Part shown: in pieces, positions 1-64,000 of the stretch
Numbering within the stretch: position 1 is the stretch's first letter
Layout of the letters: each line of letters begins with the position of its first letter
DNA from: Saccharothrix deserti
GTDB taxonomy: Bacteria > Actinomycetota > Actinomycetes > Mycobacteriales > Pseudonocardiaceae
Length of the DNA stretch: 64,000 bases
Assembly (NCBI RefSeq): GCF_009769385.1
Contig: NZ_VKAB01000018.1
Span: 186,001-250,000 of the forward strand
Direction of reading: 5' to 3'
Position numbers and translations under genes: made by a program
Notes under the pieces: model-generated
Told to the model about the DNA's origin: nothing
Database searches by the model: none
What the model saw: only the letters and a program-made list of their open reading frames with translations

Positions 1-1
1 G

Positions 2-403
2 GCGGTGGTGCGGGCGGATCGTCTGCTGACCGGGATGCTCGCGGGGTGCGCGGTCGTGCTGGTGGCGTGCGCGGTGCTGTTGACGCGCGGTGACGTGTGG
101 GCCTTGGTGCTGCTGGGAGTGCTCGGCGTGGGGCTGTTGCTGCGCGCCCGGCTGTACCCGGCGGTGCGACAACGTGGTCCGCTGCTCGCCGCCGGTATCG
201 CGGTGCTGGCGTGTCTGCCGACCGGGCCGGCGGTGATCGGGATCGGGGCGTTGGTGATCAGCGCGGGACTGGCCCGTACGAAACGCGGTGCGCGGTTGTC
301 GCGCTACGCGGAGCTGCTGGAGATCGCCGTGGTCGTCGCCGTCGTGCCGGTGGTGTGCGCGGTGCTGGGGCTGTACGGGTACCTGCGCGGGTTGGGGGGC
401 TGA
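2..403 (+). CDS. eccD: EccD, C-terminal part (type VII secretion membrane channel subunit), cut by window edge
   Basis: The reading frame enters from the left edge and ends at 403. The visible 133 codons encode about four hydrophobic segments separated by short Arg-rich turns, ending in the motif RYAELLEIAVVVAVVPVV and a GLYGYLRGLGG tail typical of EccD. In the family, EccD is an eleven-helix inner-membrane protein that forms the core of the ESX translocon with EccB, EccC and EccE. The eccB start follows two bases after the stop, so the two are co-transcribed. The N-terminal ubiquitin-like domain and most of the helices lie outside the window. A start at position 5 is possible in frame but is not the real one, because the frame is open upstream. 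Confidence 0.85.
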   Translation, partial: AVVRADRLLTGMLAGCAVVLVACAVLLTRGDVWALVLLGVLGVGLLLRARLYPAVRQRGPLLAAGIAVLACLPTGPAVIGIGALVISAGLARTKRGARLSRYAELLEIAVVVAVVPVVCAVLGLYGYLRGLGG

Positions 404-405
404 CG

Positions 406-1815
406 GTGGCGTCGAACCGGGATCAGTTGCAGGCGCAGCAGTTCCTGCAGCAACGGGTGGTGTCGGCGCTCGTCACCGGCGAGACCGACCCCGAGCAGCC
501 GCCGTTCCGCCGGGCGGTGGTGGCGGCGTTCGGCGGGATCGCGATCGCGGTGGTCGTGCTGGCGGCGTTCGGGGTGTACGGGATGGTGTCGCCGGGCGGG
601 AGCAACGCTTGGCGTGGCGAGTTCGTGGTGGTGGAGAAGGAGACCGGCGCACGGCACGTGTACGTGGACGGTCGGCTGCACCCGGTGGCGAACTACGTGT
701 CGGCGTTGCTGGCGTTGGGGAAGCACGCGGAGACGCGGACGGTGTCGCGCGAGTCGTTGGCGGGGGTGCCGCGCGGGCCGCGACTGGGGATCGCGGACGC
801 GCCCGACTCGCTCCCGGACGTTTCCCGGCTGCTCACGGGTGGGTGGACGATGTGCTCCCAGCCCCGGCCGGACGTCACCGGTGCGACGGTGAACGACTCG
901 GTGCTCGTCGTCGGTGGCGGTGTGCCGGGTGGGCGTCCGTTGGACGAACGCGCGCTGTTGGTGGACGTGCCCGAGACCGGTGACCAGTACCTGCTGTGGC
1001 GCGGCTTCCGGCACCGGATCCGGCAGGCCGACACGGTGGCGGTGGGCTTGGCGCTGCGGTCCGAGCCGCGGGCGCGGGTCGGTTCGGCGCTGGTCGACGT
1101 GCTGCCGGCCGGGGAGCCGATCGCGCCGATCGCGTTGCCGGACATCGGGGCCGCGTCCAAGGCGGCGCCCGGGGCGCGGATCGGACAGCTGTTCGTGGTC
1201 GAGACGTCCGGTGGCGAGGTGCAGCACTACCTCGTCGAGGCGGAGGTGCTGCGTCCCATCTCGGAGTTGCAGTACGACATCCAGCGCGCCTTCCAGCCGA
1301 CCGCGCAGGCTTATGACGGCGGTCAGCCGGTCGGTATCCCGCTGGGTCTGGTCGCGGCGGGCCAGGCGCGGCAGGGGCCGCCGGTGGAGTCCGGGCCGGG
1401 CAAGCCTCCCACCGGGCGGCCGGAGTTCGCCTCGGTGGACGGTTCGGTGCTGTGCGCGTCTTTCGACAGCACCGGTTCGCCTCCCGCACTGGTCGTGGAC
1501 CCCGACCTGCCGGACCCCGACCCGTTGATGACGGCGACGGCGCGGCGCACCGAGAACGGGACGCCGTTGGCGGATCGCGTGGTCGTGCCACCGGGCCGGG
1601 CCGCCGTGGTGGAGGTGATGCCGGGTCCCGACGCGCCCGTCGGCACGGTGGTGCTGGTGACCGACCAGGGCCGTGCGCACGCCTTGGCCAACCGCGAGGT
1701 CCTTGAAGTGCTCGGGTACGAAAACGTCACCCCCGTACGCCTACCGGTGAGCCTGGTCTCCCGCGTACCACACGGCTCCCCCCTCGACCCCGCCACCGCC
1801 CTCCGCCGCATCTGA
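406..1815 (+). CDS. eccB: EccB, type VII secretion membrane-anchored periplasmic subunit
   Basis: 469 residues from a GTG two bases after the eccD stop. The N-terminus is the conserved cytoplasmic stretch ASNRDQLQAQQFLQQR, followed by one transmembrane helix (about residues 47-67) and a large extracytoplasmic domain, the usual EccB layout and length. The family contributes the periplasmic part of the ESX core complex. A frame continuous with this one is open upstream inside eccD, but the RDQLQA motif and tight spacing fix the start at 406. A strong hairpin follows the stop (1834-1872). The neighbours eccD, eccC, esx genes and mycosin confirm the system. Confidence 0.93.
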   Translation: MASNRDQLQAQQFLQQRVVSALVTGETDPEQPPFRRAVVAAFGGIAIAVVVLAAFGVYGMVSPGGSNAWRGEFVVVEKETGARHVYVDGRLHPVANYVSALLALGKHAETRTVSRESLAGVPRGPRLGIADAPDSLPDVSRLLTGGWTMCSQPRPDVTGATVNDSVLVVGGGVPGGRPLDERALLVDVPETGDQYLLWRGFRHRIRQADTVAVGLALRSEPRARVGSALVDVLPAGEPIAPIALPDIGAASKAAPGARIGQLFVVETSGGEVQHYLVEAEVLRPISELQYDIQRAFQPTAQAYDGGQPVGIPLGLVAAGQARQGPPVESGPGKPPTGRPEFASVDGSVLCASFDSTGSPPALVVDPDLPDPDPLMTATARRTENGTPLADRVVVPPGRAAVVEVMPGPDAPVGTVVLVTDQGRAHALANREVLEVLGYENVTPVRLPVSLVSRVPHGSPLDPATALRRI

Positions 1816-1833
1816 CGATCTCGCCACAACACC

Positions 1834-1872
1834 GCAACCGCCCCCTCACGCAACCACGGAGGGGGCGGTTGC
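1834..1872 (+). terminator. Hairpin terminator after eccB
   Basis: A perfect 14-bp stem (GCAACCGCCCCCTC paired with its complement) with an 11-base loop, 18 bases after the eccB stop and between convergent genes. There is no T-run, as is common in high-GC actinomycetes. The stem sequence is nearly the same as that of the hairpin at 1939-1977. Confidence 0.8.
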
Positions 1873-1938
1873 TGCATACACAAGACACCGCAACCGCTCT
1901 CGCTCCGGCGGGACCGGGCTACCGCATACACCAGACAG

Positions 1939-1977
1939 CGCAACCGCCCCTCCCGTTGCTGCAGAGGGGCGGTTGCG
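1939..1977 (-). terminator. Hairpin terminator for the minus-strand PPE-like gene
   Basis: A 14-bp perfect stem (CGCAACCGCCCCTC) with an 11-base loop, 16 bases beyond the stop codon of the 1993-3318 gene. It shares the GCAACCGCCCC stem with the hairpin at 1834. A 24-bp direct repeat (1874-1897 and 1924-1947, two mismatches, 50-bp period) links the two, suggesting duplication of one terminator-like unit. Confidence 0.75.
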
Positions 1978-1992
1978 GTGTGTGGGTGCCGG

Positions 1993-3318
1993 TTAGCGGC
2001 CGATCAGGGGTGACCTCGGTTCCCCGGTCTCCCACAGCTCCTCGTCCAGCGCGTCCGCCTCCGGGGGCCGACGTCGGTCCGCCCGCGTGGGCAGCACGCC
2101 GCCCGGATTCGCCCTACCTCGCAGGTGGTCGGGCACGCCCGGTGTGCCTGGCTGGCGACGGCCCTTGCCGGCGGGCTGGCGCTGGGCGTCGCCGGGCTTG
2201 GGCTTGCCCGAACCGGACTGCCCACCTGCCGCGCCCGCACCGGGCGGCATCATCGGTGGCACGCCGCTGCCGCCGGTCGTCGGCACCGATGTGGCACCTG
2301 CCGCCGTGGGCAGCGTGGGTGGCAACGGCGGGGTCAGCGCGGCGGCGGAGAGGGTGCCCGGCTTCGCGGCCTTGGCGATCGCGGGCACGCCCGATGCGCC
2401 GGTCAGGCCGGCTCCACCGATACCTCGCACACCACCTACGCCCCGGAGCGACGCCGGGCCCACGCCGGCACCACCCGGCACGCGCACAGGCGGTGCGACG
2501 GGCAACGGTGGCAGCGCCGGCGCCGGAGGGGCCTGCGGCAGGTTCACCGACGGCGGCACCACGGACGGCAGCTTCGGGGGTGCCGCGGCACCCCCGCCGG
2601 ACAGCGCCGGGCCACCGGCCGGACCGCCTGCCGGGCCACCGGCCGGACCGCCGGCTGCACCACCGGCGGGACCGCCCGCAGCACCGCCTGCCGGGCCACC
2701 TGCAGCACCACCGGCTGGACCGCCCGCCGGACCGCCAGAAGGACCACCGGCAGGACCGCCCGAGGAGCCACCGGCCGCCATCGGCGCCTGCTCGCCCTCA
2801 GCCGCCGCACGAACCGCATCGGTCGCGGCCACGTACAGCTTGCCCAGGGCGTCCATCCGTTCCGCCGCCCGCCGCTGCAACTCCAGCAGCTGCGCCTCGA
2901 TCGCCCCGAGCGCCCCCGCGTTGAGCCCCCTGGACCCCTCACTCGCGAACATCTGGGTCCTGGCCGCCAACAGCTTCGCCTGCGCCTCCAGGCACTGGTC
3001 GATGAACGCCTTCGTCACCGGGATGTCCTTGGCCACGGTCTCCAACGCCACCCACGGTTGCGCCGCGTCGATCCGCGCGACCCACGCCGCCATCCCTTGT
3101 GCCGCCGTCCGACCCCGCGCCGCGAACAGGTCACCGGCCTGGTCCGTCCACTGCGGAGCGAGGTTGCCGATCTCGCCGGTCAACGACGCGCCGGACTGGG
3201 TCAGCTCCTCCCTCGCCGCCAACCACATCCGGCCCGCCTGCTCCAGCCGGGGGAGGTGACCCACCTCCTGCCCGACCATCTTGGCCATCTGCTCCAACGT
3301 CATGCCCGCATAGCTCAT
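1993..3318 (-). CDS. PPE/WXG-like ESX-associated protein with Gly-Ala-Pro repeat tail
   Basis: 441 residues from the ATG at 3318 (MSYAGMTLEQMAKMVG). An upstream in-frame ATG at 3444 is ignored because it would run into the neighbouring gene. The first 190 residues or so are helical with a WTD turn (APQWTDQAG), like WXG100/PPE-type substrates. Next comes a low-complexity block of GGPAGG and GGAAGG units (DNA about 2609-2770), then a long Pro/Gly/Ala-rich region and a basic C-terminus. It lies one base after the small gene at 3320-3697 and in the same operon as eccC, so it is probably a secreted substrate or a surface partner of this ESX system. The exact function is unknown to me. Confidence 0.75.
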   Translation of the reverse strand: MSYAGMTLEQMAKMVGQEVGHLPRLEQAGRMWLAAREELTQSGASLTGEIGNLAPQWTDQAGDLFAARGRTAAQGMAAWVARIDAAQPWVALETVAKDIPVTKAFIDQCLEAQAKLLAARTQMFASEGSRGLNAGALGAIEAQLLELQRRAAERMDALGKLYVAATDAVRAAAEGEQAPMAAGGSSGGPAGGPSGGPAGGPAGGAAGGPAGGAAGGPAGGAAGGPAGGPAGGPAGGPALSGGGAAAPPKLPSVVPPSVNLPQAPPAPALPPLPVAPPVRVPGGAGVGPASLRGVGGVRGIGGAGLTGASGVPAIAKAAKPGTLSAAALTPPLPPTLPTAAGATSVPTTGGSGVPPMMPPGAGAAGGQSGSGKPKPGDAQRQPAGKGRRQPGTPGVPDHLRGRANPGGVLPTRADRRRPPEADALDEELWETGEPRSPLIGR

Positions 3319-3319
3319 G

Positions 3320-3697
3320 TCAGCGCCTCCAATTCCCCGCCGGGACCATGCCCGCGGCATCCATGGCCTGGATGTGCTCCGCGGCGAACACGGGCGCGGG
3401 CCCGAGCGGCGCGGCGTCGCGGACCTGGACGAGCGCCTGGGCACCCGTCCCGTCGGCCCGCTCGTAGTCGTCTGCGCACGCCACCGCGATCTCGCGGCAC
3501 TGCGCCAACTCCTGGTCGACCGCGGTCAGGTAGGTGGTCAACGCGGTGGTCGACGCCTCGTCGGCCGCCTGGAACGGCCCGCACTCCAGCATCCCCCCGC
3601 CCGCGCACCCACCCGGCACCGCCTCCCGCGCCACTTTCGCCAGGTCCAGCGGTCGCGGCTTGAACGCCGCCATGTCCTCGGTGAATCCGTAGATCAC
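3320..3697 (-). CDS. Small helical ESX-associated protein
   Basis: 125 residues from a GTG that overlaps the eccC stop (GTGA, 3694-3697), with the next gene starting one base after its stop. It is predicted mostly helical, about the size of a WXG100 protein but without a clear W-x-G turn. It carries YERAD at about residue 82, which fits the YxxxD/E secretion-signal pattern of type VII substrates. It is probably a partner of the PPE-like protein encoded just downstream. No precise family recognised. Confidence 0.7.
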   Translation of the reverse strand: MIYGFTEDMAAFKPRPLDLAKVAREAVPGGCAGGGMLECGPFQAADEASTTALTTYLTAVDQELAQCREIAVACADDYERADGTGAQALVQVRDAAPLGPAPVFAAEHIQAMDAAGMVPAGNWRR

Positions 3698-6600
3698 TGA
3701 TCGCTCCCTCGGTCCGGATCTGCCACTTGCACCAGCGACGGCGCACGCCGTCGGTCCACCAGCCGGCCGCGGCCCGGTGGCAGCGGCTCGGGTTTGAGGC
3801 CGCCCAACAACGGCCCCTCGTTCTTGTCGCCCGACAGCAGCAACCCCGGCGAGCCGACGTCACGCAGTCGGGCGATGAAGGTCTCGAACAACGCCCGCCC
3901 CGCACCACCGGTCCGCCGCGTGAGCACGACGTGCAGCCCGATGTCACGCCCCTGCGGCAGGTACGGCAGCAACGCCAACAACGGGTTGTCCATCCCGGTC
4001 GCCACCAAGTCGTAGTCGTCGACCAGCACGAACAACTCCGGCCCGGTCCACCAGCTCCGCGAACGCAACTGCTCCGCCGTCACGTCCGGACCCGGCAACC
4101 GACCCGCCATCGCCCGCGCCGCTTCCGACAACAAGTGTGCGGTGGTGGTTGTATCCGCGCCGTAACCGAGCAGGTGCGTGTCCGGCACGGCGCCGAGCAG
4201 ACCACGCCGGTGGTCGATCACCAGCACCCTGGCCTGCGCGGGAGTCCGGTTGGCCACGATCCGCCGGGCCAGCAACCGCAGGAACGCCGTCTTGCCGGAC
4301 TCCGCGTCGCCCAGCACCAGGAAGTGCGCGTCCGCCAGGAAGTCCAGGTGCACAGGCCCCAGATCGTGCTCCGCGATACCGATGGCGAAACTCAGATCTT
4401 CGTCAACCGCAGGCAAATCCGCCAAGGACACCCGACCGGGCAACAACCGCACCCGAGGCGCGTGGGCACCCGGCCACGCCCGCGAGACCGTGTCGACCAG
4501 AGCACCAAGAGCAGGCGTCGCACTATCCACATCGGACTCACCATCGATCCGTGGCAACGCCACCAGCAAGTGGTGCTTCCCCGAAGTGATCCCACGGCCG
4601 GGCGCACCCTCCGGCACCGCCGCCGCACTGCGCCGGTCCACCACGCTGTCCAGCGGGTCGCCCAACCGCAGCTCCAACCGGCTGCCGAACAGATCACGAA
4701 TCCCCGGCCGCAGGTCGAACGGCCGCGCGCACGTCCCCACCACGTGCACACCGAACGACAACCCACGGGTCGCGATGTCGGAGACCACGTCCTCCAGGTC
4801 CTCGAACTCCTTGCGCAACGTCTGCCAGCCGTCGATCACCAGGAACACGTCACCGTGCGACTCGTCGGCGAACCGCCCCTCCCGGCGCATGGCCCGGAAA
4901 CCCGCGATGCCGTCCACGTCGTGCTCGGCGAACAACCGCTCCCGCCGTTCCAACACGGTGAACACCTCGGCCACGGTCCGCCGCACGGCACTCGCCTGCT
5001 GCCGCCCCGCCACCCCACCGACGTGCGGCAACCCGCGCAACGCCCCGAGCAGCCCACCACCGAAGTCCAGGCAGTAGAACTGCACCTCCTGCGGCGTGTG
5101 GGTCAACGCCAGGCTCGTCACCACCGTCCGCAACGCCGTGCTGCGGCCACTGCGCGGCCCGCCGACCACCAGCACGTGCCCGGCCGCACCGGACAGGTCG
5201 AACTCCAGCAGATCACGCCGCTGCTCGAACGGCCGGTCCACCAACCCCACGACCGCACGCAGACCACCACTGCGCCGCGCGTCGACCGGACACAGCCCGC
5301 GCTCCGGATCCACACCCAACGGCCCGAGCAGTGAGTCCAAACTGGACGACTGACCCAAAGGGGGCAACCACACCTGGTGAGCGGGCGTGCCACGCCCGGC
5401 CAGCCGGTCGACCAGGATGTCCAACAAGCTCTCCCCCACGGCCTCCTCGTCCACCGGAGCCACCACGGGCAACGCCACCGGCGCCACGTAATCGGTGCTG
5501 TAGAGCGCCATACCGGGCAAGTCCACAGACCCCACCCCAACACCCGAACCAGGCCTGCGGTGCACGCCGGACACGTACGCGGACCGGAACCGCACCATCG
5601 GCTCGGTGCCGAACTTCAGGAACCCGTGGCCGGGCGCGCGAGGCAGGCTGAACGCGTCCGCCACCCCCAACACGGTGCGGCTCTCCAGCTCCGAGAACGT
5701 CCGCAACCCGATCCGGTAGGACAGGTGCGTGTCCAGCCCGCGCAACCGCCCCTCCTCCAACCGCTGGCTGGCCAGCAGCAGGTGCACCCCGAGCGACCGC
5801 CCCAACCGCCCGATCTGCACGAAGATGTCCACGAAATCGGGCTTGGCCGACAGCAGCTCGCTGAACTCGTCGCACACCACGAACAGCGTCGGCACCTCGG
5901 GCAACGGCGCGCCCGCCGCACGGGCCCGGTCGTAGTCGCGCAGCGAGGCGAAGTTCCCCGCCGCGCGCAGCAGTTCCTGCCGCCGCACCAGCTCGCCGTT
6001 CACCGCGTCGGCCATCCGGTCGACCAGCGGCAGCTCGTCCACCAGGTTGGTGATCACCGCGCTGGTGTGCGGCAGCCGGTCCAGCGTGGCGAACGTCGCG
6101 CCGCCCTTGAAGTCGATCAGCACGAAGTTCAGCGACTCGGGCGGGTGCGTCACGGCCAGCCCCAGCACCAGCGTGCGCAGCAACTCGCTCTTGCCCGACC
6201 CGGTCGCGCCGATGAGCAGACCGTGCGGCCCCATGCCGTCCTGTGCCGACTCCTTGAGGTCCACGTCGACCGGTGTGCCGTCCTCGCGGATGCCGAACGG
6301 GATGCGCAGCCGGTCCCGGTTGGGCCGCTGCTGCCAGTTCTCCGCCGGGTCGTACGCGTACGGGTCGCCCAGGTCCAGCAGGTCCGACAGGCCGGTGTCG
6401 CCCGACAACGGCTGCTCACCGCCCCCACCCGCGGTCAGCCGCAACGGCGCCAGCTGCCGGGCCAGGGCTTCGGCCGTCGGCAGGTCGAGCGCGTCGGCAC
6501 GCCCCAGCTCCACGTCGCCGTCCACCGTCAACGCGGTCAGCACACCGTCGGCGGACACCTCCAGCGCCAACGCCGAACGCTCCGGCACGCGCGGCAGCGG

Positions 6601-7641
6601 CGAGGACAGGTCCAGCACGGTCACGCCCTCGACACCACCACCGGTCATCAGGTGGTCCGAGCCCGCGACCACGCCACCGTCCAACACCACCACCAGGTGC
6701 GGCCCGGACGTCCCGCGCGCACTGTCGGGATCGAACCGGGGCCGGTCGGCGAGCAGGTCGTCCAGCAACGCCTCCAGCGCGACCACCCCGGACGTCACCA
6801 GCCGCACCGGCCCCACCGCGTCGGTCCGGTCGGGGTGCAGGGCGTGCGGCAGCCACTTGACCCACTCCCACGACGGCCGCGCGCCGTCGTCCGCGCAGAT
6901 CGCCACCCGCACGTCGTCCGGCGCCTGCAGCACGGCGAGCTGCGCCAACACCGCCCGGACCAGCGCGACCGCGCGTTGCCGGTCACCGCCGACGTGGATG
7001 ACGCCGAACCCGGCCAGCGCCAACGCCAACGGCAGGTCGGCCACCGCCGCGTACGTGGTGAGGAACCTCCGCAACGCCAAGGCGGACAACGGTTCCAGCT
7101 GCTCCAACGGCTTGGTGTCCGGCGGCACGAGGTCCAGCGCCGGGCTCTGCGGGCCGAGTCCGACGCGCACGACGGCGAAGTCCGCGTCGGACCGGCGCCG
7201 CTCCCACCGCCGGTCGCCCGCGGCGAGCGACAGCAGCGCGTCCGGCTCCGGGTGCAGGTGCGCCAACGCGTCGCGCTGACGGCCGATCGACCGGGTGACG
7301 CGCACCCGGTGCTGGGCCAACTGCCGCAGGTAGGCGCGCCGCGCCTGACCCATCTCCCGCTTGCTCGGACCGCTGTTGTTGAGCAGCGACACCAGCACCA
7401 TCGCCAGCATCGCCACACCGAACAGCCCGAACACGACGAACCGCAGCGCACCGGCCGTGCTGCCGCCGAACATCAGCAGCATCGCCGCCATGATCGCCAC
7501 CATCGGCAGCACCACGACCAGCTGCGTCCACTGCCTGCCCGTCGGCTGCGGGATCTCCGGCGGCGCCTCCAGCACGAGTTCGCCCGACGGCATCTCCGGC
7601 GCGGGCCTGCGTTGAGGCCTCGTCACCACCACGGTCGCCAC
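3694..7641 (-). CDS. eccC: EccC, fused FtsK/SpoIIIE-type ATPase of type VII secretion
   Basis: 1315 residues, the length of a fused EccCa-EccCb. Two transmembrane helices lie near residues 40-100. Three FtsK/SpoIIIE ATPase domains follow, with P-loops GATGSGKS (about residue 475), GGPRSGRS (about 823) and GDAESGKT (about 1113). Only the first is fully canonical; the second has Arg in place of the P-loop Lys, which agrees with the family rule that domain 1 supplies activity and domains 2-3 bind substrates. The GTG at 7641 has GGAGGGGGAG upstream and yields the expected start ATVVVTRPQRRPAPE, so the longer frame beginning at 7779 is rejected. It is the first gene of a minus-strand operon with 3320-3697 and 1993-3318, divergent from the esx pair. 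Confidence 0.95.
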   Translation of the reverse strand: MATVVVTRPQRRPAPEMPSGELVLEAPPEIPQPTGRQWTQLVVVLPMVAIMAAMLLMFGGSTAGALRFVVFGLFGVAMLAMVLVSLLNNSGPSKREMGQARRAYLRQLAQHRVRVTRSIGRQRDALAHLHPEPDALLSLAAGDRRWERRRSDADFAVVRVGLGPQSPALDLVPPDTKPLEQLEPLSALALRRFLTTYAAVADLPLALALAGFGVIHVGGDRQRAVALVRAVLAQLAVLQAPDDVRVAICADDGARPSWEWVKWLPHALHPDRTDAVGPVRLVTSGVVALEALLDDLLADRPRFDPDSARGTSGPHLVVVLDGGVVAGSDHLMTGGGVEGVTVLDLSSPLPRVPERSALALEVSADGVLTALTVDGDVELGRADALDLPTAEALARQLAPLRLTAGGGGEQPLSGDTGLSDLLDLGDPYAYDPAENWQQRPNRDRLRIPFGIREDGTPVDVDLKESAQDGMGPHGLLIGATGSGKSELLRTLVLGLAVTHPPESLNFVLIDFKGGATFATLDRLPHTSAVITNLVDELPLVDRMADAVNGELVRRQELLRAAGNFASLRDYDRARAAGAPLPEVPTLFVVCDEFSELLSAKPDFVDIFVQIGRLGRSLGVHLLLASQRLEEGRLRGLDTHLSYRIGLRTFSELESRTVLGVADAFSLPRAPGHGFLKFGTEPMVRFRSAYVSGVHRRPGSGVGVGSVDLPGMALYSTDYVAPVALPVVAPVDEEAVGESLLDILVDRLAGRGTPAHQVWLPPLGQSSSLDSLLGPLGVDPERGLCPVDARRSGGLRAVVGLVDRPFEQRRDLLEFDLSGAAGHVLVVGGPRSGRSTALRTVVTSLALTHTPQEVQFYCLDFGGGLLGALRGLPHVGGVAGRQQASAVRRTVAEVFTVLERRERLFAEHDVDGIAGFRAMRREGRFADESHGDVFLVIDGWQTLRKEFEDLEDVVSDIATRGLSFGVHVVGTCARPFDLRPGIRDLFGSRLELRLGDPLDSVVDRRSAAAVPEGAPGRGITSGKHHLLVALPRIDGESDVDSATPALGALVDTVSRAWPGAHAPRVRLLPGRVSLADLPAVDEDLSFAIGIAEHDLGPVHLDFLADAHFLVLGDAESGKTAFLRLLARRIVANRTPAQARVLVIDHRRGLLGAVPDTHLLGYGADTTTTAHLLSEAARAMAGRLPGPDVTAEQLRSRSWWTGPELFVLVDDYDLVATGMDNPLLALLPYLPQGRDIGLHVVLTRRTGGAGRALFETFIARLRDVGSPGLLLSGDKNEGPLLGGLKPEPLPPGRGRLVDRRRAPSLVQVADPDRGSDQ

Positions 7642-7801
7642 GCCGGCTCCCCCTCCTGTCGGTGTCGTGAACCGATCGTGGTGCCGCAGGGGTGCTCCGC
7701 GGGTGGTGATGGCAGGAACGTGCCGCGTGCCGCCGGCGCACGGTGCCGACGCGGTTCGCTGTGCATCGCCGACCGGCATACCAGCGGAAGGGAGAACCGG
7801 A

Positions 7802-8131
7802 GTGCAGGACCAACTTCACGGTGTTACCGAGACACTGGAGCGCGCCGCCGCCATGGCGGGGACCGTGTCCGGTGACATCGAGGGACACGTGGCGTCGCTG
7901 CGTCCGACCGTGGACGCTCTCAAGGGCGCGTGGGAGGGCACCGCGCGGCCCGCGTTCGACGCCGCGCACGCCCAGTGGGAGGCGGGCATCGCCCGGCTCA
8001 CCACGGCGCTCAACAACCTCGGCGAGAACACCAGGTTCTCCTCGAACACCTACCTCACCGCCGACGAGATGTCGGCGACCGGGCTGAACGCCGTGCAGGG
8101 CGCCAGCCCGTTCGGCGGAGCGCTCGGGTAA
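7802..8131 (+). CDS. WXG100 family type VII secretion target (EsxB-like)
   Basis: 109 residues from GTG 7802, preceded by GGAAGGGAGA. It has two helices joined by a W-E-G turn (GAWEGTARPAF), and the C-terminal tail contains YLTAD, a textbook YxxxD export signal. Such proteins dimerise with a second WXG100 protein and are recognised by EccC domain 3. It pairs with the gene 30 bases downstream. The first gene after the divergent promoter region at 7642-7801. An upstream in-frame ATG at 7667 would overlap the eccC leader and has no better site. Confidence 0.92.
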   Translation: MQDQLHGVTETLERAAAMAGTVSGDIEGHVASLRPTVDALKGAWEGTARPAFDAAHAQWEAGIARLTTALNNLGENTRFSSNTYLTADEMSATGLNAVQGASPFGGALG

Positions 8132-8161
8132 CGCCCCGGCCAGGACAAGGGAGAGACCGAC

Positions 8162-8458
8162 ATGCTCATCAAGGGCAACTTCGCCCAGCTCGAAGGGCTG
8201 GCCGGCCAGATCGCCTCGACGGTGGCCAGGGTCGAGCAGGAGATGGACACCTGGCGCACCACGTCCGGCGCCACCTCCGCCGACTGGCTGGACTCGGCCG
8301 GTGGCCAGTTCAGCGAGATCAGCGCCGCGTGGCACCAGGTGTCGACCGCGCAGCAGGCCATGCTGCAGGCGCTGCGCGGCGGGGTGGACAAGGCCAACGG
8401 CGAGCTCCAGCAGGCGCTCGGCGCGGCCGTGGCACGGATCGGCAGCACCTCGATCTGA
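8162..8458 (+). CDS. WXG100 family protein (EsxA-like partner)
   Basis: 98 residues from ATG 8162 with AAGGGAGAG upstream. Helix-turn-helix hairpin of WXG100 size; the turn reads W-L-D-S-A-G instead of canonical W-x-G. No YxxxD tail, as expected when the partner carries the signal. It is co-transcribed with the EsxB-like gene, and a strong terminator follows at 8475. Confidence 0.9.
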   Translation: MLIKGNFAQLEGLAGQIASTVARVEQEMDTWRTTSGATSADWLDSAGGQFSEISAAWHQVSTAQQAMLQALRGGVDKANGELQQALGAAVARIGSTSI

Positions 8459-8474
8459 GCTGAGCGACCGACGA

Positions 8475-8506
8475 AGGGCCCCGACGCCGTGGCGTCGGGG
8501 CCTTTC
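8475..8506 (+). terminator. Terminator after the esx pair
   Basis: A 12-bp GC stem (GGCCCCGACGCC, 8477-8488, with its complement 8491-8502) followed by TTT, 17 bases after the stop of the second WXG100 gene. Confidence 0.85.
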
Positions 8507-8764
8507 CGCGCTCCACCGGCTGGACGCGGCAATGGCCGAGATCACTCCAACGAGCTAATCGAACGTCAATGGGAAACTTTCAGCGCACCATTGACGTTGC
8601 CGGGATAAGAAGGAGGCAGCGGCGCGGCAGGCGAACCAGGCACACAGGCACAGGCGAACCAGGCACAGGCAGATGCACACGCACAGGCAGATGCACACAG
8701 GAAGGCAGGCGCACACGAGCGCGCTTCACCGACTGAACCGGAACACGCTTCACCGGAACACGCT
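8507..8764. repeat. Gene-free stretch with an inverted repeat and short direct repeats
   Basis: 258 bases between the esx terminator and the 3' end of the mycosin gene. It holds an 11-bp inverted repeat (AACGTCAATGG at 8562-8572, complement at 8588-8598). Beyond it are short imperfect direct repeats: AGGCGAACCAGGCACA twice, CACAGGCAGATGCACAC twice and GAACACGCTTCACCG several times, ending at the mycosin stop. The open frames across it give only Cys/Ala/Val low-complexity strings, so I call no gene here. Confidence 0.5.
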
Positions 8765-10030
8765 TCACCGACTGAAGAGGAACACCTGGTCCGGCGGCTC
8801 CACCGGAGGAGGCCCGTCCGGCAGCCGGTCCAGCCTGGTCGGCGTCCACCGCCGGCGGCGACCGTTGACCAGGACCAGCGCGAGCACGCCCGCAGCGACC
8901 ACCACCGCCACGGCGCCCACCACGTACACACGGGCGTTCGCCGCCGCGTTGTGCCACCACTGCCGTTCACGCACAACGTCCGGGTCCTCGACCGGCTTGA
9001 CGACCACCGGCATGACGTCCGGCTTGGCGGCAGCCAGACCATCGGTGACCGCGCGGTACGGGTTGACCACACCGACCCCGTACGCGGCGGCCTCACCGCG
9101 TGCCGGACTCGCCGTGGCCAGCAGTCGGCGGGCGACTTCCGGCGCGGTCAGCTCCGGCCACGCCGCCCGCACCAGCGCCGCCGTGCCCGCGACGAACGGT
9201 GCGGCGAAGCTCGTGCCCTGCCAGTAGGCGTGCCCGCCCGCACGGGTCGCACCGGCCACCGCCGCACCCGGCGCGACCAGGTCGACGTAGTCGCCAACCT
9301 GCGAGCCGGACATCCGGTCACCCGCGATGTCGATCGCGCCGACGCCGAGCACACCGTCGTACGCGGCCGGGAACGAGGCGATCCGCGCGCCGCCGTCCTG
9401 CTGGCGGTTGCCGGCGGCGGCGACCACCAGCACGTCCTTGGCCACCGCGTGCGCCACCGCGTCCCGCACGTACTGGTTGTCCTCCTGCCCCGACATCGAC
9501 AGGTTGAGCACCTTCGCGCCCTGGTCAGCGGCATACCAGATACCGCGCGCCAGCACGACCGGGTCGAGCGTGTTCACCGCGCCCGTGTCGTCGAGATCCC
9601 GCTCGGCAACCCGCACCGGCAGCACCCGCGCGCCGGGCGCGACACCGTGGAAACCCACGCCGTCCACCGGATCGGCGGCGACGATGCTCGCCACGGCGGT
9701 GCCGTGCGAACCGCAGTCGAAATCGCCGGGCAGGTCGCCGACCAGGTAGAAGTCCTCGCCGCGCACCACCTTGCCGGGCGCGCTCAACTGCGGGTGGTCG
9801 CGGTCGACCCCCGTGTCCACCACGGCGACGAGCACCCCGGCCCCGGTGCTGTGCGGCCAGGCCCGTGTCACGTCGAGCGCCTGTTGCGCCCACGGCAGTT
9901 CCTTGATCGGCGGGCGCGCGGGCTCGGGATCACGACAGGCGCCCGGCGGCGGTGCCGCCAGAGCGTCCGGTGTGGACAGTGCCACGAGCGCGACGGCCGC
10001 GAGCGCGGTGCTGAGTCGTCTCACGGGCAC
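8765..10030 (-). CDS. mycP: Mycosin (MycP), type VII secretion-associated subtilisin-like protease
   Basis: 421 residues from GTG 10030, chosen because it gives a normal signal peptide (VRRLSTALAAVALVALS...ALAA). S8 subtilase domain with catalytic Asp in VAVVDTGVD, His in CGSHGTAVAS and Ser in QGTSFAAPFVAG. A C-terminal transmembrane helix (ARVYVVGAVAVVVAAGVLAL) and a short Arg-rich tail follow, the standard mycosin topology. Mycosins stabilise the ESX membrane complex and process some substrates. It is divergent from the small YbaB-like gene at 10123. Confidence 0.93.
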   Translation of the reverse strand: MPVRRLSTALAAVALVALSTPDALAAPPPGACRDPEPARPPIKELPWAQQALDVTRAWPHSTGAGVLVAVVDTGVDRDHPQLSAPGKVVRGEDFYLVGDLPGDFDCGSHGTAVASIVAADPVDGVGFHGVAPGARVLPVRVAERDLDDTGAVNTLDPVVLARGIWYAADQGAKVLNLSMSGQEDNQYVRDAVAHAVAKDVLVVAAAGNRQQDGGARIASFPAAYDGVLGVGAIDIAGDRMSGSQVGDYVDLVAPGAAVAGATRAGGHAYWQGTSFAAPFVAGTAALVRAAWPELTAPEVARRLLATASPARGEAAAYGVGVVNPYRAVTDGLAAAKPDVMPVVVKPVEDPDVVRERQWWHNAAANARVYVVGAVAVVVAAGVLALVLVNGRRRRWTPTRLDRLPDGPPPVEPPDQVFLFSR

Positions 10031-10122
10031 ATCGTCGGCACTCGGGCGCGGGCCGACGGCGGGGTGGCCGGAAGCGGTCACGTGCCGCCGTGCGCGGGCA
10101 GCGGCGAGCCAGCATTCCGGCC

Positions 10123-10380
10123 ATGGACTCAAGCGCCTACCGGCGACTCGCCGACGACCTGCGCGCCGTGCAACAGGGCGTGCAACAGGGGATGGCCGAG
10201 ATCCGGGCGACCGCCGACTCGCCGGACGGCCTGATCACCGCCACCGTCGGCGGGCGCGGTGAACTCCTCGACCTTGAGCCGAACCCGCGCGTCTACCGCG
10301 ACAGCGCCGCCGTCGGCCGGCAGTGCGTCCAGGACTACGTGCTCGCCGACCGCACGGGCGCCGGCGCGTTCGGGGGGTAG
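10123..10380 (+). CDS. YbaB/EbfC-like small protein of the ESX locus
   Basis: 85 residues from ATG 10123. An N-terminal helix is followed by SPDGLITATVGGRGELLDLE, which resembles the YbaB/EbfC nucleoid-associated fold; such paralogues are frequent in ESX loci of Pseudonocardiaceae. It is followed three bases later by a 46-codon ORF and is likely co-transcribed with it. Whether it binds DNA or acts as a secretion partner cannot be told from sequence. Confidence 0.75.
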   Translation: MDSSAYRRLADDLRAVQQGVQQGMAEIRATADSPDGLITATVGGRGELLDLEPNPRVYRDSAAVGRQCVQDYVLADRTGAGAFGG

Positions 10381-10383
10381 GAC

Positions 10384-10524
10384 ATGGCCGTCGCGCAGCC
10401 GTCCAGTGAGCTCGGCCTGTGGCCCAGGGTCGCGGAGGCCGTCGGCACGGGCGTCGCGTTGACCGGCAACGCCGTGCAGGCGATCCCCGACACCTTCGTC
10501 GCAGCCCTCAAGGGAATGTCATGA
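10384..10524 (+). CDS. Very small ESX-linked protein
   Basis: 46 residues (start MAVAQPSSELGLWPRVAE) from ATG 10384, three bases after the previous stop. Its own TGA overlaps the next ATG (ATGA at 10521-10524). The tight coupling on both sides is the main support. One amphipathic helix is likely; no family recognised. Confidence 0.6.
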   Translation: MAVAQPSSELGLWPRVAEAVGTGVALTGNAVQAIPDTFVAALKGMS

Positions 10525-11108
10525 CGCTGCCGTTCGTGTTCGACGTGCCGCCGCAGTTCACCCCGCTCGACCTGGCGGCCGAACCGGCGGACCAGGCGGA
10601 CCGGGTGGACCGGACCCCGCGGATGATCGCCGACGTCTGGCCCGCCGCCACGGCCGCGCAACGTGCCGCCCTGACCTCCGCGCAGGAACTCGTGGTGGAG
10701 CAGCTGCGCCAGGGCGGTGTGCGTTACGCGGCAACGGTCCTGGAGCCGGCGCACCCGACCACGGGCCTGTTCACCGTTGCCCTTCACCCGACCAGCGACC
10801 ACGACCCGCTGTCCGCGCTCGCCGCCGCCGTGCGACCTCTCGCGGCCAACGTGCGTGCCATCGACATCCCGCTGGGTCGGGCGTTGATCATCGCGCAGGA
10901 CTCCGCGGTCGCGGGCCGGCGCGTCCGCCAGTTGCAGGTGGCGGTCCACCTCACAGCCGACGACGCGGTGGCGGTGTTCGGCATCGCGACCGAGCACCTG
11001 CACGAGTGGGAGACCTACGCCCTGCACCTGGCCCGGGTCGTGAACGGCGTGCGGTCGCGCCCAGGCTCACCTCTCCGAGCCACCCCCGGCCAAGGGCAGG
11101 GGTTGTAG
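10521..11108 (+). CDS. ESX-associated hypothetical protein
   Basis: 195 residues from ATG 10521, overlapping the preceding stop by four bases. Mixed alpha/beta composition, no signal peptide or membrane segment (start MTLPFVFDVPPQFTPLDL). Position as the last gene of the mycP-divergent operon suggests a cytosolic accessory role, like the EspG-type chaperones found in ESX loci, but I see no specific EspG signature. Function unknown. Confidence 0.7.
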   Translation: MTLPFVFDVPPQFTPLDLAAEPADQADRVDRTPRMIADVWPAATAAQRAALTSAQELVVEQLRQGGVRYAATVLEPAHPTTGLFTVALHPTSDHDPLSALAAAVRPLAANVRAIDIPLGRALIIAQDSAVAGRRVRQLQVAVHLTADDAVAVFGIATEHLHEWETYALHLARVVNGVRSRPGSPLRATPGQGQGL

Positions 11109-11134
11109 CCGAGGGCATCCTTTGAGGGCGGTCC

Positions 11135-12175
11135 TTACCCGGCCAGCTTCCGCACGACGTACCGGGCGTCACGTCCGACGCCCCGCAACGTCGCCGACGA
11201 CAGGCTGCGCTGCCACTCCAGCCCCACGAAACCGAGCCCGCGGTGGGTGGTCGACAGCCCGCCGTGGTGCCGGGCGAAACCGCCGGAGTCCAACGCGCCC
11301 GACGACTCCAGGTAACCCAGGTCCGGCCGGTAACCGGTGGCGAGCACGAGCGCGTCGACCCGTTCCCGGCTGCCGTCGGCCCACGTGACCGTGTCGCCGT
11401 CGAGACCGGTGAACATCGGCCGCCGGTCCGGCCGCCCCGCGTCGACCGCCGCCCGGTAGACCCCGACGTCCAGCACGGGCGTGGAGAACTGCTTCGGCAG
11501 CCACCGGCCGATCGGCACCACGTCCACCCCGGTCACCGCCCACCACCAGTGCACGTCCCGTCCCAGCGGGCGTTGGCGGGCGAACCGGATCGGCTTGCGC
11601 GTGGCCAACGTGACCCGTGCGTCGGCCGCCAGTTCGCACGCGATCTGCACCGCCGAGTTCCCCGCGCCGACGACCACGACCCGCTTTCCCCGGTACGCCA
11701 ACGGGTTCACGTAGTCGGCGGCGTGGACCACCGACCCGGTAAACGTGTCCAACCCCGGCAACGCCGGGCGGTAGGGCCGGCCGAACCCACCGCTGGCCGC
11801 GATCACCCGCCGGGCACGCAACCGCTCGCCGTCGACCGACACCACCTCGAACCCGCCATCACCGGCGACGACCTTCTCCACCCGGAATCCCGTGCGCACG
11901 TCCACGTCGAGCCGGTCGGCATACCGGGCCAGGTAGTCCACCACCTCGTCCCGCCCCGGATAGCGTTCCGGGTCGCCGTCGAACGCCAACCCCGGCAGCG
12001 CGCTGTACCGGGCGGGCGAGAACAACGTCAGGCTCTCGTAGTACCGGGCCCACGACCCGGTCGACCGCTCCCCCGCCTCCAGCAGCACGGGCACGCCGCC
12101 CGCCGCCTTGACCGCGTGCGCGGCGGCCAGACCGGCCTGACCGGCGCCGATCACCAGCACCTCAACCATCGACAT
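11135..12175 (-). CDS. Flavin-dependent monooxygenase, ArsO-like
   Basis: 346 residues. FAD-binding GAGQAGLAAA near the N-terminus, NAD(P)H-binding VVVGAGNSAVQIA around residues 167-180, and the ATGYRPDL motif near residue 280, in the order of class B flavin monooxygenases. It is divergent from an ArsR-family gene with a 26-bp dyad between the two starts, an arrangement seen for ArsO-type enzymes and other ArsR-controlled flavoproteins. Substrate (organoarsenical, sulfur or amine) cannot be inferred. No arsenate reductase or efflux gene lies nearby, so an arsenic role is only a possibility. Confidence 0.85.
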   Translation of the reverse strand: MSMVEVLVIGAGQAGLAAAHAVKAAGGVPVLLEAGERSTGSWARYYESLTLFSPARYSALPGLAFDGDPERYPGRDEVVDYLARYADRLDVDVRTGFRVEKVVAGDGGFEVVSVDGERLRARRVIAASGGFGRPYRPALPGLDTFTGSVVHAADYVNPLAYRGKRVVVVGAGNSAVQIACELAADARVTLATRKPIRFARQRPLGRDVHWWWAVTGVDVVPIGRWLPKQFSTPVLDVGVYRAAVDAGRPDRRPMFTGLDGDTVTWADGSRERVDALVLATGYRPDLGYLESSGALDSGGFARHHGGLSTTHRGLGFVGLEWQRSLSSATLRGVGRDARYVVRKLAG

Positions 12176-12185
12176 AGGTCGATAG

Positions 12186-12211
12186 TATCGGAGATTCGCG
12201 AAATGACGATA
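12186..12211. promoter_or_regulatory. Dyad operator between flavin monooxygenase and ArsR gene
   Basis: A 26-bp dyad: TATCG, four bases, TTCGCGAA, four bases, CGATA. All 18 paired positions match. It lies 10 bases from one start codon and 20 from the other, where an ArsR-type repressor could block both promoters. Confidence 0.7.
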
Positions 12212-12231
12212 CGTCTGGGATCGTAGGCACC

Positions 12232-12534
12232 GTGGTCGAACTGGGCGAGACCTCCCGCCGCTTCCTCAAAGCCCTGGCCGGCGAGACCAGGCAGCAGCTG
12301 ATGCTGGAGTTCGCCGGCAACGCGGAACTCACCGTCGGCCAGGTGGCACAACGTGCGGGCATCGCCCAGTCCACCGCCTCCGAGCAGCTGTCACTGCTGC
12401 GCCAAGGCGGCCTGCTCACGTCCCGGCGCGACGGCAAGACCGTCTACTACCGCGCCGATCCGACCGGCATCACGGCCGCGCTCGGCGAACTGCAAGCCCA
12501 CTTGACGACGTGCTGCCCGCCGAACAGCGGGTAG
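12232..12534 (+). CDS. ArsR/SmtB-family repressor
   Basis: 100 residues from GTG 12232. Winged-helix domain with recognition region LTVGQVAQRAGIAQSTASEQ and wing GLLTSRRDGKTVYYR. No CxC or ELCVCDL-type metal motif in the DNA-binding helix; the only cysteines are a CC pair at the C-terminus (LTTCCPP), which could form an unusual sensing site. It probably represses itself and the divergent flavin monooxygenase through the dyad at 12186. Confidence 0.9.
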   Translation: MVELGETSRRFLKALAGETRQQLMLEFAGNAELTVGQVAQRAGIAQSTASEQLSLLRQGGLLTSRRDGKTVYYRADPTGITAALGELQAHLTTCCPPNSG

Positions 12535-12545
12535 CCTTTGCACAC

Positions 12546-12932
12546 GTGGGAGATCACGACAGGCCAGGGGTGGCGTTGTTCGAGGTGTCCGAGGCGCGAG
12601 AAGAGCTGGCCAGGCTTCGACCTGTGCTCGCCGAGATCGTCGCGGTCCGCGCCGACGCCGCCGAACTCGCCGCCTCCCTGCACGACGGCGGACCGCCCAC
12701 CGACCTCGGCGGGTTGCCCGAGCTCAAGGCCGCGCAGGCCCGGCTCGACGACCTCATGACCACGGTGCAGGCGACCGGCGCCGAGCTGAAGGGGTTCGCT
12801 CCCCTGCTGATCGACTTCCCGTCCGAACTCGACGGCGTCCCCGTCCTGCTGTGCTGGCTCGAAGGCGACGAAGGCCTGGAGTGGTACCACCGCGCGGACC
12901 TGGGGTTCGCCGGACGACGTCCGCTGAAGTGA
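12546..12932 (+). CDS. DUF2203-family protein
   Basis: 128 residues from GTG 12546. It starts with FEVSEAREELARLRPVL, then a helical region, and ends with the conserved LEGDEGLEWYHRADLGFAGRRPL, the hallmark of the DUF2203 family of small actinobacterial and bacillar proteins. It follows the arsR stop by 11 bases. An in-frame ATG at 12510 would overlap arsR. Function is unknown in the family. Confidence 0.85.
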   Translation: MGDHDRPGVALFEVSEAREELARLRPVLAEIVAVRADAAELAASLHDGGPPTDLGGLPELKAAQARLDDLMTTVQATGAELKGFAPLLIDFPSELDGVPVLLCWLEGDEGLEWYHRADLGFAGRRPLK

Positions 12933-12956
12933 CGATCCGCACGGGACGATGACGTC

Positions 12957-13119
12957 ACGGCGAACAGAGGAACGCGGGTAACCGCAGCGCGCGCGTCAGT
13001 CGGTCGTCGGCCCGGTCCCACTCGCCCCGGTGCAGGAACACCCTGGCCAGACCGCGGCAACTGCGACGGCCGGTCGAGCGCGTGCCCGAGCAGCCGGCTC
13101 GTGGTGCGCCAGTCGACCG
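12957..13119 (-). pseudogene. Possible remnant of a TPR-type regulator
   Basis: On the minus strand one frame reads LARVFLHRGEWDRADDRLTR and then stops, and a second frame just upstream reads RTTSRLLGHALDRPSQL. Joined by a frameshift these resemble one end of a tetratricopeptide unit. No start or intact frame remains. Low confidence; the stretch may simply be non-coding. Confidence 0.25.
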
Positions 13120-14703
13120 CTAGAAGGTGATGCTCCAGCCGTCGATCCTGCCGGTGTCGTACGTGAAGACGTCCTTCACCTGCAGCTTCCACGTGCCGTT
13201 CTTGTTCTCCGACGACGTGTCCACGGTGAACGTCTCGTGGATGCCGTCCGGGGAACTCACCCCATCGGGCTTGCGCAGCACGAACACCGCGCCGCTCGGA
13301 CCCACCAGGTCCACCGCCAGGTCGGCGGTGTACGGGTGCACGATGTCCACCTTCACCGCGGTCGAGGCCGTGCCGCGACCGTCGCAACCGGACACGGCGA
13401 TGCTCGACGTCACGGCCTGTCCGGCGTCCGGGATCGCCACGTCGTCGGTGCTCGAACCACCCTTGCAGGTCGGCGGGTTCGGGTCGCCGCCGCTGATGAA
13501 CGCCGTGTGCAGCAACCTGTCCGGTGAGCCCGAACCCCCGTCCTCGACCACGCCGGTGGTGGCGTTGTCGGTCAAGGCCTTGGCCACGTCCGCCGGGGTG
13601 GCCGCGGTGTTGGCCGCCAGGTACAGCGCCGCCGCGCCCGCCACGTGCGGTGTCGCCATCGAGGTGCCGTTGAGCGGGCGGTTGCCGCCGTCGTTCCAGG
13701 TCGAGGTGATGTCCGAGCCCGGCGCGAAGATGTCGGTGCAGCTGCCGTAGTTGGAGAACGAGGACCGGTTGTCCGAGTTGTCGCTCGCGTTGACCGTGAT
13801 CGCCTCGGGGGTGCGGGCGGGCGTGGTGTCGCACGCGTCGCGGTTGTCGTTGCCGGCGGCCACCGCGAAGGTGATGCCCGCCGCGATCGTCTTCTTGACC
13901 GCGTCGTCCACTGAGGACTTGCCCGGACCGCCGAGGCTCATGTTCGCCACGGCCGGTTTGACCGCGTTCTTCGCCACCCAGTCCAAGCCGCCGATGATCT
14001 GCGACCACTGGCCCGCGCCCATGCAGTTGAGCACCCGGACGCCGACCAGCTTCACGCCCTTGGCCACGCCGTAGGTGGTGGAGCCGAGGGTACCCGCGAC
14101 GTGCGTGCCGTGACCGTGGCAGTCGTCCGCCACCGCGTCGTCGTCGATGAAGTCGTGGCCGTCGACGGCCCGGCCGCCGAAATCGGCGTGCGCCTTGTGG
14201 ATCCCGGTGTCGATGACGTACGCGGTGACGTTGGCCGCACCGCCGGCGTAGGTGTACTTCGCGTCGAGCGGCAACTTCTTCTGGTCCACCCGGTCCAGGC
14301 CCCAGGTCGGGTTGTTCTGGGTGTCGGTGGCGTGCGCGGTGCCGTCCTGCTCCACGTACTCCACGGCCGGGTCGGCGGCGACCCTGCGCGCCTGCTCCTC
14401 GTTCATCGCGGCGGAGAAGCCGCGCAGCGTGGCGGTGTAGGTGAGCTTGACCCGACCGCCGTACCTGGCGGTCAGGTCGGCCGCGGCGGCTTCCGTCTGC
14501 GGTGCGCTGAACCCCTGGTCGCGCAGCACGACGATGTAGCTGTCCTTCACCGCGCCCGGCTGGTCGGCGCCGCGGATGTCGCCCCGCTTCCCCGCCGCGC
14601 CATCGTGGGCGGTGTGACCGTGGCCGACGGCGGTCAGCACCAGGGCCGCCGTGGCCAGGCAGGCGGTGATCACCGGTCGCCGGATCGCGCGATCACCTCG
14701 CAT
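13120..14703 (-). CDS. Secreted proteinase K-like subtilase with C-terminal P domain
   Basis: 527 residues from ATG 14703 (GGAG eight bases upstream). Signal peptide about residues 1-35, inhibitor I9 propeptide (SYIVVLRDQGFS...), then an S8 domain with Asp in AYVIDTGIH, His in CHGHGTHVAGT and Ser in NGTSMATPHVAG. The last 100 residues or so form a proprotein-convertase P-like beta domain (SSIAVSGCDGRGTAS ... DGWSITF). An extracellular protease that matures by removal of its propeptide. Upstream in-frame ATGs at 14751 and 14775 lack a ribosome site and weaken the signal peptide. Confidence 0.92.
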   Translation of the reverse strand: MRGDRAIRRPVITACLATAALVLTAVGHGHTAHDGAAGKRGDIRGADQPGAVKDSYIVVLRDQGFSAPQTEAAAADLTARYGGRVKLTYTATLRGFSAAMNEEQARRVAADPAVEYVEQDGTAHATDTQNNPTWGLDRVDQKKLPLDAKYTYAGGAANVTAYVIDTGIHKAHADFGGRAVDGHDFIDDDAVADDCHGHGTHVAGTLGSTTYGVAKGVKLVGVRVLNCMGAGQWSQIIGGLDWVAKNAVKPAVANMSLGGPGKSSVDDAVKKTIAAGITFAVAAGNDNRDACDTTPARTPEAITVNASDNSDNRSSFSNYGSCTDIFAPGSDITSTWNDGGNRPLNGTSMATPHVAGAAALYLAANTAATPADVAKALTDNATTGVVEDGGSGSPDRLLHTAFISGGDPNPPTCKGGSSTDDVAIPDAGQAVTSSIAVSGCDGRGTASTAVKVDIVHPYTADLAVDLVGPSGAVFVLRKPDGVSSPDGIHETFTVDTSSENKNGTWKLQVKDVFTYDTGRIDGWSITF

Positions 14704-14781
14704 CGGTCGTACTCCGGCCGCGCTGATCTCCGGACCTCGACGGGCTCGCATGGCCTTCGGGCTACCCCGGCCCATGATCGG

Positions 14782-15420
14782 TCATGCGCCGGGGGCTGTC
14801 ACTGGATCGGGGGAACGGCCACGCCGGCTGCCCCGGTAGGCCCGCTCCCGCGCCCTGGTGAGCACGGCGGGAACCAGGTCGAGTCCCGGCGGCCGGTTCC
14901 GGATCGGGTCGAGCGCGGGCAGGTCGCGGTCGACGTCCAGCGGCCGGGCGACGAGCCTGCCGACCGGCCGCCAGGGTCCGCCGACCTCCAGCGTGAACCC
15001 CAGTTCGTCCGGCAGGTCGGCCAACGCCGCCGAGCCGGTCCGGCCCGGATCGGGCACGGCGGCCAGCCACACCAGGCGACCGCGCCGGCGGAACGGGGCG
15101 ATGCTGCCGTAACGGCCGCTCGACCACGTCCGGGCGGGCAGGGGCAGCACTCGGGCGAACGACGTGGACAGCAGCACGTCCCAAGGTCCCGGCAGCCGGA
15201 ACGCCAACCCGAGCACGTCGGGCAGCCCGCCGGGCGTGCCCGCGCCCTTGGACAGCCGACCGATCACGTCGGTCTCCCCCAGCGGCAGCGGCAACGCGGG
15301 GTCGAAGGTCGCGGTCACCGTGCCCTCGAACCACCGGCCGCGCGGGTGGACCGCCCTGGCGTCCCGTGCGTCGGCCAGCGCGCGGAACGCGGTTTCGACG
15401 ACGTCAGGCACTGCGGGCAT
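14782..15420 (-). CDS. Catalase-fold-like protein
   Basis: 212 residues. VHPRGRWFEGTVTATFD resembles the catalase active-site histidine segment (His25 here), and RLSKGAGTPGGLPDVLGLAF followed by WDVLLSTS matches the catalase stretch FSxxxG...PDxRGxAxKF...WDLVGNN. The distal Asn of true catalases is Ser here, and the protein is less than half the normal length, so peroxide dismutation is doubtful. It could be a heme- or lipid-binding relative. Its start overlaps the 3' end of a 41-codon ORF, so the two are probably coupled. Confidence 0.6.
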   Translation of the reverse strand: MPAVPDVVETAFRALADARDARAVHPRGRWFEGTVTATFDPALPLPLGETDVIGRLSKGAGTPGGLPDVLGLAFRLPGPWDVLLSTSFARVLPLPARTWSSGRYGSIAPFRRRGRLVWLAAVPDPGRTGSAALADLPDELGFTLEVGGPWRPVGRLVARPLDVDRDLPALDPIRNRPPGLDLVPAVLTRARERAYRGSRRGRSPDPVTAPGA

Positions 15421-15529
15421 TCGGGTTGCCCTTGAGCCCCGGACCCAGCATGAAGTTCGCCGCGCTCGCCTTGTCCACCAGCACCCCGTAGAACCACAGC
15501 ACGGCGTACAGCTGCGTGGTCGAACTCAT
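15404..15529 (-). CDS. Small hypothetical protein upstream of catalase-fold gene
   Basis: 41 residues beginning MSSTTQLYAVLWFYGVLVDK, from ATG 15529 with AGGTGA five bases upstream. Its last 17 bases overlap the start of the 14782-15420 gene in another frame. The aromatic-rich N-terminal half could be a short membrane or interface helix. Supported by the ribosome site and the overlap only; no family recognised. Confidence 0.5.
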   Translation of the reverse strand: MSSTTQLYAVLWFYGVLVDKASAANFMLGPGLKGNPNARSA

Positions 15530-15534
15530 GCGGA

Positions 15535-16122
15535 TCACCTCGCCTGTGAAGGTGGTTTCCGCTCGACTACCCCCTGATCACCACCCGAAACGGCCCGACC
15601 GTCGCCACCCGAAGCGACCCGACCGTCACCGTCCGGCATGGCCCGCCCATCGCCATCCGAACCAGCCCGCCCGTCACCACTCGGCACCGCCCGCCCGTCA
15701 CCACCCGCCGCAACCCGACCATCGCCACCCGAAGCGGCGCGCCCGTCGACCCGCGAAGCAGTCCGCCCCTCACCACTCGGCACGGCCCGCCCGGTCGCCG
15801 CCGACGCCACGTCCGGGTAGCGTGGGAACAGCCGGTCAAGATCGGTGCGTTCGAACACCCGCCGCACGTGCGGCGGCACGGCGGCCAGCCGCAGCCAACC
15901 GCCCGAGCGCTGCGCCCGCGCCCTGGTGCGGACCAGCGCGCTCATGGCCTGGGCCCCGCAGAACGCCACCCCGGACATGTCCAGCACGATCCGGTCGCGC
16001 CCCTCGGTCACCAACCGGTCCATCCGGTCCAACACCCGACGCGCGCCCGCCAGGTCCAGCTCCCCGGTCGCCACCACCACCGCGCACCCCGTCCGGTGGG
16101 CCTCGACCGACAACGCCAGCAT
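15535..16122 (-). CDS. STAS-domain protein (anti-sigma factor antagonist type) with octapeptide tail
   Basis: 195 residues from ATG 16122 (AAGGGATCGGA upstream). Residues 8-108 form a STAS domain (VVVATGELDLAGARRVLDRM, then IVLDMSGVAF). The usual phosphorylated D-S-S-G loop reads FCGAQAMSAL, so the phospho-serine is absent. Residues 116-183 are about nine copies of an eight-residue unit of the form GDGRAxxS, encoded by a 24-bp tandem repeat, with a short basic end. Likely cytosolic, binding an anti-sigma kinase of the RsbW type without classical control by phosphorylation. It sits 11 bases after the Ppx/GppA gene in one operon. Confidence 0.8.
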   Translation of the reverse strand: MLALSVEAHRTGCAVVVATGELDLAGARRVLDRMDRLVTEGRDRIVLDMSGVAFCGAQAMSALVRTRARAQRSGGWLRLAAVPPHVRRVFERTDLDRLFPRYPDVASAATGRAVPSGEGRTASRVDGRAASGGDGRVAAGGDGRAVPSGDGRAGSDGDGRAMPDGDGRVASGGDGRAVSGGDQGVVERKPPSQAR

Positions 16123-16133
16123 TCCGATCCCTT

Positions 16134-17087
16134 TCACGCCACCCGGCAGTACTCGTCGTCGCCCGCCCAGCTCAAGGTGAGCAGCAGCCCTTCCCTGGTG
16201 GACCAGGGACATATCCGCACCTCGTCCTGGCCGGTGGCCACCATCAGCGCCTCCGCGACCAGCGCGCCCGCCAGCGACTGCTCGGCCCGGTGCGGGGAGA
16301 TGCCGGGCAGTCGCGCGCGTCTGGGCGCGGGCATCCGGGCCAGTCGGGGTATCCACGCGCGCAGGTCGGTCAGGCGCAGGAAACGCGGCACGAACGGCCC
16401 GTCGTGCTGCGGTCTGGCCCCGGCCAGCCGCGCCAGCTGCTGGAACACCTTCGAGCAGCCGACGGCCCGGTGGTCGGCGACGGAGGTGCCGTCCAGCGCC
16501 GCCACCACCTGGTCGTGCACCAGGACCTGCTCACGGGCCAGGCCGCGGTGGTCGCGCGGCGCGGTCCGGTCGAGAGCCGGCCGCCGGGTCAGCGTGCGGG
16601 CGCCGAACGGCAGCGAACGCACCAGCGACGGCTCGGCGTCGTCACCCGCCGCGAGTTCCACCGTGCCGCCGCCGACGTCGAGCACGAGCAGCGCGCCGAC
16701 GTGCCAGCCGAACCAGTGCCGCGCGGCCACGTAGGCCAGGCGCGCCTCCTCCTGTCCGGGCAGCACGCGCAGCTGCGTGCCGGTGCGGCGGGCGATCTCG
16801 GCGATCACCTGATCGGCGTTGGTGGCATCGCGGATCACGGAAGTCGCGAACGGGACGACACCCACGACACCGGCCCGTTCCGCGATCCGGCGCGCGGTGC
16901 GGACAGCGGTCACAACCTGTTCCACGCCGTCCGGGCCGAGTCGGTTGTGCGGGTCGAGGGCCCGGTCGAGGCGGAGCCGGGTCTTGTGCGAGACGACGGG
17001 GTGCAGCGGGGAGCCCGACACGACGAGGAGGTGAGCGCTGAAGCAGCCGATGTCGAGCACCCCGACCTGACCTGGCCGTCTGGACAT
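16134..17087 (-). CDS. Ppx/GppA-family phosphatase
   Basis: 317 residues, the short actinobacterial form of exopolyphosphatase. ASKHA-type folds: VGVLDIGCFSAHLLVV (phosphate-1 loop, with Cys where many have Gly-Ser-Asn), PFATSVIRDATN, and the Gly-rich LVLDVGGGTVELA. It hydrolyses polyphosphate or pppGpp in characterised relatives; which applies here is not visible. First gene of an operon with the STAS gene, so a link between stringent or polyphosphate signals and sigma control is conceivable. Confidence 0.88.
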   Translation of the reverse strand: MSRRPGQVGVLDIGCFSAHLLVVSGSPLHPVVSHKTRLRLDRALDPHNRLGPDGVEQVVTAVRTARRIAERAGVVGVVPFATSVIRDATNADQVIAEIARRTGTQLRVLPGQEEARLAYVAARHWFGWHVGALLVLDVGGGTVELAAGDDAEPSLVRSLPFGARTLTRRPALDRTAPRDHRGLAREQVLVHDQVVAALDGTSVADHRAVGCSKVFQQLARLAGARPQHDGPFVPRFLRLTDLRAWIPRLARMPAPRRARLPGISPHRAEQSLAGALVAEALMVATGQDEVRICPWSTREGLLLTLSWAGDDEYCRVA

Positions 17088-17188
17088 ACGTCACCACCAA
17101 CCGCGAGTGAGAGGTACCGGGGGGAGTGCCCACGAGCACATCGGGTGAAACCGGATTGGGTGATCCGACCGGGGGTAGTTCACCCACC

Positions 17189-17995
17189 ATGAGTGCTTCT
17201 GAGAGGCCCTTGGCGGTGGTGACCGGCGCGTCGAGCGGGATCGGGTTGGAGCTGGCGAAGGTGTTCGTCGAACACGGCTTCGACCTGGTCGTGGCGGCGG
17301 AGAACGACGTGGTGGAGGACGTGGCGCGGGAGTTGGGCGAGGGTGGTGCGCGGGTCGACCCGGTGCGGGCGGACCTGGCCACGTTCGAGGGCAACGAAGA
17401 CCTCGTCGCGGTGGTCGAGGGCGTCGGGCGACCGGTGGACGCGTTGGCGGTCAACGCCGGTGTCGGTGTCGGCGGTGACTTCGTCGACGACAGCGACCTG
17501 CGATCGCACTTGCGGGTGGTCGACCTGAACATCAAGTCGGCCGTGCACCTGGCGAAGCGGTTGGTGCCGGGGATGGTGGAACGCGGTGCCGGACGGGTGC
17601 TGTTCACCTCGTCGGTGGCCGCGACCGCACCCGGACCGTTCCACTCGGTCTACGCGGCGTCGAAGGCGTTCCTGGCGTCGTTCTCGCAGGCACTGCGGGA
17701 GGAGTTGCGGCACAGCGGGGTGACCGTGACGGCGTTGATGCCGGGACCGACGGACACCGACTTCTTCCGCCGGGCGGGTATGACGGACACGAAGGTCGCC
17801 ACCGGGCCGAAGGACGATCCGGCCGACGTCGCGCGGGCCGGGTTCAACGCGCTGATGGCGGGCGACGACCACGTGGTGGCCGGGTCGCTGCGCACCAAGG
17901 CGCAGGCCGCCGCCGGCCGGGTCCTGCCCGACCCGCTGAAGGCGCGGGCCGTGCGCGGTATGACCGAACCCGGCTCGGCCGGCTCCGGCTGGTGA
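17189..17995 (+). CDS. Short-chain dehydrogenase/reductase
   Basis: 268 residues from ATG 17189. NAD(P)-binding TGASSGIGLELAK at the N-terminus, NAGVGV around residue 92, catalytic Ser in FTSSVAATAP and the YAASK motif. Classical SDR length. An in-frame ATG 63 bases upstream would add a Gly/Ser-rich leader unlike the family. Substrate unknown. Confidence 0.9.
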   Translation: MSASERPLAVVTGASSGIGLELAKVFVEHGFDLVVAAENDVVEDVARELGEGGARVDPVRADLATFEGNEDLVAVVEGVGRPVDALAVNAGVGVGGDFVDDSDLRSHLRVVDLNIKSAVHLAKRLVPGMVERGAGRVLFTSSVAATAPGPFHSVYAASKAFLASFSQALREELRHSGVTVTALMPGPTDTDFFRRAGMTDTKVATGPKDDPADVARAGFNALMAGDDHVVAGSLRTKAQAAAGRVLPDPLKARAVRGMTEPGSAGSGW

Positions 17996-18006
17996 CGCGG
18001 GAGGGC

Positions 18007-18246
18007 TCAGGACTCCGGGTTTCCGGCCTCTGGCCTCCCCGGTTCGACGCTGTCCGGTTCAAGGCTGTCCGGTTCAAGGCTGTCCGGCTCGACGCTTGCG
18101 GGTTCGGGACTTTCCCGCTCCGCCGGCACGTCCCCGATGAGCTCGCGGTACTCGTCCACTTCCCGCGGGGTCGGGTCGATGGGCGCCTCTTCGGCGATCT
18201 CGTCCGGGTCGACCGGCTCGCCCACCGGTTCCTCTGGTGCGCTCAT
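18007..18246 (-). CDS. Small acidic protein with PDSLE repeats
   Basis: 79 residues, strongly acidic and Pro-rich, start MSAPEEPVGEPVDPDEIAEE. The C-terminal half is built from SLEPDSLEPDSVEP-type repeats encoded by a 15-bp direct repeat (about 18045-18090). It converges on the SDR gene and diverges from the SRPBCC gene. The N-terminal half looks like a conserved small-protein module (DPTPREVDEYRELIG). Function unknown. Confidence 0.55.
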   Translation of the reverse strand: MSAPEEPVGEPVDPDEIAEEAPIDPTPREVDEYRELIGDVPAERESPEPASVEPDSLEPDSLEPDSVEPGRPEAGNPES

Positions 18247-18295
18247 GCCCGCCGGTTACCCGGTGTGCACCTGCTCGAACGGGGTAACCGGCACC

Positions 18296-18667
18296 GTGAC
18301 CATCCACGCCAGACGAGATGTCCCAGCCCTGCCCGACCTTGTCTTCAACGCCGCCGCGGACCCGGCCCGGCTCGCCGCGTGGCTGCCCGCCCCGTACCAG
18401 GTCATCGGCCGTGCGGACGACGTGCTGATCCTCCGGCAGCACGACGACCCGTACCAGGTGAGCCTGGCCGCCGACTACGACCGGCTGCTGCTCACCTGGG
18501 AGCCGCTGGCCGATCACGGCTGCCGGGGCTCCCTCCGTGTCTCGCTGGCGGGCGTGGCGAGCAGCGTCGCCGAGCTCCGGGTGGACGGCTGCTCCGACGA
18601 CCAGCTCCCGTCGCGCCTGCTCGAAGCGCTCGCAAATGAGGTTGAGCAGAACCTCACCGCGGGCTGA
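18296..18667 (+). CDS. SRPBCC/START-like small protein
   Basis: 123 residues from GTG 18296 ([17 protein letters not shown]). The order of a short N-terminal strand, [20 protein letters not shown], a run of strands and a long C-terminal helix ([17 protein letters not shown]) fits the helix-grip SRPBCC fold, which binds hydrophobic ligands. It is the first of two genes; the GNAT gene follows ten bases later. Upstream in-frame ATGs would overlap the 18007-18246 gene and lack ribosome sites. Confidence 0.65.
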
Positions 18668-18677
18668 TCATGCACCG

Positions 18678-19172
18678 GTGGACATCCGCCCCGCCCGGCC
18701 GGACGAGCTGCCGCTGCTCCCCCCGATCGAACGCGCCTCCGGTGAACCGTTCCGCGATTTCGGCATGCCGGAGATCGCCGACGACGACCCGATGCCGCTG
18801 AGCACCCTCGAACACCTGCACGTCTGGGTGGCCGCCGACCCCCGGCCGGTGGCCTGGGTCGCGGTCGAGGTGGTGGACGGCGCGGCGCACGTCGAGCAGA
18901 TCAGCGTGCACCCCGACCACGCCCGGCGCGGTATCGGCGCGGCGCTGCTCGACCACGTCGAGGACTGGGCCGCGACGCGCGGTCTCGAAGCGTTGACCTT
19001 GACCACTTTCCGCGACATCCCGTGGAACGGCCCGTATTACCGGCGGCTCGGATTTCACGAGGTAGGGGACCTGTCGCCGGGCCTGCGAGCCGTCGTCGCG
19101 GCGGAAACCGCACGTGGTCTGGACCCGGCGACACGCGTTTGCCTGCGCAGACCGCTGCGCGGGGGCGTTTGA
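18678..19172 (+). CDS. GNAT-family N-acetyltransferase
   Basis: 164 residues from GTG 18678. Acetyl-CoA binding motif A is [20 protein letters not shown] with the R-R-x-G-I-G pyrophosphate loop; motif B includes [10 protein letters not shown]. It starts ten bases after the SRPBCC gene, with [14 protein letters not shown] as the expected beta-1 start. Substrate unknown. Confidence 0.88.
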
Positions 19173-19226
19173 GCGAGATACTGAACGGGCAGACCTCCCG
19201 CCAGCAACCGTTCGGAGGGTCCCCCG

Positions 19227-20153
19227 GTGGTCGACTTCGTGCACGAGGCACTGCTCTACCGCGACGACGAGCAATATCTCGCGGGCACCGTGCCGTTCGT
19301 GCGCGACGGGCTCGCCGCGGGCGAGCCGGTGCTGGTGGCCGTGCCGCAACGGGGCATCGACCTGTTGCGCGGTGCGCTGGGCAGGCAGGCCGAGCAGGTC
19401 GAGTTCCTGGACATGAGACGAGCCGGGCGCAACCCCGGCCGCATCATCCCCGGTGTGCTGGCCGCGTTCACCGACAACGCGGCCGACACGGCGGCCTCGG
19501 GCCGGGTGCGGATCATCGGCGAGCCGCTCTGGCCGGAGCGCACCGAGCTGGAGTACCCGGCGTGCGTGCAGCACGAGGCGTTGATCAACACCGCGTTCGA
19601 GGACCGTCCGGCCTGGATCCTGTGCCCGTACGACACGGCGAACCTCGCGCCGGAGGCGCTGCGCGACGCGGAGGCCACCCACCCGATCATGGTCGAGGGC
19701 GAGCGGCGCAGGCGGAGCGACGGCTACCGCGAGCCGTTCCTGATCACCGAGGAGTTCAACCGGCCGCTGCCACCGCCGCCTGCCGACGTGCTCGTCCGCC
19801 GGTTCGACCTCGACAGCCTGGGCACCACCCGGCGGCTGGTGGCCGGGTTCGCCACCGACGCGTCCCTGACCGCGGACCACGTCGAGGACCTGGTGCTCGC
19901 GGTCAACGAGCTGACCACCAACAGCGTGGTGCACGCGGGCGGCTCCGGCACGCTGCTGCTGTGGCGCGAGGGTGGCGTGGTGGTGTGCGAGGTGCGTGAC
20001 GCGGGCCGGCTCGCCAACCCCATGGTGGGCAGGCGCAACCCGGGCGCGAGCGGGCGCGGCGGGTACGGCGTGATGCTGGTGAACCTGTTGTGCGACTTGG
20101 TGCGCGTGCACACCGGCGAGGACGGCACCGCGATCCGCGTCTACGTCGGCTGA
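19227..20153 (+). CDS. RsbA-like anti-sigma regulatory protein (MEDS + HATPase)
   Basis: 308 residues from ATG 19227, with GGAGGG upstream. The N-terminal 170 residues form a MEDS/DcmR-type sensory domain (YRDDEQYLAGTVPFVRDGLA ... HEALINTAF). The C-terminal 120 residues form a GHKL ATPase of the RsbW kind, with N box LAVNELTTNSVVHAG and G2-like RGGYGVMLVN. Such proteins are serine kinases that hold sigma factors or phosphorylate STAS antagonists. A STAS protein lies 3 kb away at 15535. Confidence 0.88.
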   Translation: MVDFVHEALLYRDDEQYLAGTVPFVRDGLAAGEPVLVAVPQRGIDLLRGALGRQAEQVEFLDMRRAGRNPGRIIPGVLAAFTDNAADTAASGRVRIIGEPLWPERTELEYPACVQHEALINTAFEDRPAWILCPYDTANLAPEALRDAEATHPIMVEGERRRRSDGYREPFLITEEFNRPLPPPPADVLVRRFDLDSLGTTRRLVAGFATDASLTADHVEDLVLAVNELTTNSVVHAGGSGTLLLWREGGVVVCEVRDAGRLANPMVGRRNPGASGRGGYGVMLVNLLCDLVRVHTGEDGTAIRVYVG

Positions 20154-20279
20154 TCTCCCGGCTGGACCACCCGGCTGGACCACTCGGCCGACCGCCCGGC
20201 TGGCGCTGTGATGAGGGCGTTGCCCGGCGTCACCCGGGTGCCACCGGCCCGTCACGCCCGCGTGGTTGCCTGGAAGGCG

Positions 20280-21578
20280 ATGAGCACCGACCAGCTGAGC
20301 CCGTTGGACGTCGCCTTCCTCTGCCTGGAGGACGACCACAACCCGATGCACCTGGGCGCGGTGGCGACGTTCGCGCCGCACACCCCCGTGCACCCGGCGC
20401 GGATCGTGGCGCTGCTGTGCGAACGCGCGGCCGAGGTGCCCGCCCTGCGCCGGCACGTCCGCGCGTCCTGGCTGCCGCCCGGCGGAGCGTCGTGGGTCGA
20501 CGACCCGTGCTTCACGCCCGAGGACCACATCCAGGGCCACCACCTGCGCGGTCGTGGTGACGAGGAGCGGTTCGCCGCGCTGGTGTCGCAGCTCATGGCC
20601 CGGCCGCTGGACCTGTCCCGCCCGCCGTGGGAGCTGCACGTGATCACCGGCCTGGTCGGCGGCCGGTTCGCGGTGGTGGTGAAGCTGCACCACGCGTTGT
20701 GCGACGGGATGAAGGCCGTCGGCCTCGGCCTGCGGCTGTTCGACGGCATGGACCGCGACCTGCCCGTCGCACCGGAACCCGAGGTGAAACCGGGGCTGGT
20801 CGGCTCGATCCGGGACATCGCCCGCACCGCCGGCATCGCGTCGGACGTGCTGCGCAGCACCCGCCCGCCGGTGCGGCACTCACCGGTGGTGACGCGGTCC
20901 GACCGGCCCCGTCGGGTGGTGATGGCGCGGCTGGGCGTGGACGAGGTGCACCGGGCGCGGCGCGTGCACGGCGGCACGCTGAACGACGTGCTGCTGGCGC
21001 TGGTCACGGGCGCGCTGCGGCAGTGGCTGCTGGCGCACGGCTGCGCGGAAGAGGGCTCGACGCTGCGCGCGTTGATCCCGGTGACCCGGCGCGGCGCCTC
21101 GACCGCGGGCAACCGGATCTCCGGGTTCCTGTGCGAACTCCCGGTCGGCGAGCCGGACGCGGCCGTGCGGCTGCGGGCCGTGCGCGAGGACATGGACCGG
21201 CACAAGGCGGCGGGCACCGAGCGGGGCGCGGGCGCGTTCCCCCTGTTGGCCGAACGCATACCGCCGGTGCTGCACCGGATCGCCGCGCCGTTAGCGGGCC
21301 TGTGCGCGCCACTGCTGTTCGACGCGCTGGTCACCAGCGTGCACCTGCCGTCGATCCCGCTGCGCCTGGACGGCGCCGAGCTGCGCGAGGTGTACCCGGT
21401 CGCGCCGGTGGCCGCCGGGCACGCGGTGGGCGTCGCGCTGTCGGCGTACCGAAGCGGTGTGCATGTGTGCTTGCACACCAACCAACCGTGGATGGCGGAT
21501 TCGCGCTGGTTGCAGACCGCTCTTCGGACGGAACTCGCCGCGCTGCACCGGCGTCACCCGGCAGAATCGGCCAGGTGA
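20280..21578 (+). CDS. Wax ester synthase/diacylglycerol acyltransferase (WS/DGAT)
   Basis: 432 residues from ATG 20280 (MSTDQLSPLDVAFL), the usual start of the family. Catalytic HHxxxDG motif present as HHALCDG at about residues 137-143, and a second conserved block, GNRISGFLCELPVGEPD, near residue 280. It esterifies long-chain alcohols or diacylglycerol with acyl-CoA at the membrane, giving wax esters or triacylglycerol. The stop overlaps the next gene by four bases (GTGA), so lipid acylation and the hydrolase are coupled. Confidence 0.9.
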   Translation: MSTDQLSPLDVAFLCLEDDHNPMHLGAVATFAPHTPVHPARIVALLCERAAEVPALRRHVRASWLPPGGASWVDDPCFTPEDHIQGHHLRGRGDEERFAALVSQLMARPLDLSRPPWELHVITGLVGGRFAVVVKLHHALCDGMKAVGLGLRLFDGMDRDLPVAPEPEVKPGLVGSIRDIARTAGIASDVLRSTRPPVRHSPVVTRSDRPRRVVMARLGVDEVHRARRVHGGTLNDVLLALVTGALRQWLLAHGCAEEGSTLRALIPVTRRGASTAGNRISGFLCELPVGEPDAAVRLRAVREDMDRHKAAGTERGAGAFPLLAERIPPVLHRIAAPLAGLCAPLLFDALVTSVHLPSIPLRLDGAELREVYPVAPVAAGHAVGVALSAYRSGVHVCLHTNQPWMADSRWLQTALRTELAALHRRHPAESAR

Positions 21579-22306
21579 CTCCCGCACTTCTGCTCGCCCA
21601 CGGGGCCGGTGGCACCGTCCGCGCGAACTTCAGCCCGCTCATCCCGAAGCTGTCGCGCAAACGCAAGGTGCACGCGGTGGACTTCCCCGGCTCCGGCACC
21701 ACGCCACGTGCGACGGGGCCGCTGGAGTTGGACGACTTAGCCGACCGGCTGGTGGCCGCCGCCGACGGCGAGGAGCGGTTCGCGATCATCGGCTTCTCCT
21801 TGGGGTGCGCGGTCGCGGTGCGCGCGGCCCAGCGGCACCCCGAGCGGGTCACGGCCCTGGTGCTGACCGCCGGGTTCGCCCGCGTCGACGACGAGACCAG
21901 GGCGCGGATGCTGGAGTGGGGTCGGCTGCTGGGCGGCGACCGCACCACGTTGGCCCGCTACCTCATGTCGCTGGTGCTGGGCGAGCCGTTCCACCGGCGG
22001 ATGACCGCCGAGCAGGCCGAGGGGTTCCTGGAGCTGATCGCGCTCACCATCCCGCCTGGCACGCCCGACCAGATCGACCTGGTGCAGCGCATCGACCTGC
22101 GCGACGAGCTGCCGTCGTTGGCGGTGCCGACGCTGGTGATCGGCACCAAGCACGACCGGCTGGTCGCGCCCGGCACCACGCGCGCGTTGGCCGACCTGAT
22201 CCCCGGCGCGCGCTGGGCGGAACTGGACAGCGGCCACGCGCCCGCGATCGAGGCGCCCGCCGAGTGGTTCCGGCTGATCGAGGAGTTCCTGACCTCCCTA
22301 CCCTGA
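21575..22306 (+). CDS. Alpha/beta hydrolase
   Basis: 243 residues from GTG 21575, overlapping the WS/DGAT stop. Oxyanion region LAHGAGGT, nucleophile Ser in GFSLGCA, acid Asp in TKHDRLV and His in DSGHAPAIEAP complete a canonical triad. The overlap suggests an ester or acyl substrate related to the neutral lipids made by the upstream enzyme. Followed by an array of 22-bp repeats. Confidence 0.88.
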   Translation: MTPALLLAHGAGGTVRANFSPLIPKLSRKRKVHAVDFPGSGTTPRATGPLELDDLADRLVAAADGEERFAIIGFSLGCAVAVRAAQRHPERVTALVLTAGFARVDDETRARMLEWGRLLGGDRTTLARYLMSLVLGEPFHRRMTAEQAEGFLELIALTIPPGTPDQIDLVQRIDLRDELPSLAVPTLVIGTKHDRLVAPGTTRALADLIPGARWAELDSGHAPAIEAPAEWFRLIEEFLTSLP

Positions 22307-22336
22307 CCGACCCAACACACAACCACCACACAACCA

Positions 22337-22424
22337 CGTGTGTCCTACCTCCAGCGCACGTGTGTCCTACGTTCAGAGCACCCGAGTTGAACGTTCAGAG
22401 CACCCGAGTCCTCGAACGGTTCGC
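22337..22424. repeat. Four tandem copies of a 22-bp intergenic repeat
   Basis: Units start at 22337, 22359, 22381 and 22403; the last is degenerate. The core is GAGTCCTACGTTCAGA with variable ends. The same unit occurs as an inverted 5+5 array at 39674-39913. Here it lies between two same-strand genes, 30 bases after the hydrolase stop. Confidence 0.75.
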
Positions 22425-22470
22425 GGGGGCGGCCGGTTTGCAGGTCGTCCGGTCGGGCTAACCAGGCCTC

Positions 22471-23124
22471 ATGACCAACACGCTCGTCCTCGACGTGGAC
22501 GGCACGCTGGTGGACACCAACTACCACCACGCGGTGGCTTGGTTCCGCGCGTTCCGCCGCTTCGACATCACCGTGCCGACCTGGCGGCTGCACCGGGCCA
22601 TCGGAATGGGCGGCGACAAGCTCGTCGCCGCGGTCGCGGGTGAGCACGTGGAGCGCGAGCACGGCGACGACCTCCGCACCGCGTGGGAGGTGGCGTTCGA
22701 GCCGATGCTGGCCGAGATCCGGCCGTTGGAAGGCGCCCACCGCCTGATCGCCGCGGCACTGGGGCAGCAGTTCACCGTGGTGCTGGCGAGTTCCGGCAAA
22801 CGCCACCACGTGGACCACTACCTGAAGCTGATCGACGCGTCCGGCATCACGTCGACGTCCTCGGACGACGTCGACGCGAGCAAACCCGCGCCGGACCTGA
22901 TCGAGGTGGCGTTGCGGCGGGTCGACGGCAGCGGACGTGGCCGTGCCGTGGTCATCGGCGACTCCGTGTGGGACTGCGAGGCCGCGCGGCGGATCGGACT
23001 GCCCTCGGTGTGCCTTCGCACGGGTGGTTTCGGTGAAGCCGAGTTGCGGGAAGCCGGGGCGTCGGCAGTCTACGAAGAACTCGACGAATTGCGGGCGGAC
23101 CTCACCGACCTGCCGATGGCGTAG
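22471..23124 (+). CDS. HAD-superfamily phosphatase
   Basis: 217 residues. Motif I DVDGTLVDT with both aspartates, motif II threonine replaced by Ser in LASSGK, motif III Lys in ASKPAPD, motif IV GDSVWD. A helical cap of C1 type follows motif I, like phosphoglycolate phosphatases and beta-phosphoglucomutases. Substrate not predictable. The LLM gene follows after eight bases with a perfect ribosome site, so they share a transcript. Confidence 0.88.
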   Translation: MTNTLVLDVDGTLVDTNYHHAVAWFRAFRRFDITVPTWRLHRAIGMGGDKLVAAVAGEHVEREHGDDLRTAWEVAFEPMLAEIRPLEGAHRLIAAALGQQFTVVLASSGKRHHVDHYLKLIDASGITSTSSDDVDASKPAPDLIEVALRRVDGSGRGRAVVIGDSVWDCEAARRIGLPSVCLRTGGFGEAELREAGASAVYEELDELRADLTDLPMA

Positions 23125-23132
23125 GAGGAAGC

Positions 23133-24089
23133 GTGCGGATCGGCTACACCCTCATGACCGAGCAGGCCGGACCACGCGAGTTGGTGGAGCACGCGGCGCT
23201 GGCCGAGCAGGCCGGCTTCGACTTCGAGGTGATGAGCGACCACTACTCGCCGTGGCTGGACGAGCAGGGGCACGCGCCATATGCGTGGAGCGTGCTCGGC
23301 GCCGTCACGCAGGCGACGGATCGGGTCGAGCTGATGACTTACGTGACGTGCCCGACGGTGCGGTACCACCCGGCGGTGGTGGCGCAGAAGGCGGCGACCG
23401 TGCAGTTGTTGTCGGGTAACCGGTTCACCCTGGGCATCGGTGCCGGTGAGAACCTGAACGAGCACGTCGTCGGGCGCGGGTGGCCGCCGGTGAACGTGCG
23501 GCACGAGTTGCTGCGCGAAGCGGTGGAGATCATCTCGCAGCTGTTCGACGGCGGGTACGTCAACTACTCAGGTCAACACTTCCGGGTGGATTCGGCGAAG
23601 CTGTGGGACCTGCCCGAGCAACGCGTGCCGATCGCGGTCGCGGTGTCCGGTGGGCAGTCGGTGCGCACGTTCGCGCCCCTGGCCGACGCGATGGTGGCGA
23701 CCGAGCCGGACGCGTCGTTGAGCCAGGAGTGGGACGTCTTCCAGGGCGGGCGGTCGCGCAAGATCGGGCAGCTGCCGATCTGCTGGGACCGGGACCGGGA
23801 CAAGGCGGTCCAACGGGCGCACGAGCAGTTCCGGTGGTTCGCGGGCGGGTGGAAGGTCAACTCGGAGCTGCCGGGCACGGCCGGGTTCGCCGGTGCGACG
23901 CAGTTCGTGCGACCGGAGGACGTGGCCGCCCAGATCCCGTGCGGGCCGGAGGTCGGGCCGGTGGTGGAGGCGGTCGGCAAGTTCCGCGACGCCGGGTTCA
24001 CCGATTTGGCGCTGGTGCAGATCGGCGGCGACCACCAGCCGGAGTTCCTGGACTTCGCCAAGGGCGAGCTCCTGCCGGCCCTGCGTTGA
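23133..24089 (+). CDS. LLM-class F420-dependent oxidoreductase (glucose-6-phosphate dehydrogenase-like)
   Basis: 318 residues from GTG 23133, with AGGAGGA directly upstream. It starts MRIGYTLMTEQAGP and carries FDFEVMSDHYSPWLDEQGHAP, then RYHPAVVAQKAATVQLLSG and LGIGAGENLNEHV, which place it in the F420-dependent TIGR03557-like/FGD branch of luciferase-like monooxygenases. It would transfer hydride between cofactor F420 and a sugar phosphate or related substrate. The HAD phosphatase upstream hints at a phosphorylated substrate, which is inference. Confidence 0.88.
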   Translation: MRIGYTLMTEQAGPRELVEHAALAEQAGFDFEVMSDHYSPWLDEQGHAPYAWSVLGAVTQATDRVELMTYVTCPTVRYHPAVVAQKAATVQLLSGNRFTLGIGAGENLNEHVVGRGWPPVNVRHELLREAVEIISQLFDGGYVNYSGQHFRVDSAKLWDLPEQRVPIAVAVSGGQSVRTFAPLADAMVATEPDASLSQEWDVFQGGRSRKIGQLPICWDRDRDKAVQRAHEQFRWFAGGWKVNSELPGTAGFAGATQFVRPEDVAAQIPCGPEVGPVVEAVGKFRDAGFTDLALVQIGGDHQPEFLDFAKGELLPALR

Positions 24090-24147
24090 CGCTCGCACCC
24101 AGTCGCTCTTCGGGATCCGGCCGCATCCGGCGGACCGGACTCCCACC

Positions 24148-24212
24148 GAATTGTCGGACCCCGCCGGCAGAATAAAGATCAGGGGACCCCCTGGCGGGGA
24201 CTCCTGCGAAGC
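24148..24212 (+). repeat. Dispersed repeat element, copy 1 (intergenic)
   Basis: About 65 bp beginning GAATTGTCGGACCCCGCCGG and ending CCTGCGAAGC, with a palindromic G/C-rich core. A second copy with the same start, core and end lies at 46863-46926 on the other strand, inside treY. This copy is between convergent genes. The rest of 24090-24290 also has two copies of CTGCGACCGGCGGCTCT and no credible gene. Confidence 0.7.
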
Positions 24213-24290
24213 ATTCCCACTGCGACCGGCGGCTCTACTGCGACCGGCGGCTCTGCGGATCAGGCCGGACGGGGCTTATCGGACCCCGAC

Positions 24291-25619
24291 TCAGCGCCGG
24301 CCAACCTCGCCTCGGTCCTTCGACGGCGGTCCGACCACGGTCGGCGTGACCGGTGTCGGGATGTTCGTCGGGGCGGCGTTGACCGGCGTTTCCGGACGGG
24401 GCTTCGTGGTGGTCGTCGTGGTGGTGGTGCGCGTGCTGTCGTTCGCACCATCGTCGCCGCCGTCCCCGTCGGCGCCGCCGTCGTCGTCTCCACTGCCGGC
24501 CGGTGGGGGCTGCACCGGAGCGCCTTGCACCACGGTGACCGTGGAGGCCGACGGGACACCCGGCACCGCGACCCCCGTGCTCGGGGACTCCTCGGCGACC
24601 GGATCGGCCACCTCGCTCGTCGTGGTGCGCCCGGCCGGCTCACCGGCCCCCGGCTCAGTCGTGTCCCGGAACGTCACCAGGGTCACCAACGTCAACGCCG
24701 CAGCGGCAGCCACCGCCCCGCCCAGCAGCACCCGGCTGTTGGTCTTGCGCTTGGGCTCCGTCGCCTCCGGCCGCTCCACCACCGCCACCTCGACCAGCGG
24801 CGACAGCCCGACGCTCGCCCGCTGCGCCTCGTCGAGCAGCCGCTCGCACTCCGCCGCCGACGGCCGCCTGGCCGGGTCCGACGCGGTCATCGCGGTCAGC
24901 ACCGCGGTCCACGGCTCGGGCAGGTTGGCCGGGATGCGCGGCTCCCGGTGCAGTCTGGACAGCGCCGCCTCCGTGTCACCGCCCGGGTACTCGGGCCGCC
25001 CGGTCAGGCACTCCAGCAGCACCAGGCCCAGCGCGTAGACATCGGCGGCGGGCAGCACGTCGCCGCCGCGCACCTGCTCGGGCGCGAGGTAACCGGCGGT
25101 GCCGACGAGTATCCCCGACTTGGTCAGGCGGGTGTCCTGGGCTTGCAGCGCCAGCCCGAAATCGGCCAGGTACGCGCGCCGCCCGGCGGTGTCGAGCAGG
25201 ATGTTCGACGGCTTCACGTCCCGGTGCACCACGTCGTTCGCGTGCACGTGGGCCAGCACGCCGGCGATCTGCGACCCGATCGCGGCCACGACCTCGGGCG
25301 ACATCGCGCCACGCATCCGCCGGCGCAGCGTGCCGCCGTCGATCGGCTGCATCACGAAGTACGGGCGACCGCGGTAGCTCCCGGTGTCGTACACCTCGAC
25401 CAGGCCGGGGCAGCGCATCGCGCCCAGCACCTGCGCCTCGCGGTCCAGCCGGATCCGGTCCTCACCGGAGGCCGAGCCCTGGAAGAACTTGATCGCGACC
25501 TTCCGGTCGAGGCGGGTGTCGAACGCGCGGTACACCTCGGCCATGCCGCCGGACCCGTACAGGCCGCCCAGGGCGTACCTGCCGTCGACCACCTGTCCGG
25601 TCAGGTCACCGTCCCACAT
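24291..25619 (-). CDS. Eukaryote-type Ser/Thr protein kinase, single-pass membrane
   Basis: 442 residues. Kinase domain about residues 14-265: Gly loop GLYGSGGMAEVYRA, Lys in KVAIKFF, catalytic HRDVKPSN, metal-binding LADFGLA, and GTAGYLAPEQ. A transmembrane helix (VLLGGAVAAAAALTLVTLV) follows near residues 300-320. The extracellular tail of about 120 residues is Thr/Pro/Gly-rich low complexity with no PASTA domain, so it likely spans the wall rather than binding muropeptides. A PknB-like signalling kinase whose targets are not evident from the neighbours. Confidence 0.93.
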   Translation of the reverse strand: MWDGDLTGQVVDGRYALGGLYGSGGMAEVYRAFDTRLDRKVAIKFFQGSASGEDRIRLDREAQVLGAMRCPGLVEVYDTGSYRGRPYFVMQPIDGGTLRRRMRGAMSPEVVAAIGSQIAGVLAHVHANDVVHRDVKPSNILLDTAGRRAYLADFGLALQAQDTRLTKSGILVGTAGYLAPEQVRGGDVLPAADVYALGLVLLECLTGRPEYPGGDTEAALSRLHREPRIPANLPEPWTAVLTAMTASDPARRPSAAECERLLDEAQRASVGLSPLVEVAVVERPEATEPKRKTNSRVLLGGAVAAAAALTLVTLVTFRDTTEPGAGEPAGRTTTSEVADPVAEESPSTGVAVPGVPSASTVTVVQGAPVQPPPAGSGDDDGGADGDGGDDGANDSTRTTTTTTTTKPRPETPVNAAPTNIPTPVTPTVVGPPSKDRGEVGRR

Positions 25620-25806
25620 CCGGTTGAACCTCCGCTGTGTCGACGACGCCGGCCCGGACGCCGGAAGCTACCGGCCGCGAGGCCCTGCCAGCCACCCCGT
25701 TCGCCGTTCCGAACCCACTTACCCGTAGCGCCGGCACCACAAACCACCGATGTCTTCGGGTTCCCGAACCCGTGTCGGACCGCCGCCCGGTGGGTACCTC
25801 CGCGGC

Positions 25807-25974
25807 ATGACCGAACGCGAGCGCGAGCCCACGATCAACGAGTTCATCGACGACCCGGCCGCGAAGGTCGACGCCCTCGGCGAGGTGAACGAGGTCAGGC
25901 CGGCGCAGTACGGCGACGACCCGGACGAAGAGTACGAGCACGGGCCCGCGGACGGCGGCGAGCCAACCGCCTGA
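25807..25974 (+). CDS. Small acidic hypothetical protein
   Basis: 55 residues from ATG 25807 (MTEREREPTINEFIDDPAAK), acidic, ending in a Glu/Asp/Gly tail. Codon use matches neighbours and a terminator hairpin follows three bases after the stop, which supports a real gene. The weak ribosome site lowers confidence. No family recognised. Confidence 0.5.
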   Translation: MTEREREPTINEFIDDPAAKVDALGEVNEVRPAQYGDDPDEEYEHGPADGGEPTA

Positions 25975-25976
25975 AC

Positions 25977-26008
25977 ACCGAAGATCACCCAATCAGGCGA
26001 TCTTCGGT
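25977..26008. terminator. Bidirectional hairpin terminator
   Basis: A 10-bp perfect stem (ACCGAAGATC with its complement) and a 12-base loop between the convergent ends of the small acidic gene and the TIMP-like gene. Confidence 0.75.
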
Positions 26009-26033
26009 GCACGAACGTTGGAACGTTTGCCAC

Positions 26034-26519
26034 TTACGGTGCGGCGGTTGCGCAGGGCGTGGTGGGCGGGGTCGTGGTGGTCGTCGGCACGGTGGTCACC
26101 GGCGGGCCGGACGCGGCCGGCCGGGTGCCGCTGCACAGGTGCGACTCCACCCGGCGGTCGGCCGAGTCGCCGTGCGCGAACACGACGTACTCGGTGCCTG
26201 GGTACAGCCGGATACCGCACAGCCCGCCGCTGGTCGACGTGATGACGTTCACCCAGCGCGGCACGTCGCCCTTGTACTCGGTGTGGACGGCGACGGCGTA
26301 CCGGTACTTGTCGTCGTGCGGCGACGCGGGGTCGCCCGCCTCCACCGCCTCGCTGATCACGACCCCGGAGAACACGTGCGCCGCCCGCTGGTAGCGCTCA
26401 CCCTCCGTGCTGGGCACGCAGCTGCACGCGCTGGCCGGGCTGGTGAACACGGCGGTGAGCAGAGCGGCGGTGACGGTGACGACACCGGCCGCATGCACTA
26501 AGAATCGTAGGCGCGCCAA
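26034..26519 (-). CDS. Secreted NTR/TIMP-like protein
   Basis: 161 residues. Signal peptide, then a mature N-terminus at ACSCV, the Cys-x-Cys start typical of tissue-inhibitor-of-metalloproteinase (NTR) folds. Strands contain VFSGVVISEAVEAG and YAVAVHTEYKGD, and further cysteines sit in GGLCGIRL and ESHLCSG. The C-terminus is Thr/Pro-rich. The TTG at 26519 has GGGGGA upstream; a GTG seven codons later is an alternative. Bacterial relatives are of unknown target; protease inhibition is only suggested by fold. Confidence 0.7.
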   Translation of the reverse strand: MARLRFLVHAAGVVTVTAALLTAVFTSPASACSCVPSTEGERYQRAAHVFSGVVISEAVEAGDPASPHDDKYRYAVAVHTEYKGDVPRWVNVITSTSGGLCGIRLYPGTEYVVFAHGDSADRRVESHLCSGTRPAASGPPVTTVPTTTTTPPTTPCATAAP

Positions 26520-26656
26520 GGAATCCCCCTAGTGGACAGGGAACGGCGGCGGTGCCTGCCCAGCGTACGGTCGGACGTGCGGGGCCGGCCAGAGCGCGCA
26601 CGCCTGCGGAATCCGACGAACGCCCAACGGCCAGCCCGGCGGCCAGGCCTTGGACA

Positions 26657-26666
26657 TTGTGTACAA
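26657..26666. promoter_or_regulatory. Possible GntR/FadR-type operator half-site pair
   Basis: TTGTGTACAA matches the loose TnGTnnACnA pattern of FadR-subfamily GntR operators, 131 bases before the aldehyde dehydrogenase start. No GntR gene is in the window, so this is a weak call. Confidence 0.2.
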
Positions 26667-26796
26667 CCTGCAAAAACCATTCGCCGGATTGGACACTGTC
26701 TTCCCCCTACCGCCCGGTCGATGCTCTGACCATGCCCGCCTTCACCGGCCACGTCGAGCCGGCCGAGGGCCGGGACGTGCCGGAAGGAGCGCCCAA

Positions 26797-28227
26797 GTGA
26801 CGACGACGCCGTACTGGGTCGCGGGACAGCCCGCGACCAGCGAGGACCTGGTCGAGATCCGCACCCCGCACGACGGCGCCCTGGCCGGCCGCACGTCCAA
26901 CGCCACCGCCGAGGACGTGGAACGGGCCGTCGCCGCCGCGCACGCCGTCGCCGGGGACTTCGCCGACCTGCCCGCACACGCCCGCGCAACGGCGCTGGAC
27001 CACGTGTCACGGCGGCTGGCCGAACGGGCCGACGAGGTCGCCGCGCTCATCACGGCCGAGTCCGGCAAGCCGGTGAAGTGGTCGCGGATCGAGGTGACCC
27101 GCGCGGTGTCGACGTTCCGGTGGGCGGCCGAGGAGGCACGCCGGTTCTCCGGTGAACTCCAGCGGCTCGACACCGACCCGGCCGCGAACGGCAGGCTGGC
27201 GTTGGTGCGGCGGGCGCCACGCGGCCCGGTGCTGGGCATCGCGCCGTTCAACTTCCCGCTGAACCTGGTGGCGCACAAGGTCGCGCCCGCGTTGGCGGTC
27301 GGCGCGCCGATCGTGGTCAAGCCCGCGCCGGCGACACCGCTGGTGGCGCTGCTCCTGGGTGAGCTGCTCGCGGAAACCGACCTGCCCGCCGGGTCGTGGT
27401 CGGTGCTGCCGGTGCCGAACGAGGTGGCGGGCGGCCTGGCCGAGGACCCCCGGCTGCCGGTGGTGTCGTTCACCGGTTCGGGTCCGGTGGGCTACTCGAT
27501 CCTGGACCGCGTGCCGCGCAAGCACGTCGTGCTGGAGCTGGGCGGCAACGCGGCGGCCGTCGTCTGTCCTGATTGGACGGACCTGGACCGGGCCGCGCAG
27601 CGGATCGCCACGTTCTCGATGTACCAGGGCGGGCAGTCGTGCATCTCGGTGCAACGCGTGTACGCCCACGAGGACGTGTACCCGGCGTTGGCCGAAGCCG
27701 TGGTGGCGCACGTGCGCAAGCTCGGCACCGGCGACCCGACCGACCCGGCCACCGACGTCGGCCCGCTGATCAACGAGGCCGCCGCGCGGCGCGTCGAGAC
27801 GTGGGTGGACGAGGCCGTGGCGGCGGGCGCGCGGCTGCTGACCGGCGGCCGGCGCGAAGGCGCGACCTACGAGCCGACCGTGCTGGCCGACGTGCCCGCG
27901 GACTGCAAGGTGGTGGACGAGGAGGTGTTCGGCCCGGTCGTGGTGCTGGACTCCGTGCCGTCGGTCGAGGAGGCGTTCGACCGGGTCAACGCGTCCCGGT
28001 TCGGTTTGCAGGCGGGCCTGTTCACGCACGACGTCCGGTTGGCGTTCCGGGCCGCCAAGCGCCTGGCGGTCGGCGGGGTGATCGTGGGCGACGTGCCGAG
28101 CTTCCGCGCCGACCAGATGCCCTACGGCGGGGTCAAGGAGTCGGGCACCGGCCGCGAAGGGGTGCGCGCGGCCATGGAGGACCTGACCGAGCAGCGGGTT
28201 CTGGTCCTCACCGACCTGGAGCTGTAG
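26797..28227 (+). CDS. NAD(P)-dependent aldehyde dehydrogenase
   Basis: 476 residues from GTG 26797, with GGAAGGAG upstream. ALDH fold: APFNFPLNLVAHKVAPALA with the nucleotide-binding Lys in IVVKPAPATPL, SFTGSGPVGYSI, catalytic Glu in VLELGGNAAAVV, and catalytic Cys in YQGGQSCISVQRV. Length typical. Closest in motif style to succinate-semialdehyde or lactaldehyde dehydrogenases; substrate unresolved. The longer frame from 26650 lacks a ribosome site. Confidence 0.92.
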   Translation: MTTTPYWVAGQPATSEDLVEIRTPHDGALAGRTSNATAEDVERAVAAAHAVAGDFADLPAHARATALDHVSRRLAERADEVAALITAESGKPVKWSRIEVTRAVSTFRWAAEEARRFSGELQRLDTDPAANGRLALVRRAPRGPVLGIAPFNFPLNLVAHKVAPALAVGAPIVVKPAPATPLVALLLGELLAETDLPAGSWSVLPVPNEVAGGLAEDPRLPVVSFTGSGPVGYSILDRVPRKHVVLELGGNAAAVVCPDWTDLDRAAQRIATFSMYQGGQSCISVQRVYAHEDVYPALAEAVVAHVRKLGTGDPTDPATDVGPLINEAAARRVETWVDEAVAAGARLLTGGRREGATYEPTVLADVPADCKVVDEEVFGPVVVLDSVPSVEEAFDRVNASRFGLQAGLFTHDVRLAFRAAKRLAVGGVIVGDVPSFRADQMPYGGVKESGTGREGVRAAMEDLTEQRVLVLTDLEL

Positions 28228-28265
28228 ATCTTGACGCCCGGCGGCGGCGTCCGCATCCTCGTGGC

Positions 28266-28349
28266 ATGCCGGTCACGATCCGGGACGTCGCCCGCCGGGC
28301 GCGGGTGTCGGTCCTCAAGGTGCGTTCGACCACCGCACCGCCGGGATGA
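28266..28349 (+). pseudogene. N-terminal stump of a LacI-family regulator
   Basis: 27 codons beginning MPVTIRDVARRARVSVLKVR, which matches the first helix-turn-helix of LacI regulators (VTIRDVARRAGVS...), then an out-of-family tail and a TGA. Everything after the HTH helix is missing. Its stop overlaps the next ATG (ATGA at 28346-28349), so the stump may be translated as a leader coupled to the EAD2 gene. It marks the left border of the conflict-type cassette. Confidence 0.7.
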
Positions 28350-29083
28350 CCGTGCACGCCGTCCTCGCGATCGCCGCCGACCCGGCCGCGGCCCTCGACG
28401 CCGCACGGCGGCTGGTGCGGGCCGCCCTGAACGATCCCGCCCTGAACGACCCTCAACTGGACGATCCGGCCCGCACCACCGACCACGACGCCGTGCTCCT
28501 GACGCACCCGCCGTCGCACCGCTTCCCCGTGCGGCTCACCGAAGCCGTCCACCGGCACAACGACTCGGTCGCGGCACCGATCCGGTTACGAGTGGTCATG
28601 GCCGGCGAGGTCGTCGAGGCCCTGGCCGTGCTCGACTCGGACGCCCTCCGCTCCGCGCACGCGGCGTCCAGCCGGCCGGTCACGATCGCGGTGACGGACA
28701 GCTACCTCCGCGATCAGCCGATCGCCGATCCCGACCGTCACCGGGCCGTCGGAGTGCCCGGCCTGGCGGAGCCGGTCTGGCTGCTCGACGCCCGCGTGCC
28801 GGACGTGGAAGCCCTGTTCCACGCGCTGATGGCGGTGCCGTCGATGCGGACCGAGGGCGACCGCCGACTGGTGCTGGGCCTGTTGCCGCCCGCCATCGCC
28901 GCCGCCGTGCCGCATCACCCGATCGCCGCACTGCACGTGAGCGGGCTGCTCCAGACGTGCATCGAGCACGAGCACGGCTTGAACGCCCTGCGGCACGCTT
29001 TGCACGTCGTGGAAGGTGAGGATTCCACACCAATGCGACGATTCGACACTCTTTTGAGCACGGAATCCAACCTCGAGGAGTGA
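28346..29083 (+). CDS. EAD2 protein with degenerate nucleotidyl-cyclase-like domain
   Basis: 245 residues. Residues about 160-240 fit effector-associated domain 2 (VPSMRTEGDRRLVLGLLPPA, then HHPIAALHVSGLLQTCIEH). Residues 1-150 resemble the inactive cyclase-homology domains often fused to EADs (RLTEAVHRHNDS, IRLRVVMAGEVVEAL, PVTIAVTDSYLRDQ), without metal-binding aspartates in the usual places. In the EAD scheme this domain recruits an effector or adaptor to a central protein carrying the same EAD. The VMAP protein 89 bases downstream has an EAD2 at its N-terminus, so the two are expected to interact. The assignment is by eye. Confidence 0.6.
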   Translation: MTVHAVLAIAADPAAALDAARRLVRAALNDPALNDPQLDDPARTTDHDAVLLTHPPSHRFPVRLTEAVHRHNDSVAAPIRLRVVMAGEVVEALAVLDSDALRSAHAASSRPVTIAVTDSYLRDQPIADPDRHRAVGVPGLAEPVWLLDARVPDVEALFHALMAVPSMRTEGDRRLVLGLLPPAIAAAVPHHPIAALHVSGLLQTCIEHEHGLNALRHALHVVEGEDSTPMRRFDTLLSTESNLEE

Positions 29084-29171
29084 GCGGAAATCCGTAACGT
29101 GGAGCCCGGAATAGAGCGATGCTGAAAGGAGTTGGACACTGGGCGCAGACCGCTCGAACGGGGGACCACCG

Positions 29172-30672
29172 ATGGTCCATGCGGACGACAACGGCGGCCG
29201 AGGGTTGCTCATTCCCCTTGTCGACGTGTTGAGCCGCGTGCCGACCCTGACCGATCGCGCCGGTCGGAACCTGGTCATCCGGATGATGTCCGCAGAATTG
29301 CGGGAAACTCTCGTGGTCGAGGAGCACCCGACCACGACCGGACACCTGTTCAGCCTGGCCGAAGTGTGCCAGCAGAGCCCTGAACGATTATCGGCACTGG
29401 TCAGGATCGTGAGTCGGTTCGAGCAGGGCTCGCGGGCGATGGTTGAATTGCGCCGGGTCATCGCCGAACTGACGCCGTTGGACCTGTTCCCGACATCCGA
29501 ACGAGCAAGGCTGTTCACGTTGCTGGCTGGCGTAGTCGTGCCCGACATCGCGGACATCTACCGCGTCGTCGCCGGCCCGACCGCTCCCGGCCTGTTCGGG
29601 CCGACCACCTACTTCGAGGTGTTCCGGGTGCTGGAGACGATGAACGCCAGGCCGGACGGCGTGCCGCGCCCGCTGGTGTTCGTGGAGCACATCGCGGCAC
29701 GGGTGCGCACCGAGTTGGCCATCGAGCTGCACCGGTGGAACGAGGCGCAGGCCAGGTCGATGAACCTCCTGGACGAACTGGCCGCCATCCGGAAGGACCT
29801 GCGGCCGGAGACCGCGCAGCCGCTCACCCCGTCGCCGGGCTCGCCCGCCTACCTCGTGCTGCTGCTGCGCCGGGAAGGGCCGACCGGCGAGAAGTTCCGG
29901 CTGTCGCACTGGCGCCAGCTCGGCCACCCCCACCCCGTGGTCCCCGCTGCACGGCGAGGACGCGGTCGGCACGCTCGACGAGGTGAAGGAGCAGGTGGCC
30001 GCGCTCATCGAGAAGGTCGAGGACGACTGGGCGCGGTACAGCCCGGACATCCGGATCGAGTTCGTGCTCGACTACGAGAACCTGAACCTCGACGTCGACC
30101 AGTGGCCGTGGGAGAACGACGCGTTCCTGGCGCAGCCGATGGGCTGCCGGTACCCGGTGGTGGTGCGCAGCCTGGAGCGGATGACGATGCGCAAGTACCA
30201 CCGCGAGTGGCTGCAGCGGTGGGACGCGATGACCGACCAGCTCGGCCGCGCGGGCGGCCTCGCGCACACGGCCGCCTGCCGCGCCACGAGCGGGACCGAA
30301 CAGGGCCTGCGCGAGCTGCAGACGCGGTTCAACCGGGAACGCGGGCTGGTGTCGCTGGTGCTGAGCGCGCCGCCGCGGCCGGAGACCGCCGGGCGGGACG
30401 AGATCACGGCCGGGATGAAGGCCGGCGTTCCACTGATCGTGTGGCACCGGCACGACTGCGGCAGCACCGAGTTCACCGACGTGGTGGAGTCCGTGTTGCA
30501 CGGTCAGGACGAGCTGCACCTGTTGGAGCGCGTCCGCATGGCCCGGACCACGGCGTTCGCGGAAGGCCCCGCGCGGCGCCACGTCGGCGAGGCGCTGACG
30601 ATCCTCTACGACGACCCGACGCGGCTCGTCGTGCCCAGCCAACCGGGGCCCCCGGAAGGGATCGCGGTCTGA
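29172..30672 (+). CDS. VMAP (vWA-MoxR-associated) protein, apparent frameshift
   Basis: Two abutting frames make one protein: 29172 to about 29930 in one frame, then +1 to the TGA at 30670-30672. Removing one C from the CCCCC run at 29927-29931 gives a continuous 499-residue protein reading RQLGHPTPWSPLHGED across the join. Residues about 8-90 are an EAD2, then a VMAP middle region (FPTSERARLFTLLAGVVVPD ... GPTTYFEVFRVLETM), and a VMAP C-terminal domain (DIRIEFVLDYENLNLDVDQW ... GVPLIVWHRHDC). It would be the scaffold between MoxR and the vWA-type protein. The stop shares one base with the moxR start. Sequencing error, real inactivation or slippage cannot be separated here. Confidence 0.75.
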
Positions 30673-31682
30673 TGAGCGACGGCCAAGTTCACTCCGGCAA
30701 CGTCTACCACGGCACGGGCGACGTCGCGCAGACGTCCGTCGCGGACCTGCCCCCTCCCCCGCCGTGGCGGACGTTCACCGGTCGCGGGGCCACGTCCCGG
30801 CCCGCCGACGACGGCGGCGAGGGCGACCGGCGGGTGGGCGGTGTGCGCGCGGTCCGCCGGACACCGCACCCGAACGAGGTCGCGATGGTCAACGCGGCCA
30901 TCCGGTTGCGCCGTCCGCTGCTGGTCACCGGCGCGCCCGGCACCGGGAAGTCGTCGTTGGCCTACCTGGTGGCGCGGGAACTCGGCCTGGGGCCGGTGCT
31001 GCGGTGGCCGATCACCAGCCGGACCACGCTCAAGGACGGCCTCTACCTGTACGACGCGATCGCGCGGGTGCAGGCGGTGGGCGCGAACGACCCCGATTCG
31101 GGTATCGGGGACTACATCCACCTCGGGCCGTTGGGCACCGCGTTGCTGCCCTACGACCTGCCGCGCGTGCTGCTGATCGACGAGTTGGACAAGGGTGACA
31201 TCGACCTGCCCAACGACCTGCTGAACACGTTCGAGGAAGGCGAGTACGAGATACCGGAGCTGGTCCGGTACGCCAAGCACCGGGCCGAGGTCGAGGTGCT
31301 GACCGCCGACCGCGGCCACACCGCGACCGTGCAGCACGGGATCGTGCGGTGCCGCGAGTTCCCGGTCGTGATCATCACCAGCAACGGCGAGCGCGAGTTC
31401 CCGCCCGCGTTCCTGCGCCGCTGCCTGCGGCTGCACGTCCGGCAGCCGGGCCGGGAGCAGCTGGGCGAGATGGTGGCGGTGCACTTCGGCGACGCGCACG
31501 GCGTGGACGTGGCCCGGCTCATCGCGGACTTCCTGGCCCACCGGTCCGATGTCGGCACGGTGTCCGCCGACCAGTTGCTCAACGCGGTGCACCTGGCCAC
31601 GTCCGGCGCGTACCAGCCGGACGAGGACTGGGCCGAACTGCTCAAGGCGATCTGGCACCCGCTGTCCGCGGAGGCCGGATGA
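30672..31682 (+). CDS. MoxR-type AAA+ ATPase of the vWA-MoxR-VMAP system
   Basis: 336 residues from ATG 30672, sharing its first base with the VMAP stop. A Pro-rich leader of about 60 residues, Walker A GAPGTGKSS at about residues 87-95, Walker B VLLIDELDKGD at about 164, sensor 1 in FPVVIITSNGEREFPPAFLRR with an arginine-finger candidate. MoxR ATPases remodel vWA partners; here the partner is the next gene, whose start overlaps its stop by four bases. Complete coupling of three genes supports one complex. Confidence 0.88.
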   Translation: MSDGQVHSGNVYHGTGDVAQTSVADLPPPPPWRTFTGRGATSRPADDGGEGDRRVGGVRAVRRTPHPNEVAMVNAAIRLRRPLLVTGAPGTGKSSLAYLVARELGLGPVLRWPITSRTTLKDGLYLYDAIARVQAVGANDPDSGIGDYIHLGPLGTALLPYDLPRVLLIDELDKGDIDLPNDLLNTFEEGEYEIPELVRYAKHRAEVEVLTADRGHTATVQHGIVRCREFPVVIITSNGEREFPPAFLRRCLRLHVRQPGREQLGEMVAVHFGDAHGVDVARLIADFLAHRSDVGTVSADQLLNAVHLATSGAYQPDEDWAELLKAIWHPLSAEAG

Positions 31683-34600
31683 CCGGACCGCGGGCCGAGC
31701 CGCCGGCGGGCGAGGTGCTGCTGCAGCACCTCGACGCGACCGACAGCCGGGTGGAGGTGCTGCGCACGGCGGACCTGACCTTGCGCGAGGTCCGGGACTC
31801 GCTGTGGCTCGCCGGCGCACTGCGCCCACCCGCACCCGAGCCCGCGGCACCGGCACCCGAAGCGGAGGCCGGTGTCCCGCGTGACGTCGGAACACCTCCT
31901 CCGCCACCGGAAGAGCCGGTCGGGGAGGGAACCGGGAGCCTGGAACCGACGCCGGAGCCCGAACCCGAGCCGGACCCGGACTTCGACCCGGACCTGGCCG
32001 AGATCCAGCGGTGGACGCCGACCCCGACGACGATGGCGCGTGCCGATCCCGTGCTCGCCGTGAACGGCACGGTCAGCGCGGTGTCCGCGTGGCCGACCGT
32101 GCCCGCGCTGCCGGAACGGCGCGGGATCAGCCGCGCGCTGCGGCCGTTGGCGCGCAGGCAGCCTTCGCGCCGGCGCAAGGCGTTGGACGAGGAGGCGACC
32201 GCGGTGCGGGCCGCCCGGGACGGGCTGTGGCTGCCGGAGTGGCGGGCCGCGCCGTGGCGGCGGTTCGAGGTGGCGCTGGTGGTCGACACGACCGTGGCGG
32301 CCGAGATCTGGCAGCAGACCGTGCGCGAGTTCCGGGTGCTGCTGGAACGGCAGGGCGCGTTCCGGGACGTGCGGACCTACGTGCTGGACAGCTCCTGCCC
32401 GACCCCGGACGACGTGACGCTGCGGTCCGAGGGCGGTGCGGAGCACGAGTGGCGTTACCTGGTCGAGCCCGCGGGCACCCGGATCGTGCTGGTGCTCACC
32501 GACACCATCGGCCGGGCCTGGCACAGCGGCGCGGTCGGCCACGTGCTGCACCACTGGGGCCGTTCGATGCCCGTCGCCGTCGTGCAGACGCTGGCGCAGC
32601 GCCTGTGGTCGTGGGGCGGCCTGCCGGCCCGCCGGATGAGGCTGTCCGCGCCCACGCCGGGCGCGCCGAACCGGCAGCTGCGCGTCGCGGGCGCGACGGA
32701 CGGGGACGGGATGGCCGTGCCCGTGCTGGGTCTGTCCGCCGAGTGGATGGCCGGCTGGGCCCGGCTGCTCACCGCGCCCGGCTCGGAGTGGGTGGAGACG
32801 ACGGCCGCGCTCGTCACGCCCCAGAGCACGCCCCCGGCGCGACCGGCGGACGAGGAGCCGTTGACCGCGGCCGAACGCGTGCTGCGGTTCCGCACCTACG
32901 CGTCGGTGGACGGGTTCCAGCTCGCGGGCCTGCTCGCCGCGACACCGTTGAGCCCTCAGCTGATGGGCCTGGTGCAGCGGGTGCTGCTGCCCGGCTCGGA
33001 CCTCTCGGCGTTGGCCGAGGTGATGCTCGGCGGCCTGATGACGCGGCTGCCCGGCGCGGACGGCGCGACCGACGCCGTGGCGTACGACTTCGACACCGGG
33101 ATCAGGGAAGAGCTGCTGGCCACGTCCCGCCGTTCGGACACCGCGCGGGTGGCGCGCGTGCTGGACGAGTACGCGGGCGCGGACAACGAGGCGCTGCGGA
33201 ACTTCCGGCTGGCGCTCGACGACCCCGACCGGACGGGCGAGCTCGACCCGTCCCCCGAGAACCTGCCCTACCTCAAGGTCCAGGAGGCCGTGTTCCGCGC
33301 CCTCTCCGGACCGTATTCCCGAAGGTCGCAGCGCATTCGACGCTCCCTCGGCCCGGACGACCGGACCCGCGTGCCCCTCGACGGCGGGAGTCCGGACGGC
33401 ACACCGAAGGAGAACAGCGCTGTGACGAACACCGACACCCGACCCCGTGCGCCAGAGGTCGGGCCGCCGCCGCCCGAAGGAGACGAAGTGAACGCTCCCG
33501 GTATCCCCCTGTTCACCGGCGAGCGGCAGCCGGGTTCCACACAGCCGCTGGTGTGGGGCCACGTGCCGTTGCGCAACCCGGACTTCGTCGGCCGCGGCGA
33601 ACTCCTGGAGCAGCTGCGCCTGCGGTTGAGCGAGGCGGGACCGACCGCCGTGCTCCCGGAGGCGCTGCACGGCATGGGCGGCGTCGGCAAGTCGCAGACC
33701 GTGGTCGAGTACATCCACCGGCACGCCTCCGAGTACGAGGTGGTGTGGTGGATCCCGGCCGAGCAGCCCGCGCAGATCAAGTCGAGTTTCGTGGAGCTGG
33801 CGAAGAAGATCGGCGTCGCCGCCGCGGGTTCCGCCGAGACCGCCGTGCCCGCCGTGCTCGAAGCGCTGCGCCGGGGTGAGCCCTACCAGCGGTGGATCCT
33901 GGTGTTCGACAACGCCGACCGCCCGCAGGACGTGCGGCAGTACTTCCCCGCCGGGCGCGGCCACATCGTCGTCACGTCCCGCAACTCCGAGTGGGGCGGT
34001 TTCGCCCGGCCGGTCGCGGTCGACCTGTTCACCCGCGAGGAGAGCATCGAGTTGCTGCACCGCCGTGGCGGCGACCTGGACGACGCCGAGGCCGACGCGT
34101 TGGCCGAAGCCCTGGGCGACCTGCCGCTGGCCGTCGAGCAGGCCGCCGCGTGGCGGGCGCAGACCGGTATGCAGGTGTCGGAGTACCTGCAACTGCTGGA
34201 GCAGAACCGCACCGAACTGCTGGAGGCGGGCACTTCCAGCGAGGACCAGCTGCCGGTGGCGGCGGCGTGGAACGTGCCGCTCAACCGGTTGAAGAACGAC
34301 CACCGGGCGGCGCTCCAGCTGCTGCAGGTGTGCGCGTTCTTCGGGCCGGAGCCCATCTCGCAGAAGCTGTTCCGCGGTGTGCGGGACATGCCCGTGCCGG
34401 AAGCGCTGCGCGACGCGCTGAGCGACCCGATCAAGCTGAGCCGGGCGATCCGGGAGATCAGCCGGTACAGCCTCGCCAAGATCGACCACCGCAACAACGC
34501 GCTGCAACTGCACCGGTTGGTGCAGACGGTGCTGAAGAACCGGCTGGACCAGGAAGAGCAGGACCGGATGCGGCACGCGGTGCACGTGCTGCTGGTGAAC

Positions 34601-36022
34601 GGCGACCCGGGCGATCCCGACGCGTCCGCGAACTGGTCGCACTACGCCGAACTGCTGCCGCACGCCCTGGTGTCGCGGGTGGTGGACTGCCAGGACCGGT
34701 GGGTGCGGGTGCTGGTCATGAACCTGGTGCGGTACCTGCTCAACGCGGGCGACTTCGGCGGCGCCCGCGACCTGGCGGCGCAGGCCTCGGAATCGTGGCG
34801 GAAGTCGTTGGGCGAACGGGATTTCGACACGTTGGAGGTCACCCGGCGGTACGGCATCTCCCTGCGCAGGCTGGGGCGCAGCGAAGAGGCGCAGAGCCTC
34901 AACGAACGGACCTACCAGCTGTTCCGGGAAGTGGTCGGCGAGAACCACGAGAGCATGTTGAACATGCTCGACACCCTCGCGCTGGACCGGCGCGCGCAGG
35001 GGCAGTTCGTCGAGGAGAACGAGATGCGCCAACAGGTGTACGACCGGGCGGTCGAGATCCTGGGCGACGACGACCCGGAAACCCTGCGGTACGCCAACAA
35101 CCTGGCCGGGTCGTTGCGGCTGATGGGCGACTACCGCCGGGCGCACGCGATCGACGAGGAGACGTTGCGCAGGCGGAACGTGGTCCTCGGCGTGGACCAC
35201 CCGCTCACCCTCGGCTCGAACAACAGCATCTGCATGGACATCCGGGAGATGGGGCACTACGCCGAGGCGGCGCGGCAGCAGGAGGAAGTGCTGATCCTGC
35301 AACGCGAACTGTTCGGCGACGACCACCCGCAGGTGATCGGCGCGACGCGGAACCTGTCGGTCGCGCTGCGCAAGGCGGGCGAGCACGTGCGGGCCAAGGA
35401 GCTGTCCGAGGACTGCATCGCGCGCTACCGCAGGCGGCACGGCGAGGAGCACACCGACACCATCACGTCGCGGATGAACCTGGCCACCGACCTGCGGCAC
35501 CTCGGTGACCTGGACCGCTCCCTCGACCTCGCGCGGAGCAGTTACCAGACGTTCCTGCGCGTCGAGGGCGCCGACCACCCGTACACGCTCATCGCCGGGA
35601 TCAACCTGGCGGTGACGCACCGGCTGCGCGACGAGGCCGACGCCGCGCTGGCGCTCGACCGCGAGCTGCACGCCAAGCTGACCGAGGTCTTCGACGCCGA
35701 CCACCCGTTCACCCTGGTCGCGGCGACGAACCTGGCCAGCGACCTGGCGGCGACCGGTGACCACGCCGGGGCCAGGGCGTTGGACGAGGACACCCTCGAA
35801 CGGTCGACCAGGGTGCTCGGGCCGGAGCACCCGTCGACGCTGGCGGTGGCCCTGAACCTCGCGATCGACCTGGGCGACGTCGGTGACGAGAACGCGTCGG
35901 CGGTGCTGCACGCCCGGACGGTGGCGAGTTTCCGCAAGGTCCTGGGCGACGAGCACCCGGCGACGATCGCGGCCACCCAGTTCGTGCGCGCGAACTGCGA
36001 CACCGACACGATGCAGTTCTGA
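31679..36022 (+). CDS. FxsT-type STAND protein: SAV_2336/vWA-like + NB-ARC + TPR
   Basis: 1447 residues from ATG 31679 (ATGA overlap with moxR). Residues 1-150 are a short helix and a Glu/Pro-rich linker. Residues about 150-570 are an SAV_2336-type domain with a vWA-like core (RFEVALVVDTTVAAEIWQQ; the MIDAS D-x-S-x-S is degenerate, D-T-T-V-A). From about 640 an NB-ARC NTPase: P-loop HGMGGVGKSQ (about 664-672), kinase-2 WILVFDNADR, HIVVTSRNSEWGG, and LGDLPLAVEQAAAW. From about 1020 to the end lie roughly ten 42-residue TPR units with DHP-TL-NLA repeats. This matches the FxSxx-COOH system tetratricopeptide-repeat proteins. As a STAND NTPase it would oligomerise on a trigger and signal through the vWA/MoxR/VMAP partners. 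Confidence 0.88.
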   Translation: MTGPRAEPPAGEVLLQHLDATDSRVEVLRTADLTLREVRDSLWLAGALRPPAPEPAAPAPEAEAGVPRDVGTPPPPPEEPVGEGTGSLEPTPEPEPEPDPDFDPDLAEIQRWTPTPTTMARADPVLAVNGTVSAVSAWPTVPALPERRGISRALRPLARRQPSRRRKALDEEATAVRAARDGLWLPEWRAAPWRRFEVALVVDTTVAAEIWQQTVREFRVLLERQGAFRDVRTYVLDSSCPTPDDVTLRSEGGAEHEWRYLVEPAGTRIVLVLTDTIGRAWHSGAVGHVLHHWGRSMPVAVVQTLAQRLWSWGGLPARRMRLSAPTPGAPNRQLRVAGATDGDGMAVPVLGLSAEWMAGWARLLTAPGSEWVETTAALVTPQSTPPARPADEEPLTAAERVLRFRTYASVDGFQLAGLLAATPLSPQLMGLVQRVLLPGSDLSALAEVMLGGLMTRLPGADGATDAVAYDFDTGIREELLATSRRSDTARVARVLDEYAGADNEALRNFRLALDDPDRTGELDPSPENLPYLKVQEAVFRALSGPYSRRSQRIRRSLGPDDRTRVPLDGGSPDGTPKENSAVTNTDTRPRAPEVGPPPPEGDEVNAPGIPLFTGERQPGSTQPLVWGHVPLRNPDFVGRGELLEQLRLRLSEAGPTAVLPEALHGMGGVGKSQTVVEYIHRHASEYEVVWWIPAEQPAQIKSSFVELAKKIGVAAAGSAETAVPAVLEALRRGEPYQRWILVFDNADRPQDVRQYFPAGRGHIVVTSRNSEWGGFARPVAVDLFTREESIELLHRRGGDLDDAEADALAEALGDLPLAVEQAAAWRAQTGMQVSEYLQLLEQNRTELLEAGTSSEDQLPVAAAWNVPLNRLKNDHRAALQLLQVCAFFGPEPISQKLFRGVRDMPVPEALRDALSDPIKLSRAIREISRYSLAKIDHRNNALQLHRLVQTVLKNRLDQEEQDRMRHAVHVLLVNGDPGDPDASANWSHYAELLPHALVSRVVDCQDRWVRVLVMNLVRYLLNAGDFGGARDLAAQASESWRKSLGERDFDTLEVTRRYGISLRRLGRSEEAQSLNERTYQLFREVVGENHESMLNMLDTLALDRRAQGQFVEENEMRQQVYDRAVEILGDDDPETLRYANNLAGSLRLMGDYRRAHAIDEETLRRRNVVLGVDHPLTLGSNNSICMDIREMGHYAEAARQQEEVLILQRELFGDDHPQVIGATRNLSVALRKAGEHVRAKELSEDCIARYRRRHGEEHTDTITSRMNLATDLRHLGDLDRSLDLARSSYQTFLRVEGADHPYTLIAGINLAVTHRLRDEADAALALDRELHAKLTEVFDADHPFTLVAATNLASDLAATGDHAGARALDEDTLERSTRVLGPEHPSTLAVALNLAIDLGDVGDENASAVLHARTVASFRKVLGDEHPATIAATQFVRANCDTDTMQF
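33477..33490 (+). promoter_or_regulatory. Internal ribosome site and in-frame GTG inside the FxsT-type gene
   Basis: AAGGAG (33477-33482), five bases, then GTG 33488 in frame (codon 604). A second one, AAGGAG (33407-33412) nine bases before GTG 33422 (codon 582), precedes it. Both fall exactly in the linker between the vWA-like and NB-ARC domains, so a separate NB-ARC-TPR protein of about 844 residues could be made, or the gene is a fusion that kept the old start. Confidence 0.5.
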
Positions 36023-36053
36023 CGCTGTGACGCTCTGACGCGGTCGGCGCCGT

Positions 36054-37802
36054 CTACCGGACGCCGGTGGAGTCGGCTCGGTCGAACCAGGCCACCAGCT
36101 CCACCGGCGGCGGCGCGACACCGGTCCGCGCCGCCACGCCGTGGTGCACCGCCCGCACCAGCTCGGGAACGCGCCGCATCACTGCGGAATCCAGCGCGAG
36201 CCCCAAGCCTGCCCACGCGGCGAGGTCGTGCGGCGCGTCGTGCAGCCTCGCGGCATAGCCATCGGCGGCCACCTCACGTTCGCCGCGCAGGTAGGCGAAG
36301 TCCGGCCCTTCCCGGTACGGCACCCGGTCGAACTCGCGCGGATCCAGCACGCGCAGCTTGAGCAGGGCCGCGAGCAGCGACTCACCCGAACCCGTCGTCG
36401 GCACCACCGAGCCGCGACCTCTTTCACCGGCGTCACCGGCGTACGGGTGCCGGTCCGGCCACGCCGCGACCACGTCCCCGACCACCCGCGGATCGGGGCG
36501 GACGTGCCGCAACCGCCAGGTGATCGCGTGTTCGGCGATGATCTCCTCGGCGGCGGAAGCCATTTCAGGTGCCACGTCAGCCGGGTCGCACGCCGCCAGC
36601 CGCACGGCCACCGACGCGACGAACTCGCGCCCCAGATCGGTGAGGTCGACCAGGCCGCGCACGCCGTCCACGGCGATACCGACCTGACGGGCCCGGTAGG
36701 CGAGGTTGAACTCGGCACGGCGGGCCAGGGCGGCGGGCACGAGACCGCGCTGGGCGTGCCAGAACTCCACCACGCTGACGAAGGCGTACACGCCGTGCAG
36801 CAGCCCGTCGACGGGCCGGGGGTCGTCCCGCCACGGCGCGTAGTGCCGCGGCTCGCCGTCAGCGGTGTGCAGGTCGACCAGGTCGAGCAGCGCGTTGACC
36901 TTGGAGTGCTGCAACTCGTGCACGAGCGCTTCGCCGAACTCCGTCGCGGACCGCTTCGGCGACATGGCGATCGCCCCGAACGCCGCCGCCGAGGACGCCG
37001 CGAACACATCGCGCCGCGCGTCCAACGGCACCACGGTCGACAACCCGGCCGACAGCTCCTCCGCCGGGCCGGGGTGCCGCGCGGTCAACAGCTCCCACGC
37101 CTCGTCGAGGAGTTTGCGCCACTCGTCCCACTCGCTGTCGCTCAGCGGATCCGGCGGCACCGGCCCGGTGAACTCGCGGTACGGCCCGAGGTCGTCCACC
37201 ACCACGTCGACCGTCCGTCCCCGCGCCGAACCGCGGTGCCGCCGGACGGGCTGCCACTCGACGGGCCCCGGCACCTCGACCGTCGTCCCGGACGCCGAGT
37301 TGACCAGCCGCGCCTGCCCCACCGGGAAACGCCCGGACAACCGGTACGCGCCCACCGTCGGCAACGTCACCGCACCGTGCACGACCGGCACGGTGACCGC
37401 ACACGGGTGTCCACTTCGGACTGCAGCCGCGGCGGCGACGGCGTGGAACCAGCCGACCTCCGACCACAACGGGGTGGCGTCGCCCGCGGTTCCCAGCACC
37501 TGGCGCAGCGCGCGGCTCAACCAGACGCCCACCGAGTGGTGCATCAGGACGTCTTCCACCACTTCCGGCGCGACCCGTTCCACTTCCGCCAACAATGTCC
37601 ACGTCCGGTCCAGGTCCGCGAACGGACCGAGCCGTGCGGTGACCGGAGAAGCGGCCTCCAGGAAAGCGCGCAAGCGGAGCCTGCGGACGCTGTACTGGGT
37701 TCTCCGCAAAATTGCCATCCCGACTGCGGACACCGACCCCGAGCAGATCTCCTCGAACACGAAGCGCGGCAAGCGGTGCGTACGCAGCTCGAGCGCGTTC
37801 AC
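36054..37802 (-). CDS. HExxH-motif peptide hydroxylase-type protein
   Basis: 582 residues from GTG 37802, five bases after the precursor-peptide stop. Central motif HELQH in ALVHELQHSKVNALLDLVDL (about residues 295-299), followed by WRDDPRPVDGLLHGVYAFVS, as in the HExxH domain that is C-terminal to, or stands beside, FxsB-type radical SAM maturases. Recent family annotation treats these as 2-oxoglutarate-dependent peptide beta-hydroxylases rather than proteases. No CxxxCxxC radical SAM motif is present in this protein or anywhere in the window. Its natural substrate would be the adjacent FxsA-like peptide. It converges on the FxsT-type gene with a 31-base gap. Confidence 0.82.
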   Translation of the reverse strand: MNALELRTHRLPRFVFEEICSGSVSAVGMAILRRTQYSVRRLRLRAFLEAASPVTARLGPFADLDRTWTLLAEVERVAPEVVEDVLMHHSVGVWLSRALRQVLGTAGDATPLWSEVGWFHAVAAAAAVRSGHPCAVTVPVVHGAVTLPTVGAYRLSGRFPVGQARLVNSASGTTVEVPGPVEWQPVRRHRGSARGRTVDVVVDDLGPYREFTGPVPPDPLSDSEWDEWRKLLDEAWELLTARHPGPAEELSAGLSTVVPLDARRDVFAASSAAAFGAIAMSPKRSATEFGEALVHELQHSKVNALLDLVDLHTADGEPRHYAPWRDDPRPVDGLLHGVYAFVSVVEFWHAQRGLVPAALARRAEFNLAYRARQVGIAVDGVRGLVDLTDLGREFVASVAVRLAACDPADVAPEMASAAEEIIAEHAITWRLRHVRPDPRVVGDVVAAWPDRHPYAGDAGERGRGSVVPTTGSGESLLAALLKLRVLDPREFDRVPYREGPDFAYLRGEREVAADGYAARLHDAPHDLAAWAGLGLALDSAVMRRVPELVRAVHHGVAARTGVAPPPVELVAWFDRADSTGVR

Positions 37803-37807
37803 CCCGG

Positions 37808-37990
37808 CTACCCGCTGTTCTGGGACTGGGTTTGGACCGAATCACCGAAGTCCCCCGACCGGAACCGGTCGAGCGTGCGGTGAACGGCCTGGTCCAGCAC
37901 GGTGCTGCGCAGCGTTCTCATCTCGGACAACGACGTCGAGGTCAGATCCAACAAGTCCGAGGACAGTTCTTCCGGTGTTTCCACGGTCAT
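37808..37990 (-). CDS. FxsA-like precursor peptide lacking the FxSxx C-terminus
   Basis: 60 residues from ATG 37990 with GGGAGG seven bases upstream. The leader-like segment SSDLLDLTSTSLSEMRTLRS followed by TVLDQAVHRTLDRF matches the N-terminal pattern of FxsA peptides (SDLPDLSG..LTELRALDD..L..AL.R.L). The C-terminus, SGDFGDSVQTQSQNSG, has no aromatic-x-Ser-x-x end. It is co-transcribed with the HExxH enzyme (five-base gap). Asp, Asn or Phe residues of the last 17 positions are candidate modification sites; this is inference. Confidence 0.72.
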   Translation of the reverse strand: MTVETPEELSSDLLDLTSTSLSEMRTLRSTVLDQAVHRTLDRFRSGDFGDSVQTQSQNSG

Positions 37991-38332
37991 AAGGCCGCCT
38001 CCCGATACCGCCCGATTCCATCATGCACGAACACGCACATGTCCGGGAGCGCCCAGCCGGATAATCCGCCAACGGCCGTCAGGTCTACGACGAACGGCCC
38101 CGCTTCCGCCGCCTCCCGCGGTAAACCCGTCCTGCAGCCGCACGGCGGACTCGCTGCGGCACACCTGCCCTTGCCGACCCGTGCGGGTATTCCCGGACGA
38201 CGCCGGCCTGACCGCCGGGACACACCCTCGGCCGGGCAGCCGTCCGTTGCGGCTCGACACGAGGTCCTGCACGCTACGGTCGCCGTTCGTGGACATCGCG
38301 GACATCGTTGGGTTGGCAGTGTGCGGAGCGCA
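37991..38332. other. Divergent intergenic region, precursor peptide / SLOG gene
   Basis: 342 bases without a credible gene between divergent starts. It must hold promoters for both directions; I see no confident -35/-10 pair. A lower-GC patch (GATTCCATCATGCACGAACA, 38015-38034) upstream of the peptide start is the best promoter candidate. Confidence 0.4.
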
Positions 38333-38959
38333 GTGAGGGTCACGTCGAAGGCGGAGCTGGGCGGAGCGGGTCTGCCGCTGGGCCGGCCGGTGCTGGTGCT
38401 GGTCGGCGGTGCCGACGGGATGGACCGGGCCGGCCTGGAGTCGTTGGAACTGGTGCTGCGCGACCTGGTGCCGCTGCTGGACGAGTGCGGCGCCGTGGTG
38501 GTCGACGGCGGCACGGACACCGGCGTGATGCGGGCCGTCGGGCGGGCGCGGGCGGCGGCGGGTGGTCGGTTCCCGTTGATCGGGGTGGCCGCCGAGGTCG
38601 CCGTCGACGTGGCCGCGTTCGAGCCGAACCACACGCACCTGGTGCTGGTGCCCGGTGGGACGTGGGGTGACGAGTCGCCGTGGCTCGCCGACGTGGCGGA
38701 CGTGGTGGCCGGGTCGCAGCCCTCGCTGACCGTGCTGGTGAACGGGGGCGCGATCACGTTCGACGACGCCGAGCACAGCCTGGGCCGCAACCGGCCGCTG
38801 GTGGTGCTGCGCGGCAGCGGGCGCACCGCGGACGCCATCGCCGGGAGCGTCGACGAGCGGTCCACCGCGATCGCCGACTCGCCGCTGACCACCGTGCTGG
38901 GTGCCGAGGAGCTGCGTGCGCACGTCGAACGCGCGTTCCGGCCGGAAGGGGACGGATGA
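38333..38959 (+). CDS. SLOG-superfamily (LSDAT/TRPM-like) putative nucleotide sensor
   Basis: 208 residues from GTG 38333 (GGAG four bases upstream; GTG 38321 is an alternative). A Rossmann-like order: VLVLVGGADGMDRAGLESLE, then CGAVVVDGGTDTGVMRAVG, FPLIGVA, and HLVLVPGGTWGDESPWL, the Gly-rich nucleotide-contact loops of LSDAT/SLOG domains. Relatives bind NAD- or ADP-ribose-derived ligands or cytokinin-type nucleotides and serve as sensors in conflict systems. It diverges from the FxsA-like peptide, so it may belong to the same island; that link is only positional. Confidence 0.72.
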   Translation: MRVTSKAELGGAGLPLGRPVLVLVGGADGMDRAGLESLELVLRDLVPLLDECGAVVVDGGTDTGVMRAVGRARAAAGGRFPLIGVAAEVAVDVAAFEPNHTHLVLVPGGTWGDESPWLADVADVVAGSQPSLTVLVNGGAITFDDAEHSLGRNRPLVVLRGSGRTADAIAGSVDERSTAIADSPLTTVLGAEELRAHVERAFRPEGDG

Positions 38960-39005
38960 CCGCGACCGGCCGGTTCAGGTGTTGTCACCGGGCAATCACG
39001 GAGAG

Positions 39006-39021
39006 TATGGTCTAGACCTGC
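39006..39021 (+). promoter_or_regulatory. DasR-type operator (dre-like)
   Basis: TATGGTCTAGACCTGC holds the core TGGTCTAGACC, differing from the known palindrome TGGTCTAGACCA in one position. It lies 94 bases before the chitin-active LPMO start. In actinomycetes DasR controls chitin and N-acetylglucosamine genes through this site. Confidence 0.7.
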
Positions 39022-39114
39022 CGCCGCGTTTGGGTGAACGCCTGTTTCCCCCACGCGCACTCGGGTTGGCGTTCGCCACAAGCGTTTCCGCCCATCCCGA
39101 CCAGAGGAGTCCCC

Positions 39115-39630
39115 ATGTCACTCCGCCGAAGGATCGCCGCGGTGGCGGCAGGCGTTCTCGCCGCGCCACTCGTGACGGTCGCCCTGCCATCGGCGCCCGC
39201 TTTCGCCCATGGGTACGTGTCGTCACCGCCCAGCCGCCAAGCCCAGTGCGCCCGCAACCAGGTGTCCTGCGGTGACATCAAGTACGAGCCGCAGAGCGTC
39301 GAGGGCCCGAAGGGCCTGCGCAGCTGCAACGGCGGCGTCGCCCGGTTCGCCGAGCTGAACAACAACAACAAGGGCTGGAAGGTCGCGAACACCGGCCGGA
39401 CCGTCACGTTCAACTGGACCTTCACCGCACGGCACCGCACCGCCAACTACGAGTACTACGTGGGCGGCCGGCGGGTCGGCTTCTTCGACGGCGGCAACCA
39501 GCAGCCCCCGGCCACCGTGTCGCACACGGTGAACCTGGGCGCCTCCGGCCGCCAGACGGTGCTCGCCATCTGGAACATCGGCGACACGTCGAACGCGTTC
39601 TACGCCTGCATCGACGTGAACGCGAGCTGA
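39115..39630 (+). CDS. AA10 lytic polysaccharide monooxygenase (chitin-binding type)
   Basis: 171 residues from ATG 39115, with AGAGGAG upstream. Signal peptide to residue 31, then mature His32 in HGYVSSPPSRQAQC, the copper-brace histidine. The second histidine is His107 in WTFTARHRTANYEYY. Four cysteines and the C-terminal NAFYACIDVN match small single-domain AA10 enzymes that oxidatively cleave chitin outside the cell. The dre-like site at 39006 suggests DasR repression relieved by glucosamine phosphates. Confidence 0.92.
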   Translation: MSLRRRIAAVAAGVLAAPLVTVALPSAPAFAHGYVSSPPSRQAQCARNQVSCGDIKYEPQSVEGPKGLRSCNGGVARFAELNNNNKGWKVANTGRTVTFNWTFTARHRTANYEYYVGGRRVGFFDGGNQQPPATVSHTVNLGASGRQTVLAIWNIGDTSNAFYACIDVNAS

Positions 39631-39673
39631 CCAAAAGCGGGGCGTGCCCACCGCACGCCCCACCCACCGCACG

Positions 39674-39913
39674 CGAGAGTCGAACCCTCAAGTCCCGAGA
39701 GTCGAACACTCAAACCGCGAGAGTCCTACGTTCAGGTTGCGTGAGTCCTACGTTCAGAACAGGTGAGTTCAACACTCAGAACGTGCGGACGCCCAGTCCG
39801 AGCGAACCTGAGCGTTGAACTCGGGGGCCCTGAACGTAGGACTCACGCGCTCTGAACGTAGGACTCTCGCGGTCTGAACGTAGGACTCTCGGGGTCTGGA
39901 GGTTCGACCTCGG
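39674..39913. repeat. Inverted 5+5 array of the 22-bp intergenic repeat
   Basis: Five units run left to right at 39674, 39696, 39718, 39740 and 39762, then five in the opposite orientation at 39804-39913, with a 20-bp centre. The core is GAGTCCTACGTTCAG. The array fills the gap between two convergent genes and ends five bases before the SDR stop codon. Transcripts from either side would fold into a very long hairpin, so it can act as a two-way terminator. Confidence 0.85.
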
Positions 39914-39918
39914 GTGGG

Positions 39919-40647
39919 TCAGGCGGTGAAGCCGCCGTCTACGTGCAGCTGAGCGCCCGTCACGTACCGGGCCTCGTCCGACGCCAGGAACGCGACCGCC
40001 GCGGCGACCTCGTGAGGCTCCGCGTAACGCCCGACCGCCGTGAAGCCGCGCACCACGTCGGCGCCCGGCCCGTCCGCCGGGTTCAGGTCGGTGTCGGTCG
40101 CGCCGGGGTGCACGAGGTTCACCGTGATCCCCCGCGGCCCCAACTCCCGCGCCAACGCCTTCGTCAACCCCACCAACGCGGCCTTGCTCGCGGCGTACAG
40201 CGAAAACCCGGGGAACACCGCGCGCTCGGCGACGTTGCTGCCGATCCCGATGATCCGCCCACCGTCCCCGAGGTGCGGCAGCGCCGCCTTCACCGCCAGG
40301 AACGCCCCGCGCACGTTCACGTCGAACGTCCGGTCGAACTCCGCCACCCCCAGGTCCTCCACGGGCGCGATGATGAACGCCCCGGCGTTGTTGACCAGCA
40401 CGTCCAACCGCCCCAACACCGCCACGGTCTCCTCGACCGCCGCGCCAACGGCCTCCGCGTCACCGCTGTCCGCCTGAACGGCGACCACCCGCCGCCCGAG
40501 CCCCTTCACCCGGTCGACCACGTCACCCGCACCGCTCTGGTACGTGATCGCGACATCCGCGCCCAACTCCGCCAACCGCACCGCGATCGCGGCCCCGATA
40601 CCCCTGCTGCCACCCGTGACGAGGGCGACCTTGCCTTCGAGATCCAT
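39919..40647 (-). CDS. Short-chain dehydrogenase/reductase (3-oxoacyl-ACP reductase-like)
   Basis: 242 residues. TGGSRGIGAAIAVRL, NNAGAFIIAPVEDLG, GIGSNVAERAVFPGFSLYAASK with the Tyr/Lys pair, and the C-terminal FLASDEARYVTGAQLHVDGG that marks FabG-like SDRs. Substrate unknown. Monocistronic, closed by the 22-bp repeat array. Confidence 0.92.
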   Translation of the reverse strand: MDLEGKVALVTGGSRGIGAAIAVRLAELGADVAITYQSGAGDVVDRVKGLGRRVVAVQADSGDAEAVGAAVEETVAVLGRLDVLVNNAGAFIIAPVEDLGVAEFDRTFDVNVRGAFLAVKAALPHLGDGGRIIGIGSNVAERAVFPGFSLYAASKAALVGLTKALARELGPRGITVNLVHPGATDTDLNPADGPGADVVRGFTAVGRYAEPHEVAAAVAFLASDEARYVTGAQLHVDGGFTA

Positions 40648-40815
40648 GCCACCGATCCTGCAGCGCGGAGGTGATCAAGTCCGGCGGGAAACGGACCTCA
40701 CGTCCCCCGCCGCACGTGTGACCGGGCTCCCCCTGGACCGAACCGGAATTTCCGTTGCGAGGCCCGCCGCGGCTCGCATAGGTTCGAGGTACACGAGGAA
40801 GGAGGTGGTCCGAAG

Positions 40816-40857
40816 TTGAATAGCTATAGGACTCGTCGTGAGGTGGCTGTCCGCTAG
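40816..40857 (+). CDS. Possible 13-codon leader ORF with a perfect ribosome site
   Basis: A TTG start follows GAGGAAGGAGGTGG (40794-40807), fully complementary to the 16S tail. The ORF encodes NSYRTRREVAVR after the start and stops at TAG. The patch is much richer in A/T than its surroundings. In the -1 frame the same block ends a longer ORF in KEVVRS. Could be a leader peptide, a conserved RNA, or an unusual small protein; no gene follows closely on this strand. Confidence 0.35.
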   Translation: MNSYRTRREVAVR

Positions 40858-40981
40858 GACCGACCTTTCCCAGGTGGTCTGGGCGAATCCCAGGCAGCCA
40901 CCCGGCCCCCGTGACCCCGAGCCCAGTCCAGCTCGGCCCGCACCTGGTGCGGGAAGCGGTCAGGGGGCCGCTTCACGTTTC

Positions 40982-41074
40982 CAGCAGTCCCGGCAGTTCC
41001 AGCAGTCCCGGCAGTTCCAGCAGTCCCGGCAGTTCCAGCAGTCCCGGCAGTTCCAGCAGTCCCGGCAGTTCCAG
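40982..41074. repeat. 18-bp tandem repeat, five exact copies
   Basis: Units CAGCAGTCCCGGCAGTTC start at 40982, 41000, 41018, 41036 and 41054, plus a partial unit. It lies directly after the UdgX stop codon (minus strand). Perfect identity implies recent slippage and makes it a likely length-variable locus. Confidence 0.9.
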
Positions 41075-41079
41075 CCGGT

Positions 41080-41721
41080 TCACTTCCCCAGATGCGACCG
41101 CACGACCCGCAGGTCGGCCAGGAAGCCCTGGTACGCCTCGTCCCGGTCCGGAGCGCGGAGCACCGCCGACGGGTGCACGGTGGCGATGACGTCGACGTCG
41201 TAGTCCTCGGCGTGCTCCACCTGCCCCCGGCGTTCACTGACCTTGAAGCTGTTCCCCAGCACGGCCTTGGCCGCCGTCGCACCCAGGCACACGACCAGCG
41301 CGGGCCGCACCTGCGCCAGCTCGGCCCGCAGCCACGGCAGGCAGGCCGCGATCTCACCACGCGCCGGTGTCTTGTGGATGCGCCGCTTCCCGCGCTCGGC
41401 GGGCACGAACTTGAAGTGCTTGACCGCGTTGGTCAGGTAGACGCCTTCCCTGGCCAGGTCGGCCTCGTCCAGCGCCTTGTCCAGCAGCCGACCGGCGGGC
41501 CCGACGAACGGCTCGCCCTGCCGGTCCTCGACGTCACCGGGCTGCTCGCCGACCAGCATCAGCCTGGCGTCCGCCGGTCCCGCGCCGAACACCGTCTGCG
41601 TGGCCGGTTTGTACAGCTCACAGCCACGGCACCCGGCGGCGGCACGCCGGAGCGCCGCCAGGTCCGCACCCTCGGGCACGAACGGGGCGGCGCTGGACGT
41701 GCGACTAGCGGTCGTCGCCAC
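41080..41721 (-). CDS. UdgX-type uracil-DNA binding protein/glycosylase
   Basis: 213 residues from GTG 41721. Family 4-like [4Fe-4S] UDG with cysteines in AGCRGCELY, IAACLPW and LVVCLGAT. Active-site motif GEQPGDVED and the UdgX-specific insertion KRRIH at residues 112-116, whose His in studied homologues becomes covalently joined to the abasic sugar after uracil removal. It acts in DNA repair on uracil. Its start overlaps the 3' end of the CsbD-like gene by 17 bases. Confidence 0.93.
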   Translation of the reverse strand: MATTASRTSSAAPFVPEGADLAALRRAAAGCRGCELYKPATQTVFGAGPADARLMLVGEQPGDVEDRQGEPFVGPAGRLLDKALDEADLAREGVYLTNAVKHFKFVPAERGKRRIHKTPARGEIAACLPWLRAELAQVRPALVVCLGATAAKAVLGNSFKVSERRGQVEHAEDYDVDVIATVHPSAVLRAPDRDEAYQGFLADLRVVRSHLGK

Positions 41722-41887
41722 GGAAGGCGTCCTTGACCTTCTCCCCGGCCTGCTTCAGCGAGCCCTTGGCGCGCTCGGCGCGGCCCTCGGCCTGCCACTG
41801 CTCGTTGTCGGTGGCGTCGCCGACCGCTTCCTTGGCCTTGCCCTTGAGTTCTTCGGCCTTGTTGTTGACCTTGTCGTCGGTCCCCAT
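41705..41887 (-). CDS. CsbD-family stress protein
   Basis: 60 residues from ATG 41887 (MGTDDKVNNKAEELKGKAKE), hydrophilic and helical, with the KAEELKGKAKEAVGDATD signature. General-stress inducible in many bacteria; molecular role unclear. Overlaps the UdgX start, so the two genes form one transcript, which suggests stress expression of UdgX. Confidence 0.9.
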   Translation of the reverse strand: MGTDDKVNNKAEELKGKAKEAVGDATDNEQWQAEGRAERAKGSLKQAGEKVKDAFRGDDR

Positions 41888-41958
41888 GACCGGTCCTCTC
41901 GTCAGCTTCTCGTTCCTCCGAGGGGTACCCGGCGCCCGGACGGGGAAACTCCGACCAC

Positions 41959-42276
41959 ATGACCGCACACATCCTCGCCATCGCCGTCGACTGCCCATCG
42001 GACCAGGTCAGCGCCCTGGAGGAGTTCTGGTGCGAGGCCCTCGGCCACCGCGTCACGCGCCGCTGGAAGGACCCGAAGGGGGTCGAGTACAGCGCCCCAC
42101 CCTGCGAGGTCGCGTCGGTCGCTCGCGACTCATTTCCCGGCGATCACGCTTTTCGATCGTCGGGAAATCAGGCGCGAGCGCCCGACTTCCAGGCGACCGA
42201 GCCCGCCGTCTGCGGAGCAGCGGCCATCAAACACCGCCCTGTGGGCAACGAGTTCTGCGTGCTCCCGCCGCGCTGA
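41959..42276 (+). pseudogene. Disrupted VOC (glyoxalase-like) protein
   Basis: 105 codons still open. The first 48 residues are a good VOC N-terminus (HILAIAVDCPSDQVSALEEF, then LGHRVTRRWKDPKGVEY) and the last 10 the VOC end (GNEFCVLPP). The middle, normally about 60-70 residues of strands and metal ligands, is replaced by unrelated sequence that contains the 73-bp palindrome at 42114-42186. The domain cannot fold normally, so I regard it as inactive. Confidence 0.7.
42114..42186. repeat. 32-bp imperfect inverted repeat inside the VOC gene
   Basis: Left arm 42114-42145 and right arm 42155-42186 match at 28 of 32 positions, with a nine-base loop ACGCTTTTC. Arms begin GTCGGTCGCTCGCG and end ATTTCCCGGCGATC. 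MITE- or REP-like; no obvious flanking duplication. Confidence 0.75.
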
Positions 42277-42484
42277 AACCCCTCCAGTTGCACCGGACGG
42301 CCCGTCCTCTACTACGGTGATCGTCTACGCGGTTGAAAAGCCAGCCGCAAGCCACCCGGCACCCGAGAGGGCACCAGGGTCAGCGAGAGCTGTGGGCTTG
42401 CCGGTGCTGGCACCCGCGTGTCCGGACGCTCTCGCACTGCTGGCCTGGCTGACCGGTACCGACGTGCGAGAGAGGAGCCCGACC

Positions 42485-42985
42485 GTGGTCGGGGACAACG
42501 GCCATGACGATTCGCTGACCGCGCGGATCGCCAGCCTCGAGGCCGAGATCGTGGGACTGCGCAAGGCGGTGCAGACCCGCACCGTGATCGGGCAGGCCAC
42601 CGGACTGATATCCGCGGTGCAGGGCTGCACGCCCCAGGAGGGTTTCCAGCTGCTCGTGCGGATGTCGCAGCACCACAACGTGAAGCTGCACACGATCGCG
42701 CTGAAGCTGCTCGACCTCGCCGCGGAGCTGGGCCCGCGCCAGGCCGTGCGGGCCGTGCACTCGTCCACCGAGCCGGACGGCCGGGTCGCCGCCTCCGAGT
42801 GGCCCGGTGTGGAGGTGGTGCAGGCGGCGCGGCGGCTGGTCGCGGCCTACGACGCGGCCCAGGACTCCGGGGACGACCGGCCCGAGGTGCGAAGACAGCT
42901 GGCCGACCAGGTGACGCTGGCCGGTCAGCTGCTCGCCGAGAAGCTCACCGAGGTCGGCTGGCTCGCCCAGGAATCCGCGGAGTGA
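42485..42985 (+). CDS. ANTAR-domain RNA-binding antiterminator-type protein
   Basis: 166 residues from GTG 42485, with GAGAGGAG seven bases upstream. Residues about 10-75 form an ANTAR domain (LEAEIVGLRKAVQTRTVIGQ, GLISAVQGCTPQEGFQLLV). No GAF or receiver domain, so it must be regulated by a partner. The C-terminal helix region is unassigned. ANTAR proteins bind paired RNA hairpins to prevent termination. Its last 41 bases overlap the 3' end of the converging treZ. Confidence 0.85.
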   Translation: MVGDNGHDDSLTARIASLEAEIVGLRKAVQTRTVIGQATGLISAVQGCTPQEGFQLLVRMSQHHNVKLHTIALKLLDLAAELGPRQAVRAVHSSTEPDGRVAASEWPGVEVVQAARRLVAAYDAAQDSGDDRPEVRRQLADQVTLAGQLLAEKLTEVGWLAQESAE

Positions 42986-44699
42986 CCGACGCGGACTCGA
43001 GGATCGCGAAGGAGTCGGCGGGCAGGTGCACCGCCTGCCCGTCCACCTTCACCTCCGCCGACGCGAGCAACACCTCGCCCGCCTCGACGTCGAGCCGCAC
43101 CTCGGCGTCCTCCCCGAGGTTGCACACCACCCGCAGCGAACCCCGGTGCAGCACCAGCACCGAGCCCTCTTCCCGCACCACGAACCGGTCCAGCCGCGGA
43201 TCGACGAGCTCCGGCCGTGACCGGCGCAGCGCGATCAACGCCCGGTACAGGTCGAACAGCTCGCGGTGGCCGGGCGTGGACACCTCGTCCCAGCGCAACG
43301 TGGACCGGCGCACGGTCTCCGGGTCGATCGGGTCGGGCACCTCAGACTCGCCCCACCCGTGCCGGCCGAACTCGCGCCGCCGCCCGGTGCGCACCGCCTC
43401 GGCCAGCTCCGGGTCCGGGAACGACGCGAAGAACTGCCACGGCGTGCTCGCCGCCCACTCCTCGCCCATGAAGATCATCGGCGTATACGGCATACAAAAT
43501 ACGATGGCCGCGCCCACCGCCTGCCGCTGCCACGGCACCGTCGCCGACAGCCGGTCGCCGGTGGCGCGGTTGCCGACCTGGTCGTGGTTCTGCAGGTAGG
43601 CGAGGAACCGGTAGCCGGGCAGCCGGTCGCGGTCCACCGGGCGGCCGTGGTGCCTGCCCCGGAACGACGACCACGTGCCCGCGTGGAAGAACACCTCGCG
43701 CAACGTCTCGGCCAGCCGGCCCTCGAAGTCGGGGTAGTAGCCGAACGTCTCACCGCTCAACGCCACGTGCAGCGCGTGGTGCAGGTCGTCGGACCACTGG
43801 GCGTGCAGGCCGTAGCCGCCGCCCTCCCGCGCGGTCACCAGCCGGGCGTCGTTGAGGTCCGATTCGGCGATCAACGTCAACGGGCGGCCAACGGCGGCCG
43901 ACAACGCGTCCACCTCCACCGCCAACTGCTCCAGCACGTGCAGCGCGCTGCGGTCCACGAGCGCGTGCACGGCGTCCAGTCGCAGCCCGTCCACGTGGAA
44001 GTCCCGCAGCCAGCCCAACGCGTTGTCGACGACGTACCGGCGCACCTCGTCGGAGCCCGCGCCGTCGAGGTTCAGGCCGGGACCCCAGTCGTTGCTGCCC
44101 GCGAAGTACGGCCCGAACCGGTCCAGGTACGCGCCGGACGGCCCGAGGTGGTTGTAGACGACATCCAGCAGCACGGCCAGCCCACGCCCGTGGCACGCGT
44201 CCACGAACCGCTTGAACCCGTCCGGCCCGCCGTACGGCTCGTGCACCGCGCCCCACAGCACCCCGTCGTAACCCCAGCCCGCCGTGCCGTCGAACGAGTT
44301 GACCGGCATCACCTCGACGTGCGTGACACCCAGCTCCACCAGGTGGTCCAGCCGCTCCACCGCGCCGTCGAACGTCCCGGCGGACGTGAACGTGCCGATG
44401 TGCAGCTCGTATACCACCGCACCCGGCAACCCGCGACCCGTCCACGACCGGTCAGTCCACTCGAAAGTGTTGTGGTCGTACACCCGTGACGCTGCGTGCA
44501 CCCCGTTCGGCTGCCACGACGACCGGGGGTCGGGCAGGGCGTCACCGGAGCCGTCGAGCACGAACGCGTAGTCGGTGCCCGGGACGCTCGGGACGTCCGA
44601 GTGCCACCACCCGCCTTCCCCGGCCGCCATCCCGTGGTCCCGACCGCCGACCCGAACCTGGACGCGCTCGTGCGACGGCGCCCACACCGAGAAACTCAC
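42945..44699 (-). CDS. treZ: Malto-oligosyltrehalose trehalohydrolase
   Basis: 584 residues from GTG 44699, overlapping the treY stop by four bases (GTGA), with AGAGGAG inside treY. N-terminal CBM48-like domain ([16 protein letters not shown]), then GH13: nucleophile Asp in GLRLDAVHAL, acid Glu in IAESDLND, Asp in QNHDQVGNRA. It releases free trehalose from maltooligosyl-trehalose made by TreY. Last gene of glgX-treY-treZ. Confidence 0.96.
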   Translation of the reverse strand: MSFSVWAPSHERVQVRVGGRDHGMAAGEGGWWHSDVPSVPGTDYAFVLDGSGDALPDPRSSWQPNGVHAASRVYDHNTFEWTDRSWTGRGLPGAVVYELHIGTFTSAGTFDGAVERLDHLVELGVTHVEVMPVNSFDGTAGWGYDGVLWGAVHEPYGGPDGFKRFVDACHGRGLAVLLDVVYNHLGPSGAYLDRFGPYFAGSNDWGPGLNLDGAGSDEVRRYVVDNALGWLRDFHVDGLRLDAVHALVDRSALHVLEQLAVEVDALSAAVGRPLTLIAESDLNDARLVTAREGGGYGLHAQWSDDLHHALHVALSGETFGYYPDFEGRLAETLREVFFHAGTWSSFRGRHHGRPVDRDRLPGYRFLAYLQNHDQVGNRATGDRLSATVPWQRQAVGAAIVFCMPYTPMIFMGEEWAASTPWQFFASFPDPELAEAVRTGRRREFGRHGWGESEVPDPIDPETVRRSTLRWDEVSTPGHRELFDLYRALIALRRSRPELVDPRLDRFVVREEGSVLVLHRGSLRVVCNLGEDAEVRLDVEAGEVLLASAEVKVDGQAVHLPADSFAILESASVTPRIPGRASRPR

Positions 44700-47004
44700 A
44701 GATCTCCTCTGACCAGCAGTGCCACCGGGTAGTGGTCCAACAGATCCGCCAGCAGCGGGGTCGCGGGACGGGAGGTGAGCACGTCGGTCCACTCCCCCGG
44801 CGGCAGCGGCAGCACCGTGTCGCCCCAGCCGCCCGCGTTCGCCAACCCCACCGGAAGCCGCGTCGCCACCGCAACCAGACCGGTCCGCTCGAACGCGACT
44901 ACGTGCGATCCCGCCGCACCCGACGCCGACAACGGCCGGTAGCCGCGGAACAGCTCCGGCCGGTCACGACGCAGCCGCAGCGTGCGCTGCACGACGAGAA
45001 GCTTCGCCGCGCCCGAGTCGTCCACGGCCGGCAGCCAGCCGTCCTCGATCCGGGCCAGCAGCCGCCGCCGCACGTCGTAGTCCACCGGGCGGCGGTTGTC
45101 CGGGTCGACCAGCGACAGGTCCCACAGCTCGGTGCCCTGGTAGACGTCCGGCACACCGGGCGCGGTCAGCTGCACCAGCTTCTGCCCCAGGGCGTTCGAC
45201 CAGCCCGGCGCCACGACCCGGTCGACGAACGACGCCACCTCGGCGGCCACCGGACCGGCCAGCACCTGCTCCGGCCACGCCGCCACGGCCGCCTCGAACT
45301 CCTCGTCGTGGTCGACCCACGTGGTGCGGACCTTCGACTCCTTGGCCGCCTTGTCCAGGTAGGCGCGCATCCGCTCGGGGGTGATCGGCCACGCCCCGAC
45401 CAGCGACTGCCACGCCAGCATGTTCAGCGACGGCTCGTCGATCGGGTGCGCGGCGGTCCACCGGCGCACCAGCTCGGCGAACTCCTCGGGCACCTCGGCC
45501 AGCACCGCGAGCCGTGCCCGCACGTCCTCCGACCGTTTGGTGTCGTGCGTGGACAACGCCGTCATCGAGGCGGGCGACCCGGCCTCGCGCAACGCCGCCC
45601 GCGCGTGGAACTCCGCCACCGGCATGCCGAACCGGTCCGGCGCGCCGCCGACCTCGTTGAGCGCCACGAACCGGGTGTACCGGTAGAACGCGGTGTCCTC
45701 GGTGCCCTTGGCGACGACCATGCCGGACGTCTGCTGGATGCGGGTGGCCAGCTCACCGCGCGGTTCGGCGCGCACCTGCCGGTCCAGCACCCGCGCCGCC
45801 GAGCACGTCGCCGCGCTCACCGCCGCCGTCCACGCGTCCAGCCCTTCGGGCAGGTAGGAGCGGTAGACCGGGAAGTGGACCATCACCTCGGCGACCGCCT
45901 GTTCGGCCAGCGCCCGGTCCGGGTGGCGCACCAGTGCCGCGATCCGGCGCACCTCGGCGCGCAGGATCGTGCGGGCCACCAGCTCGCGGCACTCCCGCTC
46001 GACCGCGCCGAAGTCCGTGGGCACGCCGAACTCCTCGGCCAGCGCGGTGAAGCCCGCCTCGCCCGCCGGGTCGACGAACAGCCCGCACACCTCGCGCAAC
46101 GCGTCGTAGCCGGTGGTGCCGTCGACGGGCCAGCTCACGGGCACCGGCTCGTCCGCGCCGAGGATCTTCTCCACCACCAGCCACACGCCCGCGCGTTCCT
46201 TGAGCCGCCGCGCGTACCCGCCGGGGTCGGCCAGGCCGTCCGGGTGGTCCACCCGCAGCCCGGTGACCTCGCCCGCCGCCACCCACCGCAGCACCTCGCC
46301 GTGGGTCGCCTCGAACACCTCCGGGTCCTCGACCCGCACCGCCGCCAACGAGGTGATGTCGAAGAACCGCCGGTAGTTCAGCTCCGTGTTGCCGCGCCGC
46401 CAGTGGACGAGGCGGTAGTGCTCGTGGTCCTCCTCCGACGCCTCGTCGGCGGCGAACGGCAGCAGCAGCGGCCCGGAGTCCCAGTCGATGTCGAAGTACT
46501 TCGCGTACCGGGACTCGCGGCCGTGCCGCAGCACGTCCCACCACCACGCGTTGACGTCGTCGTGGCCGACCGCCATGTGGTTGGGCACGATGTCGAGCAC
46601 GAACCCGAGGCCCGCCTGTTTGAGCGCCTTGTGCAGCGCCACCCGGCCCGCCTCGCCGCCCAGCTCCTCGCGGGCCCGCGTCGGGTCGACCACGTCGTAG
46701 CCGTGCGTGGAGCCGGGCACCGCCTCCAGCACCGGCGACGCGTACAGCGCGCCGACACCCAGCGCGTCCAGGTAGTCCACCACCGCCTCCGCGTGGGCGA
46801 AGGTGAAATCGGGCGTGAACTGGATGCGGTAGGTGGACGCGGGCGCCGACTCCCCGGCCGAACGGCTTCGCGGGCGTCCCCTCCAGGGGACCCCTGCTTT
46901 GATCTTACCGGCGGGGTCCGACAATTCCTGGGCCGATTCGCGGGCGCCCGTCGTTTCTGCCCCGCCCGTCGTGCCCGCCCCGCCCGTCGTCCCCGGCCCG
47001 CCCG

Positions 47005-47008
<4 letters not shown>
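44696..47008 (-). CDS. treY: Maltooligosyl trehalose synthase with repeat-derived N-terminus
   Basis: 770 residues from ATG 47008, overlapping the glgX stop (ATGA). The GH13 family 26 core begins near residue 57 ([20 protein letters not shown]), with [16 protein letters not shown] and [12 protein letters not shown]. It converts the reducing end of maltodextrin to a trehalose linkage. The first 56 residues are abnormal: a Thr/Gly repeat ([14 protein letters not shown]) and then [17 protein letters not shown], encoded by a copy of the dispersed repeat at 46863-46926. No ATG or GTG lies between the repeat and the core, so the repeat is translated. Confidence 0.93.
46863..46926 (-). repeat. Dispersed repeat element, copy 2 (inside treY)
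   Basis: Same element as 24148-24212, read on the minus strand: starts GAATTGTCGGACCCCGCCGG, holds the perfect palindrome GTCCCCTGGAGGGGAC, and ends CCCGCGAAGC. It is in frame, coding residues about 28-49 of treY. Confidence 0.75.
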
Positions 47009-49125
<2,117 letters not shown>

Positions 49126-49176
49126 AGGATTATTCCTCCGGACGAGCTTGGACGATCCGACCCCTACCGTTCTAGA

Positions 49177-49515
49177 TCATGTCCTGCCCGCGTGCGACCT
49201 GACGAGCTGCCCGCGCGCGGCGACCAGCAGCAGGCGTGCCTCCTGCAGCTCGCAGTAGCGCAGGTGTTCGCACGCGGCTTCGGCGCAGGCCACCGCCTGG
49301 GCCAGGGCGTCGTCAGAGCCGACATCGGTGCGCCGCAAGGCGTCCCGGAGGGACTCCTCGGCGCGGCGCGCGCCGGACAGCGGATCGGCCAGGTTCGACG
49401 GTCCGACGGCCACGAGAACCCGTTCGACGGTCGCTTCGAGGGCGTCGACGGGGTCGCTCTGGGGAATGATCTGGTCGGGCACCAGCCCGGTACGGGACAC
49501 CAAGTCGGTGTTCAC
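49177..49515 (-). CDS. Small helical protein of unknown function
   Basis: 112 residues from GTG 49515, with GGAGGTGG twelve bases upstream. All helical: VDALEATVERVLVAVGPSNL, then RAEESLRDALRRTDVGSDD and a Cys-containing C-terminal helix (EAACEHLRYCELQEARLLL). It lies between malQ and the trehalose operon and may be transcribed with either. An upstream start at 49608 would overlap the malQ stop and has no ribosome site. No family recognised. Confidence 0.6.
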   Translation of the reverse strand: MNTDLVSRTGLVPDQIIPQSDPVDALEATVERVLVAVGPSNLADPLSGARRAEESLRDALRRTDVGSDDALAQAVACAEAACEHLRYCELQEARLLLVAARGQLVRSHAGRT

Positions 49516-49604
49516 GGGTGAATGCCACCTCCAACCATGGCGCGGGTGACTGTTTGGACGATACTCCGCTGCTGGGCGGCGTGCGGTGACGTGGGTGTTT
49601 CGCT

Positions 49605-51551
49605 TCACGGTCCGCTCCCGTCGGCTACCGGCACACGCCCCTCGGCCAGCACGGCGGCGACGCGCCGCACCCTCGGGTCGCCGAACAGGTCGGCGAGCGC
49701 GACGGGTAGCGGGATGCGCCAGTTCGGGTACTGGTCGATGGTGCCGGGCAGGTTGGGCTGGCGGATTTCACCCAGCGCATCCTGTGGCGATGTCAGCACG
49801 AGCACGGAACGGGCCTTCGCGAGCAGGCTGTGGAACGCGGTAACCAAATCATCGGCACGCAGGCCTTCCTGCTTGAGCAGTTCGAGCAACTCTCCCCGCT
49901 CGCGCTCGGCCGACTGGAGTTCCCGCTCCACCGGCCCCTCGAACTGCCCCAGTTCGGCTCGCACCCGAACGTGTTCGGCGGCGAGGAACCCGGCCACTGT
50001 CGGTAGGTCGTGGGTGGAGATGCTGGCCATCGCCGACGCGGTCCACTTCTCCGGCGGGATCAGCGGGTGGTCCGGCAGGTCGTACTCGCGCTGGAACCAC
50101 AGCACCGCGGAGCTGAGGACGCCGTGCTCGTGCAGCGCCTCGGTGACCTTCGGCTCGATCGTGCCCAGGTCCTCCCCCACGACGACCGCTCGGGCGCGGT
50201 GCGCCTCCAGGGTCAGCACGGCCAGCATCGCGTCCGGGTCGTAGTGCACGTACGTGCCGCGCTTGGGCGGTTCGCCCGGCGGGATCCACCACAGCCGCCA
50301 CAGGCCCGCGACGTGGTCGACGCGGATGCCGTCCGCGTGCCGCAGCACGCTGCGCACCACCGCCCGGAACGGCTCGTAGCCCTGCTCGGCCAGCCGGTCC
50401 GGCCGCCACGGCGGCAGGCCCCAGTCCTGGCCCAGCCTGCTGAACGCGTCCGGCGGCGCGCCGACCGTGACGTCCGCGGCGAACGCGTCGCGCACGGCCC
50501 ACGTGTCCGCGCCGCCGGGGTGCACGCCCACCGGCAGGTCGTGCACGACGCCCACGGGCATGCCGGCGTCGTGCGCGGCTCGGCGTGCGGCGGCCAACTG
50601 CTCCTCGCACAGCTCCTGGAGCCACGCGTGGAACGCCACCCGCTCGGGATCGGCGGTGGCCGTGGCCGGGTCCCGCTGCTCGGGCGGCCACTGCCGCCAG
50701 TCCGGGCCGTGCGCCTCGGCCAGCGCGCAGAACCGGGCGAAGTCGAGCAGGTCGCCTTCGGGCGCGTGGTGCTCCTGGTGCCGCCAGAGCAGTTCGAGCG
50801 CTCGCGCCTTGGCCGACCACACCGCGTCGTAGTCGATCAGCTCGGTGTCGTTGGGCGGGCGCAGCGCGTCGATCTCCGCGCGGGTCCGCGCGTCGGCGTC
50901 GCGGTAGGCCGGGATGTCGGAGATCCGCAGGTAGAGGGGGTTGGCGAAGCGGCGGCTGGACGGCGAGTACGGGGACCGCTCGACCGGCGAGGTCGGGCTG
51001 ATCGCCTGCACCGGGTTGACCAGCAGCACGCCCGCGCCCAGTTCGGCGGCGCTGCGCCGGGCCAGGGTGGCGAGGTCGCCGTAGTCGCCCATGCCCCACG
51101 ACTCGGCCGAGCGCATCGCGTAGAGCTGGAGCATCCAACCCCACGACCGGGGGACGGGCGCCAGCTTGCGCGGGGCCACGATCACCGTGCGTTCGCCGAG
51201 CCGGTGGTAGCCGAGCGGCAGCGCGGCGGGCAGTTCGACCCGGCCGCCTTCCTCCAGCTCCACCGTGCCGGTCTCGTCCAGGACGTCGCCCTCGCGCAGG
51301 ACGAGTGTTCTCGGCGGTGCTTTGGGCGCGGCGAGGGCGCGGCGCACCGCCTCCGGTGTCGAGGCGTCCACGTCCAGCTGCGCGAGCACGGCCACCACCA
51401 CATCGGGGTCGACGTCCGCCCGGCGTTGGGCGGCATCCTCGTAGTGGGTGGCCACGCCGTGGGCCTCGGCCAGTGCCGCGAGCTCGTCGTCCACGTCGGA
51501 CAGCTTCGCCCCCCTCTCCGGTTTGAAGCCAGGCCGGTGACGTTTGGTCAC
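49605..51551 (-). CDS. malQ: 4-alpha-glucanotransferase (amylomaltase)
   Basis: 648 residues. GH77: nucleophile Asp in GIRVDHVAGLWRLWWIP, acid/base Glu in VVGEDLGTIEP, Asp in STHDLPTVAGF, and the early SPYSPSSRRFANPLYL block. It transfers maltodextrin segments, balancing chain lengths for TreY. Start uncertain: GTG 51551 gives a basic leader, while GTG 51494 (VDDELAALAEAHGVATHY) gives the more usual N-terminus. Confidence 0.93.
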   Translation of the reverse strand: MTKRHRPGFKPERGAKLSDVDDELAALAEAHGVATHYEDAAQRRADVDPDVVVAVLAQLDVDASTPEAVRRALAAPKAPPRTLVLREGDVLDETGTVELEEGGRVELPAALPLGYHRLGERTVIVAPRKLAPVPRSWGWMLQLYAMRSAESWGMGDYGDLATLARRSAAELGAGVLLVNPVQAISPTSPVERSPYSPSSRRFANPLYLRISDIPAYRDADARTRAEIDALRPPNDTELIDYDAVWSAKARALELLWRHQEHHAPEGDLLDFARFCALAEAHGPDWRQWPPEQRDPATATADPERVAFHAWLQELCEEQLAAARRAAHDAGMPVGVVHDLPVGVHPGGADTWAVRDAFAADVTVGAPPDAFSRLGQDWGLPPWRPDRLAEQGYEPFRAVVRSVLRHADGIRVDHVAGLWRLWWIPPGEPPKRGTYVHYDPDAMLAVLTLEAHRARAVVVGEDLGTIEPKVTEALHEHGVLSSAVLWFQREYDLPDHPLIPPEKWTASAMASISTHDLPTVAGFLAAEHVRVRAELGQFEGPVERELQSAERERGELLELLKQEGLRADDLVTAFHSLLAKARSVLVLTSPQDALGEIRQPNLPGTIDQYPNWRIPLPVALADLFGDPRVRRVAAVLAEGRVPVADGSGP

Positions 51552-51615
51552 CCGAAGGTTGCAGGAAGTTGCCCGTGGTTAATGCCCCAGCCGAGTGATC
51601 AGCACCGTCGGGCGA

Positions 51616-52548
51616 TCAACGGTCCGTGCGCGACCCCGTCGAGTCGCGGACGACGAGCCGCACCGACGGCGGTTCGGTCTCGTCCTCCTCGCCGCGCAGA
51701 CCGGCCAGCAACACGTCCACCGCGTGCTCGCCGCGTTCCCGCCAGGCGCCCTCGACCGCGGTGATGCCCACCGCGCGAGCCAGGTCCGGCCCCTCCAGGC
51801 TGACGATCGACACGTCACCGGGCACGTCCCGCCCGTCGCGGCGCAGCCGCAGGAACACGCCCAGCGCCACCTCGCCGCTGGAGCTGACGATGGCGGTCGG
51901 CAGGCGTTCGCCGTCCAGCAGCGCGTCCACCACCTGCTCGCCGCCCGCGACCGTCGAGGACGACCACAGCGTCCACTCCGGACGGACCGACAGGCCCTCC
52001 GCGATCAGCAACTCGTCGTAGGACTCGTCGATGTCCCCGGCCAGCACCAGCGCGACGTCCCGGTGCCCCAGCTCCATGAGGTGCCCGGCGGCCAGCCGCA
52101 GGGCCTCGCGCAGGTCGTCGTCCCACACCGCCACCACCGGCACGTCCAGGCTCCGCAGCGCGGCGTCCTCGGCGTCGGTGAGGTTGACCGCCAGCGCCAG
52201 CACACCGTCCACCCGCCGGCCCAGCGGCAACTCCTCGAAGAACCGCTTGCGCGCGTCGTCGTCCCGCAGCACGTAGAGCAGGACGTCGTACCCGGCCTGC
52301 CGCAACGCGCCCTCCGCGCCCGCGAGCAGGTCGCCCCGGCCCACGTCCGCGGTGAGGACCGCGATGGCGTACCGCCGCCCGCCCGCGAGGCTGGACGCGT
52401 CCCGCGCGATCGCGTACCGCATCCGCTTGGCGACCTCGGTGACGTACCGGCGGGTCGCCTCGGACACGCCGGGTTCGCCGCGCAGCGCCCGCGACACCGT
52501 CGCGGCGGACACCCCTGCGGCCCGCGCGACGTCGGACATGCTCGTCAA
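51616..52548 (-). CDS. LacI-family transcriptional regulator
   Basis: 310 residues from TTG 52548, chosen because GGGAGG lies six bases upstream; the ATG at 52539 is too far from it. HTH SMSDVARAAGVSAATVSRAL, then a periplasmic-binding-like effector domain (YAIAVLTADVGRGDLLAGAE ... VDGVLALAV). It follows malQ on the same strand, so a maltodextrin or trehalose-pathway repressor is the natural guess, but no operator was identified. Confidence 0.88.
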   Translation of the reverse strand: MTSMSDVARAAGVSAATVSRALRGEPGVSEATRRYVTEVAKRMRYAIARDASSLAGGRRYAIAVLTADVGRGDLLAGAEGALRQAGYDVLLYVLRDDDARKRFFEELPLGRRVDGVLALAVNLTDAEDAALRSLDVPVVAVWDDDLREALRLAAGHLMELGHRDVALVLAGDIDESYDELLIAEGLSVRPEWTLWSSSTVAGGEQVVDALLDGERLPTAIVSSSGEVALGVFLRLRRDGRDVPGDVSIVSLEGPDLARAVGITAVEGAWRERGEHAVDVLLAGLRGEEDETEPPSVRLVVRDSTGSRTDR

Positions 52549-52611
52549 CTCACACCTCCCGGCCTGGTACGAGCCTAGCGAGATCCGTACGGTGAACCCG
52601 GCCTGCACACC

Positions 52612-52641
52612 GTGCAAGATTCGATCGTGCGAGATTCGATC
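52612..52641. repeat. Two tandem 15-bp repeats upstream of the peroxiredoxin gene
   Basis: GTGCAAGATTCGATC followed at once by GTGCGAGATTCGATC, 24 bases before the peroxiredoxin start and 64 bases from the LacI-type start. One mismatch. Such spacing suits a regulator binding site. Confidence 0.6.
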
Positions 52642-52664
52642 GGCACCCTGCGGAAGGACCCCCC

Positions 52665-53129
52665 ATGAAGCCCGGCGACCCGGCACCCGACTTCACCCTG
52701 CCCGACCAGGACGGCAAGCCCCGGAGCCTGTCCGACCTGCTCACCGGCGGCCCCGTGGTGCTGTTCTTCTACCCGGCCGCGATGACCGCCGGCTGCACCG
52801 CGGAGAGCTGCCACTTCCGGGACCTCGCGGCGGAGTTCGCCGAGGTCGGGGCGCAGCGGGTGGGGATCAGCCCGGACTCGGTGGCCAAGCAGAACGAGTT
52901 CGCCGCGAAGCACGCCTTCGACTACCCCCTGCTGTCGGACGGTGACGGTTCGGTGGCGGCGGAGTTCGGCGTGAAGCGCCGGTTCGGGCCGCTGCCGGTG
53001 AAGCGGCACACGTTCGTGATCGACACCGACCGGACCGTGATCGAGGTCATCAAATCCGAGTTCGCCATGAACACCCACGCCGACAAGGCCCTCACCGTGC
53101 TCCGCGAACACGCCAACCGCACGACCTGA
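52665..53129 (+). CDS. bcp: Peroxiredoxin, BCP/PrxQ type
   Basis: 154 residues from ATG 52665, with GGAAGGA upstream. PVVLFFYPAAMTAGCTAESC: peroxidatic Cys44 and resolving Cys49, five apart as in atypical two-Cys PrxQ. The usual TPGCT is TAGCT. It reduces peroxides with thioredoxin in the cytosol. Confidence 0.95.
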   Translation: MKPGDPAPDFTLPDQDGKPRSLSDLLTGGPVVLFFYPAAMTAGCTAESCHFRDLAAEFAEVGAQRVGISPDSVAKQNEFAAKHAFDYPLLSDGDGSVAAEFGVKRRFGPLPVKRHTFVIDTDRTVIEVIKSEFAMNTHADKALTVLREHANRTT

Positions 53130-53141
53130 CCGATCCGGACC

Positions 53142-53744
53142 TCAGGCTCGAACGTCGGGTCTTTCGGGCCTGAGGCCGGCGAGGATGAAGTCGGCGATCT
53201 CCTCCCCGAGCCGGGAAGGCGACTTGGGTCCGTCCGGCCGGTACCAGGTGGGCAGCTGGTTGACCACACCCAGCGCGATCAACACCGCCGTATCGGCCGG
53301 CACCGCGGAGCTGAACTCCCCCGCCTCCTGCGCCTGCTCGACCACCGCCCGGAACGTCTCGTGGTACCGCCGCCGCTCGGCCCGGAAACTCGCCATCCGA
53401 TCGGCGTCCAGCCGGTGCATCTCGCGCACGAACACGGCGGTCTCGTCCACGCTCTCGGCGGTCGTCTCGACCAGGCTGACCAGGATGTGCCGCACCGTGG
53501 TGGCCGCGTCGTGCCCGGCCGCCACGATCCGGTCGAGGTCGGCCATCTGCCGCCCGATCAGCGACCGGTAGATCTCGAACAGCAGGTCGTCCTTGGACCC
53601 GAAGTAGTGGTAGAGCGCGCCTTTGGTGACCGAGGCGGCGTCGACGACTTCCTGCACCGTCGTGGCGTCGAACCCCTTGGCGGCGAACAACCGCACGGCC
53701 GCGCCCACGATCCGCTCGGACGTCGCCCCGGTCCGCCGCGCCAC
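53142..53744 (-). CDS. TetR-family regulator
   Basis: 200 residues from GTG 53744, two bases after the LLM stop. HTH VQEVVDAASVTKGALYHYF, with the standard TetR helix 1 (RIVGAAVRLFAAKGFDATTV). Ligand domain lacks obvious motif. It is the second gene of the LLM-TetR operon and probably binds the 16-bp palindrome at 54738, giving autoregulation. Confidence 0.9.
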   Translation of the reverse strand: MARRTGATSERIVGAAVRLFAAKGFDATTVQEVVDAASVTKGALYHYFGSKDDLLFEIYRSLIGRQMADLDRIVAAGHDAATTVRHILVSLVETTAESVDETAVFVREMHRLDADRMASFRAERRRYHETFRAVVEQAQEAGEFSSAVPADTAVLIALGVVNQLPTWYRPDGPKSPSRLGEEIADFILAGLRPERPDVRA

Positions 53745-53746
53745 CG

Positions 53747-54697
53747 TCAGGCTCCCGGCGCCAGCGCGCGCACCAGGTCGAACTGGTCCGCGCCGGTCGG
53801 CAGGACGGCGATGACGGGCGTGTCGACACCGTTGGACGCGTACTTCGCCACCCGCGCCCGGCACTCGTCCACGCTGCCGTGCACGATCAACGCGTCCACC
53901 ACCTCGTCCGGGATGAGCGCACCCGCGCCACGCCGGTCACCGGCCGCCCACGCCTCGTGCATCGGCCGCAACGCCTCACCGCGCCCGAGCCAGTCGTGGA
54001 ACGCCGCGTAGGCGGGGACGGTCAGGTACGTGCTGATCAGCATCCGCCCCAACGCGCGGGCGGCGTCGGCGTCCTCGGTCGGGCACACGAAGATCCGCGC
54101 GGCCAACTCGCCCGCGCCCATCTCGGCACGCACCTTGGGCACGTCGTCGGCGCCGAGCCAGTTCGTGATGGCGCCGTCGGCCTCGCGGCCGGCCAGCCGC
54201 AACATGCCGGGGCGCAGCGCGGCGAGCATGATCGGCACCCGGTGCTCGGGCACGCGCTCCAACCGGAAGCCGCGCACCGAGAACGTCTCGTACTCCTCGG
54301 ACACCTTCTCGCCCGCCAGCGCCGCCTTCAGGAACCGCAACGTGTCCCTCGTGCGCTTGAACGGCTCGGTGAAGGCGACCCCGTTCCACTTCTCCACGAT
54401 CACCGGCGACGACGACCCGATGCCCAGCACGAACCGCCCGCCGGAGACCTCGGCCAGCGAAGCCGCCGTCATGGCGAGCGTCGCCGGGCCGCGCGTGTAG
54501 ACGGGGGCGATCGCGGTGCCCAGCCGGACCCGGTCCGACCACTGCGCGGCGAGCGCGAGCGGGGTGAACGCGTCCGTGCCCGCGGTTTCGGCCGACCACA
54601 CGTCGGTGTAGCCGAGATCGGCCAGTTCGCCCACCAGTGCGCGGTGGTCGAGCACCGGCACGCCGGTCAACGGCAGGGTGATTCCCCAACGACCCAC
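53747..54697 (-). CDS. LLM-class (F420-type) oxidoreductase
   Basis: 316 residues from GTG 54697, with GGGAGG five bases upstream. WGITLPLTGVPVLDHRALV, then VWSAETAGTDAFTPLALAA, LGTAIAPVYTRGPATLAMTA, and GGRFVLGIGSSSPVIVEKW, the luciferase-like barrel of F420-dependent enzymes. Substrate unknown; co-regulated with a TetR repressor, often the case for xenobiotic- or lipid-acting members. Confidence 0.9.
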   Translation of the reverse strand: MGRWGITLPLTGVPVLDHRALVGELADLGYTDVWSAETAGTDAFTPLALAAQWSDRVRLGTAIAPVYTRGPATLAMTAASLAEVSGGRFVLGIGSSSPVIVEKWNGVAFTEPFKRTRDTLRFLKAALAGEKVSEEYETFSVRGFRLERVPEHRVPIMLAALRPGMLRLAGREADGAITNWLGADDVPKVRAEMGAGELAARIFVCPTEDADAARALGRMLISTYLTVPAYAAFHDWLGRGEALRPMHEAWAAGDRRGAGALIPDEVVDALIVHGSVDECRARVAKYASNGVDTPVIAVLPTGADQFDLVRALAPGA

Positions 54698-54737
54698 AAT
54701 CGCCTCCCTGAGCACTCAACCGCCACGGTACCTCAGG

Positions 54738-54753
54738 TACCGACCGGTCGGTA
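54738..54753. promoter_or_regulatory. Palindromic TetR-type operator upstream of the LLM-TetR operon
   Basis: TACCGACCGGTCGGTA is a perfect 16-bp palindrome, 41 bases before the LLM start. A second, overlapping palindrome (54726-54742, CGGTACCTCAGGTACCG) adjoins it. Confidence 0.75.
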
Positions 54754-54788
54754 TGCTCATTCGGCTTCGTGCGCCGCGCCGGGTGCCG

Positions 54789-55799
54789 TCAGAGCGAGAT
54801 GCCCCGCTCGCCCAGCCAGCCGACCGGGTCGATCTTCTGGGAGCCGTTGACCCACACCTCGAAGTGCAGGTGGGGGCCGGTGGACTGGCCGCGGTTGCCC
54901 ATGGTGGCGATCTGCTGGCCGGCCTGCACCTGCTGGCCCTGGGACACGAGGATCTCGTTCACGTGCCCGTAGATCGTGATCGTCCCGTCGGTGTGCTGCA
55001 CGCGCACCCACAGGCCGAAACCGGACGCCGGACCCGCCTCGACCACGACGCCGTCCATCACGGACAGGATCGGGGTGCCGATGGAGTTCGCGATGTCCAC
55101 GCCGTAGTGCGTCGTGCCCCACCGGCCGCCGAAACCGGACGTGAACGTGCCTTCGGCGGGCTTGACGGTCTTCGGACGCCTCTTGGCCTCTTCCTCGGCC
55201 GCGATGCGGGCCTTCTCCGCCTCCTCGGCGGCGATGCGGGCCTTCTCCGCGTCCTCGGCTTCCTTCTGCCGCGCCAGCTCGGCCTGCCGCGTGTTGTAGC
55301 CGTCCGAGGCGTACTTCAACGCCTGGTCGACGTGCTGCCGGGCGAGGAGCCCCTCGGACCGCGTGAGCTTCGCGGCTTCGAGGCCCGGGTCGACGGCGTG
55401 CACCGTCCGGATGGCGGGCGTTCCGGAATGCGAGGTCTGGAGGAACGCCGCCGCCAGGTCGGAGCCGGCGGCGAGCGGGAGGAGCTCGGTGTCGCCGCTG
55501 CCGAACCCGTTCGCCGCGCCGACGCCGGTGGTGAGGGTGCCCGCCGCGACCACGACGGCCGCGACCCTGCTGCTGACGGATTTCCGCTCGCACTCCGCTC
55601 GGTGCGAACGGCGGTTGGGGTTGCTGTTGGGGGGCGCGGTGAACGCGCGTCGACCGCTGGCCTTCGAGTGCCGTGCCAAGGTACTGCCTTCCTGCATCGG
55701 GGAGCACGGCCCGGCCGCGGGGACGCCTGGCGGGGGATCCAGGTTGGCGCCGCTTTCGGGGAGCGACGCCGTGTCCCTATGGTGACCGAACCGTGACAT
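54789..55799 (-). CDS. M23-family peptidoglycan peptidase
   Basis: 336 residues from ATG 55799 (start uncertain; ATG 55697 is possible). One N-terminal membrane/signal segment around SRVAAVVVAAGTLTTGVGA, a charged coiled coil with two copies of EKARIAAEE, then a LytM domain: HYGVDIANSIG (HxxxD) and GPHLHFEVWV (HxH) give the zinc site. It cuts peptide cross-links in the wall, or activates such enzymes. An imperfect hairpin lies in its leader at 55835-55854. A ydaO-type riboswitch, usual for such genes, was looked for and not seen. Confidence 0.9.
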   Translation of the reverse strand: MSRFGHHRDTASLPESGANLDPPPGVPAAGPCSPMQEGSTLARHSKASGRRAFTAPPNSNPNRRSHRAECERKSVSSRVAAVVVAAGTLTTGVGAANGFGSGDTELLPLAAGSDLAAAFLQTSHSGTPAIRTVHAVDPGLEAAKLTRSEGLLARQHVDQALKYASDGYNTRQAELARQKEAEDAEKARIAAEEAEKARIAAEEEAKRRPKTVKPAEGTFTSGFGGRWGTTHYGVDIANSIGTPILSVMDGVVVEAGPASGFGLWVRVQHTDGTITIYGHVNEILVSQGQQVQAGQQIATMGNRGQSTGPHLHFEVWVNGSQKIDPVGWLGERGISL

Positions 55800-55987
55800 G
55801 CGGCCGGGACCGTAACCCGATGTGACGAGGAAGGGCAACCCCAAGCGAGGTTGCTGCGCCTTTTGGTGAGATAGCCCACTGATCGTTACACAGCGTGTTC
55901 AGATACTCGTGCGTTCCACATTCTGCCGTTATAAAAGCCCTGGTCAGAGGTGACGTAAGACGTGACGGAAGTGGGTAACCGAGGCGG

Positions 55988-58108
55988 TTACCGGTAGCGC
56001 GGGTCCACCGGGGGCAACGGGGCGGTCTCCTTGCCCTCGTGGATCACCTTCATGGCCTTGAACCACGTCGGCGCGGCCACCTGACCACCGAAAACACCGC
56101 CGGGGTCGTTGTTGCCGCACAGCCTCGGCGGGGTACCGCTGCAAATCACCTGAGGAGCCACCCCATCGGTGAACGTCATCACCGCGCCACCGAACTGGGG
56201 AGTGGCACCCATGAACGCGACCGACCAGTGGTTCTCGGTGGTGCCGGTCTTGCCGATCATCGGCCGGTTCCAGCCCGCGCTCGACGCCGCACCGGCGGCC
56301 GTGCCGTTCGGCTTGATGTCCGCGCTCATGCCGTTGGCCAACGCGTTCGCCACCTCGGGCGCGACGGCCTGGTCGCACGGCGCTTCCTTCAGCTGCACGG
56401 GCTGCCCGTTGCGGTCCACGACCTTCTCCACCGGCGTCGGCGGGCACCACTTGCCGCCGCTCATGATCGTGGCGGAGACGTTGGCCAACTCCAGCACGCT
56501 GGTCGGACCCGCGCCCAGGGTGAACGAGCCGCTGTTGTCCCGCTTGTAGGTGTCGCCCTGGGACGGGCCGTTGGAGCCGTCCGGCTTGAGCGGGAAGCCC
56601 TCGTTGTCCACGCCCTGCATCGACTCGCGCAGGCCGAGCCGGTAGGCCATGTCGACCACGTTGTTCAGGCCGGCCTTCTCCTCGAGGATGATGAACGCGG
56701 TGTTCGGCGACTGCGCCAACGCATCGGTCAGCGTCATCTTCTCCGGGTAGTTGCCCGCGTTCTTCACCGTGTACGGCTTGCTGCCGTCCTTGTAGACCTT
56801 CGACGTGTAGGTCTTCGGCACGTCGATCTGCTTGTCGATGCCCGTGACCCCGCGCTCCAGCGCCGAGGCGGCGGTGAACACCTTGTAGATGGAGCCCGCG
56901 CCGAACCTGGTCACCTCGGCCGGGATCGAGTAGGCGCTCTGCCCGGCGTCGGCGTTGTTGCCGAAGTCGCGGTTGGCGGCCAGTGCCCGCACCCGGTGCT
57001 TGTCCGGCCCCGGCTGCACCACGGCCATCGCGTTGGCGACACCCGGCTGGGTCTTGGGCACCTGCTGCTCGGCGGCGTCCTTCGCGGCACGGGTGGCGAC
57101 CGGGTCCATGGTGGTGGTGATCGTGTAGCCGCCGCGCAGGATCTCCTCGGTCGGCAGGCCCGACTTCTCCAGGTAGTCGAGCAGGTAGCGGCAGAAGAAG
57201 CCGTACACCGGGCCGTCTCCCGAGCCCACGCACCCGTGGGGCAGCAGCTTCAGGTCGGGCACGACGCCGATGTCGGCGGCCTTGTACTCGTTCGCCTTCT
57301 CCTCGGCGATCTTCGCGTCCGGCCCGAACGCGCCGTTCTCGCGCATCCGGTCGATCACGGTGTTGCGGCGCTTGATCGCGGCGTCCACGTCGGAGCCCGG
57401 GTTGAGCCTGCTCGGCTCGTTGACCAGCCCGGCGAGCATCGCGGCCTGCGGCACGGTCAACTTGTCCGGGGTGGTGTCGAAGTAGGTGCGGGCCGCCGCG
57501 CCGACGCCGTACGCGCCGTTGCCGAAGGGGACGACGTTGAGGTACGCCGTCAGGATCTCGTCCTTCGACATCTTCTGCTCGAGCTGGGTGGCGATCCGGG
57601 CCTCGCTGATCTTGCGACCGATCGTGGCCTCGGTCGCCTTCTCGTACGCCTCGTCGGAGCCCTTGCCGACGACGAACGCCAGGTAGTTCTTCACGTACTG
57701 CTGGGTCAGCGTCGACGCGCCCTGCGTCGTCTCGCCGTCCACACCGGCCTTGGCGGCGGCACGGGCGATGCCCTGCCAGTCGACGCCCTTGTGCGTGTAG
57801 AACCGCTTGTCCTCGATCGCGATGATCGCGGCCTTCATGGTGTCCGAGATGTCCTCGGACGCGACCGGGATGCGGTACTGGTCGTAGAGGTAGGCGATCG
57901 GCTGGCCGTTCATGTCCAGCACGGTGCTCACCAGGGGCAGCTCCGCCTTGGTCAACTCACCTGAGGTCTGGTCCACGGTGTCCGCGGCCCGGTTGGAGGC
58001 CAGCCCGAGGCCGCCGACCACCGGGAACAGCACCGCCGCGACGAGCACCCCCGCCATCAGGCACAACCCCACCAACTTGACCAGACCTGTCGCGCGCGCG
58101 GCGAACAC
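55988..58108 (-). CDS. Class A penicillin-binding protein
   Basis: 706 residues from GTG 58108. One transmembrane anchor (residues 8-35), GT51 domain with IEDKRFYTHKGVD (catalytic Glu) and GASTLTQQYVKN, then a transpeptidase with GAGSIYKVF (SxxK), QSPNTAF (SxN) and IGKTGTTE (KTG). All catalytic motifs are intact. It polymerises and cross-links peptidoglycan. Confidence 0.94.
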   Translation of the reverse strand: MFAARATGLVKLVGLCLMAGVLVAAVLFPVVGGLGLASNRAADTVDQTSGELTKAELPLVSTVLDMNGQPIAYLYDQYRIPVASEDISDTMKAAIIAIEDKRFYTHKGVDWQGIARAAAKAGVDGETTQGASTLTQQYVKNYLAFVVGKGSDEAYEKATEATIGRKISEARIATQLEQKMSKDEILTAYLNVVPFGNGAYGVGAAARTYFDTTPDKLTVPQAAMLAGLVNEPSRLNPGSDVDAAIKRRNTVIDRMRENGAFGPDAKIAEEKANEYKAADIGVVPDLKLLPHGCVGSGDGPVYGFFCRYLLDYLEKSGLPTEEILRGGYTITTTMDPVATRAAKDAAEQQVPKTQPGVANAMAVVQPGPDKHRVRALAANRDFGNNADAGQSAYSIPAEVTRFGAGSIYKVFTAASALERGVTGIDKQIDVPKTYTSKVYKDGSKPYTVKNAGNYPEKMTLTDALAQSPNTAFIILEEKAGLNNVVDMAYRLGLRESMQGVDNEGFPLKPDGSNGPSQGDTYKRDNSGSFTLGAGPTSVLELANVSATIMSGGKWCPPTPVEKVVDRNGQPVQLKEAPCDQAVAPEVANALANGMSADIKPNGTAAGAASSAGWNRPMIGKTGTTENHWSVAFMGATPQFGGAVMTFTDGVAPQVICSGTPPRLCGNNDPGGVFGGQVAAPTWFKAMKVIHEGKETAPLPPVDPRYR

Positions 58109-58472
58109 TGAACCAGCAACCCCTTCCGAGCACCGCGGGAATCCCCCACTGACTTAAGTCGCACGACGACCGCCGCGGGTTGCTCGATGGCGAGCAGAAG
58201 TTTTCGGCGTGATCTCCGACGACAGCCGTCGAAGTTACTCCTGCCCACCGGAGACCGTGGTCAAACCCTGCTGGGCCGGACGGAGGAGCCCGCCAGGCAC
58301 GGGAGGGTGATCAGCCTCACGCCCGGCCGGCGGAGAGGCCGCCCCCTCGCCGCGAGGGTTCGGTCGGTACTGCGACACGTCAATGATCGAACACGTGTTC
58401 GCCCGCCGCAAGATCACGATCAGGTGATCTTGCCGGGGTGTCCGGCGTGTCGGCCGGTCCGAGGAGCGGTGA
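58109..58472. other. Intergenic region upstream of the penicillin-binding protein
   Basis: 364 bases with no credible gene. It holds the PBP promoter side and, near its far end, the hairpin at 58408 that closes the sugar kinase gene. No other motif I can support. Confidence 0.5.
58408..58433 (-). terminator. Hairpin terminator after the sugar kinase gene
   Basis: A 10-bp stem (GCAAGATCAC with its complement) and a 6-base loop, 40 bases beyond the stop of the PfkB gene. Confidence 0.7.
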
Positions 58473-59588
58473 TCAGTCGGAAGCGCGCAGCCGGATCGTC
58501 GCGCTGGCCCGCCGCACCTCCACCCCCGCGTGGTGCGGCAGCACGTCCTCCAGGAACCCGTACTCCTTCAACTCCTCGTCCGGCCGCCGCGACACCGTCC
58601 GCCACCACGTGGCGATGTCCACCCACCCCGGCGCCGACAGCGACCCGCCGAAGTGCTGCACCGACAGCGCGGCGCACAGGTTCGCGAACCGCACCCGGTG
58701 TGCCAACGGCCACCCGGACAACGTCCCCAGCACGAACCCGGCCCCGAACACGTCACCGGCCCCGGTCGAGTCCAACGCCGCGACGTTCAGCCCCGGCACG
58801 TCCACCACCTCGCCGGTGCCGGAGTCGACCGCCACCGCACCACCACCGCCGCGCGTCACCACCACCACGGGCACGTGCTCGGCCAACGCCCACGCAGCGC
58901 GCTCCGGCGTCTCCGACCGCGTGTACCGCTGGGCCTCCGCGTCGTTGGGCAGGAACACGTCGTACTGCTCCAGCCGCTTGAGCAGCTCGGGCGCCCACAG
59001 CCCGGTCCGGTCCCAGCCGATGTCGGCGAACAGCAGCGCGCCCTGCTCCTTGACCTTCGACACCCACAGCTCGTCCTCGCTGCCCACGTGCACGAAGCAC
59101 GCACGCGTCCGGGGCGGCGGGTCGAGCATCTCGTCGGCCGACACCGGAGGCCGGTGGCCGTGCGTCACCATCGAACGGTCGCGGTCCATCGCCATGGACA
59201 CGGTCACCGGGGAGTGCCAGCCGTAGAACCGGCGGCAGTAGGAGAGGTCGACGCCCTCCTGGTCGGACAGGACCTCCCAGCAGAAGTCGCCGTAGGCGTC
59301 CTCGCCGAACGCGGCGGACAGCGCGGTCCGCAGTTGCAGCCTGCTCAGCGCCACGGCGAGGTTGGCGATCCCACCCGGGCACGAGCCGAGGCCCTCGGCC
59401 CACACCTCGGTGCCCGGAGCGGGCGGACGGGGCAGGCCGGTGAAGATGATGTCCAGGAACACCGTGCCGGACAGCAGCACGTCGAAAACGGGCGAAGCCG
59501 GGCCGGACGGCGATGACGGGCCCGGCGAGGAGGACGAACTCGGCGGCGGCGGCACGGGCGGAGGCACGAACGGAGGCGTGGCGGCCAT
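58473..59588 (-). CDS. PfkB-family carbohydrate kinase
   Basis: 371 residues from ATG 59588. A Pro/Ser-rich leader of about 35 residues, then the ribokinase fold: GGIANLAVALSRLQLRTAL near the start and DSTGAGDVFGAGF, containing the catalytic Asp and anion-hole Gly, near residue 275. It phosphorylates a sugar or nucleoside; substrate not visible. It lies 22 bases after the sigma factor gene. Confidence 0.9.
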   Translation of the reverse strand: MAATPPFVPPPVPPPPSSSSSPGPSSPSGPASPVFDVLLSGTVFLDIIFTGLPRPPAPGTEVWAEGLGSCPGGIANLAVALSRLQLRTALSAAFGEDAYGDFCWEVLSDQEGVDLSYCRRFYGWHSPVTVSMAMDRDRSMVTHGHRPPVSADEMLDPPPRTRACFVHVGSEDELWVSKVKEQGALLFADIGWDRTGLWAPELLKRLEQYDVFLPNDAEAQRYTRSETPERAAWALAEHVPVVVVTRGGGGAVAVDSGTGEVVDVPGLNVAALDSTGAGDVFGAGFVLGTLSGWPLAHRVRFANLCAALSVQHFGGSLSAPGWVDIATWWRTVSRRPDEELKEYGFLEDVLPHHAGVEVRRASATIRLRASD

Positions 59589-59610
59589 CCCCCAACGATG
59601 CCAGGCCAGG

Positions 59611-60309
59611 TCAGCCGTCGACAGCCGCGAACATTTCACGCATACGGGCCAGCGCACGGTGCTGCGCGACGCGCACCGCCCCGGCCGTGGAACCCACGGC
59701 CGCCGCCGTCTCCTCGGCCGACAGGCCCACCGCGACCCGCAGCACCAGGATCTCCCGCTGCCGGTCGGGCAGCCGCTGGAGCAGTTCGGTGACGTGCCCG
59801 ATCAGCTCACCGGTCATGGCGCGCTGCTCCGGCCCGTCCTCCAGGGTCGGGGTGTCGGGCAGTTCGGGCACGACCTCGGCCCGGCTGCGCACCGCCCGTC
59901 TTCGCGCGTCGGCGACCTTGTGCGCGGCGATCCCGTACACGAACGCCAGGAACGAGCCGGGTTCGTACCGGTACTTGCCGAGCGCCGACACCACGGCCAG
60001 GCAGACCTCCTGGGCGATGTCCTCGGCCGAGACCAGCGTGCGCTCCCGCGAGCCGACCCGCGCCCGGCAGTAGCGCAGCACCAGCGGCTGGATGCGCGCC
60101 AGCAACTGCCCGACCGCGCGCTGGTCGCCCAGCAGCGCCTCGTCGACCACTTCGGACAGGTCGGCCTCGGCCAGCCACCGGGCGGTCACCCGGTGCGGGC
60201 CGCCGCCCACCACCAGCCTGACGTCGGGACGACCGGGCACGCCTGCGTCGTCGCGAACCGCGCCGACCTCGATCCCGACGTCGGCTCGCACGGATGCGTG
60301 CTGCACCAT
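59611..60309 (-). CDS. ECF-type sigma factor, ShbA/SigD-like
   Basis: 232 residues from ATG 60309, with GGAGG seven bases upstream. Sigma region 2 includes SAEDIAQEVCLAVVSALGKY and FLAFVYGIAAHKVADARRR; region 4 includes LPDRQREILVLRVAVGLSAE and GAVRVAQHRAL. The FVYGIAAHKVADA signature places it with ShbA of Streptomyces and SigD of mycobacteria, which direct the main sigma gene or ribosome-related genes. No dedicated anti-sigma gene is adjacent. Confidence 0.9.
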   Translation of the reverse strand: MVQHASVRADVGIEVGAVRDDAGVPGRPDVRLVVGGGPHRVTARWLAEADLSEVVDEALLGDQRAVGQLLARIQPLVLRYCRARVGSRERTLVSAEDIAQEVCLAVVSALGKYRYEPGSFLAFVYGIAAHKVADARRRAVRSRAEVVPELPDTPTLEDGPEQRAMTGELIGHVTELLQRLPDRQREILVLRVAVGLSAEETAAAVGSTAGAVRVAQHRALARMREMFAAVDG

Positions 60310-60648
60310 CCGGCGACCTCCTCACGCTCGTCAACCGCCCGGACATCCCGGTTCACTGATGAGGAGCGTGCTGCGGGACTCCTGATACGGGATAAGCGAA
60401 AGCTGACCACGATCGGGGTCCGCATGGTGGGAACAGCACCCTGCCGGGACCCCGGGATGAGCCGAACGGCCGAGTGGCCGTTCCCGATTACTTCACCTTG
60501 TCGAATTACGAAACACCCGAATAGACCAACCTGAACCCCGGTTCGGAGTAACCGAGGTAGAACCACGCGTCCTGCGGAACGTGTCTTCGGACCCGAGCAC
60601 GGCGCTCGACGTGAGAATGTCCGCCGGAGCACGTGGACCGGACGAGGG
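60310..60648. other. Divergent intergenic region, sigma factor / hydrolase
   Basis: 339 bases with no gene. It includes a short hairpin (AACGGCC-GAGT-GGCCGTT, 60465-60482) and an A/T-richer block, TTGTCGAATTACGAAACACC, at about 60496-60515, which is the best promoter candidate for the hydrolase. Confidence 0.4.
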
Positions 60649-61494
60649 ATGGGATCGAAGATCACCGTGATCGAACAGCTGAGCGTGCGGACGGACGAGG
60701 GCGACTTCGACGCCATCGCGGCGGGTCCCGAGGACGGCCGGCCGGTGTTGCTGCTGCACGGCTTCCCGGAGGCGGCCGTCGAGTGGGAGCACCAGGTGGC
60801 GGTGCTGGGCCGCGAGGGCTTCCGGGCGGTGGCGTTCGACCAGCGCGGCTACTCCCCCGGCGTGCGGCCGGAGCGTGCCGCCGACTACGGCGTGGACGCG
60901 CTGGTCGGCGACGTGCTCGCGGTGGCGGACTCGTTCGGCTGGTCGGTGTTCGACCTGGTCGGCCACGACTGGGGCGGCGCGGTGGCGTGGTGGACCGCGT
61001 GCGACCACCCGGAACGGCTGCGGAAGCTCGCGGTGGTGTCCACGCCGCACCCCGGCGCGTACGCCGAGGCCCTGCGCACCGACGAGGACCAGCACATGCG
61101 GTCCGGGTACATGACCGAGTGGCGCAACAGCAACACCGAGAAGCGGATGCTCGCCGACGACGGCGCGGCGTTGCGGCAGATGTTCGAGTGGCGGGTGCCG
61201 CCGAGCCGGGTGGACGAGTACGTGCGGCGGATGTCCGAGCCGGGCGCGCTGACCGCCGCGCTGAACTGGTACCGCGCCGGTCGGCCGGGCGGGAAGGCCG
61301 AGAAGGTGTCCGTGCCGACGCTGTACGTGTGGAGCACGGAGGACGTGGCGTTCGGCTCGACGGCGGCGCTGAGCACCGGCGACTGGGTCGCCGGCCCGTA
61401 CCGGTTCGAGATGCTGGAGGACGTGTCGCACTGGGTGCCGGAGGAGGCGCCGGAGTTGCTCACGTCACTCCTTTTGGAGCATCTCTCATCGTGA
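60649..61494 (+). CDS. Epoxide-hydrolase-like alpha/beta hydrolase
   Basis: 281 residues. LLLHGFPEAAVEWEHQ (HGxP oxyanion motif), nucleophile Asp in VGHDWGGAVAWW, acid Asp in WSTEDVAFG and His in VSHWVPEEAP. The Asp nucleophile separates it from esterases and points to epoxide or haloalkane substrates. A LuxR-type HTH gene follows. Confidence 0.9.
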   Translation: MGSKITVIEQLSVRTDEGDFDAIAAGPEDGRPVLLLHGFPEAAVEWEHQVAVLGREGFRAVAFDQRGYSPGVRPERAADYGVDALVGDVLAVADSFGWSVFDLVGHDWGGAVAWWTACDHPERLRKLAVVSTPHPGAYAEALRTDEDQHMRSGYMTEWRNSNTEKRMLADDGAALRQMFEWRVPPSRVDEYVRRMSEPGALTAALNWYRAGRPGGKAEKVSVPTLYVWSTEDVAFGSTAALSTGDWVAGPYRFEMLEDVSHWVPEEAPELLTSLLLEHLSS

Positions 61495-61510
61495 TTGAAC
61501 CGTTGCCGAG

Positions 61511-61717
61511 GTGCGGCACGTGTTCTCCCGTATGACGGAGTTGACCTACTCGGAGCGCAGGGTCGCGACCCTCGCCGCGTGTGGCCACAGCAACCGGGCG
61601 ATCGCGATGCGGCTGCACATCACCGTGAGCACGGTGGAACAGCACCTCACCAGGGTCTACCGCAAACTCGCGGTGGGCAGCAGGACGGAGTTGAAGGGCC
61701 ACCAAGCCCTAGTGTGA
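61511..61717 (+). CDS. Stand-alone LuxR-type HTH protein
   Basis: 68 residues from GTG 61511. Only the LuxR/GerE HTH is present: TYSERRVATLAACGHSNRAI, STVEQHLTRVYRKLAV. No receiver or ligand domain. Later in-frame starts at 61520 or 61532 are possible. It may be a small regulator, or the stub of a larger one. It precedes the MobA-like gene by four bases. Confidence 0.75.
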   Translation: MRHVFSRMTELTYSERRVATLAACGHSNRAIAMRLHITVSTVEQHLTRVYRKLAVGSRTELKGHQALV

Positions 61718-61721
61718 CCCC

Positions 61722-62288
61722 ATGCGGGTCGCGGGGTTGTTGCTCGCCGCGGGCGCCGGGAGGCGGTTCGGCGGGCCCAAGGCGCTGGTGTCGCGCGGCG
61801 GCGTGCTGTGGGTCGACCGGGCCGCGGCCGTGCTGCGCGACGCCGGGTGCTCGCCGGTCGTCGTGGTGCTCGGCGCCTCGGCGTCGTCGGTGCGCGCGCG
61901 GGCGGTGCTGGCGGGCTGCGTCGTGGTGGACAACCCCGACTGGGCCACCGGCATGGGGTCGTCGCTGCGCGCGGGACTGGACGCGCTGACGGGCGCGGAC
62001 GTCGCCGCGGTCGTCGTGCTGCCGGTGGACACGCCGGGCGTCACGGCGGCGGCGGTCGAGCGGTTCCGCGCCCTGGCGTCACCCGCGGCGCTGGCGCGCG
62101 CCTCGTACGACGGCGCGCCCGGCCACCCCGTGCTGATCGGCTCCGAGCACTGGGCGGGCGTGTCCGCGTCGGCTGCCGGTGACGCCGGGGCGCGGGACTA
62201 CCTGCGCGCGCACGGTGCGCTCGACGTGCCGTGCGCGGACGTGGCGGACGGCGCCGACGTGGACCACCCGAGGGACCTCGCCACCTGA
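61722..62288 (+). CDS. MobA/MocA-like nucleotidyltransferase
   Basis: 188 residues. LLLAAGAGRRFGGPKALV is the NTP-binding loop of the MobA superfamily, with NPDWATGMGSSLRAGLDAL and VVLPVDTPGVT supplying the metal-binding Asp. Closest in motif to molybdenum-cofactor cytidylyltransferase MocA. No molybdoenzyme genes are nearby. Confidence 0.85.
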   Translation: MRVAGLLLAAGAGRRFGGPKALVSRGGVLWVDRAAAVLRDAGCSPVVVVLGASASSVRARAVLAGCVVVDNPDWATGMGSSLRAGLDALTGADVAAVVVLPVDTPGVTAAAVERFRALASPAALARASYDGAPGHPVLIGSEHWAGVSASAAGDAGARDYLRAHGALDVPCADVADGADVDHPRDLAT

Positions 62289-62367
62289 GCGGCGACGGCG
62301 GTCGAGGACGGGCGGGCACGTCGGTGAGCCGTTCCCGCCCGCGGTCGAGGCGTGGTCGCGCCGACGG

Positions 62368-63027
62368 TCAGGCCGACGGGGACTGCTGCTGCTCCGCGTC
62401 CGGCTGCGCGGTCTGCTGCGCGGCCTGCTGCACGGTCTGCTGCACGACCGGCAGCGGGCCGGAGGTGATCCGGGGCACCGGCACGTCCAGCGGCGGCTCG
62501 GTCTCCGCGGTCCACCGGTCCGGCTCGTCCACGTGGCCGGCCAGCAGGGCGCGCGCCTCGGCCATCGCCTGCTGCACGATCTCCTGGGCGCGCTGCTCGG
62601 CCTCGGCGAGCCGGCGTTGCGTCTCCTGCTCGGTCTCGTCGAGCAGCACGGCCTGCTGCCGCGCCACCTCCTCGGCCCGCTTGAGCATCTGCTCGCTGCG
62701 TTCCCGCGCGTCGGTCTCGAACGCGTCCGCCTTCTGCCTGGCCACGTGCATCAGGTAGCGGATGCACCCGGACACGGCGTTGTCCTTCGAATAGCCCGCG
62801 TGCAGCACCCGGTACTCGGCGATCTCGCTGCGCGCGTCCTCCAGCTCCCGGATCAGGTCGTCGGCGGTGGCCGCCGCGGCGTCCCGGTCCAGCCGGACCA
62901 CCTCCAGCTCGTGCCACAGGCCGTCCAGCTCCTCCTGGAGCCGGGCCAGTTCGTCCTCCACCTCACGCCGGTCGTAGCCCCGCCACCGCACGGAGAAGAG
63001 GTCGCCCTGGGGCTTGTCGTTGTGCAT
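62368..63027 (-). CDS. DivIVA-like coiled-coil protein
   Basis: 219 residues from ATG 63027. An N-terminal DivIVA-type segment (FSVRWRGYDRREVEDELARL), then about 130 residues of continuous coiled coil rich in Glu/Arg/Ala (ARQKADAFETDARERSEQML). The last 40 residues are Gln-rich low complexity (VVQQTVQQAAQQTAQ). Such proteins mark poles or septa or scaffold wall growth. It lies 22 bases after the GH25 muramidase gene. Confidence 0.8.
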   Translation of the reverse strand: MHNDKPQGDLFSVRWRGYDRREVEDELARLQEELDGLWHELEVVRLDRDAAAATADDLIRELEDARSEIAEYRVLHAGYSKDNAVSGCIRYLMHVARQKADAFETDARERSEQMLKRAEEVARQQAVLLDETEQETQRRLAEAEQRAQEIVQQAMAEARALLAGHVDEPDRWTAETEPPLDVPVPRITSGPLPVVQQTVQQAAQQTAQPDAEQQQSPSA

Positions 63028-63049
63028 GGCTGCCGCCGTTCCGGACGAC

Positions 63050-63868
63050 TCAGCCCCGGGCCAGCGCCACGAGGTCGTCCATGGTGCCGTTGAACAAATT
63101 CTGGTCGATCGGGGTGGACGTGTGCTGCCAGATGGCGTGCACCGCCCAGCGGTGCGGCAGCGGGCCGACGCTGTCGGCGTACCGCGCCACCCAGACCGGG
63201 TTGGTCTCGGTGAAGTCACCGACGCGGCCCGTGCACCTGTCCCACCACAGGGTGGACGTGTAGATCACCGGCCAGCGGCCGGTGCGGGCCCGGTAGGTCT
63301 CGCTGAACTGGCGGATCCACGTCACCATGGCGTCCGGCGCGAGGCCGTAGCACGTGTCGTCGCCGTAAGGGTTGTACTCGATGTCGAGGGTGCCGGGCAG
63401 CGTCCGGCCGTCGGGGGACCAGCCGCCGCCGTTGTCCACGAAGTAGTGCGCCTGCGCGGCGCCGTCGGAGCGGTCGGGCAGCGCGAAGTGGTACGCGCCG
63501 CGGACCATGCCGACCTGGTACGAGCCGTCGTACTGCTGACCGAACTTCGGGTTCCGGTAACCGGTGCCCTCGGTGGCCTTGACGTAGGCGAACCGCTTGC
63601 CCTGGCCCCACCAGTGCGGCCAGTCCACGTCACCCTGGTGGCTGCTGACGTCCATGCCCGGAATTGTGGACCCGTCGAGGACGAGTTGCGCCGGGTCGAC
63701 CGGCGCCGCGCCCTCGTGCTTGGCGATCTGCGAACCCGCGTGGTGGTCGGCCGAGCCCTCGGGCGGCGGCGGGGTCGCGGTGGCCGGGGTGTGCAGGGCC
63801 GCGAGACACGCCAGCACGAACGCGGAAGCGGCCGTGCGGGACACCCACCTGTGGGATCGCGCCGACAT
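63050..63868 (-). CDS. Secreted GH25 muramidase
   Basis: 272 residues from ATG 63868, with GGAGGAATGACC upstream. Signal peptide to about residue 32, then GH25: GMDVSSHQGDVDWPHWW, AYVKATEGTGYRNPKF, LPGTLDIEYNPYGDD with catalytic Asp/Glu. It hydrolyses the glycan strand of peptidoglycan outside the cell. Co-transcribed with the DivIVA-like gene. Confidence 0.93.
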   Translation of the reverse strand: MSARSHRWVSRTAASAFVLACLAALHTPATATPPPPEGSADHHAGSQIAKHEGAAPVDPAQLVLDGSTIPGMDVSSHQGDVDWPHWWGQGKRFAYVKATEGTGYRNPKFGQQYDGSYQVGMVRGAYHFALPDRSDGAAQAHYFVDNGGGWSPDGRTLPGTLDIEYNPYGDDTCYGLAPDAMVTWIRQFSETYRARTGRWPVIYTSTLWWDRCTGRVGDFTETNPVWVARYADSVGPLPHRWAVHAIWQHTSTPIDQNLFNGTMDDLVALARG

Positions 63869-64000
63869 TGGTCATTCCTCCCCTTCCCCGCCCGGGTCTT
63901 TCGGCGGAGCCGTACTTCCGGCGTGACTTCTGCCCGACCGGCTACCACCACTGACACCCAGGCAACCTGAAGATGTTTTTTCCACCTGAACGAATGACGC

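Follow-up and report, generated by a model that had tools for sequence, protein, structure and literature searches.

The window analysed here is a 64,000-nucleotide stretch of the genome of the soil actinobacterium Saccharothrix deserti. It contains an island of six genes encoding an EAD2 partner protein, a VMAP protein, a MoxR ATPase, an NB-ARC/TPR protein, a small peptide and an HExxH enzyme. The island and its downstream neighbour comprise the following features:

28250..38332, no strand: island, 10,083 bp, absent at the ALDH/SLOG junction of eight related genomes
28346..29083, plus strand: EAD2 partner protein, with a degenerate class III cyclase-like N-terminus and a C-terminal EAD2 (28820-29056; PF19956, 70.4 bits)
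29172..30672, plus strand: VMAP, with EAD2 (29220-29465), VMAP-M0 and VMAP-C by profile matches; frame broken near 29,933
30672..31682, plus strand: MoxR-type AAA ATPase (AAA_5 28.2 bits, AAA 27.6 bits, just above cut-off)
31679..36022, plus strand: protein with a SAV_2336 N-terminal (vWA-component) domain, NB-ARC and TPR, by profile matches
36054..37802, minus strand: aKG-HExxH-type peptide beta-hydroxylase by family, HELQH at residues 295-299 (TIGR04267 159.3 bits, cut-off 40)
37808..37990, minus strand: 60-amino-acid precursor-like peptide, core VQTQ at residues 52-55 (37826-37837; TIGR04268 22.1 bits, below the cut-off of 28)
38333..38959, plus strand: SLOG (LSDAT_prok), a resident flanking gene outside the island (PF18171, 211 bits)

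The last three plus-strand genes of the island overlap by 1 and 4 bases, as a first-pass annotation of this DNA had recorded. Profile searches also bear out its assignment of EAD2 to both the first protein and VMAP (75.1 bits for the latter, at the N-terminus); the whole genome has four EAD2 matches. Its MoxR call holds at the scores listed, the top NCBIfam match of this ATPase being MadB_ATPase at 54.8 bits, far under the cut-off of 475, and PADLOC returned only weak AAA matches, to the same protein. The following gene had been described as an FxsT-type NB-ARC/TPR protein, in agreement with its matches to SAV_2336_NTERM (NF041121, 393.6 bits), FxSxx_TPR (NF040586, 900.3 bits) and the Pfam families NB-ARC, TPR_10 and TPR_12. 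Pfam vWA gives no match to it at E<=1, and its SAV_2336 N-terminal domain may be the vWA component.

The predicted structure of the partner protein (AlphaFold2, mean pLDDT 71) finds class III cyclases as its best Foldseek matches (4wp3, E 8.5e-3, probability 0.97, low TM), with no match at E<=0.001. In an alignment it lacks an Asp of the first strand that is present in two related proteins (L092 and L095), presumably a metal-binding residue of the cyclase-like domain. No Pfam cyclase match was obtained on ten partner proteins scanned, and the cyclase-like reading therefore draws on the weak Foldseek matches and the alignment. The partner domain varies among related systems, being PNP or trypsin according to Pfam, and cyclase-like or caspase-like by eye.

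The three VMAP domains that had been proposed are all present, with VMAP-M0 at 110.1 bits and VMAP-C (PF20028, in the second VMAP piece) at 167.6 bits, but the gene is not one open frame: EAD2 and M0 share a frame that differs from that of VMAP-C. Relative to S. carnea and S. sp. NRRL B-16314 (L088 and L089), in which all three domains form a single ORF, there is one extra base at 29,933. Programmed frameshifting is unsupported, as these closest relatives have VMAP in one frame. Values of dN/dS for the 5' and 3' halves are 0.32 and 0.27 against one of these relatives and 0.43 and 0.34 against the other, from which we conclude that the break is a recent event or a sequencing error. The window copy might instead be a recent pseudogene system, as the break itself and a dN/dS of 0.73 for the 3' half (0.42 for the 5' half) against the more distant L090 would suggest. 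We consider this unlikely, because the other five genes are open, both halves stay at 0.27-0.43 against the two nearest relatives, and the break falls in a C-rich stretch of a draft assembly of 162 contigs.

The limits of the island come from eight genomes without it (L160-L167), which were drawn from nine in which a close SLOG was present while a QxQ-type HExxH match was missing (G357 was left out). By blastn of the flanks, upstream homology stops at ~28,249 in L160 and at 28,221-28,252 in the other seven, and downstream homology restarts at 38,333 in L160; the gap between the flanks is 66-1290 bp. All eight have the gene order ALDH, SLOG, LPMO, with SLOG beside the same ALDH gene as in the window, and no intact island genes were found in their 19.9 kb regions. 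Two of the eight empty sites retain decayed remnants of island genes, with E-values that refer to a search space of just these eight gaps. These sites fit repeated loss of the island. The SLOG domain call in the first-pass annotation is sound, but its inclusion in the island is rejected, since the gene stands beside ALDH in eight genomes without the system, and the island is therefore placed at 28,250-38,332. Among island-bearing relatives, SLOG survives only as fragments in L088 and L168 and was not found in L170. Of 23 more distant SLOG genes of the genus (38-46% identity), 16 have an FxSxx-type NB-ARC/TPR gene at most 12 kb away, which may be plain synteny, the other 7 being without one. 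Candidate direct repeats at the island ends are limited to 7-base matches. A promoter and terminator scan gave 0 and 3 sites, the same as in shuffled sequence; there are no Rfam matches in 26,000-40,000 and no tRNAs within the window.

Homologous loci keep these genes together, as had been anticipated. Every one of 13 rows with a QxQ-type peptide, representing 11 loci, has NB-ARC, TPR, SAV_2336, MoxR, VMAP-C and EAD2 within 9 kb. Profiles and neighbourhoods thus support the earlier description of a VMAP system of the conflict type, in which two proteins carry EAD2 and a peptide/HExxH pair is linked. The first rows of this comparison cover 40 regions among the matches listed. The second cover 32 HExxH regions, mostly the best-scoring, of more than 150 matches listed; G497, which has 50% identity and lies at a contig edge, and the majority of matches below ~300 bits are not among them. 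Removal of 13 near-copy rows from 82 left 69, and the peptide labels of ten rows were assigned by hand ahead of the tree counts. In a tree of the NB-ARC/TPR proteins of 62 of the 69 rows, the QxQ type forms one side of a 100% branch, and peptide labels change 15 times, versus 41.8 when shuffled (all labels, 'other' and 'unknown' included). This co-divergence of enzyme, peptide and NB-ARC protein may simply reflect the common descent of linked genes.

Across 25 genomes of the genus, an HExxH gene lies no more than 10 kb from each of the 25 NB-ARC/TPR matches that reach 600 bits. Three matches of 400-600 bits have none at that distance, one of them a SAV_2336 protein on another contig (C17) of the window's own genome, and the same is true of 16 of 37 matches below 400 bits. 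NB-ARC/TPR proteins can therefore occur without the peptide arm. Conversely, 8 of 54 HExxH genes are without an NB-ARC/TPR match at E<=1e-60 in the same 10-kb range.

The six-gene module is probably defensive, judging from its gene content and distribution. It could instead regulate development or stress responses in filamentous actinobacteria, given that the named loci with the core system are all actinobacterial and that NB-ARC/TPR proteins and MoxR/vWA chaperones could conceivably act in regulation. We give this somewhat less credence than the pseudogene reading: the patchy occupancy of a single site, where the island was apparently lost more than once and left remnants, looks conflict-like, as do the swapped partner domains and the occurrence of two systems close together in S. 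carnea and in G354.

The first-pass annotation had also reported an HExxH enzyme with a precursor-like peptide. The enzyme is secure at 159.3 bits, while the peptide stays under the cut-off of TIGR04268. The alpha-KG hydroxylase identity of this HExxH family had been overlooked, as had the peptide core motif, the VMAP frame break and the island boundaries. The predicted enzyme structure (AlphaFold2, mean pLDDT 85.4), which has a helical C-terminal part past the catalytic domain, matches SjiH (22ob) with a Foldseek E of 1.6e-19 and TMt of 0.83, and ChlH (8s5f) with TMt of 0.64-0.72; phmmer also recovers both. Hydroxylation by aKG-HExxH enzymes is reported for the residues His, Asp, Phe, Gln and Pro (PMC13060819), and another report describes HExxH proteins as RiPP tailoring enzymes, with PflC/PosC hydroxylating consecutive Gln residues (PMC12636437). 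The island enzyme probably hydroxylates the small island peptide, to judge by family and predicted fold.

Kaur et al. (2020, section 24; PMC7159879) proposed that HExxH proteins of such systems are zinc metallopeptidases that cut the small protein, freeing a C-terminal toxin or signal peptide. The motif and a zincin-like fold agree with this proposal, but the closest solved folds belong to the alpha-KG oxygenase family, NCBIfam currently names TIGR04267 a beta-hydroxylase, and a conserved QxQ, together with characterised Gln hydroxylation, suits oxidation better. Proteolysis is accordingly improbable in our estimation.

The peptide ends in QNSG and lacks a C-terminal FxSxx, an RxD and a run of four acidic residues. 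Its assignment to the FxSxx type was rejected on the TIGR04268 score, and its internal FRSGD is neither C-terminal nor retained in, for example, L090 and L049. A tree was built from 77 HExxH enzymes (46 of the 69 rows, those above 195 bits, plus 31 new ones, with re-fetched copies of genomes already present excluded). It contains a 38-member clade with SH-aLRT 100, which consists of 35 enzymes with QxQ peptides and one lineage of three (L050, L051 and L192). This clade describes the examined set and is not a census. All 38 members have a peptide, found with a profile that was built with cores included and that also recovered non-QxQ peptides. The motif [VIL]QxQ occurs in 34 of 35 tails, the 35th having RQVQ, versus a mean of 1.02 and a maximum of 5 in 2000 shuffles (the three VHER tails excluded). 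Two LQNQ tails fall outside the clade. On the enzyme side, H336 and E346 are residues specific to this clade.

The active-site residue H295 is kept in 35 of the 38 enzymes, and all 35 with an intact HExxH have a QxQ peptide. Arg replaces it, giving RExxH, in exactly the three whose peptide core is VHER. NB-ARC, TPR, SAV, MoxR and VMAP were not found within 9 kb in L050 and L051, nor in the 19.9 kb of L192. The VHER/RExxH lineage counts as one evolutionary event. An alternative would make the peptide a RiPP natural product or a kin signal for export, with the conflict genes serving immunity or response. It draws on the RiPP-typical leader-core layout and the tailoring role of HExxH enzymes, but we find it just as improbable as proteolysis: the island is taken up by its six genes, no family of transporters or leader peptidases is matched by any of them, inspection by eye shows no hydrophobic signal sequence, and in the three copies that stand without core genes the core Gln and the active-site His have gone together.

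The reading we tentatively favour, from sequence and predicted structures, is an intracellular VMAP-ternary (MoxR, vWA-component and VMAP) module whose own enzyme would oxidise a peptide that works with the NB-ARC/TPR protein; hydroxylation, the ligand role and defence are what we infer. The vWA-component protein would carry NB-ARC and TPR directly and pair tail to tail with the peptide/HExxH operon. Our confidence is highest that the enzyme would oxidise the neighbour-encoded peptide. It is lower for the site, which may be either Gln of [VIL]QxQ or both (Gln53 and Gln55 in the island peptide), modified by beta-hydroxylation or perhaps by backbone cleavage as in PflC/PosC, and lower again for a peptide that would remain intracellular and serve the NB-ARC/TPR protein as ligand, guard or priming signal. 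With least confidence, we propose that VMAP and MoxR might sense an invader, that the EAD2 pair might recruit the catalytically degenerate cyclase-like partner, and that the NB-ARC/TPR protein might then set off containment or cell death. A more speculative and unlikely version is an NLR-like (NB-ARC/TPR) immune protein with a built-in intracellular RiPP ligand, its [VIL]QxQ core oxidised by a dedicated alpha-KG enzyme. An invader that withdraws oxygen, iron or alpha-KG, or that attacks the peptide, could cause loss of oxidation and so release or trigger the receptor.

VMAP-ternary systems are widespread predictions, and the literature passages found report no experimental test of their mechanism. 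In the QxQ clade, enzyme and peptide form a small, defined pair for which the two Gln in QxQ are the predicted site, and the VHER lineage with RExxH, where core genes were not found, is a natural broken control. What the peptide arm does, and which chemistry the supposed peptidase performs, thus become directly testable.

The first-pass annotation had seen novelty in the missing radical SAM maturase and FxsC, a claim that falls because Kaur et al. (PMC7159879) had already reported such an arrangement: VMAP systems that lack radical SAM and combine a directly fused AP-ATPase/TPR with a zincin-like enzyme and a small peptide of the RxD/acidic types. Like those systems, the island has MoxR, a putative vWA component fused straight to AP-ATPase/TPR, VMAP with EAD beside an adjacent EAD protein, and an HExxH gene with a small, rapidly diverging protein. 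Unlike them, its peptide has a [VIL]QxQ core, with no RxD and no stretch of at least four contiguous acidic residues, and unlike in that account its enzyme is better read as an oxygenase. What appears new, on the peptide sequences, is the Q-x-Q class, which matches no type named in the text of Kaur et al. but may sit under another heading in their source data; literature searches found no title or abstract on QxQ peptides in VMAP loci.

The FxSxx-COOH system (FxsA/FxsB/FxsC) shares a related peptide leader, the HExxH domain and the FxSxx_TPR protein. It differs in that the island peptide lacks a C-terminal FxSxx and no FxsB lies within 9 kb in any of the 13 QxQ rows; among the six island proteins there is no TIR family match (Pfam, NCBIfam). 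The same genome has its own FxSxx set on another contig (C24), with its only FxsB over cut-off. With SjiH and ChlH the island enzyme shares predicted fold and HExxH, and as with the alpha-KG-HExxH hydroxylases SjiH, ChlH and PflC/PosC, a leader-bearing peptide is encoded beside it. Unlike those hydroxylases, the island enzyme resides in a conflict-type locus with no other tailoring enzyme and carries a helical C-terminal part.

Profile scans bear out the domain calls of the first-pass annotation for this locus. They recovered EAD2, VMAP-M0, VMAP-C, an AAA/MoxR-type ATPase, SAV_2336_NTERM together with NB-ARC/TPR in one protein (FxSxx_TPR, 900 bits), and an aKG-HExxH-type peptide hydroxylase domain in the HExxH gene. 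The precursor-like peptide, MTVETPEELSSDLLDLTSTSLSEMRTLRSTVLDQAVHRTLDRFRSGDFGDSVQTQSQNSG, does match the FxSxx family, but below threshold. PADLOC output for the island consists solely of AAA, with weak matches. By enzyme comparison, the nearest named relatives are S. carnea, S. sp. NRRL B-16314 and S. tamanrassetensis, and the window genome is Saccharothrix-like. The VMAP scaffold has its expected domains, but is split over two frames in the window rather than forming a single open gene. Compared with S. carnea and S. sp. NRRL B-16314, where a single ORF spans all three VMAP domains, the window carries one extra base at 29,933. The dN/dS values of the 5' and 3' halves (0.32 and 0.27 against S. 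carnea, 0.43 and 0.34 against NRRL B-16314, 0.42 and 0.73 against region L090) argue that VMAP was under constraint until recently, or that the frame break is a sequencing error.

The SLOG gene, previously counted in the island, indeed encodes a prokaryotic TRPM-type SLOG domain, but it also resides at sites that lack the island, and we interpret it as a resident gene of this chromosomal site. Eight genomes (regions L160-L167) have the order ALDH, then SLOG and LPMO, mostly followed by SDR, UDG and ANTAR genes, and no VMAP, MoxR, SAV/NB-ARC or HExxH genes were found at this site in them. Homology to the window ends at ~28,249 and restarts at 38,333 (L160), and gaps across the empty sites measure 66-1290 bp. 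The island and two flanking genes are:

28,250-38,332: island, with four plus-strand and two minus-strand genes
26034-26519: TIMP-like protein, flanking gene (27.9 bits)
39115-39630: LPMO_10, flanking gene (83.2 bits)

Homologues of the two flanking genes occur in the same order in most empty-site genomes, which argues that they belong to the backbone and not to the island. Two of the eight gaps contain decayed remnants: L166 has a peptide remnant (46 aa, 46% identity) and 35 residues from the start of the enzyme, and L161 a remnant of the peptide core (22 aa, 68%). The island was therefore probably once present, then lost, in at least these two genomes. Of the 25 genomes searched in the genus, 16 have a close SLOG homologue (57-100% identity), and eight more have distant ones only. 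In the island-bearing regions L088 and L168 SLOG is reduced to a fragment, and no SLOG was found in L170. Among the more distant SLOG genes of the genus (38-46% identity), 16 of 23 have an FxSxx-type NB-ARC/TPR gene within 12 kb, as at position 63966 of contig C24 of the window genome; this may reflect synteny or a link.

Peptides of relatives share a common leader, and their tails are clade-specific (GGERID, SGYNPQRLD, SISGYNGS, AGWNSAM, SWTV, FESSL and others). Tail labels, including "other" and "unknown" tails, require 17 changes on a first tree of 69 enzymes versus 46.8 when shuffled, and 15 versus 41.8 on an NB-ARC/TPR tree of 62 of those rows, where a branch with 100% support separates the QxQ tails from all others. 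A wider survey (match at E<=1e-60 in 117 of 390 family genomes) added 32 further HExxH regions. In the resulting 77-enzyme tree, 38 enzymes form one clade (support 100), and 35 of the 38 are paired with a QxQ tail (34 [VIL]QxQ and one RQVQ), versus 1.02 expected in 35 shuffled tails (maximum 5 in 2000 shuffles), with the counts raised by near-copies and shared descent. QxQ is not strictly unique to this clade, since two LQNQ tails (L190, L197) are found in another enzyme clade beside relatives with VLENN or VMENS tails; these may represent an independent origin of the QxQ class or an intermediate stage in it.

Homologous loci keep the genes together. Within 9 kb of the enzyme, NB-ARC, TPR, SAV_2336, MoxR, VMAP-C and EAD2 (counting VMAP's own EAD2) accompany 13 of 13 QxQ rows. 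These rows come from 11 loci, with two rows each from L093 and L101, double loci whose units share genes; FxsB was found in none of the 13. By the same 9-kb count, the FxSxx class has FxsB in 6/6 and VMAP-C in 0/6, the RxD class has VMAP-C in 9/10, and the GYN class has VMAP-C and SAV in 9/9 but MoxR in only 2/9. The seven GYN-type loci with VMAP-C and SAV/NB-ARC/TPR in which MoxR was not found are L052, L058, L060, L061, L066, L068 and L072. Two loci outside these four classes (L082, L114) carry FxsB and VMAP-C together. Across the genus, an HExxH gene lies within 10 kb of NB-ARC/TPR matches in 25/25 cases at >=600 bits, 0/3 at 400-600 bits and 21/37 below 400. Counted from the enzyme side, an NB-ARC/TPR match (E<=1e-60) lies no more than 10 kb from the HExxH gene in 46 of 54 cases. 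Tandem enzyme-peptide-SAV/NB-ARC/TPR units, each with its own QxQ peptide, occur in L093/L185, L101/L181 and L179, the last with one MoxR per unit. Contig C24 of the window genome (L015) holds an FxSxx cluster with FxsA over cut-off, FxsB (452 bits), HExxH and a MinD-like/NB-ARC/TPR protein. Contig C17 of the window genome (L016:2724-9651) holds a second VMAP/MoxR/SAV_2336-NB-ARC-TPR set with no HExxH or peptide gene found nearby, which makes the peptide arm optional.

An AF2 model of the enzyme (pLDDT 85) matches SjiH (22ob, TMt 0.83, E 1.6e-19) and ChlH (8s5f), both also found by phmmer. Of the 38 enzymes in the clade, 35 retain an intact HExxH. A pair of residues further downstream is characteristic of the clade: H336 is present in 38/38 clade enzymes versus 10/39 others, and E346 in 38/38 versus 9/39. 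S. carnea (L091) and genome G354 have a second system adjoining the first, between SDR and UDG/ANTAR. Three genomes (G083, G150, G347; regions L050, L051, L192) carry only an orphan enzyme and peptide between LPMO and an ANTAR gene, and a search of the 9 kb around the enzyme in L050 and L051 found none of the core genes, nor were any seen in L192. These enzymes, the remaining three of the 38-member clade, cluster with L091, the second copy of G354 and L092 (support 99; 77-enzyme tree). Their ORFs are still long and open, with RERQH where HExxH is expected (first His to Arg), and the peptide tail is VHER, with both core Gln replaced. They are decayed copies, and represent one evolutionary event despite the three genomes. 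Published work reports His, Asp, Phe, Gln and Pro as hydroxylation targets across the aKG-HExxH family (PMC13060819), and hydroxylation of consecutive Gln for PflC/PosC (PMC12636437). Based on the motif, the joint loss (VHER/RERQH) and the PflC/PosC precedent, we predict that the enzyme targets Gln of QxQ.

The EAD2 partner gene varies among loci. By eye it is cyclase-like in four loci, two within the QxQ clade (L048, L092) and two outside (L055, L062), and caspase-like in L058/L060 (outside); Pfam identifies PNP_UDP_1 in L067 and Trypsin_2 in L117 (both outside). Weak Foldseek matches tentatively suggest a cyclase in the window. The first-strand Asp of L092/L095 is missing from this partner, which is predicted to be a dead cyclase-like protein. 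Its model also weakly matches the Apaf-1 CARD (1cy5, E 1.4, TMt 0.52), perhaps through the EAD2 part (28820-29056), a hint that EAD2 could be a death-fold-like domain.

An intracellular site of action is probable for the peptide, since the six genes fill the island and none matches a transporter family in a Pfam profile scan. Beyond the enzyme-peptide pairing, we infer every step: the enzyme would oxidise Gln of QxQ, and the product would prime or gate the NB-ARC/TPR protein or be its guarded partner. VMAP/MoxR would serve as a sensing chaperone and EAD2 as a link to the accessory cyclase-like protein.

The gene combination without a radical SAM enzyme had been regarded as new, but the architecture is already described by Kaur et al. 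2020 (PMC7159879). In that study, ~20% of actinobacterial VMAP systems pair a zincin-like enzyme with a small protein, whose type is FxSxx, RxD, acidic or, in FtsH systems, FtsH-associated; an extra SPASM radical SAM gene accompanies the FxSxx type. Because the island has the same architecture as the VMAP systems in section 24 of that work, we assign it to these peptide/zincin-like enzyme systems. Unlike the types described there, the island peptide fits none of the motif definitions in the section 24 text, and the enzyme, called zincin-like by Kaur et al., is a predicted oxygenase according to current knowledge of the family.
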